From positions 1-40,358 of the forward strand of contig JAAEQP010001135.1 in NCBI GenBank assembly GCA_024231375.1: DNA of 40,358 bases, given 5' to 3'. Both the position numbers and the translations under genes were made by a program. Under the pieces are notes generated by a model, which had not been told where the DNA came from, ran no database searches, and worked only from the letters and a program-made list of their open reading frames with translations. Below are positions 1 to 40,358 of this stretch, piece after piece (position 1 is the first letter of the stretch; each line of letters begins with the position of its first letter). The DNA is from a bacterium. Its GTDB lineage: Bacteria > Hydrogenedentota > Hydrogenedentia > Hydrogenedentiales > SLHB01.

Positions 1-495
1 AGACCGGTACTTCCCGAAGGATATCAGACCCTGGCGTCGCTGCTTAAGGCTGGCGGCTACGACACCGGTCTTTTTGGGAAATGGCACCTGGGTTCAAAAC
101 CTGAATGGGGGCCTAACAATTTCGGATTCGATTATTCCTACGGTAGCCTGGCAGGAGGCAAGGTACGCGACTACATGTCGCCGGTCGCCTTCACCATCAC
201 CCCCGGCATGGACCTCTTCACCATCGCCCAGATCTTCCTGGCCGCGAACTTCGCCAGCCTCCCTGTCATCGAAGAGGGCGCCCTCATCGGCCGGATATCG
301 CGCCAGGACATGCTGCGCGGCATACAGCGGCTTCAACGAGCAGTTGACGTGAAGCGGACACGCGACGGACAAGCCCTGGAGGTCATGCAGAATCCCGAGT
401 CCGTCGAAGAACTCCAGAAGCTGGCTGGTTCCCAGAGCCGCGAGCAGATGGCGGCCGTCCTGAGCCGTCGTCACAGTTCTGGGAAGGGCACCTAA
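1..495 (+). CDS. Chimeric ORF: sulfatase fragment fused in frame to a CBS domain (5' partial)
   Basis: The frame is open from the window edge to a TAA at 493-495. Codons up to about nt 162 encode a type I sulfatase segment: GYDTGLFGKWHLG matches the second sulfatase signature, and FGFDYSYGSLAGG is the usual next conserved block. Immediately afterwards, from VRDYMSP on, the protein becomes a CBS domain (residues about 56-107, with SLPVIEEGALIGRISRQDML) and a short polar tail. Sulfatases normally continue after LAGG with several hundred more residues, so the catalytic domain is cut. Third-position GC, counted by hand, is about 53% in the 53 codons before the junction and about 93% in the next 54, so the halves look like different DNA. 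It may be a recombination product, a degraded gene or an assembly join. I am sure of both domain identities and unsure that the joined gene is real. Confidence 0.7.
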   Translation, partial: RPVLPEGYQTLASLLKAGGYDTGLFGKWHLGSKPEWGPNNFGFDYSYGSLAGGKVRDYMSPVAFTITPGMDLFTIAQIFLAANFASLPVIEEGALIGRISRQDMLRGIQRLQRAVDVKRTRDGQALEVMQNPESVEELQKLAGSQSREQMAAVLSRRHSSGKGT

Positions 496-833
496 GCCTC
501 ACATTCATATACACATGCAATTCCTGAGGGACAGGTGCGTCGGGTATGCGCGTACGAACGGGATGGACCACATGGACTGGCGGTGGTTGGGGGATTGGGG
601 CATTAGGGGAAGGTCATACAAAGAAAAACCAGTGGAAACAACGTCGAGAGGACTTTACGTTGTGGCGTCATCGCGCCATTCTTCTAGCCCATTGCGGGAC
701 TTCCGCTAAGCGCCTCTCGCTACGGCATTTCCACTGGCAAAGCGAATATACCATGGAATCCCCGAAAAGGCAAACGGAATTTGCAGGGTATTCAAGGAGT
801 AGCAGTGTGATCTGACGCTGTTTGCGCAGCCTG
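496..833. other. Non-coding stretch with a long-range inverted repeat
   Basis: No convincing gene is present in these 338 bases, which lie between the CBS stop codon and the stop of the exosortase partner gene. The segment is more AT-rich than its surroundings. It holds an inverted repeat, CCAGTGGAAA at 629-638 and TTTCCACTGG at 728-737, with an inner pair CGAGAGG/CCTCTCG between the arms. A terminator with a T-run was not seen. Confidence 0.5.
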
Positions 834-1439
834 CTAGCTGGACGTTGTGGTCGTATCGGAACCCGTCGAAGAACCGCCATCGCCGGTGTTCCTCGGTCCT
901 TCGGATGCCTTCTTGGACGGTTTGCCGCCACCGGGCGACCATTGCGTGAGCACCAGCCACAACAGGAACGGCAAGGTGATGAAGAGTTGCCCTACCGCCA
1001 TCGGCACCTGGGGCCATCGCGCAATCGCGCGGGCGGCGAGGAAGGCCACGTTGAGATAGACCGCGTGGCACAGCAGCAGAATGACCGTGCCTTCAACCAT
1101 CAGCAGGATGCGGCGCCGGACAGTGACCCCGAGTGTCGCCAGCATGAGCGCCAGGAATGGGGCGACATTGGACACGACTTGTCCGATGGGGATACTTCGT
1201 TCGAACCCCTCGCCCACGAATCGTAGTTGGGATTCGGTGTTGAGGATGCCAGCCACCACCACACTCACGTCGGTCACCGGCGCGCCGGCAACGGTCCGCA
1301 GGACCCAGCCCGTGACGTCGCCCAGCACCGCCGCATACCACGGCAGTGCCAGCCACCACACCACAAGACAGAGGGGCGCGGCAATCGCGAAACGTGCCGC
1401 GAACCACAGAATCCCGCCTATGCTCCCTGGTCGTGCCAT
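834..1439 (-). CDS. Exosortase-associated integral membrane protein
   Basis: This is a 201-residue protein with about four hydrophobic segments: residues about 5-40, then the stretches SNVAPFLALMLATLGV, LLMVEGTVILLLCHAVYL and QLFITLPFLLWLVLTQW. The tail is polar and Ser/Thr-rich, ending in TTTTSS. The start was chosen because its ATG lies inside the last codons of the exosortase gene (22-base overlap), which implies translational coupling. The frame stays open further upstream, but that part merely shadows the exosortase. No enzyme motif is visible. Its position directly behind an XrtH-like exosortase suggests it is the membrane partner annotated beside exosortase H in other genomes; that link rests on gene order and topology. 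Confidence 0.65.
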   Translation of the reverse strand: MARPGSIGGILWFAARFAIAAPLCLVVWWLALPWYAAVLGDVTGWVLRTVAGAPVTDVSVVVAGILNTESQLRFVGEGFERSIPIGQVVSNVAPFLALMLATLGVTVRRRILLMVEGTVILLLCHAVYLNVAFLAARAIARWPQVPMAVGQLFITLPFLLWLVLTQWSPGGGKPSKKASEGPRNTGDGGSSTGSDTTTTSS

Positions 1440-2608
1440 TTTCCGCCCCGCCGGACGAGCAGTTCCACCCAAATCAGCCAAATGCCCACTACGAAGATGA
1501 TGTAGATACCTTGCCACACGTATTCGTGGGCAAACTTGAACCACGGCCCGCCATCGGTCCACGCGCCAATCACCGCAAGACAAGCCAACCGCAGCACGTT
1601 CACCACATACAGCGCGGGCACACCGACTGCGATTCCCGCGAGCCGTTTCCACCACAACACGGGAAACGCGACTACGGCCGCCAGGAAGATGGACATGGAC
1701 GGGATAGCCCCGCAATCCGCGACCACGGTGAACCGGAACCGGACGGCCGGGGTTCCCGGATCGCCAGGTTCGCCATCGGGACTCGGCGCACCGGGAGCGA
1801 TGCCTTCCCGCGCGGTGAACGATACCTGGGGACCGAAATGGTCCAGGTCGTTGACGAGTTTCGCGAGCCGGTTCTCGAGATAGGCGGCTTGCCGGTCTCG
1901 CCACGATTCCGTCTGCGTAGCGAAGTCAGCCAGACCCTCTGCCAGATTGGGGTCGCCATCGTGCGCTCGTTCGCCCAAGATCTGGATCGCTTTGCGCGCT
2001 TCCAGGATAAACTCGGCAAGGCCGGGTTCAGCCACGGTTGAGGCGCGGCCCTCGGCATCTTCGCGGGACGCGGATGCCTCCGTCTGGGTCACGATCACGT
2101 CCACGTAATCAAGGGTCGCTTGAAGCGAGGCGTCGGACGGACGATCCACGGGTTTCAGTTCATCCATGCACGCCCGCTCGATGGCGATGGTACGGCTGAT
2201 GCGTTCAGCGCGATAGCACCAGGATTCCCACGGCAGAAGCGGCGGCCCGGCTTGGGGCGTGGAACGCCTCATGAGGGGGGCTGACTCGCCCCGTCGCCAT
2301 GCGGCCAACGACGCACGCACATGCTCCTCGCGCCCCTGATAGACGCTGGCGTGCTCCAACGTACATTCGTCGCCGATCAGGCCCAGCACCCATGACGTGT
2401 GCCGTGCCACCTGGAACAGGTACCAGTTCATCGCGGACGTTCCAATTGCGAAGCGTCCCGCCGTGAGCAAGGCAAACGTCAGCACGATGAACACCAACAC
2501 AAACCGCACCGCGGGACGCTTGGGCGCAGCGGCGTTCGATGACTCTCCCCCACTCGCGCCGTCGGGACGCGCTGAGGGAGTCGGGCTCTGTTCCTGGGTG
2601 TCTGACAT
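1418..2608 (-). CDS. Exosortase/archaeosortase family transpeptidase, XrtH-like, with a large periplasmic insertion
   Basis: Exosortases are membrane cysteine transpeptidases that process proteins carrying a C-terminal sorting signal. This 396-residue protein has one N-terminal membrane segment (about 35-55) and a C-terminal multi-pass core with the family's catalytic triad: Cys299 in ADCGAIPSMS, Arg340 in NVLRLACL and His361 in FAHEYVWQ. The spacing and the HEYVWQ block resemble exosortase H. Between the first helix and the core lie about 210 hydrophilic residues (about 82-292), far more than usual, ending in a Gly/Pro-rich linker. The ATG at 2608 was preferred to an in-frame GTG at 2620; neither has a strong Shine-Dalgarno site. 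No protein with a C-terminal sorting tag was found in the window. Confidence 0.85.
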   Translation of the reverse strand: MSDTQEQSPTPSARPDGASGGESSNAAAPKRPAVRFVLVFIVLTFALLTAGRFAIGTSAMNWYLFQVARHTSWVLGLIGDECTLEHASVYQGREEHVRASLAAWRRGESAPLMRRSTPQAGPPLLPWESWCYRAERISRTIAIERACMDELKPVDRPSDASLQATLDYVDVIVTQTEASASREDAEGRASTVAEPGLAEFILEARKAIQILGERAHDGDPNLAEGLADFATQTESWRDRQAAYLENRLAKLVNDLDHFGPQVSFTAREGIAPGAPSPDGEPGDPGTPAVRFRFTVVADCGAIPSMSIFLAAVVAFPVLWWKRLAGIAVGVPALYVVNVLRLACLAVIGAWTDGGPWFKFAHEYVWQGIYIIFVVGIWLIWVELLVRRGGKWHDQGA

Positions 2609-2643
2609 CACTTGAACCACGTTGAGGGTTTCTTGGAGGCGTG

Positions 2644-2672
2644 AGAATAGCAGCTTTCCGCACGCTGCTCAA
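2644..2672 (-). promoter_or_regulatory. Predicted sigma70-type promoter of the exosortase operon
   Basis: On the minus strand TTGAGC (2667-2672) and TATTCT (2644-2649) are separated by exactly 17 bases. The start of transcription would fall near 2637, giving a leader of about 29 bases before the ATG at 2608. Each hexamer matches consensus at four of six positions. Confidence 0.45.
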
Positions 2673-2729
2673 CTGGATGTTGTGCGTGCGGCCGCGTCAT
2701 GTACGCCGAAGGGGGGACGACTAACGTGC

Positions 2730-2786
2730 GGGGCCTACCCCGTAAGGTCCATGGGTCGTATAGGACCCATAGGTCATATAGGCCCC
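2730..2786. repeat. Nested palindrome with phased ATAGG repeats
   Basis: Outer arms GGGGCCTA (2730-2737) and TAGGCCCC (2779-2786) enclose inner arms ATGGGTC (2751-2757) and GACCCAT (2764-2770). Within the right half ATAGG occurs three times about nine bases apart. It lies between the divergent exosortase and hypothetical genes, so it could be a binding site or a dispersed repeat of the genome. Confidence 0.6.
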
Positions 2787-2881
2787 GATCAAATGTAGAT
2801 CGCCTTGACTGCACATTGCCGCGTATGTACGGTAGCTACAAGCCTGCATGGGGCAAACAAGGATTGTCTGGAGGACTCTGC

Positions 2882-4105
2882 ATGGCGTCACGCTGGAAAT
2901 GGCTTCGGACCATCGCCCTCATCGGACTGCTCCTCACCATGCTCTTCGTGTACTTCTTCATCGTCCGACCCGTCACCACGTATAACAAGAATCTTGAATC
3001 CTATCGCGAACTCGCGGCAATCCCAACACCCGAATCGGAGCCTCAGAACCGCGCTTCCTATTACATGGACGCCGCGTGGGTGGTAACGCCGACGCCATCA
3101 AGCCTCGGAGGGAAGCCAGAGGGAGTCGCGGTGCGGCACCCCCCCGAAGAGACTCTCGCCGAGCTTCTTAAGGGACCCGAGCGACAGCCGCCTGAGTGGG
3201 ATTCCGTTGCGCCCGACGTCGAAGCCTTCCTGGCGGTGAACGAGGCTAGCCTGGGGTACATGACGCAGGCCGGCGATCTGACGGACTGCCGCATGCCGCT
3301 TCTGTACGGACCGGGCTGTCCGGGCGGCAGCGAGTACGCGGCTGCCGAAGCGCTTGAATCGGTCGGCGACGTGCTCTTCTGGTCGACGATCGCTTCTCTC
3401 CACAAGGGCGATTACCGCGCCGCATGCAAGACCGGACTCACGAATCTCCGATTCGGCGCCGATGTTGCTTCGTTGGGTTCCAACCGTCAGGCGACGGCAG
3501 GCTTGAATATCCACGGCATGGCGTCGCGAGCGCTCGCGGAAGCACTAACGCAACATCGCCTGCCCAACGATGCACTGGCACTGCTCGAATATGGATTGCC
3601 CGAGTGCGTTTTCCCAGACAGCTTTGATGAGAAGGACGTAACCGAACATCACATACAGCACCTGAGACTCGTCAACGACAACAGCGACCCGGAACACGTT
3701 CGATGGGTTCGGGCGTTGCGGCTGCATAGAATCATCGATATTCGCTACTACAGCCACACCCAGTGGGGTCTGAGCCCATTCCCTACCGGGGTGGAGAATG
3801 CCCTCGTGTCCTACCCGTCTTCTTCTGACAAGTCATTCGACAACGGGACAGGCTTGTCCTCGGGCGTGGCCCTCTTGAGAATTGGCGTCGCCGTGCAGCG
3901 GCACCTGGGTGCCACCGGAACGCTGCCTTCGTCTCTGGAAGATCTCGTTCCCGAGTACTTGGCTGAACTCCCTGAGAATCCGGTTGGAACACCGTTCGTC
4001 GTCGAGGCGTCGGATGAGGTATTCGAAGTGGGTTGCGCGGGGGTCAGAAGCAAATACGATCCGCGCGCACTCCGCTTCGAACTGGAGACACTGCGCCAGC
4101 CATGA
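2882..4105 (+). CDS. Membrane-anchored protein of unknown function
   Basis: I do not recognise the family. The 407-residue protein starts with a short basic segment and one membrane helix (residues about 10-29), so most of it should lie outside the cytoplasm. The ATG at 2882 follows GGAGGA at good spacing; the frame is open further upstream but without a comparable start. The middle is mixed alpha-helical sequence. The last 80 residues, with GTLPSSLEDLVPEYLAELPE followed by a short beta-rich end, resemble C-terminal modules common in planctomycete-type pseudopilin and hypothetical proteins. A weak promoter may be TTGACT at 2805-2810. It is divergent from the exosortase operon and converges on the mltD-like gene with a 37-base gap. 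Confidence 0.7.
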   Translation: MASRWKWLRTIALIGLLLTMLFVYFFIVRPVTTYNKNLESYRELAAIPTPESEPQNRASYYMDAAWVVTPTPSSLGGKPEGVAVRHPPEETLAELLKGPERQPPEWDSVAPDVEAFLAVNEASLGYMTQAGDLTDCRMPLLYGPGCPGGSEYAAAEALESVGDVLFWSTIASLHKGDYRAACKTGLTNLRFGADVASLGSNRQATAGLNIHGMASRALAEALTQHRLPNDALALLEYGLPECVFPDSFDEKDVTEHHIQHLRLVNDNSDPEHVRWVRALRLHRIIDIRYYSHTQWGLSPFPTGVENALVSYPSSSDKSFDNGTGLSSGVALLRIGVAVQRHLGATGTLPSSLEDLVPEYLAELPENPVGTPFVVEASDEVFEVGCAGVRSKYDPRALRFELETLRQP

Positions 4106-4142
4106 AGACCCGCCCCAGCGGCTACTCGTAGACGGCTTCTAC

Positions 4143-6281
4143 CTACTTGTAGACCACGATCTTGTTGCCAATCTGCAGCACGGGCGCTTTGCTCCAGCCA
4201 TTCCATTCGAAGAGGTCCGACAGGGACACGCCGTAGCGTTTCGCGATGGTTGTGGGATTCTGGCCTCGCGCGACGACATGGACAATCTTCTTGGGGCCAC
4301 TGTCCGCCGCGGCCGAGGCCGGGCCAGCCACGCGGTACTCGTCGCCCACATGGAGTACGCTCTTCTTGTTGAGACTGTTCCAGGCCAGAAAGTTCTCCAC
4401 GCTGACGCCGTACTTCTCAGCGATGATCCAGGGGTTCTCGCCCTTGGCCACTTTGTGGGTCGTATTGGCCGACGGTGCCGCGCCGCTGCTCGCGGACGCG
4501 CCGCCGTATACGGCCAGTTTCTGACCGACGCGCAACACGGACCGTTTCGTGAGTTTGTTCCACGACATCAGGCTGGACTGGGAGACCCCGTACTTCTCGG
4601 CGATGGTCCCAATGCACTCGTTCTTGGCGACGACGTGGGTGCGTTTCTCGCCCTTCGGCGGTGCGGAAGCCGGCGCGGCGCCAGCCGCCGACACCTTGAG
4701 CTTCTGCCCGACGTAGATGCGCGACTTGGTCAGGTTGTTCCACTGCTGCAGATTGCTCACCGACACGCGTTGGCTCTTGGCGATGTCGGAGAGACAGTCG
4801 CCGCTTCGTACCGTGTACACCTTGCGTCCATCGCTGCCGGTCGAAGTGGATGCGACCGCCGTCCCACCCGATGAACTCCGCGTCACCACTCCCGGAATCA
4901 TCAAGCGTTGACCGATGCGCAGGCGCTTGGGCGAACTGATCTTGTTCACCCGCATCAGTTCGGACTGGCCCACGTGGTACCGTGACGCAATCTGAGACAC
5001 GGTGTCGCCGCGCTTCACGATGTGGAACCCCGGCTTGAGTTGGGTCACCGTGTTCAGCGCCGACGCGAATTGGGTCTTCCGCGCGGTCGGCACCATCACC
5101 GTCGACGTACCGTCCGGCGGCGTGCAGCCGTGCAGGAACTTCGGGTTCAGCGTCTTCAGGGTTCCGGATGGAAGTCCGCTCGCGCGATCCAGGTCTTGCA
5201 GGTCGTAGGACCCTTTGACCGCCACAACCACCACGTCCTCGCCCTCTTCTCCCTTCACCTCGAAGCCGAAGGCGCCCGGGCTGTTCGCCACGAGGATGGA
5301 CGCGCAAAGCTTGGGATAGAACTCCTTCGTCTCCAAACGAAGGTGCCTGTCAGCGCCTGCCGTCTCCAGCAGGCGCCACAGGTTACGCTCGCCACCACCG
5401 GCGGTAATCGCTTTCTCCAGCCCCCGCTCGCCCTTGTTGTACGCCGTGACCGCCAGCGGCCAGTTGCCGCCGAAGATGTTGTACAGGTCCTTCAGATATG
5501 CGAGGGCCGCATCGGTCGACTTCTGCCAATCCATACGCTCGTCCACATAGTGGTCGACGCGTAAGTCGTAACGCCGTCCCGTGGATGCCATGAACTGCCA
5601 CATGCCCACTGCGCCGGCTCGCGACCGGGCCTTGCTATAGAATTGGCTTTCCACCATGGCCAACCACATCAGGTCTTTCGGCAGCCCCTCTTCTTTCAGG
5701 CGAGCCTGGATGTAGGGCGCATACTTCTGGCTCCGCTCAAGGCCCGCATGGAAGCGCGTCGGGTACACCTTCAGGATCTTGTCCCGCTGCTTGGCTACAC
5801 GCTCGGGCAGGGGGTCCGGGATAGGAATGTCGCTCTGGACCAAGCCAGGCGTCTCCGAGGGGCGCCAAGGCTGTGGGGTGTCTCGTTTCGCGAGGAGTGT
5901 CTTCTCAGTGGTGACATCAATGATCTTCCCGAACTCGGAACGCAGACTGTAGAACACGTCCGGATCCAGGTCCGCTTCGATCAGCAACTCAAGCATGAGC
6001 GTGTAGTACTGGAGCGACCCTTCGTGGTCGCCGTTCTCCTGGGCCTCGTTGGCCTTGTCGAGCGCGTCCAGGGCGGCGGTCAGAAGTTCGTTGGTCGATC
6101 GAGGTTCGATGGGCTTCAGGTCTTCGCGCCCCACCTCGGCCAGGGGAACCGGGTCAAACTGGTGCGATTCCAGCGCGGGTTCGTTGGCGTTCATGGTGGT
6201 ACAACCGGTCGCGATCATCGCGACGGCCGCCAACGCAACAAGATTCCCCCGTCTCACGGGTGTCAATGTTCCCACAGTCAC
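4143..6281 (-). CDS. mltD: MltD-like membrane-bound lytic murein transglycosylase, lipoprotein with five LysM domains
   Basis: The enzyme cleaves peptidoglycan glycan strands between MurNAc and GlcNAc. The 712-residue product has a lipoprotein leader ending ATGC (Cys27), an SLT domain at about 185-310 with catalytic Glu211 in AMVESQFYSKA, then GMWQFM and AVTAYNKG. Five LysM peptidoglycan-binding domains follow at about 419-463, 488-532, 548-592, 608-652 and 667-712; E. coli MltD has two. The usual first ATG at 6335 would leave a leader of only about 7 bases from the promoter at 6349-6377, so I chose the GTG at 6281, which follows AGGAG (6286-6290); a second GTG at 6275 is equally possible. 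These starts place the signal peptide right at the N-terminus. The gene appears monocistronic. Confidence 0.9.
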   Translation of the reverse strand: MTVGTLTPVRRGNLVALAAVAMIATGCTTMNANEPALESHQFDPVPLAEVGREDLKPIEPRSTNELLTAALDALDKANEAQENGDHEGSLQYYTLMLELLIEADLDPDVFYSLRSEFGKIIDVTTEKTLLAKRDTPQPWRPSETPGLVQSDIPIPDPLPERVAKQRDKILKVYPTRFHAGLERSQKYAPYIQARLKEEGLPKDLMWLAMVESQFYSKARSRAGAVGMWQFMASTGRRYDLRVDHYVDERMDWQKSTDAALAYLKDLYNIFGGNWPLAVTAYNKGERGLEKAITAGGGERNLWRLLETAGADRHLRLETKEFYPKLCASILVANSPGAFGFEVKGEEGEDVVVVAVKGSYDLQDLDRASGLPSGTLKTLNPKFLHGCTPPDGTSTVMVPTARKTQFASALNTVTQLKPGFHIVKRGDTVSQIASRYHVGQSELMRVNKISSPKRLRIGQRLMIPGVVTRSSSGGTAVASTSTGSDGRKVYTVRSGDCLSDIAKSQRVSVSNLQQWNNLTKSRIYVGQKLKVSAAGAAPASAPPKGEKRTHVVAKNECIGTIAEKYGVSQSSLMSWNKLTKRSVLRVGQKLAVYGGASASSGAAPSANTTHKVAKGENPWIIAEKYGVSVENFLAWNSLNKKSVLHVGDEYRVAGPASAAADSGPKKIVHVVARGQNPTTIAKRYGVSLSDLFEWNGWSKAPVLQIGNKIVVYK

Positions 6282-6348
6282 AGTTCTCCTGTCCCGTGCC
6301 GCCGGTCGATAGACCGCCGCCGACACTCCATTCATTCTACCTGGAGTC

Positions 6349-6377
6349 AGTCTAGATTACTATCCATAGCGTGTCAA
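6349..6377 (-). promoter_or_regulatory. Predicted sigma70-type promoter of the mltD-like gene
   Basis: On the minus strand a perfect TTGACA (6372-6377) and TAGACT (6349-6354) are 17 bases apart. Transcription should begin near 6342, only about 7 bases before the first ATG at 6335, which argues for a start further downstream. Confidence 0.6.
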
Positions 6378-6450
6378 GGGCGGAGAACTCCCCATATGAT
6401 GTGGTTGAGGAGATCTCCACCCGCATTGGCTCGAAGCGTTTGCAGACGCC

Positions 6451-7311
6451 CTACTTAGGCGCTTTCATCCGGCAAATGTTCGACATCACGGGACCCTGAC
6501 GCTGCAAGAAGTAGATGTATCCATCCTTGGCCCACGAGGGGGTCTTTTCACCGAATCCCGGCGTCGATGTCACGGCCTCGATGTTGCCGCCGTCCAGATC
6601 CATGGTGTAGAGGTCGTAGAACTGACCACGCTTGCCTGACCACAGGATCTTGGAGCCGTCGGGCGAGAAACATGGGTTCTCGTCGGGACCGGGCGACGAC
6701 GTGAGCTGGGCCTGGTCGCTGCCGTCGGCGTTCATGATCCAGATCTCACTCTTGTTCATTTTACCGACCATGTAGACCACTTTGGAACCGTCGGGCGACA
6801 TGCGCGCATGAGAGCCTTCCGCCAGTACCGTCACGTCCGATGGGTTGGAGGCGTCCGCGGCATAGACAATTTGACGCCCCACGCCAAAGGCGCCTTTCTT
6901 CGCGGAACGCGCGTACAGCAAACCTTTTCCGTCCGCCGTGAACGAGGGCCGGGAGATCTCGGCCTTCTCCATGGTGATCTGCTCAAGCGATCCGGGATCC
7001 CCCAAGGCCACCTTGAACAGGTCGCCCTTGCCGCCGCCGCGACGGGAATCGAAGATGATCGACTTGCCGTCCGGGCTCCAACAGGGATTCCGGTCATCCT
7101 TTCCGCCTGGCGCGAGGGGTTTGATGTTCTTGTTTCCCAGAGTCATGACGTAGACTTCGTAGGCGCCCGAGTTCCTGCTCACGAAGGCCACCGATTTCCC
7201 GTTGGGCGAAACCACGGGGTCCGCGCCATTCGTCAGGGTCTCAACAGCCGCTGCGCCAACGGACCACGCCATACCAGCCACCAACAAGCACGCTACAATT
7301 CGAAGCTTCAT
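6451..7311 (-). CDS. Secreted TolB-like PD40 beta-propeller protein
   Basis: The 286-residue protein has a clear signal peptide (about 1-22, ending VGAAA). Repeated PD40/WD40-like blades follow, each with a form of the NP-SPDG-I-F pattern: VVSPNGKSVAFVSR, CWSPDGKSIIFDSR, RMSPDGSKVVYM and CFSPDGSKILWSG. This is the propeller type found in the C-terminal half of TolB, but the TolB N-terminal domain is absent and the length is about two thirds of TolB, so a Tol-Pal role is not claimed. The ATG is preceded by AAAGGA at about ten bases. It has its own strong promoter and a short leader. It is probably a periplasmic protein-interaction or sensing propeller. Confidence 0.75.
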   Translation of the reverse strand: MKLRIVACLLVAGMAWSVGAAAVETLTNGADPVVSPNGKSVAFVSRNSGAYEVYVMTLGNKNIKPLAPGGKDDRNPCWSPDGKSIIFDSRRGGGKGDLFKVALGDPGSLEQITMEKAEISRPSFTADGKGLLYARSAKKGAFGVGRQIVYAADASNPSDVTVLAEGSHARMSPDGSKVVYMVGKMNKSEIWIMNADGSDQAQLTSSPGPDENPCFSPDGSKILWSGKRGQFYDLYTMDLDGGNIEAVTSTPGFGEKTPSWAKDGYIYFLQRQGPVMSNICRMKAPK

Positions 7312-7352
7312 AGCTCAATTCCTTTCTCGTTCTTACCAACACCGCACGACCC

Positions 7353-7381
7353 AATCTAGCAAGGGGTCAAGACGGAGTCAA
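7353..7381 (-). promoter_or_regulatory. Predicted sigma70-type promoter of the PD40 propeller gene
   Basis: On the minus strand TTGACT (7376-7381) and TAGATT (7353-7358) are separated by 17 bases. The predicted transcription start near 7346 gives a leader of about 35 bases to the ATG at 7311. Confidence 0.55.
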
Positions 7382-7486
7382 TCGCGCGCTCGTCGCTTGT
7401 GCCTCCGTACTATCCCCAGATGTGGCGTTTGGCTCCATCATAGCGCCACGCGCCACTCCGCGCCGCTGCGTCAAACCTTCCGCCCC

Positions 7487-8860
7487 CTATTCCAACACCG
7501 CCAACATCTCCTCAACCCGCGTGAACTTCTCGCGTGGCTTGCCCAGCGCCTCGCCCCGGGCCACCTCGGCGGCGTCGATTCGCTTCCAATCGTCGAAACT
7601 CACCACACGCACCCCGCGTCCCGCCAACAATCCAAGGACCGCGTCCGTATCCGGCGTCGCGCACGGCGCTAGGCTCTCGGCATCCGCCAGCAACGCCTTG
7701 GCCGTCGCCACGCTGTCGGGTTTGTTGTTCCCGATGATGCCCGAGGGTCCCCGCCCGATCCATCCCACCGCATAGAACCCCGGCACGACCTCTCCCCCGT
7801 CCGTCACACACCCGCCCTCGTTGGGGAACACACCGCGCCCCTCGTCAAACGGCACGCCGGGAATGGGAAGTCCTCGGTAGCCCACGCTACGGAAGAACAA
7901 GCCGCACGGCAGTTCCGTTGTCGCGCCGATCGGCGCCGCGCGCAGGTCGAAGGCCTCGCCCTCAAGCCGGTTCGTCTCCAGCACCACCCGTTCCACACGC
8001 CCTTCGCCTTCAAGGGCCACGGGACTCTGCAAGAAATGCAGGTGGAACCGTTTGCATTTGGCAGGCGCTTCCCGGCCAGCAAACTCCTCCAGCACGGCAA
8101 GATTCTTCGCCACGTGCCGGCTGGTGGCCTGCGCCAGTTCGGTCTGGCTCACGGGGTCCAGTACCAGCGATGCGGTATCCACCACCGGGTCGCAATCGGC
8201 CAGCACGCCGAACTCCTTGATCTCCGCCGTGGTGAACTTCGCCTGCACGGGCCCACGCCGGCCGATCATGTGAATCTCGCGCACGCGACTTTCGGCAAGG
8301 GCCTCCAGCGCATAGGACGCGATATCCGTCTCGCGCAGTTCGTCGACCGTCTTGGCCAGGATACGCGCCACGTCCACGGCCACGTTGCCTTGCCCCACAA
8401 TCACGGCCACTTCCTGGGACAAGTCAAACGTTCGGTCCGCGAAATCGGGATGGCCGTTGTACCATCCCACAAATTCGGTGGCCGTATGGCTGTTGGCCAA
8501 GTCCTCGCCGGGAATGTCCAAACGTCGGTCGGTTTCCGCGCCGCACGCGAAAATGACGGCATCGTAGTGCGCACGCAACTCGGGGACAGTGATGTCGTTC
8601 CCCACGGTGACGTTCCCCAGAAACGCGAATCCTTCCTTGGCTGCAATGCGGTCGTACACCTTGGTGACGCTCTTGATCTTGAAGTGGTCCGGCGCCACCC
8701 CGCCCCGAACCAAGCCGTAGGGCGTCGGCAACCGGTCGATCATGTCTACGGTCACCACGGAATCGGAACGAAACAAGGCCTCGGCGGCGTAGAACCCGCT
8801 CGGACCGCTCCCCACAATCGCCACCCGCAACGGGCGATCGGGACTCCCCAGACTGCTCAT
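7487..8860 (-). CDS. FAD/NADPH-dependent ferredoxin reductase, adrenodoxin reductase/FprA type
   Basis: The enzyme would pass electrons between NADPH and a ferredoxin in the cytoplasm. The 457-residue length fits the adrenodoxin reductase/FprA family. The FAD-binding motif is GSGPSG (17-22); [13 protein letters not shown] (48-60) is a family hallmark; the NADPH motif is GQGNVA (156-161) followed by RRGP; the C-terminal FAD contact is [14 protein letters not shown]. The ATG at 8860 begins directly before the FAD motif and has GGAG nine bases upstream; the open frame extends to 8944, but that Arg-rich extension is unlikely. It is the third gene of an operon behind yjbQ, with a 104-base gap containing GC-rich hairpins. 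No ferredoxin gene is nearby. Glutamate synthase small subunits are related but carry cysteine clusters that are missing here. Confidence 0.88.
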
Positions 8861-8964
8861 TTCCTGCTTTCTCCTACTGCGAAGGATTCGCCCGTTCCAT
8901 CTCATGCACCGACTTCGTCGTCGGCGCCGCGCCGACCGGGTCATCCGGGGCCGCCGCGCGCGGC

Positions 8965-9378
8965 CTATTCACCCATGACCTTGATGACCAGCCGTTTTCG
9001 GCGCTTTCCGTCGAATTCGGCGTAATACACCTGTTGCCAGGGACCCAGGTCCAACCGTCCGTCGGTGATTGGCACGATCACCTCGTGGTGAATAATGAGG
9101 CTCTTGAGGTGCGAATCGCCGTTGGTCTCGCCGGTCCGGTGATGCCGGTAATCCGGGTTGAACGGCGCAAGTCCTTCGAGCCACTCGTCGATGTCCTGGA
9201 TCAGGCCGGATTCGGCGTCGTTCACGTACACTCCGGCCGTGATGTGCATGGCACTGACCAGCACCATCCCTTCCTGGATCCCGCTCTTCTCCACCACTTT
9301 CTCAACATCACCGGTGATATTGATATATTCCCGATGCCGTTTCGTGTCGAATACCATGTACTCCGTCGCAAACTTCAT
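8965..9378 (-). CDS. yjbQ: YjbQ/UPF0047 family protein
   Basis: The 137-residue protein matches this small cytoplasmic family at full length. Conserved positions include His45 and Thr47 in SAMHITAGV, Asn53 and Glu56 in VNDAESG, the cluster from His79 to His90 with [15 protein letters not shown] (111-116) and EFDGKRRKR near the end. Some members show low thiamine-phosphate synthase activity in other bacteria, but the physiological role is not settled. The ATG overlaps the stop codon of the upstream gene in an ATGA junction and has GGAGGAG five bases before it, which shows tight translational coupling. Confidence 0.92.
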
Positions 9379-10352
9379 TGATTCTCCTCCGAACCGGGTT
9401 CTTCATCGTCCGTGATCAGTTCCACGCCGATGACGCTCTTGATACTCATGGGCACCATGACTTCCTCTTCTCCGCCGGGAACGCCGGCCATACGAACCGT
9501 GCCGGACACCTCCTGCTCAAGCTTGCTCTCCGTGGTCAGCCCATTCTCCACAGACAGGACCATGGTGCCCTTCTGGTCGCCCTTCAGGTCATAGAACATC
9601 GTCATGGGCCCCATTTGGGTCCCTTTCTCGTCGGATAAGGACTTCAACTTACCCAGGACGTCCAGTGTGACGCGTCCGTCCTCGATGGCCTTCACCGTGT
9701 ACTTCGTGTCGGTCACCATTGGTAGCCCCAGTTCCACCTCCATTTTGTGGTCCCACGAGTCGCCAACGCCGACAGGTTCCTTCGGCAGAACGTTCAGCAG
9801 CTTCTCCATGGTCTTCTCTTGCGCTTCGTCGCCGAACTGGCCCTTCATCTGCTGCAGCATCGCCCCCTCGGGGCCCGCCGATGCCGCCATTTCCTCGAAC
9901 ATCTTGTCGGCGCCTTTCACATCCGACACGTCGCCGTCGGGATGGATCTTCATGGTGATGGTTTTGCCCACCATCGCGCGAAGCGCACCCATCCCCGCCG
10001 GATCCGTCTCGGGATCCTTCGTGGAGTCGAATTGGATGCCGCCCGGCATGCCCATGCCATCCATCGACATCTTGAAGGCGTCGTAGGTGAGTTCGACATC
10101 GGCCGTGCCGTCGTCCGCGATGCCCGTGACCCGCTGGACATACTCGGTGATGATGGTCTGCACCATCGTCATCTTCGATCCCATGACCTCCTGGTTGATA
10201 TCCTGAGCGGCCGTCATCCGGTATTTGAAGACGTCGCCCTCCACAAATTTCAGCTTCAGTTGAACCTTCTCGGCGCCGTGTGCCGTGGCCGCAGCCGCCG
10301 CAACGCACGCCATAACCAACGCTACAAGTAGCAATCGTCGAGTGGACTTCAT
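9375..10352 (-). CDS. Exported DUF6263-like protein
   Basis: This 325-residue protein has a signal peptide (about 1-26, ending ATAHGA) followed by a predicted beta-rich domain. The order of motifs ([15 protein letters not shown], then [16 protein letters not shown], then [12 protein letters not shown] and a late ESKLEQEV segment) resembles exported DUF6263-type proteins of planctomycete-like bacteria, whose function is unknown. No catalytic motif is visible. Methionine is frequent in the middle ([11 protein letters not shown]). GGGGAGA lies eight bases before the ATG, and a promoter with an extended -10 lies 80 bases upstream. It is first in the operon with yjbQ and the ferredoxin reductase; why an exported protein is coupled to those two is unclear. 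Confidence 0.7.
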
Positions 10353-10439
10353 AGTGGAATCTCCCCTGTTGCCGGGCCGTGATACGCGTTAGGGCATGCC
10401 CCTCGCGAGGACTCCCATCACCCCGCCGCGTGGACGGCG

Positions 10440-10448
10440 ATTATAACA
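10440..10448 (-). promoter_or_regulatory. Extended -10 promoter of the DUF6263-yjbQ-reductase operon
   Basis: The minus strand reads TGTTATAAT, a perfect extended -10 element, with no clear -35 hexamer upstream. Transcription should begin near 10433 and give a leader of about 80 bases. Confidence 0.55.
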
Positions 10449-10536
10449 TGGCCCGGCGTGGGGCACGCGGGCGTGCTGGAGCCTGCCCAGGGCAACCGCA
10501 CTTGACCGGACCGTCGTGGCTATGTGGTCTCGCAAG

Positions 10537-10636
10537 GTGTGCCACCTTCAAGCGGCCGCTTGTGGGTGTCAGGATTCACGATGGGCAGCCATCCCGTAGT
10601 CTGAAGACACCCACAACAGTGTTGTGGGTGGCACAC
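10537..10636. repeat. 100-base nested cruciform with two competing pairings
   Basis: Outer arms GTGTGCCACC (10537-10546) and GGTGGCACAC (10627-10636) are perfect. Inside, TTGTGGGTGTC (10560-10570) pairs with GACACCCACAA (10606-10616), and GATGG/CCATC (10580-10593) forms a small inner hairpin. The same segment CACCCACAAC (10608-10617) can instead pair with GTTGTGGGTG (10621-10630) across a 3-base loop. It lies in the 468-base gap between two divergent operons. It may be a mobile-type repeat or a structured leader; no reading frame is supported here. Confidence 0.65.
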
Positions 10637-10820
10637 TTGGGATGACTGGGTGATCGCGTGAATGATCTGCTGAGCCTAAGCACCAACGCGCCAGACCATG
10701 AACGATTAGGTACGATTGGCCCGGGCCCGCTCTTGCTTCTCGCGTTCGGCCCCGCTAGGCTCATGTATCAAGTCAGCAACGGCACGCGGGGGAAGCGAAC
10801 GGGCCCAGGAGTACGACACC

Positions 10821-11903
10821 ATGCCCTTTCGAGTCATCCAGGTCGGCACCGGCGGCTGGGGCGCCAGTTGGTGCGCCGATTTCCTGCCGCCCAATATCGC
10901 CGATGGCCTGATCGAGGTGGTCGCTGCGGTGGATGCCAATGTCGACGCTCTAGCCAATGCACGCACTCATCTCGGTCTGCGCGACGACCAATGCTACACG
11001 GACCTCGCCAAGGCCCTCGACGAGAACCCCGCGGACTTCTGCACGGTGGTCGTGCCGCCCGCGCACCACGAAGCCGTCGTCGACGCCGCACTGGCCCACG
11101 ATCTGCACATTCTGTCCGAGAAACCCATCGCCGATTCGCTGGAGGCGTCGATTCGCATTGCGGACAAGGTGTGCAACGCCAGCAAGAAGATGGGCGTCAC
11201 CATGAGCCATCGATTCCGACAAGACATCACGTCCTTGCGCAAGCTGGTCCGCTCCGGTGACTGTGGCCCCTTGGACTACGCCGTCATGCGGTTCACGTGC
11301 AACTGCCGCAAGCGCGGCCGATGGGGTGCGTTCCGTCACGAAATCCCAGACCCCTTGATGGTCGAAGGTTCCGTGCATCATCTCGATCTGCTGGCCGACC
11401 TCGTGGGCGCGAAGTGCGACACCCTGTATGCTCAGACCTGGAACCCCTCGTGGGGAGAGTTCGCGGGCGATTCCCAGGGACTCGTGACCATGCAATTCGA
11501 GAACGGCGCCCGCGCCCTGTACGAAGGAGCCAAAACCAACGCGGCGGGCTTGAACTGGTGGGGACAGGAGTACATCCGCGCGGAATGCGAACAGTCTACG
11601 CTGGTGCTTTCATGGCAGGAACTGGAGCGATTCAACTTCGCCGCGTCCGATGACAGTCTGTCGCGCCGGGAAGGGTCGGGCGACACGGTGCCGCTACTCA
11701 ACCAACCGAAATGGGCCAACACATGGCTCATCGAGCAGTTTGTCCGGTGGCTGGATGGTGGACCGCCCATGGAGACCAACGTGGAAGACAACCTGCAATC
11801 CGTGGCATTGGTGTTCGCCGCCATTGAGAGTAGTCGGACGGGCCAACCGGTCCGCGTACAGGAGTATCTGGAGCAAGCCCGCCGCGCTGTCGCGTCGGCG
11901 TGA
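10821..11903 (+). CDS. Gfo/Idh/MocA family oxidoreductase, cytoplasmic
   Basis: The family contains NAD(P)-dependent dehydrogenases acting mostly on sugars, inositols and their derivatives. The 360-residue product has a dinucleotide-binding fold starting VIQVGTGGWG (5-14), the hallmark SEKP segment (Glu100-Lys101-Pro102) and a C-terminal beta-rich domain with EGSVHHLDLL as the likely substrate site. There is no signal peptide, unlike the two related genes at 14287 and 32929. AGGAG lies nine bases before the ATG. The ThuA gene follows after only 15 bases, so they form one operon; ThuA and Gfo/Idh/MocA genes are often neighbours in sugar-using bacteria. The substrate cannot be told from sequence. 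Confidence 0.9.
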   Translation: MPFRVIQVGTGGWGASWCADFLPPNIADGLIEVVAAVDANVDALANARTHLGLRDDQCYTDLAKALDENPADFCTVVVPPAHHEAVVDAALAHDLHILSEKPIADSLEASIRIADKVCNASKKMGVTMSHRFRQDITSLRKLVRSGDCGPLDYAVMRFTCNCRKRGRWGAFRHEIPDPLMVEGSVHHLDLLADLVGAKCDTLYAQTWNPSWGEFAGDSQGLVTMQFENGARALYEGAKTNAAGLNWWGQEYIRAECEQSTLVLSWQELERFNFAASDDSLSRREGSGDTVPLLNQPKWANTWLIEQFVRWLDGGPPMETNVEDNLQSVALVFAAIESSRTGQPVRVQEYLEQARRAVASA

Positions 11904-11918
11904 GCGAGGAGGAGTACC

Positions 11919-12587
11919 ATGTCCAGTATGCCCAATGACGACAAACTGAAGATTGCCGTGGTGACCGGTCAGCACCCCTTTGACGTGCCGGGGTTCCACG
12001 CCGTCTTCCGTAGCTATGCCAACATGGATTGCTACATTCAGCATATGGAGGACTTCGTGTCCGACGCGGCCGGAGTTCGCGATGAGTACGACGCGGTGGT
12101 GTTCTACAACTTTCACCAGGCCACGCCCGGAAACGAAACCGATTGGTGGGACGAGAGCCTGAAGGGGGCCTTGGAACGTCTCGGCGACACGGACCAGGGC
12201 ATCTTCATCCTCCATCACGCCGTCCTGGCCTTTCCGCAATGGTCCGTTTGGCAGGAAATCGTGGGCGTCGACGGCACGTCGTTCGAGTACTATATCGGCG
12301 AAACGTTGCGCATCGACGTGCCCAACGCCGAACACCCCATCACCAACGGCTTGTCCTCGTGGGAGATGAAGGACGAGACCTACAAGATGGCTGAGCCGGG
12401 GGATGATTCCGAGGTGCTGCTGACCACCAACCACCCCAAGAGTCTCAAGTCCATTGCGTGGACCCGGCAGTACAAGAACGCGCGCGTCCTCTGCCTCCAA
12501 TCGGGACATGACAACGAGACCTTCGTGGTGCCCGAGTTTCGTACCGTCGTCGAGCGCGGCATCGAATGGTGCGCGGGGAGGTTGTAG
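11919..12587 (+). CDS. ThuA-like (trehalose utilisation) domain protein
   Basis: The 222-residue protein matches the ThuA family, which has a class I glutamine amidotransferase-like fold, and is the usual length. Visible family features are the opening strand KIAVVTGQHPFDVPGF, the DAVVFYNFH strand, GIFILHHAVLAFP in the middle and ARVLCLQSGHDNETF near the end. There is no signal peptide, so it should act in the cytoplasm. GGAGGAG lies shortly before the ATG. Members are linked to disaccharide and 3-keto-sugar metabolism, and its pairing with a Gfo/Idh/MocA gene suggests the two act on the same sugar; that is inference from context. Confidence 0.88.
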   Translation: MSSMPNDDKLKIAVVTGQHPFDVPGFHAVFRSYANMDCYIQHMEDFVSDAAGVRDEYDAVVFYNFHQATPGNETDWWDESLKGALERLGDTDQGIFILHHAVLAFPQWSVWQEIVGVDGTSFEYYIGETLRIDVPNAEHPITNGLSSWEMKDETYKMAEPGDDSEVLLTTNHPKSLKSIAWTRQYKNARVLCLQSGHDNETFVVPEFRTVVERGIEWCAGRL

Positions 12588-12608
12588 CGAAAGCGGTAGG
12601 CATCACTC

Positions 12609-12692
12609 CGTCATGCTGAGCGCCAGCGAAGCATCTCACACTCCAGGATAGTCCATGGGTGAACGAGATCCTTCGCGTTGCTCAGGATGACG
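12609..12692. repeat. Imperfect inverted repeat of the TCATCCTGAGCGAAG type
   Basis: The left arm 12609-12637 (CGTCATGCTGAGC, then GCGAAGCATCTC) is the near reverse complement of the right arm 12665-12692 (GAGATCCTTCGC, then GCTCAGGATGACG). Similar sequence is dispersed in many bacterial genomes. It sits just behind the ThuA gene, so it may act as a transcript-end hairpin, although no T-run follows. Confidence 0.65.
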
Positions 12693-12993
12693 GGGTTGGA
12701 AGAATGGCTCGCGGGGAGGCTGGGTCCGACGGGGACAGTCTCGTCTCGCTCGCGGACTTGCTCGCTTGGTACAGTGGGGCTGTTGAGAAAGTTGCAGCCC
12801 CGATGATCTCAGTTCCACGGACAGACACCGCCTCCACGTCATCCCGAGAGCGTGTGAATTATTCGGACATTTCCGCGAAGGCTCTGAGAGTGCCAAGAAT
12901 CGGCTTCGGAGATTGCCCGAGATTCGACGATCTCATCATCGATTGACATCAAGGCACCCCCGTTTCTTGCCCATGCGGTCAAGACTGCCATTT
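12693..12993. other. Non-coding spacer with a fragment of a dispersed repeat
   Basis: No gene is supported. At 12728-12739 GACGGGGACAGT, and at 12771-12786 ACAGTGGGGCTGTTGA, match parts of the left terminal repeat of the element at 34373-34595, so this looks like a decayed or partial copy. The remainder shows no clear structure. Confidence 0.45.
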
Positions 12994-13084
12994 CTTCACG
13001 CGCTCCGAGCGAAGTCGAGGGATCTCTTGCGGGTAAGCGCTTGCCGATGAGAGATCCCTCGACTTCGCTCGGGATGACGTGAAG
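12994..13084. repeat. Long, nearly perfect inverted repeat
   Basis: The core arms at 13005-13027 and 13050-13072 are perfectly complementary over 23 bases; the right arm contains GATCCCTCGACTTCGCTC. A 22-base loop separates them. Outer arms CTTCACG (12994-13000) and CGTGAAG (13078-13084) extend the structure. It lies 123 bases beyond the stop codon of the UroD-like gene and ends in the same GGATGACG motif as the repeat at 12609-12692. Confidence 0.75.
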
Positions 13085-13206
13085 GTGGCGTTTCATTGGA
13101 AAGCGTCGAACTGCCGCCCAGCGACACGACAGATCCTTCCGAGCGGGGTAGGCCAAGACCCGGTTTCCTCCGCCCGTGAACTCCATCGAGAACCTATGTA
13201 GACCAT

Positions 13207-14268
13207 TCATCTGTAAACTCCGCACTCCCGAATCGTCTCAAACATAGCCACAACGTTTTCGACCGGTGTTTCTTCAAGAATGGTGTCGTGACTGGCCCCG
13301 GCGATGTAACCGCCGCCGGGTTTCATGGTGTCCAGCACCTCGCACGTGGTGCGACGGACTGAATCCGACGTGCCCTCGATCAGCACATGATGGGAATCGA
13401 TGGCGCCGTTGAACACCATCTCGTCGCCGAACGCCTGCTTCAGCTCGTCCAGTTCCATGCCACGACACGATGGTTGCACGGCATGGATAGCGTCGATGCC
13501 GGCTTCGATGAACATGGGGATGAGTTCCGCCACGCCGCCGCAGCAGTGCATCATGACCTTGAGCCCATGGTCGCGTCCGAGGCTCGCGAGCCGCTTGAGA
13601 TGGGGAAACAGGAATCGGTGGAACATGGCCTCGCCTACGATTGGCCCGGTCTGGGTTCCGAAATCGTTCCCGAAGAAGAAGATGTCGATGACGTCCGCAG
13701 CGGCCGCGAAGATGCGTTCGCTGGAACCCGCGTAGTAGTCGACGATATGCCCCAATAGCGCATCGACGGAGTTGGGATCCTCATACATGCGCACCATCAG
13801 ATCTTCCATGCCCACAAGGTCGATCGCATCGTGCCAGAAGGGCGACCAGTCGCCGCCCAGGATGGCGTATTCGCCTTTCCACACCAGGGCCGCGTCGCGC
13901 ACGCTGCTCGCGTCCACATCCGACGGGTCGGGCCATGGGTATTCGTGAATCGCGTCCAGGTCTGCGCCCGCCAAGGGATGGTCAATAGGTTGGCCGTAGC
14001 CCAGCCCTTCGCGTTCCACTCCGAAGATGGTTCGGTATGTCGCGTTCGGATGGGATGGCGCTACGACAGGACCCGCGTATTCCGCAAAGACGCGCCTGAA
14101 GTCGTCGCCCAGGAACTCGCGTAGCGGTTCATCGTCGAACCCGAGTGCGATCTTCGCCTTCGCCCAGAATTCGGGCGACGCGCCGCACCACGCAGGCACA
14201 CGGTCCGCTTCTTCGTGGGCGAAGGCGGTCAGCACGCGTTCTCGCGGCGTGTAGCCCAAGGATTTCAT
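13207..14268 (-). CDS. Uroporphyrinogen decarboxylase-family protein (methyltransferase-like branch)
   Basis: The 353-residue protein has the UroD-type barrel. It begins TPRERVLTAFAHEEADRVP, the pattern of the MtaA/CmuA-like branch rather than of true HemE. HCCGG (241-245) is a likely zinc or substrate site, FFFGNDFGTQTGP (197-209) and IDAIHAVQPSCRGMEL follow, and the C-terminus has GGGYIAGASHDT. Members of this branch transfer methyl groups or act in catabolism, and haem synthesis is not implied. AGGAGG directly abuts the ATG, which is too close for normal initiation, so the TTG four codons later might be used. It follows a Tat-type oxidoreductase gene by 18 bases in one operon. Substrate unknown. 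Confidence 0.85.
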   Translation of the reverse strand: MKSLGYTPRERVLTAFAHEEADRVPAWCGASPEFWAKAKIALGFDDEPLREFLGDDFRRVFAEYAGPVVAPSHPNATYRTIFGVEREGLGYGQPIDHPLAGADLDAIHEYPWPDPSDVDASSVRDAALVWKGEYAILGGDWSPFWHDAIDLVGMEDLMVRMYEDPNSVDALLGHIVDYYAGSSERIFAAAADVIDIFFFGNDFGTQTGPIVGEAMFHRFLFPHLKRLASLGRDHGLKVMMHCCGGVAELIPMFIEAGIDAIHAVQPSCRGMELDELKQAFGDEMVFNGAIDSHHVLIEGTSDSVRRTTCEVLDTMKPGGGYIAGASHDTILEETPVENVVAMFETIRECGVYR

Positions 14269-14286
14269 CCTCCTCGCGGCGTTGGC

Positions 14287-15582
14287 CTACGACTCAAGCA
14301 CCCATGGCGCACGGTACGACGGCGACAGCATCTTCGAGGCCTCGGCGTCGCCGGCAATGCGTTCCTTCTTGGGGTTCCACTGGATCTTGCGGCCCGTGTA
14401 GATGGCGATGTTGCACAGGTGACCGACCGATGCCGACCGGTGTGCGACTTCGCATGGCGTGATCGTTTCTTCACGCGATTTCACGCAGTCGATGAAGTTC
14501 TTGAAGTGGTCGCGACTGTGATAGAGCCGGATTTCGTCGTCGCCGATCTGTTCGTCCAGGACGGTGGCCGGGTCGGCCTCGGTGACACTGCGCGTCACGA
14601 AGATCCAGCCATCGTCGCCGACCCACTTGGTGCCCATGGGGTACTTGCTGCCGATCTTGATGACCAGCCCGTCCTCGTAGGTGCAGGTGCAGTCATAGTC
14701 CGTTGGCGAGTTCCATAGCCCCTCGGTGGGAATCACGCCGGCGCCTTCCACGCTCACCGGACCCGTGTGGTCCAGCCCCATACCCCAGTGGGCGATGTCC
14801 AGGTGATGACCGACCCAGTCCATGATGCGGCCGCCGCCGTAGGCCATGATCCAGCGCCAGTTCTTGTGTACGCGGGCGGGACAGTACGGCGCTTCGGGCG
14901 CCGGTCCGAGCCAGCGGTCGTAGTCCAGTTCTTTCGGCGCGGGACGGAACTCGGTCTGGTCGCCGGTCTTGGCATAGTCCGAATAACCTTGCCCCAGACC
15001 GACCTCGATGTACTTCACCTTGCCAATGCGGCCGTTGCGCACCAGCTCCGCGGCATGGTGGAAGTTCTCGACGCTCCGCTGCCAACTGCCCGTCTGCCAG
15101 ATGCGCTTGTTGCGTTTCACGGCGTCGCAGATGGCGCGCCCCTCAACGAGGGTGTGAGCAAGGGGCTTCTCGCCGTAGATGTCGAGGCCCGCGTCGGCGG
15201 CGGCGATGGCCGGGATGGCGTGCCAATGGTCGGGCAACGCGATGCTGACGGCGTCCAAATCCGTGCGCGCAAGGAGATCCTCGAAACGCGCGTAGGTGTC
15301 GCAATCCTCATTGTCATAGACCGCGTCGACCATCCGCTTATTTCGGGCGAGATGCGTCTCGTCCACGTCGCATACCGCCACAACCTGCACGTCCGCGTTC
15401 CCGAGAAACTGCTTCAGGTTGCCGGGGCCCTGCCACCCAAGCCCGATGGCGCCGAGTACCACGCGCTCGCTGGGTGCGGGACGGCCTTCCCGGCCCCGTG
15501 CGCAACCCGCGAGAATGGTGGGTCCGGCGACGGCGGCCGACGCGGCGGTGAGGAAATGCCTACGACTGATCTTCGCGGTCAT
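14287..15582 (-). CDS. Gfo/Idh/MocA oxidoreductase with twin-arginine signal peptide
   Basis: The 431-residue protein carries a Tat leader (SRRHFLTAAS, with a Cys at position 27 in LAGC that may be lipidated), so it should be exported folded with its cofactor. The Rossmann motif is GLGWQG (47-52), EKP is at 138-140, and the C-terminal half has DWVGHHLDIAHWG, a conserved segment of the exported planctomycete-type subfamily. The end VAHRSASVGHLCNIA is also typical. AAGGAG lies eight bases before the ATG. The following UroD-like gene starts 18 bases downstream. Known relatives act on sugars, with NAD(P) held tightly; its substrate here is unknown. Confidence 0.9.
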   Translation of the reverse strand: MTAKISRRHFLTAASAAVAGPTILAGCARGREGRPAPSERVVLGAIGLGWQGPGNLKQFLGNADVQVVAVCDVDETHLARNKRMVDAVYDNEDCDTYARFEDLLARTDLDAVSIALPDHWHAIPAIAAADAGLDIYGEKPLAHTLVEGRAICDAVKRNKRIWQTGSWQRSVENFHHAAELVRNGRIGKVKYIEVGLGQGYSDYAKTGDQTEFRPAPKELDYDRWLGPAPEAPYCPARVHKNWRWIMAYGGGRIMDWVGHHLDIAHWGMGLDHTGPVSVEGAGVIPTEGLWNSPTDYDCTCTYEDGLVIKIGSKYPMGTKWVGDDGWIFVTRSVTEADPATVLDEQIGDDEIRLYHSRDHFKNFIDCVKSREETITPCEVAHRSASVGHLCNIAIYTGRKIQWNPKKERIAGDAEASKMLSPSYRAPWVLES

Positions 15583-15760
15583 GGTTCAACTCCTTGATAG
15601 GTAATCGGATGGTGCGAGGCCGTACGCCTCCGCCCAGACCCCGATGATGCCCCATTCCCAGCACAAAATGCGAATCTGGGCATTCGCGGCTGCAGGTCCG
15701 CGGTGTTCAGGGGCGATGAGAATGGCGGTGTGGCAGGGAGCGGGTGTTGTCCCCGGAGTC

Positions 15761-16188
15761 GAACCCATCCGGGTTCGGTCGGGAAGGGGCTGGTACCCAG
15801 GGTAGGCGCGCGTCCGAGGACGGACACATGCGCCAACCCTGGGCTTTGAGTGTCGAACCCTCCGGGTTCGGACAGATTGTGCAAAACGCCGCACAAGGGA
15901 AGCCCAATCAGTGCGCGAGGTCGCCTTGGAAGGCTGTGCGGGGTTCTTTCAGAACCCTTCGGAGGCGTGGCGTTGGGCCCAGGCCTCGCCTCAACGGCCC
16001 CGAGCCCTGGGCGTCGAACCCTCCGGGTTCTCTCAAACGCAGGCGAGGTGCCAACGGATGGACACCTCATCTGGACAGCTCAACCCGTCAGGGTTGGACA
16101 ATCAGAGCCCCAGGTTGGCGAACGTGCCTTCCGAGGCACGCGGCTACCTGGGGCCCACGAACGGAATTCTCAACAACCCGGAGGGTTG
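15761..16188. repeat. Three-fold array of palindrome - large stem-loop - palindrome units
   Basis: Small palindromes of the form GAACCC/GGGTTC or CAACCC/GGGTTG occur at 15761-15776, 15854-15870, 15941-15957, 16016-16030, 16081-16096 and 16174-16188. Three larger stem-loops lie between successive pairs: 15796-15843 (CCCAGGGTAGGCGC with GCGCCAACCCTGGG, 13 of 14 paired), 15977-16012 (GCCCAGG with CCTGGGC) and 16107-16154 (GCCCCAGGT with ACCTGGGGC). Units begin 180 and 140 bases apart. Extra hairpins lie at 15877-15896 and 16045-16068. Several palindromes are followed by GGACA. No gene occupies 15583-16238. Confidence 0.75.
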
Positions 16189-16238
16189 GACAGAGTCCTG
16201 GTAGAAGACTGCTCGGAGCGTTCTTCTAAACGGTGCTG

Positions 16239-17753
16239 TCAGTCTTCGCCGCTCTCCCCATCTGCGCGCTCCTCTTCCCCCTGTTTGCTCTCATAGGCCT
16301 CGAGAGCCGTGATGGTCTTCCGTAGTTCGCGGCGGAGTGGCCACCAGTCGCTCTCGTTTCCACCTCCAGCGACCTCGGCGTCGGCCACCGCGAGTCGCTC
16401 CCGCAGAACCGACAAGAAGAGCAGACCGACTTCGGGCACGGTATCGAACCGTAGTTGAACTTGGGCCGCTGCCGCAGTTGCGAGTCCTGGCCGGTTCGAA
16501 CCCAGTGCAGCGATCAGTATGCGCAGAGCACGTCCGGACTCAGGGGAAGCATCCAAGGCCTGCGCACGCAGGATCTCGTAATGGGCGACCGTGCTGACGG
16601 CCCCCAGGACGGCATTGTCAATGGTTCTGTCCTTGACGCCGAGATACGTGTCGATGTTCGCGATAACATGCTCACACAGGTCGAGATACTCGTCTTTCAG
16701 CGGGGATTCACCGGCAGGCGACGAGGGGGCAATGTGACGCGTGAGCCGGCGTTGAACTTGTGTGAAACGGCGGGGATCCCAGGAAGCCTCCAAGAGAATC
16801 CCCTGGGCCTCGATACTCAGCGAGTCTGCCCTCCCGAGCAGAATGCTGCTGACACTCGCCTCATAGGGGTTCGCTGGATCGGCGTAGAACCTGGCCCATT
16901 CTGCGTCGGGCAGGGCCACGATCCTTCGATACTCCGATTCGGGGACGGGTAGGTAGGGCTCGTACGGGTCCGGCGGCCCGGCATCCAACCACGCGATGCG
17001 CTTCTCCAGGATCTCCCGTCCAGCGGGCGAGTAGCGACCAGACTCGTATTCGCGTTTTAGGATACGACCCAGGCGCTCCCTTGCCGCAACTTCCTCAGCG
17101 CCCTCCAGCATGTACGACACCTGATTGGAGGCAAGGATCGAATTCAGGGAGTAGATGGCCTGAACGCGCACCGCCTCATCGGCGCTCAACAGACAGCCGC
17201 GCAGAATCCCGTCAACAAGATCCACACCCCACTCCGGCGCTATCCAGCACATGCCGAACTCGAAGTAGATGAGGTTGGGTAGAGCCCTCACAAGCCCGTC
17301 ATGCGGAAGAGGGCAGCGCTCGTCGCCGATGTGTCCGGCAATGAATCCTGCCACCCTTCTCACCAATTCATGGCGCGCATCCTCGTCGGAGCAGTCCCGG
17401 ACAACACACGCCAGGACGGTGAGCAATGCCTTGCCGCGTGCGACGGCCTCGGCTTTCGAGAAGCCTGACCGGCAACTCGCATCGCAGGTTCGCAGGAAGC
17501 CCATCTCCTCAAACTCACAGATGTCGTCGGCGGCGAGAATGGCCGCAAAGACCTCATCGAGATCCGTCAAGAGTTGCCCGTCCTCACAACGAGATCTGAG
17601 GACGGAGTGGACCTCGCGCATGCTTCCCTCGTCAAGAATCCGCGCGAACTCGGACGGCCTCCCTTCGGCACCGGCTTCCTGCGCGTTCGCCTTCGCCATC
17701 AGGCCCGTCACCAAGAGGGCCGCCATCAGAGCAGCCAGTCTGATCGATCTCAT
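16239..17753 (-). CDS. Exported protein of unknown function, helical
   Basis: I do not recognise the family. The 504-residue product has a signal peptide (about 1-24, ending AKANA) and then almost entirely helical sequence, possibly HEAT/ARM-like in parts (for example SADEAVRVQAIYSLNSIL and GLATAAAAQVQLRF). The first third is cysteine-rich (CEFEEMGFLRTCDASC), suggesting disulfides after export. The end is acidic and charged (GEEERADGESGED). AGGAGG lies about five bases before the ATG. It stands alone between the repeat array and the ABC transporter operon, 62 bases from the latter's last stop codon and in the same direction. Confidence 0.7.
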   Translation of the reverse strand: MRSIRLAALMAALLVTGLMAKANAQEAGAEGRPSEFARILDEGSMREVHSVLRSRCEDGQLLTDLDEVFAAILAADDICEFEEMGFLRTCDASCRSGFSKAEAVARGKALLTVLACVVRDCSDEDARHELVRRVAGFIAGHIGDERCPLPHDGLVRALPNLIYFEFGMCWIAPEWGVDLVDGILRGCLLSADEAVRVQAIYSLNSILASNQVSYMLEGAEEVAARERLGRILKREYESGRYSPAGREILEKRIAWLDAGPPDPYEPYLPVPESEYRRIVALPDAEWARFYADPANPYEASVSSILLGRADSLSIEAQGILLEASWDPRRFTQVQRRLTRHIAPSSPAGESPLKDEYLDLCEHVIANIDTYLGVKDRTIDNAVLGAVSTVAHYEILRAQALDASPESGRALRILIAALGSNRPGLATAAAAQVQLRFDTVPEVGLLFLSVLRERLAVADAEVAGGGNESDWWPLRRELRKTITALEAYESKQGEEERADGESGED

Positions 17754-17770
17754 TGCACACCTCCTGCCTG

Positions 17771-17799
17771 ATGCTAGAGTATCGGACTATGGAAGGCAA
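17771..17799 (-). promoter_or_regulatory. Possible sigma70-type promoter of the 16239-17753 gene
   Basis: On the minus strand TTGCCT (17794-17799) and TAGCAT (17771-17776) are 17 bases apart. The predicted transcript start lies so close to the Shine-Dalgarno site that this is a weak call; read-through from the ABC operon is an alternative. Confidence 0.3.
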
Positions 17800-17815
17800 A
17801 TAGAGAACGATTGGT

Positions 17816-20101
17816 TCACCACTGAGCAGGCATGAACTCATCCACGTCTTCCTTGGTGATGAGGTGTTTCGGAAGATAGATGACCGGCTCAAGTGCTTCG
17901 CCGTTGAACCATCGCGCGGCGGTGTGGACGGCCAATGCACCGTCGCCTTCGGCGGATTGGTAGGAGATGGCGAGGGCGTCCCCGGCTTTCACCGAGTCCA
18001 TGCCGGTCTTGCTGTTGCCCGCGGCGACGATGATGATGTCGTCGCGTCCGGCGCGGTTAATGGCTTCGAGTGCGCCGGTCATGGTGAATCCGTCGCCCGA
18101 CAGGACAAGGCCCTTCAAGTCATCGCCGAATTTCATCAACCACGCGGACACCAGTTGCATGGTGCCGTCGGTTTCGAGGTTGGCGGTGTCCATGGCGAGC
18201 ATCTTCATGTCGGGCGCGTATTCCAACAGTTCGGTCACAGGCGCGTAGGTGCGGCTGAAGAAGCACGAACTACCGGGCATGTGGCGCACGATGGCGTAGC
18301 CGCCCTGCTTGCCCATGGCGTCCGCGAAGGTCCGTGCCAGCATTCGGAACTGGCCCCAGTCGTCGGGCCCGGTCCAGGCGAGACAGTACTTCATGGCTTC
18401 GTCGCAGGGGATGGTGTTCGAGGCGACGCAGGGGATGCCCGCCCGATTGATGCGGCGGAGCAGCGGCGTGCAGGCCGTGGCGTCCACGGGCGCGAAGATA
18501 ATCATGTCGGGGCGCTCGTTGATGACCTGGTCCGTCTGCTGGGCCTGGAGGTCCATGTTCCAGTTGCCATTGAGCACCTTGGTTTCCATCCCGTAGGCCT
18601 CGGCGATGGCATGGAACCCGTTCACGTACGCTGACCAGTAGGGATGGTCGCCCGCCTTCAGTAGCACCACGCGCTTGCCTGCGGACCCGTCGTTCGGCGA
18701 CTCGGGCATGGGCGCCTTGTTCACGCGCCACCCGGCAAACTCGATGTCCCACCAATGCCCTTTGTCGGTCTCGGGCAAGGCCTTGGGATCGGCCGGCCGG
18801 TCGGGGACGTTCACCGGGTCGGATTGCGGGAACAGGTAGGGCTGTCCGTCCGTACCCTTGAGCGCAAACGCATCCATGGCACTGTCCGCTGACACGACGC
18901 CCGTGCCGCGCTGCGCGACCACTTGAACCGGTAGCGACGCGTACTTGAAGTACATGGCGGTCACGGCGACGATGGCCACGATGGCCGTACACGTGATGCA
19001 CAGCGCAATGAGCGTGAATCGGTCCCGGTTGGACATGTCGGAATCTCCTGAATCTTGTTCGGGCGGCGAGCCGCCTTCAAACACCTTGCCATCCGCCACT
19101 TCTTCCAGCAGGTTGGGGCGCTGCCCCTTGAGCAGATTGTGCCGATGGATGACGAACGCCTCGTAGAGCACCACCACGGCCAGAATCAAGCCATTGACGA
19201 AGATCTGCACCTCGAATCCGAGGCCGTAACAACTGATGCCGTGAAACAGCGTGGTCAGCATGAGCACGGCGAAGTACGATTTCAGCACGCTCCCCTTGCC
19301 GCCGGTCATAGCCGTGCCGCCAATGATGACGGCAGCCAGAACGGTCATCAGCGTGCGCGATCCGAATTCGGCGGTGGCCGCCATGGCACTCAGGCTGACG
19401 GCGAACAGGGTGCCGGCGGCGGCCGCGCTCAGACTGCACAGTACGAACCCGGCAATCAAGTACCGGTCGCGGTTCAGGCCCGCCAGCCACGCGGCCTCGG
19501 GATTGCCGCCCACCATGTAGACGTTGCGTCCGGGCCGCGTCCAACGAAGAACGGCCGACGAAGCGCCTACCAGCGCCAGCGTGATGATGACCATGGGAGG
19601 CAGCAGAGGCAGCACGGGCGCTTCGAGCCAGTCCGCCAGCCGAAAGTCGACCACGGCCTTGGACCCGCCGCCGCTGTACAGATGCATGAGGCCCGTCACG
19701 ATCGTCATGGTGCCCAGAGTCACAATGAAGGAGTTGATGCGGGCTTTGACGACCAGCAAACCGTTCACCAGCCCGACGCCGCATCCCGCGACCAGTGAAG
19801 CGACCATGGCGCCGGCCCAACCCAGAGAGGGCTGCAAGCCGATGGTCAGCATGCCGCACAACATGACGACTGCGCCGATGGAGAGGTCGAGTTGGCCCAG
19901 GATCAGGATGAGCGTGAATCCGATGGCGGCTATCGCGCTGAGACTGGCCCCCTTGAGCAAGACGGTCACGCTGTCAATCGACAGGAAGTTCGGGGCGGAG
20001 AGGGACAGGACTCCGAACAACGCGGCGAACATGATCAGGGCTCGGTGCTCGTCCAGCAGACGAAGCAGGCGCGTGAGCGCATTCACCGAGGCCCTAGGCA
20101 T
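17816..20101 (-). CDS. Fused sugar ABC permease (RbsC-type) and membrane-anchored substrate-binding protein
   Basis: The 761-residue frame is continuous. Residues about 1-325 form a complete RbsC-type inner membrane permease (ILGQLDLSIGAVVML and GGTAMTGGKGSV are family blocks). A polar linker (about 325-355) leads to a membrane helix (about 364-388), about 85 residues rich in Pro and Trp, and then a type I periplasmic sugar-binding domain (KRVVLLKAGDHPYWSAYVNG to the C-terminus). These parts are normally separate proteins. Met356, at nt 19036, has AGGAG seven bases before it, so a 406-residue binding protein could also be made alone, anchored by its own helix. The start overlaps the upstream permease stop by 8 bases. 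Ligand unknown, probably a monosaccharide. Confidence 0.85.
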   Translation of the reverse strand: MPRASVNALTRLLRLLDEHRALIMFAALFGVLSLSAPNFLSIDSVTVLLKGASLSAIAAIGFTLILILGQLDLSIGAVVMLCGMLTIGLQPSLGWAGAMVASLVAGCGVGLVNGLLVVKARINSFIVTLGTMTIVTGLMHLYSGGGSKAVVDFRLADWLEAPVLPLLPPMVIITLALVGASSAVLRWTRPGRNVYMVGGNPEAAWLAGLNRDRYLIAGFVLCSLSAAAAGTLFAVSLSAMAATAEFGSRTLMTVLAAVIIGGTAMTGGKGSVLKSYFAVLMLTTLFHGISCYGLGFEVQIFVNGLILAVVVLYEAFVIHRHNLLKGQRPNLLEEVADGKVFEGGSPPEQDSGDSDMSNRDRFTLIALCITCTAIVAIVAVTAMYFKYASLPVQVVAQRGTGVVSADSAMDAFALKGTDGQPYLFPQSDPVNVPDRPADPKALPETDKGHWWDIEFAGWRVNKAPMPESPNDGSAGKRVVLLKAGDHPYWSAYVNGFHAIAEAYGMETKVLNGNWNMDLQAQQTDQVINERPDMIIFAPVDATACTPLLRRINRAGIPCVASNTIPCDEAMKYCLAWTGPDDWGQFRMLARTFADAMGKQGGYAIVRHMPGSSCFFSRTYAPVTELLEYAPDMKMLAMDTANLETDGTMQLVSAWLMKFGDDLKGLVLSGDGFTMTGALEAINRAGRDDIIIVAAGNSKTGMDSVKAGDALAISYQSAEGDGALAVHTAARWFNGEALEPVIYLPKHLITKEDVDEFMPAQW
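19036..19049 (-). promoter_or_regulatory. Internal ribosome binding site and alternative start in the permease/binding-protein fusion
   Basis: On the minus strand AGGAG (19045-19049) precedes an ATG (19034-19036) by eight bases. The codons after it read MSNRDRFTLIALCI, a plausible membrane-anchor N-terminus. The ATG is in frame with the permease and no stop codon separates them, so fused and separate products are both possible. Confidence 0.6.
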
Positions 20102-21068
20102 AGTCCTTGCCCTTTGCGCGAAGTTGGAGTTGCTGCAACCCCACCACGGCGATGAACACCATGCCGGTCACGATGTTCTGCTGAAACGCCCTGATACCGA
20201 TGAACTGCATGATGTTGGTCAGCAGTCCGATAACGAGCACCCCGCCGAACACGCCGGGCATATGGCCGCGTCCGCCGCTCAACATCACGCCACCGATGAC
20301 GACTGCCGTCACCGCTCTGAAGTCGTAGCCTCGGCCGAGGTAGAAGACGCCCAGCTTGTTCATCGAGGTGATGAATATGCCTGCGACGGACGCCGCGAAG
20401 GCGGCTACCAGGAAGTTGAAAAAGACGACGCGGGACACGCGAATCCCGGAGGTCCGGGCTGTGGGCCGCGAGGAACCCACGAGTTGGCTTTCGCGGCCGA
20501 ACCGGGTCCGCGTCATCACGAAATGCGCCAGGACAAACAGCGCCAGCATGACGATGACCACGAGCGGCACCGGACCAATCCCCATGCGGAAGATCCGGAT
20601 GAATGCCGCTCCGGGTGTACCCGGCTCGATGTCGGGGTAAATCTGGTTGTTGCTCCACGTGAACCGCATGAAGCCTTCCATGAAGAAGGCCACGGCCAGG
20701 GTCCATAGAATCGGATTGGCGTTGAGCTTGCCGACCACGAGACCGTTCATGGCCCCAATAGCCAAGCCAGCCAGCATACCCAGCGCCAACGCGGGCAGCA
20801 GCCCCAAAGGCAATGCCGCCACCGCGATGATGCCCGAGAAGGCCATGATGGACGGCAGCGACAGGTCGGCCATGTTGCCCGAATACGTAACGAAGGCCAT
20901 GCCGCATGCCGCAATGCCCAGCAACGCTACGGCGCTCAGGATGCTGAGGAAGTTGTCCACGGTCAGGAACTCAGGCGACACGAACGCCCCGAGGATGACC
21001 AGCGCCACCGCTACTGCGTACACGCCGGCGGTCTCGAAGGCCGAGAGCAGCATGTCGCGCTTAGCCAT
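20094..21068 (-). CDS. Sugar ABC transporter permease, RbsC-type
   Basis: The 324-residue inner membrane protein has about eight to ten hydrophobic segments and the family blocks FVTYSGNMADLSLPSIMAFS (replacing the usual GGIDLSVG site), MNGLVVGKLNANPILWTLA and VVIGGVMLSGGRG. It would pair with the permease half of the next gene as a heterodimer above the ATPase. Its ATG lies inside the end of the ATPase gene (8-base overlap) and its stop overlaps the next start by 8 bases, so all three are translationally coupled. The altered loop lacking the DLS-GS pattern may reflect an unusual substrate or partner. Confidence 0.9.
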   Translation of the reverse strand: MAKRDMLLSAFETAGVYAVAVALVILGAFVSPEFLTVDNFLSILSAVALLGIAACGMAFVTYSGNMADLSLPSIMAFSGIIAVAALPLGLLPALALGMLAGLAIGAMNGLVVGKLNANPILWTLAVAFFMEGFMRFTWSNNQIYPDIEPGTPGAAFIRIFRMGIGPVPLVVIVMLALFVLAHFVMTRTRFGRESQLVGSSRPTARTSGIRVSRVVFFNFLVAAFAASVAGIFITSMNKLGVFYLGRGYDFRAVTAVVIGGVMLSGGRGHMPGVFGGVLVIGLLTNIMQFIGIRAFQQNIVTGMVFIAVVGLQQLQLRAKGKDYA

Positions 21069-22581
21069 GAGACATCGCCCCCTGACCGTTGGCAGCAAGC
21101 AACACCGCTTCCTCGGACAACTCGTCCTTCGCCATTTCGCCGATGATGCGGCCGTTCCGCATGACGACGGCGCGGTCGGACAAGCCGACCAACTCCGGCA
21201 AATCGGAACTGATGAGGAGCACGGCCGTGCCCTGGTCGGCAAGCGCCATCACCGCATCGTGGATCTTCATCTTGGCATTGACGTCGACGCCTCGGCTGGG
21301 CTCGTCCAGAACCAGCACCTTGGGCTGCGTCGCGAGCCATTTGCCGAGCAACACTTTCTGCTGATTGCCACCGGATAGCGTGCCCACGTCGGAATCACTC
21401 GAAGCGGCCACAATGCCGAGCTGTTCGAGATATTCCTGGGCCAACGAGGCGTCACCGCGCGAGGAGTGGATGCCCCACTTCGACCGGGACGGCAGCAGGG
21501 CCGCCAGGAGGTTCGAGGTCACGGACAACCGCAGGAACAAGCCGTCCACCTTGCGGTCTTCGCTGAGATACACCAACCCCTTGGCCAGGGCGTCGGGGTA
21601 ATCGCCCTGCGGGAGCGTGTCGCCATCAATCGATACCGCCCCATGATGCACCGGGTCGAGTCCGCACAAGGACCGCGCCAGTTCGGTGCGGCCCGCGCCG
21701 GAGAGTCCCACAAGCCCAAGGATCTCGCCGCGATTCACCTTGAACGATACGTCGTGAAAGAACCCGTACCGGGTCAGCCGCTCGACATTCAGCATTGTCT
21801 CGCCGATGACGGCGCTGCGGCGGGTATAGAACTCGTCGATGGTCTTGCCGACCATCATCTGAACCAGCGCTTGAGGCGTCACATCGTGAATGTCGTGGGT
21901 GCCGATCTTGCGGCCGTCCCGCAACACGGTGACCCGATCCGCGATCTGGAAGATCTCCGGCAGATGGTGGGAAATGTAGACGATGGACAAGCCCCCTCGC
22001 TTGAGATCGCGGATAATGTCGAACAACCGCTGCGCCTCTTCGCGCGACAAGGCCGACGTGGGTTCATCCAACACCAGAATGCAGGGGCGGTTGCCGAGAA
22101 CCTTGGCAATCTCGACCAATTGCGCTTCGTGCTGGCTGATTTCCTCGATGGACTTCATGGGGTCCAGGTCGAGACCCACATGCGACAGACAGCGCCGGGC
22201 CTCCCGGACCATGGCCTTCCTGTCGACGACGCCCCAGCCTTTGGTGGGCAATCGCCCAACGAGCACGTTCTCGGCGATGCTGATGGGCCGCGCCAGGCTC
22301 AGTTCCTGGTACACCATGCCGATGCCGTGCTGCTTCGCCGCGGCCGGCGAATGAAGGTCCACCGGCTTGCCGTTAATGAGGATGCGGCCCGTGTAGTCGT
22401 CGAAGGATCCCGTCAGGATCTTCATGAGCGTGGACTTGCCGGCGCCGTTCTCGCCCATCAACGCGTGGACTTCCGCAACCCCCACATCCAGGTCGACGTT
22501 GTCCACGGCCAAGGTCCCTGGAAACCGCTTGGACACGGATTCCATGGTCAAGGCGGATGCTGAAAGGTTGGACTCCATCAT
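21061..22581 (-). CDS. Sugar ABC transporter ATP-binding protein with two ATPase domains (RbsA/MglA-type)
   Basis: The 506-residue cytoplasmic protein powers the transporter encoded downstream. The first domain has Walker A GENGAGKST (44-52), Q-loop VYQELSL, Walker B ILVLDEPTSA and His in YISHHLPE. Its signature region reads ISQHEAQLVEIAK in place of LSGGQ, as often happens in the first domain of this family. The second has the degenerate Walker A GLSGAGRTEL, a canonical LSGGNQQK signature and VLVLDEPSRGVDV. Thus one composite site is probably less active. The start may be Met1 or the adjacent second Met; no strong Shine-Dalgarno site is seen. It begins 34 bases after the PQQ propeller gene. 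Confidence 0.93.
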   Translation of the reverse strand: MMESNLSASALTMESVSKRFPGTLAVDNVDLDVGVAEVHALMGENGAGKSTLMKILTGSFDDYTGRILINGKPVDLHSPAAAKQHGIGMVYQELSLARPISIAENVLVGRLPTKGWGVVDRKAMVREARRCLSHVGLDLDPMKSIEEISQHEAQLVEIAKVLGNRPCILVLDEPTSALSREEAQRLFDIIRDLKRGGLSIVYISHHLPEIFQIADRVTVLRDGRKIGTHDIHDVTPQALVQMMVGKTIDEFYTRRSAVIGETMLNVERLTRYGFFHDVSFKVNRGEILGLVGLSGAGRTELARSLCGLDPVHHGAVSIDGDTLPQGDYPDALAKGLVYLSEDRKVDGLFLRLSVTSNLLAALLPSRSKWGIHSSRGDASLAQEYLEQLGIVAASSDSDVGTLSGGNQQKVLLGKWLATQPKVLVLDEPSRGVDVNAKMKIHDAVMALADQGTAVLLISSDLPELVGLSDRAVVMRNGRIIGEMAKDELSEEAVLLAANGQGAMSHG

Positions 22582-22615
22582 TGACTCGTTCGAACCTTGC
22601 CCCTTGGCGCCGGGG

Positions 22616-23935
22616 CTACCGCTTTCCGATGCAATACAAATGCGTCGACGTGCGCAGGTAAAGGTGCTTGCCCGAAACTAACAAGGAAGACAAGGTGTAC
22701 TCGTCCTCCAGGGTGTTGGTGGCCAGTACCTTGAACTTGCGTCCCGCGGCAAGCACGGTCGTCACCCCATCTTCGTTGGTCATGTACAGCTTCCCGTCGG
22801 CCAGCAAGGGCGATGCGCTCACGGTCCCCCGCGTAGGCCGTTCGGGTCCCCAGACCACCTCGCCCGTCTTGGCGTCCAGACACGTCACCGCGCCGCGGTC
22901 TTCCACCATGTAGAAGAGCGTGCCGTCGCAAACGGGTGTGGGCACGTCCGTCCCGTTCGGCCGATCCCATTTCCAGGCCAGGTGGCTTTCGGTCACATCA
23001 CCCGTGCCGCCTGCACGCAAGGCCAGCAACGGCTTCTTGCGGGTGGGGGCGTAGATCATGCCGTCCACCGCCACCGGCGAGGCAATCGTGCGAAAGAGCT
23101 CGTTCCCCTTGGGGTTGATCCCGGCGGCCCGCCAGACCTCGGCACCGGTCTTCGGGTCGTGGCCCGTCACGTAGTCGCCACCCAAGACGACCAGTTGCAC
23201 GGACCCGTCATGGTGAAGCAGCGCCGGTGTCGTGTAGGAATCGGGGGATTCTCTGACGGCGTCCGTGGGTCGAATATGATGCCAGCGAGGCTCGCCCGTC
23301 AATGCGTCGAAAGCGGCCAGGTACGACGGGTCGTCGGTGAAGTACCCGTGCAGCACCTGCACGATAATCATGCCGTCGTGCAACACGGGAGAGGACGCAT
23401 ACCCGAACTGCAACCCGAACTTCCCGTAGTCCTCCTGAAGATTACGCGACCACACGGACGTCCCATCCATGGTGAGGGCCGTGATGGTGCCTTTGCCGGT
23501 CACCGCCCACACGTGCTTCCCATCGGTAATCGGCGACGGCGAAGAATCGTTCTGTTTCATCCCAAGCTTGTTGCCATCGTCCAGTTGCCGCTCCCAGAGG
23601 ACGGAGCCGTCCGCCTTTGAAATGCACAGGAGCAGCAACTCCGATCCGCCCGGGTCGCGGCCACCCTCGGCGGGAGGGGTCACAGACTTCGAAGGCGACG
23701 TCACAAAGATCTGGTCGCCCCAGATGACGGGCGTGCTGCCGCTCCACGCAGGCATCGGAACCTTCCAGATGATGTTCTTCGTCTCATCCCATTCCTTGGG
23801 CAGACCGGTCGAAGTACTGATTCCGTTGTTGCCCGGCCCGCGCCATTGCGGCCAATTCTCCTGTGCGCCAGCAAGGCACGCGATGCCGAGAACCGCAGCG
23901 GCTAAGAACAAGTGCGTCACCCCGAATCGTCTCAT
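22616..23935 (-). CDS. Secreted PQQ-type beta-propeller protein
   Basis: The 439-residue protein has a signal peptide (about 1-24) followed by the hallmark ENWPQWRGPGNNGIS and repeated PQQ-like propeller blades, for example GSVLWERQLDD, YLAAFDALTGEPRWHH and VTCLDAKTGEVVWG. Such proteins from planctomycete-type bacteria are periplasmic or surface propellers; quinone binding and enzyme activity are not shown by the sequence. GGAGG lies just upstream of the chosen ATG at 23935; the longer open frame to 24100 lacks a signal peptide at its start. It is the first gene of the ABC transporter operon and divergent from the fucosidase, which suggests a link to sugar capture. Confidence 0.85.
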   Translation of the reverse strand: MRRFGVTHLFLAAAVLGIACLAGAQENWPQWRGPGNNGISTSTGLPKEWDETKNIIWKVPMPAWSGSTPVIWGDQIFVTSPSKSVTPPAEGGRDPGGSELLLLCISKADGSVLWERQLDDGNKLGMKQNDSSPSPITDGKHVWAVTGKGTITALTMDGTSVWSRNLQEDYGKFGLQFGYASSPVLHDGMIIVQVLHGYFTDDPSYLAAFDALTGEPRWHHIRPTDAVRESPDSYTTPALLHHDGSVQLVVLGGDYVTGHDPKTGAEVWRAAGINPKGNELFRTIASPVAVDGMIYAPTRKKPLLALRAGGTGDVTESHLAWKWDRPNGTDVPTPVCDGTLFYMVEDRGAVTCLDAKTGEVVWGPERPTRGTVSASPLLADGKLYMTNEDGVTTVLAAGRKFKVLATNTLEDEYTLSSLLVSGKHLYLRTSTHLYCIGKR

Positions 23936-24132
23936 ATTTCCTCCGTCACGGCGTAGACCGTTGGTTGTGGCGTACCCCTCGCGTCGGAGCCGAAGGGGCC
24001 GGAGCCCATTGTACTCCAAGGGGCGGGCTCGTTTCCTCTGAGTCGAGGCCGGGGGGATGTGAACCGGACGAGAATGTGATAAGCTGCGCTCGTCTGACAA
24101 GGGTGGGCCAAACCTTGAGAGGATTCTCTGCC

Positions 24133-26334
24133 ATGACTACGAACTCACACCGAATGCATGTGCTTCTTGTCCTCATAGCAGCGGCGATGGCGGGAGCGGC
24201 GGCCGTCCAGGCGCAAGATGATCCGGCGCCCTACCAACCCGATTGGTCGTCGCTTCGTACGCACGAGGCCGCGCCGGAATGGTTCCGCGATGCCAAGTAC
24301 GGCATCTACATGCACTGGGGCGTGTACTCCGTGCCGGCCTTCGGCAGCGAATGGTATCCGCGCAACATGCATCTCAAGGGCCGCGGCGAATGCAGCCACC
24401 ACGCCGAGACCTACGGCGACCCCGCCGAGTTCGGTTACCACGACTTCGCGCCTATGTTTAAGGCCGAACACTTCGATCCCGAGGAATGGGCGGACCTGTT
24501 CGCGAAATCGGGCGCGCGATACGCTGGCCTCGTCGTGGAGCATCACGACGGCTTCGCCATGTGGGACAGCGACCTGACCCCTTGGAACACCATGGACACA
24601 GGACCAGAACGCGACATCGCCGGCGACCTGGCAACGGCGCTGCGTGAGCGCGACATGCGGTTCGTGGCCACGTTCCACCACGCGCGCAACAACCAGCATC
24701 TTGAGAATCACAACGGCGTCCTTGAATGGGATGGCCACTATCCTCGCGTCGAAGGATGGCCCACCGTGTCGGAGGACCCTGAACTCCGCATGCTGTATGG
24801 CAATCTCCCGCGCATCCAATTTCTCGACCTGTGGTTGGGCAAACTGGAGGAAGTGATCGACAAGTATCAGCCCGATCTCATTTGGTTCGATTCGTGGTTG
24901 GACGAGATTCCCGAGACCTACCAGATGCGGTTTGCGTCCCATTACCTGAACCGCGCCCAGGAATGGGACAAGGACGTAGTCATCACGTGCAAACAACGCG
25001 ACCTCCCCTTTGAAGTGGCGGTGGAGGACTACGAGAAAGGCCGTGCCGCGGACATCACCGAGCACCCGTTCCTTACGGACGACACCATCAGCTACGGAAG
25101 CTGGTGCTATACCCAGAACCTGCGCATCAAGCCGCTCAGTGTCGTTGTACACACCTTCATCGATATTGTCAGCAAGAACGGCCAGTTGCTCCTCAACATT
25201 TCGCCGAAAGCCGACGGCACCATCCCGGACGAACAACGGTCGGTGCTTCTCGGGATTGGCGCGTGGTTGGAGCGCAACGGCGAAGCCATCTACGGGACGC
25301 GCCCGTTCATGACCTTCGGCGAAGGCCCGACCCGCATGAAGAAGAGCGGCCATTTCGTCGGCAACGTGGCGTACACGGCCGAGGACATCCGGTTCACCCG
25401 CAAGGGCAATGCGCTGTACGCCATCACCCTGGGCAAACCGGGCGACAAGGTCGCGATCAAGACCCTGGGCAAATCCGCCATGCCGGCCGTGGCCATCGAC
25501 AGCGTGGCCATGCTCGGCCACAACGACGACCTCGACTGGTCCCACAAGAAGGATGCCCTGGTTATCACCGTCCCGGACGGCACGGCGGACGACCTCGCCG
25601 GGGCGTTCAAGATCGTCCTTTCGGGCACGGCCACCACCTGCTCGGGCATCGAGTTGGCCGGCGGCAAGATCGCGACAACGTTTCAATGCTTGGGCCTGTC
25701 GGACGCGGCATGGAGCGGGAAGGCCCTTCTCGAATCCAACGGGAAAGAACTCGCCCAAATCGAGTTGAGTGCCGCGCCGGGCGAGGCGCACGCATTCACG
25801 CTGGAAGCCAAGACCCCCGGCGAGGGCGCTCACAAGATTCGTGTGAAGCTCGATGGCGCCACCGTAACCGAACGCGACGTGCTGGCTCCCGTGATCCAGC
25901 TCACCCAGGGATGGCGCTTCTCCCGAGGCGACAAAGACAAGTGGAAAGATCCGAAGTTCGACGACACCGGCTGGGATCGGGTGGCGCTGCCCGAGGCCTG
26001 GGAGTCGCACTCGGATTATCAGAAGGACCCCGCCTACGGTTGGTATCGCAAGTCGTTCTACCTCCCCAAGAGTTGGAAAGGGCGCGACCTCGTGCTGCCC
26101 CTTGGGCAAATCGACGACGCGGATGTCACCTACTTCAACGGCAAGGAAATCGGCCGGTCGGGCGCATTCCCGCCCGCGTTCAAGACCGCGTTCACCGTGC
26201 AACGATCCTACCGTGTGCCTGCGTCGCTCGTACGGTTCGGAGGCGAGAACGTCATTGCTATCCGCGCGTACGACCACCAAGGCGGCGGCGGACTCCACGC
26301 AGGCGAACTCGGCCCCGTACAGGTCGCGGACTAG
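24133..26334 (+). CDS. Secreted GH29 alpha-L-fucosidase with C-terminal jelly-roll domain
   Basis: The enzyme would release L-fucose from glycans outside the cytoplasm. The 733-residue protein has a signal peptide (about 1-27), then the GH29 barrel: WFRDAKYGIYMHWGVYSVP (50-68), GLVVEHHDGFAMWDSD (132-147), the likely nucleophile Asp253 in DLIWFDSWLDE, and LLNISPKADGTIPDEQ. A beta-sandwich typical of GH29 follows. Residues about 600-733 form an extra GH2-type sugar-binding jelly-roll (FDDTGWDRVALPEAW, GWYRKSFYLP, DDADVTYFNGKEIGRSG). AGAGGA lies about nine bases before the ATG; the upstream open frame is ignored. It diverges from the PQQ-ABC operon, so released sugar may be imported by that transporter. 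Confidence 0.93.
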   Translation: MTTNSHRMHVLLVLIAAAMAGAAAVQAQDDPAPYQPDWSSLRTHEAAPEWFRDAKYGIYMHWGVYSVPAFGSEWYPRNMHLKGRGECSHHAETYGDPAEFGYHDFAPMFKAEHFDPEEWADLFAKSGARYAGLVVEHHDGFAMWDSDLTPWNTMDTGPERDIAGDLATALRERDMRFVATFHHARNNQHLENHNGVLEWDGHYPRVEGWPTVSEDPELRMLYGNLPRIQFLDLWLGKLEEVIDKYQPDLIWFDSWLDEIPETYQMRFASHYLNRAQEWDKDVVITCKQRDLPFEVAVEDYEKGRAADITEHPFLTDDTISYGSWCYTQNLRIKPLSVVVHTFIDIVSKNGQLLLNISPKADGTIPDEQRSVLLGIGAWLERNGEAIYGTRPFMTFGEGPTRMKKSGHFVGNVAYTAEDIRFTRKGNALYAITLGKPGDKVAIKTLGKSAMPAVAIDSVAMLGHNDDLDWSHKKDALVITVPDGTADDLAGAFKIVLSGTATTCSGIELAGGKIATTFQCLGLSDAAWSGKALLESNGKELAQIELSAAPGEAHAFTLEAKTPGEGAHKIRVKLDGATVTERDVLAPVIQLTQGWRFSRGDKDKWKDPKFDDTGWDRVALPEAWESHSDYQKDPAYGWYRKSFYLPKSWKGRDLVLPLGQIDDADVTYFNGKEIGRSGAFPPAFKTAFTVQRSYRVPASLVRFGGENVIAIRAYDHQGGGGLHAGELGPVQVAD

Positions 26335-26375
26335 ACCCGGCGACGGCCCGGCCGTCGACTTCTCCAAATCCGTCC

Positions 26376-26406
26376 TTGAAACGAGTACGCAATCTTCGCG
26401 TATGAT
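26376..26406 (+). promoter_or_regulatory. Possible promoter of the acetyltransferase gene
   Basis: TTGAAA (26376-26381) and TATGAT (26401-26406) are separated by 19 bases, longer than ideal. A hairpin GCGTCCG/CGGACGC (26427-26446) lies in the predicted leader before the ATG at 26512. Confidence 0.35.
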
Positions 26407-26511
26407 GAATGTGATACTTGTCTATGGCGTCCGTATTCGCGGACGCGCGTATGGCCTGGATTGGCGCGCTCTGAGGGGGGCGCGCGTGATGCTGGAAGGG
26501 GGGAGAAGTAC

Positions 26512-26955
26512 ATGGAGATCCGTGTCACGACGGAACGCGACGTGGACGTCTGGCTGGCCATGCGCCGGACGCTGTGGCCCGCGACGGCGGACGTGCAGCA
26601 CCGGGCCGAGATGGCCAACGTCCTGGCGGAACCGGAGGGGAGCGTCGCACTGCTATACGTAGCGGACGACGGCCGGGCGCTGGGATTCGCGGAGACGTCG
26701 TTGCGCAAATGGGCCGACGGGTGTCTGTCGTCGCCCGTTGGGTATCTGGGAGGGTGGTTCGTGGCCGAGCAAGCGCGCCGGAGGGGGATCGGTCGAGCCC
26801 TCGTCGAGGCGGCCGAAGACTGGGCGCGATCGAAAGGCTGTACGGAGATGGCGTCGGATACGGACCTCGGCAACACCGTCAGTGAAACCGCCCACAAACA
26901 GTTGGGGTACGAAATAGCCGGCCGCGCGATCTGCTTCAAGAAGCCGTTGGGGTAG
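26512..26955 (+). CDS. GNAT acetyltransferase, aminoglycoside 6'-N-acetyltransferase AAC(6')-I-like
   Basis: Family members transfer acetyl from acetyl-CoA to an amine. The 147-residue length equals that of AAC(6')-I enzymes, and the whole sequence follows their pattern: MEIRVTTERDVDVWLAMRRT and LWP near the start, SSPVGYLGGWFV, the acetyl-CoA loop RRRGIGRALVEAAE, then GCTEMASDT, AHKQLGYE and a final FKKPL. GGGGGGAG lies about six bases before the ATG; an upstream GTG frame is less likely. The 3' end overlaps the convergent DUF4405 gene by 20 bases. No other resistance or mobile genes are near, so this looks like a chromosomal member whose natural substrate may differ. Whether it acts on aminoglycosides is unknown. 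Confidence 0.8.
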   Translation: MEIRVTTERDVDVWLAMRRTLWPATADVQHRAEMANVLAEPEGSVALLYVADDGRALGFAETSLRKWADGCLSSPVGYLGGWFVAEQARRRGIGRALVEAAEDWARSKGCTEMASDTDLGNTVSETAHKQLGYEIAGRAICFKKPLG

Positions 26956-27481
26956 GTTGCCCGCGATAGCGCCGTCCGAGACCATTGCCGCCGCGGTGTC
27001 GGCCCAACCGCCGGGACCGCGGCGGCTCGGATCGGATGGCGTCGTCCTGCCCCGCGCCGGGGGAGGTGTCGAGGCCCTCGTAGTCCTCGGACGTGCTGTA
27101 GGCGCCCGACGGAGTGGTGTCTATGGCCGCGCCGTTCCGCAACGGGTATCGTTGCCTCCCAGGCCCCCCGGGAGGCTCCGGGAACATCATCAGCGCCGCC
27201 AGAACGAAGAGGCATACGCCTACGCCCAGGAAGGCCTGGTGGAAGTTGGCGGCGCGGCCGAAATAGTCCTTGATGGCGTGCCAGTTCACCACGAGGTGGA
27301 GCAGCCCGCCCACAAGAAACAGGACGCCGAACCATTCGTGGATGTGCTTCCACTGGCGCATGTGGCCGTAGGGGCTGTAGTGAACCATCAACATCAGGCC
27401 CGTAATCGCGATGGCAATGAACGAGAACAGTACGCAACTCGATATGAACGGCCGAAACCGCCGAAGTGATGGCATTCGCAT
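26936..27481 (-). CDS. DUF4405 membrane protein
   Basis: The 181-residue protein has three likely membrane helices: SCVLFSFIAIAITGLMLMVH (15-34), WFGVLFLVGGLLHLVVNW (50-67) and FLGVGVCLFVLAALMMF (about 84-100). Histidines in or next to the helices (34, 48, 63 and 68) resemble the haem-ligand arrangement of small cytochrome b-like DUF4405 proteins, but haem binding is inference. From about residue 105 the sequence turns hydrophilic and Arg/Gly/Pro-rich and resembles no family; it could be a real tail or a late frame change. AAGGAG lies a few bases before the ATG. The end overlaps the acetyltransferase gene tail to tail. Confidence 0.75.
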   Translation of the reverse strand: MRMPSLRRFRPFISSCVLFSFIAIAITGLMLMVHYSPYGHMRQWKHIHEWFGVLFLVGGLLHLVVNWHAIKDYFGRAANFHQAFLGVGVCLFVLAALMMFPEPPGGPGRQRYPLRNGAAIDTTPSGAYSTSEDYEGLDTSPGAGQDDAIRSEPPRSRRLGRHRGGNGLGRRYRGQPTPTAS

Positions 27482-27705
27482 GGAACATCTCCTTATCTGG
27501 CCGTCGACCGATGCCGCATCGGCCGTGTCTGCCTACAGATAGTAGGGAGCAACCGCCGTGCCAGCCGTGTGCGCTGGATCTGGTCAAGACCTGTGCAAGA
27601 CTTGCAGGGTCGGGGGATGAGCGCGCATGGGTTGCGCGGGGGGGATTCACGGCATCGAGGTATGTAGTAGCGTCTGTCCAAAGAAGGAATGGCCGGAGTG
27701 AGTGC

Positions 27706-28389
27706 ATGAAGACAGCCGACGAGATCGACATTGTCGAAGCCTACCACGACTACGAGCCGCCCGTTCCCGTCGAGCACGTGGTGCGCGACCTGTTGCGCTG
27801 TGTGCCCGCGGAATACCTACAGGGCCTCGGGGCCGTCATACTGACCGACGCAGCCGGCAAGTCCCGGCACGAGCGACGGGCGTCGACCCACAGCCGCGGG
27901 CGGAAGGTCGGCTTGAGCGACTGCCTTGGATACTACGAGCAAGCATGGAATGGTGAGCAGGCGTCCATCACATTACATATGGATGTACTCCTACCGCGAA
28001 GCGAGAGGGGCCGCACGTGGTTTGCACGTCTGAGGGCAAAGCTCATCCGTCCGTGGTGGCTCCGGTCCCGCATCGGGCACACGCTCTACCACGAACTCGG
28101 GCACCATATTCACACGACGCAGAAGCCGGAACACCGCGAGCGCGAGAACGTGGCGGACAGTTGGAAGTGGCCGCTGTTCTTCCGCATGTTCAAACGACGC
28201 TGGTACCTGGCGGTGTTGTTCGGCTTGGGGTACGTCATGTCGTCAGCATTCTGGTTGGCCGTGCCACGGTACCTCCGGGCAATGGGCAATATGAAGCACG
28301 AGATGGCCGAAAACCGGGCCGACAGATCGCACAAGGAGGCCCGTCGAAAGTCCGAACGTCGGCACAAGAGAAAGCGCAAACATCACTGA
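27706..28389 (+). CDS. Membrane-associated HExxH (zincin-like) protein of unknown function
   Basis: I do not recognise a named family. The 227-residue protein has the zinc protease motif HELGH (129-133) in HTLYHELGHHIH, followed by acidic residues in ERENVAD (145-151) that could supply a third ligand, as in gluzincin-like or ImmA/IrrE-like proteins. A single membrane helix (about 167-187) follows, then a very basic tail ending RRHKRKRKHH. The ATG at 27706 has GGAGTG seven bases before it; the frame is open further upstream without a comparable start. No partner or substrate gene is evident. Peptidase activity is inferred from the motif alone. Confidence 0.65.
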   Translation: MKTADEIDIVEAYHDYEPPVPVEHVVRDLLRCVPAEYLQGLGAVILTDAAGKSRHERRASTHSRGRKVGLSDCLGYYEQAWNGEQASITLHMDVLLPRSERGRTWFARLRAKLIRPWWLRSRIGHTLYHELGHHIHTTQKPEHRERENVADSWKWPLFFRMFKRRWYLAVLFGLGYVMSSAFWLAVPRYLRAMGNMKHEMAENRADRSHKEARRKSERRHKRKRKHH

Positions 28390-28425
28390 GGCCCGCATGG
28401 TTCTATGGCGCGGACAGGCGCGTTC

Positions 28426-28434
28426 TGCTATCAT
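28426..28434 (+). promoter_or_regulatory. Possible extended -10 promoter of cysS
   Basis: TG, one base, then TATCAT (28429-28434) forms an extended -10 element. It would start a transcript near 28441, leaving a leader of about 170 bases before cysS that begins with a small hairpin, ACCTC/GAGGT. Confidence 0.4.
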
Positions 28435-28610
28435 GCGGTACCTCGCAAGCGGAGGTCGCTAGCAGACAAGCCCGATGAGGTGAAGCGATTCATGTGGCAA
28501 GCACTCGACATGTGCAGGTGTACCAACCCCAGGGACGCCGTGTGCCACTGACTTCTGGTCGTGGTCCAGCCTGACTTTCTTCCTGCGTCTTTCATCAAGG
28601 GGCTCAATCC

Positions 28611-29990
28611 ATGCGTATCTACAACACAGTCACCAAGAATATCGAAGAATATCAGTCGATTGAACCGGGCCGCGTCCGCATGTATACCTGCGGACCCACG
28701 GTCTACTCGTACCAGCACATCGGGAACTTGCGCGCGTACTTGTTCGCCGACCTATTGAAACGCGCTCTTCAGTTCTCGGGATACCGGGTCCTCCACGCGA
28801 TGAACATCACCGATGTGGGACACCTGACGGACGACGCGGACGCTGGCGATGACAAGGTCGAGATGGCCGCGCGCGAATCGGGTATGGACGCGTGGGCTCT
28901 CACCGAGAAGTACAAGGCCAAGTTCATGGAGGACTGCGCCGCCGTCAACGTGACGCCTCCCGACATCGTCTGCCGGGCAACGGACCATATTGATGAGCAG
29001 ATCGATTTGCTGAAGCGTCTGGACGAGCGCGGACACACATACCGGGCCGAAGACGGTCTGTACTTTGATGCGGCCTCGTTCACGCCGGTCACCGACCTGT
29101 CCAACATGGCGGTGACTGCGTCGGATGAGCATTCACGCGTGGGTACGGAAGGGAAACGATCGGGCGCCGACTTCGCCCTGTGGAAGTTCTCGCCGCCGGA
29201 CCGGAAGAGGCAGATGGAATGGCCCTCTCCGTGGGGGGCCGGATTTCCGGGATGGCACCTGGAATGCAGCGCCATGTCGATGAAGTACCTGGGCGAGACG
29301 TTCGATCTTCATACCGGCGGTGTGGATCACATCCCGGTCCACCACCCCAACGAGATCATCCAGTCCGAAGCCGCGACAGGCGTGCGGTTCGTGAACTACT
29401 GGGCTCACGGAGGCTGGCTGAGCATGGGCGACTCGGAAAAGATGTCCAAGTCCGAAGGAGGCACCCTCCTCATCGATCATCTGATTGAGCGCGGGTACGA
29501 CCCGCTCGCCTTTCGCTATCTCGTTCTGACGGCGCACTATCGAAGCCCCCTCAAATTCACGTGGGAAGCGTTGGACGCCGCCGCGAGCGCATTGCGGCGG
29601 GTTCGCGAGGAGGTCGCCTGTGCTTCAAGCCAAGCCGGGTCTGTATCCGCCCCATACATGGAGCGTTTCTCCGCGGCTCTGTCGGCCGACCTGAACACGC
29701 CGGAAGCCGTCGCGGTTCTCTGGGGTCTCGTGAAGGACTCGGATGTCAATCCGCGTGACAAGGCCGCAACCATCCTCGCCATGGACACGGTCCTCGGATT
29801 GCGCGTCCAAACCAGACCGAGTCTGGGGGTCACAGACGTGCCCACGGAGGTTCTACGCCTGGTTCAGAAAAGGCGCGAAGCCAAGGCACAACGAGAGTAC
29901 GCCGAGGCCGATGCGCTACGCGACCGCATCGGCGATCTAGGCTTTGACGTGATGGATACTCCCGACGGTCCGGCGTTGCGGAGTCAATGA
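28611..29990 (+). CDS. cysS: Cysteine--tRNA ligase
   Basis: This cytoplasmic enzyme charges tRNA-Cys using ATP. The 459-residue protein is full length for bacterial CysRS. It has HIGN (36-39), KMSKS (277-281), and zinc ligands Cys27 in YTCGPTVY, Cys219 in WHLECS, His244 and Glu248 in VHHPNEII, matching E. coli Cys28, Cys209, His234 and Glu238. The DALR-type helical domain and the C-terminal block RREAKAQREYAEADALRDR are present. It is the one clear housekeeping gene of the window and stands alone. No tRNA-Cys or 2-C-methyl-D-erythritol pathway gene is adjacent. Confidence 0.98.
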   Translation: MRIYNTVTKNIEEYQSIEPGRVRMYTCGPTVYSYQHIGNLRAYLFADLLKRALQFSGYRVLHAMNITDVGHLTDDADAGDDKVEMAARESGMDAWALTEKYKAKFMEDCAAVNVTPPDIVCRATDHIDEQIDLLKRLDERGHTYRAEDGLYFDAASFTPVTDLSNMAVTASDEHSRVGTEGKRSGADFALWKFSPPDRKRQMEWPSPWGAGFPGWHLECSAMSMKYLGETFDLHTGGVDHIPVHHPNEIIQSEAATGVRFVNYWAHGGWLSMGDSEKMSKSEGGTLLIDHLIERGYDPLAFRYLVLTAHYRSPLKFTWEALDAAASALRRVREEVACASSQAGSVSAPYMERFSAALSADLNTPEAVAVLWGLVKDSDVNPRDKAATILAMDTVLGLRVQTRPSLGVTDVPTEVLRLVQKRREAKAQREYAEADALRDRIGDLGFDVMDTPDGPALRSQ

Positions 29991-30053
29991 GGGAGACCTC
30001 CGATCACAAGAGTGGCGTGGCATCGTGCTCGCCCGCCGATTCCTGCAGAAGAC

Positions 30054-30101
30054 GTGGCACGGGCTTCCAGCCCGTGATCACGGCCAGGATGGCCGTGCCA
30101 C
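30054..30101. repeat. Palindromic repeat of the GTGGCACGGGCTTCCAGCCCGTG type
   Basis: Outer arms GTGGCACGG (30054-30062) and CCGTGCCAC (30093-30101) enclose two smaller hairpins, GGGC-TTCCA-GCCC and GGCC-AGGAT-GGCC, with the self-complementary CGTGATCACG (30073-30082) between them. The shape suggests a three-way junction or a mobile-type dispersed repeat. It lies 63 bases behind cysS. Confidence 0.65.
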
Positions 30102-30136
30102 ATTCGCGGTCCTCCCCCTGACCGCCCTGCCCCCCC

Positions 30137-30180
30137 AAAAACAGAACCCCGGCCGCGGCGACTCGCGCCACGGCCGGGGC
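30137..30180 (-). terminator. Rho-independent terminator of the oxidoreductase/HEAT-DUF1080 operon
   Basis: CCCCGGCCG (30147-30155) pairs with CGGCCGGGG (30171-30179), with a further GGCG/CGCC pairing inside. Read on the minus strand, the stem is followed within five bases by five T (30137-30141). It lies about 20 bases behind the stop codon at 30200. Confidence 0.8.
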
Positions 30181-30199
30181 TGTTGTTCTAACGCTTCCG

Positions 30200-32899
30200 C
30201 TACTTCTTGACGGTCTTCAGTTCCGCCATCAAGGCGTCGGCGTTCTTGCCGGCGATCTCGACTTTGGGGTTGTGGACCAGTTTCTGGAACTTGTATCGGA
30301 CGGTCTGGGGCGGTCCGACGTGGAGTTGGAGCGCGATCAAGCCGGACCGTTCGTCCTGGGTGTCGGTCTCCAGATAGGCCACGCCGAGTTGGCCGTTGAT
30401 GGCGGTCCAGATGGCCGGACCCACCGCGAGGATCTCGTACCGGTTCCACTCGCCGGGTTTGACGGCAGGTTCGGCACGGTCGGTCCAATCGAGCTTGCCT
30501 CGGCCACCCTGGTGGTACAACCGGCCCCAGACGTTCTGGCCGATGTCGCCCTGATAGCCGAAGGCCTGTTTCTTCTTGTTGATGGTCTTGGACCGGAACT
30601 GGATTCCTGAATTGGCCGTGACCGGTTCGAGCTTCACGTCGACCGCCAGGTAGAAGTCGGCGACCTCGACGTTGGACCACACATACGTGCTGTCAGGGAG
30701 CTTCTTGCCGCTGTGGCCCGTGAGGGCCCCGTCCTTGACGCGCCAGTACTTGGTCTCGCCTCCCCAACCGTCCATGTCTTTGCCGTTGAAGAACCCGGCG
30801 TCCTCGCTGGCGCTGCCGCCGAGGGTCTTGGCAATCACCGTGGCCGCTTGAAGCACTTCGGCTTTCACGGCCTCGTCGCCAAACTGAGCGAACGCCATCT
30901 CCAATGCGGCAACGGTCGGCACTTGGGCCACGCCACTCAGCACGGCCTTCTTCTCGTCCGCCGTGCCCGCCGTGGCCATCAGCGCGGCATACTGCTCCAG
31001 CAACGAACCTGCGTTCTCCTCACTCGTTTTGAGCAGCCGCACGGCCCCACGCAAGGCGAGCACCTTCACGGTGGGGTTGGGCGAAGACTTCGCCAGATCC
31101 ATCACCGTGGGCAGCGCATCGGCCGTCGGCCAGCCGCACACCACGCGTTGGGCGGTCTCCTTCACCGCGGCGTCGCTTGACGAAGCGGCCGCCAGGACCT
31201 TGTCGAAGGCCTTGGGACTCGCGGTAGCACCCAGCAAGCGCAGCACCGCAAGCTTTGCCTCGCCCTTCGCGCCGTCGACGGCACCGCAGAACGCGTCCAC
31301 GATAGACGCAGGCGCCGTGGCTGTAGTCAATTGCACTTCCTGACCTTCCAGCACGTTGCGCGTGGCCGTGATGCCGTTCGCGGTGAATTCGACCTGGAAC
31401 CGCTTCTGGACGCCGGGTGTCGGGTCGCCGAAGTTGGCGTTGTTCCCGACCACGGAGGTCGCGCCGTTGGCGACCATCTCCCGCACCTTCTCGGTGACAT
31501 CCTTGGTCTTGCCGTCAGGCAGACCGCCGTACAAGGCCTTGTGGATCTCCAGACCGGTGCTCGACCCACGTTTTGCACGAACGCAGATCGCTTCGAGCGC
31601 GCTCTCGGCAACCTGGCGTTCCTCCGCGGACGGAGCCTTGAGCAGGCCCGCCAGCAGGCGCGACGTGTCGTCCACGCCGACATGGCCTTTCAGGGCCTTC
31701 AACGCGGCCACGCGAACGCCCGCATCCGCGTCGGATTCGGCCGCTCTCATCAGTACACCGGCGGGTTCATCGATAGCGCCTTCACCAATCATGGCAACCG
31801 CCACCATACGGGCCGCGGCTTCGTTGCTCGCCAGCATGGACTCGATGGCCGCATCGCCACCTTCGACCGGGAAGTAACTCAGCGACTGCCGGGCCGCCTT
31901 GGCCAGGGCCTCGTCATCACCCCACGCCAGGGTCTGCATCACGGTCAGGGCAGGGGCGTATCCCATGCGGGTCAAGGCTTTCAACGCCGCAACGCGCACG
32001 TCCGTGGGTCCATCCTGCGCTTCGGCCAGCAGTGCGGGTCCAGCCGCTTCGCCGCCGCGCGCACCCAACACGTCAATGAGTCGAATCTTGACGTTCGCGG
32101 GCAACGGCGCCAAGGCCAGGGCCAGCGCGCCGGAGGCCGTGTCGCCACCGGGCATCTCGCGGCCGGCGCGGAGGGCCGCGTCGATCATGAGCCCGTCGCC
32201 ACTCTTGAGCGCCTCCACCAGCAGTGGCGTGCCCTGCTTGGGACCACGGCTCAACGCGGCGCCACGGAGCGCGGCCGTACGCACCTCGACGGGCGCCTTC
32301 GGCACGGTACGCAGGTAGTCGTAGACCGCCATCGCTTTTTCGGGTTGCCCGTTCTTCATCGCGGCTTCCGCGCAATCGAGCAGCGCATCGCACACCACCT
32401 GCATCGTGCCGGCGGCGTCACCCACTTTGGCGGCGGCACTAATCAACGCCTGTGTCGCCTCGGGCGTGGCGAGTTGGCCCAGGGCATGAGCAGCCGCCTG
32501 TACGATGCCTGCGTCCGCATCGGACAGCAGTGCAATGAAGGTGGGGACGGCCGTCGCGTCACCGCGGGCCGCTACCGAACCGATCACGCCAATCTTGAGG
32601 TTGCCGGTGGTCGTGTCGAGGGCAGCGCGCAGGGCGTCGCCCGCCTCGGCACACGGCATGGCTTCCAACGCCAGCCGCGCCATATGGGCCATATCCTCGT
32701 CGGTTAGCAGCGCCGCCAACGCGGGCACGGCCTCGGGGCCGCCCTGCAACTGAAGTGTGCGGCAGGCTTCCGACTTGTCCCAGTGGGATGCGTCAGACTG
32801 CAACACGGCAACGGGATCGGCGTCCTGCGCCAACGCGGGCGCGACAACGGCAAGGAACAGCGCCCCTGCCAAAACAAGCGGCACAAATGCATTCCGCAT
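30200..32899 (-). CDS. Secreted HEAT-repeat protein fused to a DUF1080 (3-keto-disaccharide hydrolase-like) domain
   Basis: The 899-residue protein has a signal peptide (about 1-24, ending APALA). Residues about 30-460 and 540-690 are HEAT/PBS-lyase-like repeats (for example IVQAAAHALGQLATPEATQA and ADAGVRVAALKALKGHVG). Residues about 702-878 form a concanavalin-like DUF1080 domain: FFNGKDMDGWGG, YWRVKDGALTG, GIQFRS, GEWNRYEILAVG and GLIALQLHVG. Characterised DUF1080 proteins hydrolyse 3-keto-glucosides, a reaction that fits the exported oxidoreductase encoded just upstream. AAAGGAG lies eight bases before the ATG at 32899; an earlier ATG at 32935 overlaps the upstream stop. The HEAT part may hold the hydrolase in a complex. 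Confidence 0.88.
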   Translation of the reverse strand: MRNAFVPLVLAGALFLAVVAPALAQDADPVAVLQSDASHWDKSEACRTLQLQGGPEAVPALAALLTDEDMAHMARLALEAMPCAEAGDALRAALDTTTGNLKIGVIGSVAARGDATAVPTFIALLSDADAGIVQAAAHALGQLATPEATQALISAAAKVGDAAGTMQVVCDALLDCAEAAMKNGQPEKAMAVYDYLRTVPKAPVEVRTAALRGAALSRGPKQGTPLLVEALKSGDGLMIDAALRAGREMPGGDTASGALALALAPLPANVKIRLIDVLGARGGEAAGPALLAEAQDGPTDVRVAALKALTRMGYAPALTVMQTLAWGDDEALAKAARQSLSYFPVEGGDAAIESMLASNEAAARMVAVAMIGEGAIDEPAGVLMRAAESDADAGVRVAALKALKGHVGVDDTSRLLAGLLKAPSAEERQVAESALEAICVRAKRGSSTGLEIHKALYGGLPDGKTKDVTEKVREMVANGATSVVGNNANFGDPTPGVQKRFQVEFTANGITATRNVLEGQEVQLTTATAPASIVDAFCGAVDGAKGEAKLAVLRLLGATASPKAFDKVLAAASSSDAAVKETAQRVVCGWPTADALPTVMDLAKSSPNPTVKVLALRGAVRLLKTSEENAGSLLEQYAALMATAGTADEKKAVLSGVAQVPTVAALEMAFAQFGDEAVKAEVLQAATVIAKTLGGSASEDAGFFNGKDMDGWGGETKYWRVKDGALTGHSGKKLPDSTYVWSNVEVADFYLAVDVKLEPVTANSGIQFRSKTINKKKQAFGYQGDIGQNVWGRLYHQGGRGKLDWTDRAEPAVKPGEWNRYEILAVGPAIWTAINGQLGVAYLETDTQDERSGLIALQLHVGPPQTVRYKFQKLVHNPKVEIAGKNADALMAELKTVKK

Positions 32900-32928
32900 G
32901 GTCGTTCGTTCTCCTTTCACATCAATTC

Positions 32929-34227
32929 TCATATCGTCCACGGCTCCCGTTCGGCCCGTGAGCGCAGGCGGTTCGCTTCGTCGTCGTTGACGAATGTCTC
33001 CGTCTCGGGGTCGAACTCCATGTCGCGCTCCAGCCACATGCTGATGTTGGCCGCATGCACGGTGCTCATGGAACGATGCATCACGCTCGGGTTGGCAACG
33101 GTCTCTTCGCGGGACTTTACGCAGTCGAGGAAGTTCCGCATGTGGTCCAGCGAACGTCCGGTCCGCGCCACGTACTCGCCGATCACTTCTTTGTACTCGG
33201 CCAGCAGTTCCGGTGACGACGCCTCCGGCGCGGAGTACCCGTCTGCCGCCGTGACCCAGCCCCGCTCGCCGTCGAACCGTTCGCCGCACGACCCGTGCCA
33301 GTACTTGTCGCCACGCGAGAGAATCATCTTCTGACCATTGGCCATGTGGCACACCATGCCGTCGCCGTTGTCGTTGTCGACGTACTCGTACTTCACCGGC
33401 GACGTGTCGCCCGCTTCCAGACCGGCCTGGGCCTGAGCGAACGTGTGGGCGCCCCACTCGCCGATGCAACTGGTGTGGAAATCGTAATCGCCGCGCCAAC
33501 CGCCCCTCACATACGACTTGTTGTACGGACGCCACGGACACGGCCCCAACCAGATATCCCAGTCGACCTCGTCCTTTGGCGGCAGCGGCTCTTCACGCTT
33601 CCAGGTGTGCGGCATCTTTGCCGTGTCCCACGGCGCGATGTGGGCGTAGGCCGTATGCACCTTGCCCAGCCGTCCCGTACGCGCCATCTCGATGGCAAAC
33701 ACGTGGTTGGCCTCGCTGAGACGCTGCGTGCCGGTCTGATACACGCGACCGTAACGCCGGGCCGCCGCCACCACCGCCTGACCTTCCGCGATGGTCATGG
33801 ACGATGGCTTCTCGGTATATACATCCTTGCCGGATCGCATGGCGCGCACCGACGCCTGGGCATGCCAGTGGTCGCCCGTGGCGATCAGGACCGCATCGAT
33901 GTCATCCCGCTCCGCGAGGAACACGCGAAGGTCGCGATACATGGCGCAGTCTTTGTTGCCGTTGTGGTTGTCGACGAAGGCCTTCACCACCTCCCGCTGC
34001 TGCTTCTGAATGTCGCAGATGGCCAGCACCTGGGTGTCGTTGTTGCCGATCAACCAGCGTAGGTCGTGGAACCCACGGCCTCGGATGCCGATACACCCGA
34101 CCGTGATGCGTTCGGAGGGAGGCGTTGCGCCGCCTCGTCCCAGAACCGAAGCAGGCACGATGTACGGGGCGGCAACCGCCCCGGCTGCCCGGGTCATGAA
34201 ACCCCGGCGTGAGATCTTGTCGCTCAT
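32929..34227 (-). CDS. Gfo/Idh/MocA oxidoreductase with twin-arginine signal peptide
   Basis: The 432-residue protein begins with a Tat leader (SRRGFMTRAAGAVAAPYIVP), so it should be exported with bound cofactor. The nucleotide motif is GIRGRG (47-52), a variant of GxGxxG; EKP is at 139-141. The C-terminal half has DFHTSCIGEWGAHTFAQAQ, DHMRNFLDCVKSREET and a final AANISMWLERDMEFDPET, all typical of the large exported subfamily in planctomycete-like bacteria. AGGAGA lies eight bases before the ATG at 34227; the longer frame to 34281 has no such site. It is first in an operon with the HEAT/DUF1080 gene, which suggests a pair that oxidises and then cleaves a disaccharide, by analogy with 3-keto-sugar pathways. 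Confidence 0.92.
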   Translation of the reverse strand: MSDKISRRGFMTRAAGAVAAPYIVPASVLGRGGATPPSERITVGCIGIRGRGFHDLRWLIGNNDTQVLAICDIQKQQREVVKAFVDNHNGNKDCAMYRDLRVFLAERDDIDAVLIATGDHWHAQASVRAMRSGKDVYTEKPSSMTIAEGQAVVAAARRYGRVYQTGTQRLSEANHVFAIEMARTGRLGKVHTAYAHIAPWDTAKMPHTWKREEPLPPKDEVDWDIWLGPCPWRPYNKSYVRGGWRGDYDFHTSCIGEWGAHTFAQAQAGLEAGDTSPVKYEYVDNDNGDGMVCHMANGQKMILSRGDKYWHGSCGERFDGERGWVTAADGYSAPEASSPELLAEYKEVIGEYVARTGRSLDHMRNFLDCVKSREETVANPSVMHRSMSTVHAANISMWLERDMEFDPETETFVNDDEANRLRSRAEREPWTI

Positions 34228-34372
34228 GCGTCTTTCTCCTGATACCATCCCCCACCCAATTGCGCGGGAGTACACGTTCAAGTCAGTAGTCCTTCGATTC
34301 TGGACTTTTCGGGTGCCTCAGGTCAAAAAGTGGGCACGATTGCCCCCGCTCGTGGTCGCTGCGTGGGTGTAC

Positions 34373-34595
34373 GCGAAGACGGGGACAGTGGGGCTGTTGA
34401 AGAACTCGCACTCAGTCACACTTCGGTCGACCGCAGTTCGGCACCTCGTACGCCGAGAACTGGAGCGAAAACGCCGGGACTGACCCCAGCGAAGTCCGCC
34501 GTAGGCGGACGAAGACGGGTCTGTCCCTGGCCTTTTCGCGGGCTTCGTAGACAACTTGCGGACCTTTTCAACGGCTCCACAGTCCCCGTTTTCGC
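34373..34595. mobile_element. Possible 223-base miniature element with terminal inverted repeats
   Basis: The left end (34373-34404, beginning GCGAAGACGGGGACAGTGG) is the near reverse complement of the right end (34564-34595), about 28 of 32 positions pairing. Inside are two further variants of the end motif, GCGAAAACGCCGGGACTG (34465-34482) and CGAAGACGGGTCTGTCCC, and a hairpin GTCCGCC-GTA-GGCGGAC (34494-34510). No transposase is encoded. A partial match occurs at 12728-12786. No target-site duplication was identified, so mobility is inference. Confidence 0.55.
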
Positions 34596-34657
34596 ATGGA
34601 CAATGCCGCCAGCATCCCCGTAAGCTGGTGCAGAAGGCACGACTGGGGAGGCTCAAC

Positions 34658-36589
34658 ATGACAATGCGAATGGCAGTGGCGGCGCTTGGTGCGGCGGTTG
34701 CAGTGTGCGCGATCGCTTGGCCCGCGCAGGCCGGGGAGACAGCCGTGAACGTGGTGACCTGGGCAGACCTGATCGATTCGGTGAGGGAAGACCCCGCGTA
34801 TGCGGACGCGCGGGATGCGCTCGTCGCCGACGCGCGCAAACGGGCCGATCTACCCATCGTGCGGCGTGTATTTGCGCTGGAAGATGTGGGGAAACACCGG
34901 ACTTGGCTCGACGGGCGCAGCAATGCCCTGGAAGACGAAATCCGCGAGACCTTCGCGTTGGCCATGTCGGATTTCTCGGCCTGCAACACGTTGGCGGGCG
35001 AACTGCCCGTCCTGGCGGCCGCCTACCGGCTCACGGGCGACGACACCCTTCGGGACCGCGTGGTGGCCCAACTCGATGAGACCGCCGCATGGTCGCCGCT
35101 CCAACGGCCGGGCTGGTCCTGCTACGCCCCAGGCCGTCGCCTCCCGGCCGACGGCAAGGACGGCAACTGGCTTGCCACGGGGTGCGGCATGCGTGCCATC
35201 GGCGATGCCCTCGACCTGATGCCGGAAGGGAGCGTTCCGCCCGAGTTGCGCGAGCGTCTCGACGCCCTGCTCCGCGCCGAGATCGATAGCATCGTGGAGG
35301 ATTGGCAGGTCAAGCGTAGCTGGTTCATTCGCACCGACAATCCCATCACCAACCAGTGGGTGTTGCCGACGGAAGGTCTCGTCCGCGCATGTCTGATGCT
35401 GGGCGTCGACGACCGCCGCGAGGCGTACGAACTGGGCGTGGCCAATCTCATGAAAGCCCTGGACGCCCATGGCCCGAACGGCGAGTTCGAGGAAGGCGTC
35501 GGGTACGCCTCGTTCACGGTCACGTCGCTGGTGCATGCCGCGCACGCCATGGCCGTCTCGGGCGACCGGCGCGCACTGGACCATCCATTCCTGCAGCGAT
35601 TCCCTCTGTGGCTGGTGCATCACGCCCAACCCGGCGACGCGGTGGTCAATTGTTTTGATTCAGGCGCGGGGTACGGGGCCGCAAATCGGCTGCGTCCGCT
35701 CCTGTCTCTCATGGCTGCCACCACGGCCAGCCCTGCCGCGCGTTGGGGTCTTGAGCACCTGTGCAACGGCCCTACGGACGATCTGCCCGGAGTCGCCGCG
35801 CGTGGGCTGCCACGTGTTGGCCCGGAGGCCGCACCGCCGCTGTACGCCGTATACGAGCGCGCCACCCGCGTGAATTGGCGGGATTCGTGGGACGACGCGG
35901 GGTCCGGGTTCTGGTTGCGGGGCGGACATCCCACCGATCAGCACGACCACCAGGACCGCGGGCACGTGAACTTCATCGCCAACGGCCGCCCCGTCCTCAT
36001 CGAGGCGGGCACGCCCTCGTACCACAATCCGCTCATGATGACGCACTACACCACCGGGGCCGGGCATAACGTGCTCCAACTCGGCACGGAATTCCCGGAA
36101 GAGCGTGCGAATGCAGGCGAGCACGTCAAGCTGCCCGGGTGGCAACCGCGGGGCGTGGTCGCGCCCATCACAGTGACGCGACTGGACGAAACGGGTGGCG
36201 AGGCCACGGTCACTATCGCGGGAGGGTACGATAATCTCGCGGAGTGGCGCCGCACGGCCCAGTGGACCGCGTCGAAGTTGACCGTCGTCGACGAAGTGAC
36301 GCTTCAGGAAGGCGCGAAGGATGTCGTCCTGTTCCGTTGGCATCTGGGAACCACCGAGAATCTCGGCGCAATCGAGGCTGACGTACACTCGGTCTCTGGC
36401 GAGTGGTCTACGGCCGCCATCAGATTCTCCGCGAACAACGCGATTGTCCACTCCTCGTGTGCCATGCCGGACAAAACCTTGCCTCGCGAAGCCGGCGATG
36501 ACGCTGAACCGACGCACACCTGTATTCTCGTCCAGACAATGGGGCCGGTCAATGCACTGAGGCTGACGACGACGGTGACGGCGAAGTAA
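34658..36589 (+). CDS. Secreted heparinase II/III-type polysaccharide lyase
   Basis: Such enzymes cut uronic-acid polysaccharides (heparin-like chains or alginate) by beta-elimination. The 643-residue protein has a signal peptide (about 1-24, ending PAQAG), then an alpha/alpha-toroid domain (about 40-390) with RTDNPITNQWVLPTEG and FEEGVGYASFT, and a C-terminal beta-sheet domain opening with FWLRGGHPTDQHDHQDRGH, which carries the conserved His and Asp residues near the active site, then NGRPVLIEAGTPSYHNP. GGGGAGG lies about seven bases before the ATG at 34658; an adjacent ATG two codons later is possible. It stands alone between the miniature element and a convergent gene only 8 bases away. 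The exact substrate is not predictable. Confidence 0.88.
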   Translation: MTMRMAVAALGAAVAVCAIAWPAQAGETAVNVVTWADLIDSVREDPAYADARDALVADARKRADLPIVRRVFALEDVGKHRTWLDGRSNALEDEIRETFALAMSDFSACNTLAGELPVLAAAYRLTGDDTLRDRVVAQLDETAAWSPLQRPGWSCYAPGRRLPADGKDGNWLATGCGMRAIGDALDLMPEGSVPPELRERLDALLRAEIDSIVEDWQVKRSWFIRTDNPITNQWVLPTEGLVRACLMLGVDDRREAYELGVANLMKALDAHGPNGEFEEGVGYASFTVTSLVHAAHAMAVSGDRRALDHPFLQRFPLWLVHHAQPGDAVVNCFDSGAGYGAANRLRPLLSLMAATTASPAARWGLEHLCNGPTDDLPGVAARGLPRVGPEAAPPLYAVYERATRVNWRDSWDDAGSGFWLRGGHPTDQHDHQDRGHVNFIANGRPVLIEAGTPSYHNPLMMTHYTTGAGHNVLQLGTEFPEERANAGEHVKLPGWQPRGVVAPITVTRLDETGGEATVTIAGGYDNLAEWRRTAQWTASKLTVVDEVTLQEGAKDVVLFRWHLGTTENLGAIEADVHSVSGEWSTAAIRFSANNAIVHSSCAMPDKTLPREAGDDAEPTHTCILVQTMGPVNALRLTTTVTAK

Positions 36590-36597
36590 CGCCGCCC

Positions 36598-38745
36598 CTA
36601 CTCCTTGGGGCTCACGTCTTCTTCGGAGCGAAGACCAGGGACCAGGTCTTTGCGAAGACGCCAGAACCGTTTGGGGTGCGCGGGCCGAACGGCGATGAGC
36701 CGCCGGAGCCCCCACGTGAGGCGCATGGGCGCGTTGATGGCCCACCCGGACGCCTCCAGTACGGCGCTGAGGTTCCGGCGGCGCAACCGGAAGAACGCGA
36801 TCAACGCCGTCGGCACGACGATGACGGTCAGGCCGACAATCACCACGGTCGCCAGCGTGCCCCAGCCCAGTTCCATTTCGTTGAACTGCTTGGCGATGAA
36901 CGCGAAGGACGAACCCAACGCCGCCACGCCGACACTGCCCGCCAGGAACGCATCGCGCACACCGCCGAGTCCCCCGCTCTTGGCCTCCGGCGCCGGTGGC
37001 GCCGCGGGCGGGGCCTCGGTCGGGGCCGTGGCTGACGCCGCGATGCCTTCCTTGACCCCCGTCTCCACGGTCGCGCTGGTTTGCGCGATATGGGCCTGCA
37101 CCTGCTGTTCGGCGCCGGCCGTGATTCGTTCCGCGGTGGACGAAATCTGCGCGCCAATGCGTCTGAACGGCGCGAGGATCGCCTCGCGCAGGTTCACGGG
37201 GTTCTCCACGACCTTCACGACGCGCGTGTCCCACTGCTTCCCGGCTACATCGAACAGGACCCCGCGCTTCCCGACGCCCAGGTTCGCGATTCGGCCTGTC
37301 GTGATAGGGGTCACCACGTACGAGACCGGGTCCTCGGCTCCGCCAGTGACCTCCGAATACAACAGGCACGCGCCGGACCGGATCGCCGCCGCACTGTGCG
37401 CGTCCGGATCGGCGACCCGGAAGTTCATATTGAGCACATGTCCGTCCATCACCATCCGGCCCAGTTCGAACATGGCCCGCTGGTCCGGGTGATACAGGCA
37501 GGCGAAACTCACGAAGTTGTTGCAGATGTCCATGATCCAGCGTTGAAGCAGAATCAAATATTCCAGGTCGCGTAGCGAATCCAGTTCCTTGCCCGCCGCA
37601 AGATCGGCGTCGATGAGGGCATCAAGCCGCGACTCGGCGTCGCCCTCCACGTAGGCCCGCAACACGTCGATGCCCAACCGTTCCACTTCGCCGCCCGCTT
37701 TGGCTTCCAGCCACCCCCCGAATGGCGTGAACGCCGCCTTCGCCGAGATCCATTGCGCGTGCGTGAGTTGCCTTCGGTCGAACTCGGGTCCCGCCAACAC
37801 GGGCAGGATCCCTTCGGCAAGAACGGTCAATGCGTGCGCGTAGTGCGGGTTGACGCCCTCGCGCAAGGGCAACACACCCTCCGCGCGAGGCCGAGCCAAC
37901 GGCGCATTCTCGAGATAGTCCTGAGCCACCGATTCCGTATCGAACGTCTGCGCGGGCCAGGCAGCCGCCTCGACCTCGCGCCCAAGCGACCGGTTCAGGT
38001 GTACCACGTCGCATTGAAGGAAGTACGCGTCAATCCGGGGTGCGAGATCGGTGAAGGCCGTGTACCGGTCGGCCGTATCCGCGCCAAAGGGCATGAGACC
38101 CGCGTCCGATCCGTCGTCCGCCCGCTCGCGCCACGCCAGGAATGCCTTGGCGTTGTCCAGGAAACCGGTCAACGACTCCTGGGTCACGCCGGGCGCGCCG
38201 TTGATGTCGTCCGCCGACCCCATGGTCGCGGCGATGTCTTCCACGAACGCGCGCAATCCGTCTTCCTCGGGCACGGACTCCACGGGGATGACGCCATCAC
38301 CATTGTGGACCCCTCGCGCGAAGATGCGCGCCCGGTCGCGCACGTGGTCCAGACTCACGGCGTCCGCGCCGGATTCGCCAAGGTTGTGCAACACCCGGCG
38401 CGCGGTTTCGATCAGCCGCTGGGCTTCTTCGTCCGTGTCGTTCAACGTCTCCAGCACCAGCACGCCGGATCGCTTGGTCACGCCGTCCAAATCGCGCAGC
38501 ATACGTAGAAGCCAACGCGCCGCGTACCGGATGTCGCCGCTGTGGATGCGTCCGTTCCCATCGCGGTCGAGCCGCGCGAGTACCACGGGGTCGCTTGCCA
38601 ATTGGTTCACGGGGGCGCTGGTGGCCATCCAGAAGGGTTCGTCCAACTCGGCCAGCGCGGCGAGATCCGCGCCTGATTGCAGCCGGAGTTGATAGGAGCC
38701 TCCGTAGTTTTCAAAGAAGAAGCGGTGGTCCGACGTTGTAGTCAT
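36598..38745 (-). CDS. EF-hand and membrane protein of unknown function
   Basis: I do not know the family by name. The 715-residue protein has a calcium-type EF-hand loop near its start (Asp60, Asp62, Asn64, Arg66, His68, Asp71 in LDRDGNGRIHSGD), a long helical middle, an Ala/Pro-rich linker (SATAPTEAPPAAPPAPEAKS) and two membrane helices near the C-terminus (AFLAGSVGVAALGSSFAF and TLATVVIVGLTVIVVPTALI) followed by a basic segment. There is no signal peptide. AGGGA lies seven bases before the ATG at 38745; an upstream GTG at 38796 is less likely. It follows the SLC12-like transporter gene by 80 bases in the same direction and may regulate it, which is inference from position. Confidence 0.7.
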   Translation of the reverse strand: MTTTSDHRFFFENYGGSYQLRLQSGADLAALAELDEPFWMATSAPVNQLASDPVVLARLDRDGNGRIHSGDIRYAARWLLRMLRDLDGVTKRSGVLVLETLNDTDEEAQRLIETARRVLHNLGESGADAVSLDHVRDRARIFARGVHNGDGVIPVESVPEEDGLRAFVEDIAATMGSADDINGAPGVTQESLTGFLDNAKAFLAWRERADDGSDAGLMPFGADTADRYTAFTDLAPRIDAYFLQCDVVHLNRSLGREVEAAAWPAQTFDTESVAQDYLENAPLARPRAEGVLPLREGVNPHYAHALTVLAEGILPVLAGPEFDRRQLTHAQWISAKAAFTPFGGWLEAKAGGEVERLGIDVLRAYVEGDAESRLDALIDADLAAGKELDSLRDLEYLILLQRWIMDICNNFVSFACLYHPDQRAMFELGRMVMDGHVLNMNFRVADPDAHSAAAIRSGACLLYSEVTGGAEDPVSYVVTPITTGRIANLGVGKRGVLFDVAGKQWDTRVVKVVENPVNLREAILAPFRRIGAQISSTAERITAGAEQQVQAHIAQTSATVETGVKEGIAASATAPTEAPPAAPPAPEAKSGGLGGVRDAFLAGSVGVAALGSSFAFIAKQFNEMELGWGTLATVVIVGLTVIVVPTALIAFFRLRRRNLSAVLEASGWAINAPMRLTWGLRRLIAVRPAHPKRFWRLRKDLVPGLRSEEDVSPKE

Positions 38746-38825
38746 GGCAAGTCCCTGTGAGGCTTTGAGTTCCCCATGTTGAACCGATTCTGACACAGCC
38801 CCGCCCGTTTGTCCACCGGTGGCGG

Positions 38826-40358
38826 TCAGGCCAGCAAATCTTCCTCACCCGCGGAGCACACCAGAATCGTGGTGGGTCGCTCACAGAGAAACGGTTGGTA
38901 CCGCTTGTACCAGTCCTGCTCACGGCCTTCTTCCGGCGGATCGAATCCGAGCAAGACGCAGTCCGAATTGCTGGATTCCCGGTGCAGCACGGTCTGGAAA
39001 TCGTCCCCGCTCACGAACACACGCGCCGTGGCGTCCACGCGTGCCGCGTCGATGAGTTGGCGGAGATCGTCAAGCATGGGTTCTTGGGCCTCGGGTGTGT
39101 CGACCAGGCGAAGCAGCCGGATGCGCGCGTTGCTCCATTCCCAGTTGCGCGTGAGCAAGTGCGCCAGCAGCACCATAAGGCCGCCGTTCTTCATACCGCG
39201 CCACCATATGTCGATGCGCTTCCGCTTGCGGATGAGAGGACGATTTCCCCGGTGGAGCACCACGAGGCTCATCCCCAGTTCGAGCGTCATCCGGAACTTT
39301 CGCGACGCGCTGGTCGGCCGTTCATCCTGGCCCGACCACCCGAACACCGCCAGATTCGGCCGGACCGGACCCACCTGTGCCGCCTGGATGATGCTCGCCA
39401 TGGCATGGTCCAGATCCTCGTCCACCATGACGATGGGGAAGGCATGCACATCTTTCTTGCGGCAGAAATCCTCAAGTTGATGGATAGCGGCCTCTCGATG
39501 CCGCCCGTACTCCTCGAACGTGCCCAGGAGAACGTTCGCCAGGTACACAATGCCGCGCCCGGCTTCCAGCCAGACCGCGTAGGTCACCAGTACCTCCCGC
39601 GACTCGGGATTCCCCGAGAACACCAGACTCGTAGGACGCCAGTTCCGAGGGGTCTCCTCCATCTCCGAGAGCCGGACCAGACTGTTCCGCAACGATTTGT
39701 ACACAAACCCGCGCCGCGCGTCCCCGAAGGTGACGCGCATTTCGCGGCGCTTGATCTGCCACACCAGGACGAGCAAGATCCCGAACGCGATAAGGGCCTG
39801 CACGGGGTTGATGATGAACGCCACCACGATGCAGCCCAGTCCGCCCGCCAACGCCGTAGCCCAATGAAAGAACCGGAACCGTGGCCGGAATGAAGGATTC
39901 TGTCCCACCGCCTCGATGAAGGCCGCGATGTTCAGCATGCCGTAGGTGTAGAGGAAGAACTCGGTGATGAGACCGGCCACGATATTCAGTGCGCCGCCCT
40001 CGTTGCCCGCGGTGGCCCACAAGAGCACCAGCACCGTGAGCACGCCCGTCGCCAGCAAGGCGCGTCGAGGCTCGTCCCCCTTCGCCGACCCGGCGGCGAA
40101 GGGCCGTAAGGGCCGGACGATCCGGTCGCGGGCCACGGCCTGCAACACGCGCGGCGACCCCATATAGCTGCCGATGGCGCTGGACAAGGTGGCCGCGAAC
40201 ATGCCCGCCGCCACCAGGATTGATGCGCCGAACAGCGCGTTCTCGGTGAGCAGGAGATAGGGACGCGCGACGAGTTCTTCGCGCGTGAACGCGCCGCCGA
40301 ACAGCACCAACTGCGCCAGATAGACGAGAAGCCCCACGCCGATGGCCGCCAGTGTGCC
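38826..40358 (-). CDS. SLC12-like (Na-K-Cl cotransporter family) amino acid/cation permease, C-terminal part
   Basis: The frame runs off the window, so the N-terminus is missing. The 510 visible residues hold the last membrane helices of an APC-superfamily transporter, including SYMGSPRVLQAVARDRIVRP and GDEPRRALLATGVLTVLVL, where the sequence follows bacterial cation-chloride cotransporter-like proteins. From about residue 210 a large soluble C-terminal domain follows, matching the regulatory SLC12 C-terminal region (RNWRPTSLVFSG, VFGWSGQDERPT, IDIWWRGMKNGGLMVLLAHL, SDCVLLGFDPP). Related proteins move Na, K and Cl together; ion choice cannot be read here. The EF-hand protein gene lies directly downstream. 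Confidence 0.85.
   Translation of the reverse strand, partial: GTLAAIGVGLLVYLAQLVLFGGAFTREELVARPYLLLTENALFGASILVAAGMFAATLSSAIGSYMGSPRVLQAVARDRIVRPLRPFAAGSAKGDEPRRALLATGVLTVLVLLWATAGNEGGALNIVAGLITEFFLYTYGMLNIAAFIEAVGQNPSFRPRFRFFHWATALAGGLGCIVVAFIINPVQALIAFGILLVLVWQIKRREMRVTFGDARRGFVYKSLRNSLVRLSEMEETPRNWRPTSLVFSGNPESREVLVTYAVWLEAGRGIVYLANVLLGTFEEYGRHREAAIHQLEDFCRKKDVHAFPIVMVDEDLDHAMASIIQAAQVGPVRPNLAVFGWSGQDERPTSASRKFRMTLELGMSLVVLHRGNRPLIRKRKRIDIWWRGMKNGGLMVLLAHLLTRNWEWSNARIRLLRLVDTPEAQEPMLDDLRQLIDAARVDATARVFVSGDDFQTVLHRESSNSDCVLLGFDPPEEGREQDWYKRYQPFLCERPTTILVCSAGEEDLLA

Follow-up and report, generated by a model that had tools for sequence, protein, structure and literature searches.

The hairpin array described here, part of a window of 40,358 nucleotides (the whole stretch of DNA analysed), very probably consists of three copies, two clear and one degenerate, of a REP-like, non-autonomous element of about 115 nucleotides, whose cognate enzyme in other genomes is a little-studied HUH/Y1 tyrosine transposase of single-stranded DNA, a TnpA with the motif Y---Q--HH. 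By the tests made, the array is not an Rfam RNA, not a CRISPR and not a canonical GTAG REP. The element is most likely a small passenger that the Y---Q--HH transposase would have mobilised and spread.

The cluster is located in a spacer between two minus-strand genes. Its features, with scores from the covariance model R1 (see below), are:

14287-15582, minus strand: GFO/IDH/MocA oxidoreductase gene, left neighbour of the spacer
15583..16238, no strand assigned: spacer of 656 bp containing the cluster, between two minus-strand genes
15750..15877, plus strand: unit A, complete triple-hairpin element (R1, 56.1 bits, E 9.2e-12)
15760..15777, plus strand: 5' small palindrome of unit A, 7-bp stem
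15796..15843, plus strand: central hairpin of unit A, CCCAGGGTAG...CAACCCTGGG, with an A.A mismatch and the 3' foot CTTT
15854..15870, plus strand: 3' small palindrome of unit A, 7-bp stem
15931..16038, plus strand: unit B, degenerate, without the GGTAG/CAACC core (R1, 13.6 bits, E 0.069)
15941..15957, plus strand: 5' small palindrome of unit B
15977..16012, plus strand: central hairpin of unit B, GCCCAGG...CCTGGGC
16016..16030, plus strand: 3' small palindrome of unit B
16073..16198, minus strand: unit C, complete, inverted with respect to A (R1, 34.1 bits, E 1.2e-6)
16174..16188, minus strand: 5' small palindrome of unit C
16107..16154, minus strand: central hairpin of unit C, CCCCAGGTAG...CAACCTGGGG
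16081..16096, minus strand: 3' small palindrome of unit C
16239-17753, minus strand: gene for an orphan 504-aa protein, right neighbour of the spacer

The order of small palindrome, CCAGG-type stem-loop and small palindrome is seen three times, in units A, B and C, as the first-pass annotation had claimed; between 15741 and 16200 there are four perfect hairpins of at least 7 bp, compared with a mean of 0.15 and a maximum of two in 1000 dinucleotide shuffles. Its description of three like units holds for A and C, which are clear, but C is inverted with respect to A and B, and B lacks the GGTAG/CAACC core. Units A and C are inverted relatives with 37-nt inverted arms (81%), and in both the small palindrome is followed by a spacer, a CCCAGGG- or CCCCAGG-type stem, TAG, the apical stem, CAACC, the closing stem, GGGCT, about 10 nt and the second small palindrome. 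Membership of unit B is weakly supported by its E-value, yet it is the third-best R1 match of the 40 kb and lies inside the cluster.

The cluster has the order + + -, as opposed to the -+ pair usual in the family. The complementary-strand foot of the hairpin in the centre is AAAG in unit A, AGAG in unit C if the outermost G-C pair is omitted, and neither NTAG nor NNAG in unit B. A profile search that recovers three control genes finds no Y1 gene in the 40-kb window. From the AAAG and AGAG feet, the order of the units and the missing gene, the copies in the window are probably relics or rearranged copies; with no Y1 gene nearby, their tie to tnpA is one of homology.

The fold of 15740-16255 has a z-score of -5.9 against shuffles and that of 15583-16255, on the minus strand, a z-score of -6.9 (20 shuffles). 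Five open reading frames of 97-163 aa overlap the array; the one that was searched, 15579-16070 on the minus strand, has no Pfam match. An Rfam search of the window gave no family at gathering level, a tRNA gene search found none, and plasmid records yielded a single 26-nt match with an E-value of 0.5. Identical, evenly spaced direct repeats are absent, in agreement with the earlier judgement that this is not a CRISPR array.

Model R1 was built from a 60-row alignment (A1) from which the window was excluded, and was given a short calibration, so its E-values are rough. The search of the window, run with filters off, recovers units A and C and, at the E-value listed above, B, which answers the suggestion in the first-pass annotation that a covariance model be built and searched with. 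The 60 seed rows were selected for the presence of both palindromes and an apical part of 12-17 nt, one per locus; because of this selection by structure, pair counts based on the model lean towards structure. In A1, 90.3% of the cells are paired, compared with 23-52% in slid controls (maximum 51.8%) and 77% in shuffles, and both sides have changed in 18 of the 25 pairs, so the stems are indeed kept despite sequence change, as had been proposed. Covariation measured as further pair types, one of five measures, was equalled in 20 of 500 shuffles.

A count independent of the choice of seeds was made on 126 distinct apical segments, two of them from the window, which were found with a search pattern that prescribed the GTAG/CAAC core and most of the outer stem. 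Apical pairs 1-6 are Watson-Crick or G.T in 65-88% of these segments; pairs 1-5 exceed the maximum of 1000 shuffles and pair 6 equals it. Among 672 apical pairs there are 8 G.T pairs and 19 A.C mismatches; for the full set of 25 pairs in A1 the counts are 12 and 33. If selection acted on an RNA hairpin of the modelled strand, G.U should be favoured over A.C, and the lack of such an excess suggests structure at the DNA level. The covariation pattern may thus be said to fit DNA hairpins better than RNA.

The common plan of the element is a small palindrome, about 20-25 nt, the central hairpin, a CT(A) foot, about 8 nt and a second small palindrome. Of 152 units found by the pattern, 145 (including two from the window) were kept, those within 120 nt of an end being dropped. 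An upstream palindrome with a stem of at least 5 bp occurs within 60 nt in 116 of the 145 (18% of control 60-mers), and a downstream one within 40 nt in 128 (11% of control 40-mers), at clustered distances. As the pattern is blind to the flanks, the small-large-small order characterises the whole family and not just the window.

Copies of the element are found in many other bacteria. The degenerate pattern, derived from units A and C and expected 0.00 times in shuffles of the window, matches at least 115 loci in a scan of genome contigs, which is a sample covering many phyla. Judged by title, the loci belong to Verrucomicrobia, Planctomycetota, Hydrogenedentota, Lentisphaerae, Kiritimatiellota, Acidobacteria and Sumerlaeota, as well as to Prevotella, other Bacteroidales and sulfate reducers such as Desulforapulum and Desulfonatronum. 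In a viral collection, three contigs (L116, L117 and L118) carry the element. The loci from Prevotella sp. P5-108 (L015, L035, L044, L091 and L115) have an extra conserved motif similar to TAACGCCTTCGGCTAA just upstream of the 5' small palindrome, and in a Desulforapulum metagenome-assembled genome (G020; L270, 1497-1642 and 1890-1980) the sequences adjoining element pairs are also repeated in the genome.

The transposase was sought in 20 element-bearing genomes, chosen by hand for phylum spread, one per locus for 20 loci, with 150 candidates scored by R1 in each. All 20 have matches to PF01797 (Y1_Tnp) and each has 6-131 R1 matches at an E-value of 0.01; as the genomes were selected for having the element, the PF01797 result in 20 of 20 is by itself no test. 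A first reading of these matches as classical RAYTs was dropped once the motif at the tyrosine was read. We examined 101 of the 116 PF01797 matches, the 15 omitted being second pieces of genes or among the weakest, and classed the genes by the motif at the catalytic tyrosine, which left 16 of the 101 unclassable.

An element is present within 500 bp of 41 of the 45 Y---Q--HH tnpA genes at an E-value of 0.01 (43 at 0.1), and of 6 of the 16 unclassed genes. In the same 20 genomes, none of the 34 Y---NP (RAYT-type) genes and none of the six Y---Q (IS200-type) genes has an element within that distance; for Y---Q--HH versus the two other types together, a one-sided Fisher test gives 5e-20. Overlapping weaker hits on the opposite strand and three weak hits (two at L130, one at L179) are omitted here, which leaves the counts unchanged. 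At recA control loci of the same genomes there are no elements at 0.01 (0 of 20), and one match at 0.038. The check for a REP-associated tyrosine transposase proposed by the first-pass annotation therefore led to a relative, the Y---Q--HH enzyme, while the classical Y---NP type does not accompany the element.

The elements are also arranged in an ordered way around the genes. With hits at an E-value of 0.1, 33 of 40 nearest left-hand elements are on the minus strand and 34 of 37 nearest right-hand ones on the plus strand; the loci were not turned to the orientation of the gene, but the minus-left, plus-right order is unaffected by turning. Both a left-minus and a right-plus element are present at only 22 of the 45 genes at 0.01 and at 28 of the 45 at 0.1, and two of the 45 are without any element even at 0.1.

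Two broader samples were surveyed. Among 79 evenly drawn Verrucomicrobiota genomes, seven have the gene at more than 90 bits (one of them the chosen centre), and R1 hits at 1e-5 occur in three of these seven and, as one or two weak hits, in two of the other 72. Stricter filters were used here (47 candidates scored per genome). As R1 knows mainly one variant, absent hits are no proof that the element is absent, and the link between gene and element at genome level in Verrucomicrobiota is only suggestive. At Bacteroidota tnpA loci, inverted similarity between the flanks is clearly above ten shuffles in 14 of 30 and not in the other 16; several of the 14 have paired small palindromes without a clear central hairpin.

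The partner proteins are about 150 aa long and contain DH[VIA]H, WQ and Y---Q--HH motifs; some have DHAH or DHLH and one has NHVH, and some of the matches are partial. According to PMC6006769, TnpA_Y1 subclass 1.2 is characterised by DH[IV]H, WQ, YIKNQKEHH and a length of 148 aa, with the entry "REP: no"; this 2018 survey places it mostly in Cyanobacteria and Bacteroidetes and describes it as generally without typical IS200 terminal structures. By motifs and length, the partner tnpA fits subclass 1.2. A tree was built from 64 of the 101 domains (40 of the 45 Y---Q--HH, 15 of the 34 Y---NP, four of the six Y---Q and five of the 16 unclassed); in it, the 40 Y---Q--HH and four Y---Q domains are on one side of a branch with support values of 100/98, and all 15 Y---NP domains are on the opposite side. 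The Y---Q--HH label needs three changes on this tree, so a single clade is unsupported. Of five Y---Q--HH proteins compared with NCBIfam, three pass the cut-off for IS200/IS605 transposases and two match below it, while none of the five reaches that of the REP-associated model. By sequence, the solved structures nearest to these proteins are listed as transposase and ISHp608 transposase. A profile of eight Y---Q--HH proteins matches, by profile and not by motif, at an E-value of 1e-25 in 67 of the 148 genomes of a Bacteroidota sample, its centre included. Among open-licence papers in PMC, none was found that links subclass 1.2 to a repeat.

Elements beside different Y---Q--HH genes have the plan in common, but their sequences much less so, and each variant tends to go with its gene. 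Thirty genes (28 Y---Q--HH and two unclassed) have elements on both sides; their left and right copies are 74% identical (median), versus 58% for copies across genes, a value that is also 58% across genes within one genome. The best match of a copy is its own partner in 23 of the 30 genes, where about one is expected. Small palindromes of at least 5 bp are present in the first 35 nt of 47 of 60 tnpA-flanking elements and in the last 35 nt of 45, compared with 40 of 600 control stretches within genes. Read on the complementary strand, the central hairpin has an NTAG foot in 35 of 58 elements and an NNAG foot in 46 of 58, where TAG at a fixed place would be expected by chance in about 1.3%; the foot is exactly GTAG in only 12 of 58. 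As GT[AG]G turns up at some position of one strand or the other in 52 of 60, this motif is present, only not fixed at the foot. The core of one variant, searched in six genomes with up to two mismatches, is found at 45 places in the genome G018, which has a gene with this variant, and at 0-5 places in the other five, including five and four places in the two genomes where genes carry the exact form.

Many elements occur as pairs. Among 107 R1 elements at 50 pattern loci (picked from 118, favouring several matches and phylum spread; 7 of 114 hits, overlapping on the opposite strand, were dropped), neighbours at most 700 nt apart are arranged -+ in 36 cases, +- in nine and ++ in three, so that 36 of 48 adjacent pairs would fit the inverted doublet of REPINs and BIMEs, a layout from which the + + - order of the window departs. 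The gap of the -+ pairs measures -5 to 94 nt (31 pairs) or 462-579 nt (five pairs); three of the five long gaps contain a Y---Q--HH gene and two do not. Gene-bearing and gene-less pairs thus have a layout in common.

Sites with and without a pair can be compared in Ereboglobus. A 9-kb stretch (L269) of G012, the genome behind L101, contains inverted pairs at 1449-1692 (site 1) and 3163-3415 (site 2). In G308, of the same genus, site 1 has flanks that are 94% and 96% identical and lacks the pair (352 nt versus 36), and site 2, with flanks of 96% and 82%, also lacks it (325 nt versus 3). In a further genome, G309, the pair of site 2 is absent as well (336 nt versus 29). Two of the three pairs in the stretch were compared in this way, the third being among tandem paralogues. 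Aligned with one another, nine copies of the pair from G012 match for roughly 280 nt, beyond which their sequences diverge. Deletion could account for the empty sites, though at site 2 the pair is absent from two relatives. In the same stretch, 468-534 and 5936-6141 (about 65 and 200 nt) have matches at many places of either strand in genomes of the genus and are probably other repeat families.

A mechanism may be proposed for the movement of the element. Most likely, its hairpins would form when the strand is single; IS200/IS605 elements are described in PMC6006769 as using the lagging-strand template. Recognition by the Y---Q--HH enzyme would involve the central hairpin, to which it would bind, and the NTAG foot on the complementary strand; in a proposed step, it would cut with its tyrosine. 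It would move the inverted pair, in trans where the gene is absent, as a RAYT is thought to do for a REPIN, a comparison that we take from PMC8266576 and PMC3116915. The two small palindromes, which are constant outer parts of the element, may mark the ends. We further consider it likely that subclass 1.2, on record as a group of enzymes with no recognised DNA ends, is the motor of its own composite three-hairpin mobile repeats in several phyla, that enzyme and hairpin have diversified together, and that the inverted pairs are MITE-like.

Several described systems share features with the family. The GTAG elements known as REPs, REPINs and REPtrons, whose enzyme is a class 2 TnpA_REP (RAYT), are likewise short, palindromic and multicopy, form inverted doublets and have a cognate HUH/Y1 gene flanked by the element, with variants that go with the gene; the present family has three hairpins instead of one, its partner is Y---Q--HH and not Y---NP, and its foot is more often NTAG than exactly GTAG. 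Subclass 1.2 enzymes resemble the partner in length (about 150 aa), in the DH[VIA]H, WQ and Y---Q--HH motifs and in having profile relatives in Bacteroidota. In contrast to the "REP: no" entry of PMC6006769, most Y---Q--HH genes analysed here carry a flanking element, and the 20 genomes add several phyla to the Cyanobacteria and Bacteroidetes given there. IS200/IS605 (subclass 1.1) elements have a related transposase, judging by the closest solved structures and by the tree, and hairpins adjoining the gene. However, IS200 ends are described in PMC6006769 as small subterminal hairpins, the Y---Q genes are not flanked by the present element (0 of 6), and many element pairs have no gene between them. 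TIRtrons and TIRYTs (PMC3733652) also have a Y1 gene within longer inverted structures, some with dispersed family members, and a GGGGWSAS motif is recorded for them; but of the 26 TIRYTs assigned in PMC6006769, 20 are in subclass 2.1, four in 2.2 and two in 2.5, with none in 1.2. An attC/integron origin was considered and dropped, there being no cassette open reading frames between the hairpins.

The first-pass annotation had offered a structured RNA as one of its readings. An RNA of the GFO/IDH/MocA gene or the spacer, whether a regulatory leader or non-coding, would agree with the strong folding, which is found on both strands, and with the position of the array in the spacer upstream of 14287-15582. 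Such an RNA is nevertheless very unlikely: with E-values of up to 10 allowed, Rfam gives a match of 20 bits (cut-off 34.7) outside the units and one of 13.9 (cut-off 35.6) to part of unit A, the stems have no preference for RNA-type wobble pairs, and copies occur on either strand, lie beside tnpA genes and differ in their presence between relatives. This difference in presence argues against an essential site, and we regard it as unlikely that the units are regulatory or chromosome-structure sites, such as protein-binding sites, terminators or mRNA stabilisers of whatever origin; these roles are known or proposed for REPs (PMC2817692, PMC3733652) and would be compatible with a mobile origin.

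A further rival is a canonical GTAG REP or BIME moved by a class 2 RAYT (TnpA_REP). GGTAG is present in the central hairpin of this subfamily, GT[AG]G in most tnpA-flanking elements, and copy number and inverted doublets are REP-like; GTAG REPs are also described from PVC bacteria, including O. terrae and R. baltica, in PMC3733652, and one family of that paper may overlap the central hairpin. What makes this quite unlikely to be the explanation is that the Y---NP genes of the same genomes are never flanked, that units A and C carry GTAG within the stem, and that the complementary foot is seldom exactly GTAG. A chance or decayed tandem duplication, to which the degenerate unit B and the irregular spacing of the cluster might point, can practically be dismissed, given the hits of the window-free model, the copies in other phyla and the covariation; the absence of further copies and of covariation, by which the first-pass annotation would have recognised such a duplication, was not what we found. 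Its suggestion of a REP/BIME-like transposase substrate, on the other hand, is well supported by the copies in many genomes, the covariation and the specific association with a transposase.

The reading as a passenger of the Y---Q--HH transposase gives an identity to a repeat of the window that has no Rfam match, and proposes a candidate substrate for a subclass of transposases listed as without a REP. If true, this would make a second system of the REP type, one belonging to the IS200 side of the Y1 family and not to the RAYT side. How REP elements spread is described as an open question in PMC8266576, and a second pairing of enzyme and repeat would allow a direct test, by comparison, of the way in which folded single-stranded DNA is read by Y1 enzymes. 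The three-hairpin substrate is unusual, and many of its natural variants sit beside their genes.

Elsewhere in the window, the 504-aa protein encoded to the right of the array has an N-terminal stretch resembling a signal peptide and no Pfam match. No relative was found in the scan of genome contigs or in 68 genomes of the phylum of a Hydrogenedentota genome, and a protein search returned only the protein itself. The gene 17816-20101 (minus strand) encodes a 761-aa protein that combines, in a single chain, an ABC permease domain with a periplasmic binding domain. The cysteinyl-tRNA synthetase (28611-29990, plus strand) has matches in 58 of 60 sampled genomes from several phyla, at no more than 45% identity; the best-scoring full-length matches in the 60 genomes are 41-44% identical. 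Between this gene and the convergent 30200-33541 (minus strand) there are two adjacent perfect 8-bp hairpins, at 30058-30076 and 30079-30097, which are perhaps a terminator. A perfect 10-bp hairpin, CACCCACAAC-AGT-GTTGTGGGTG, is located at 10608-10630, between the divergent 9375-10352 (minus strand) and 10716-11903 (plus strand).
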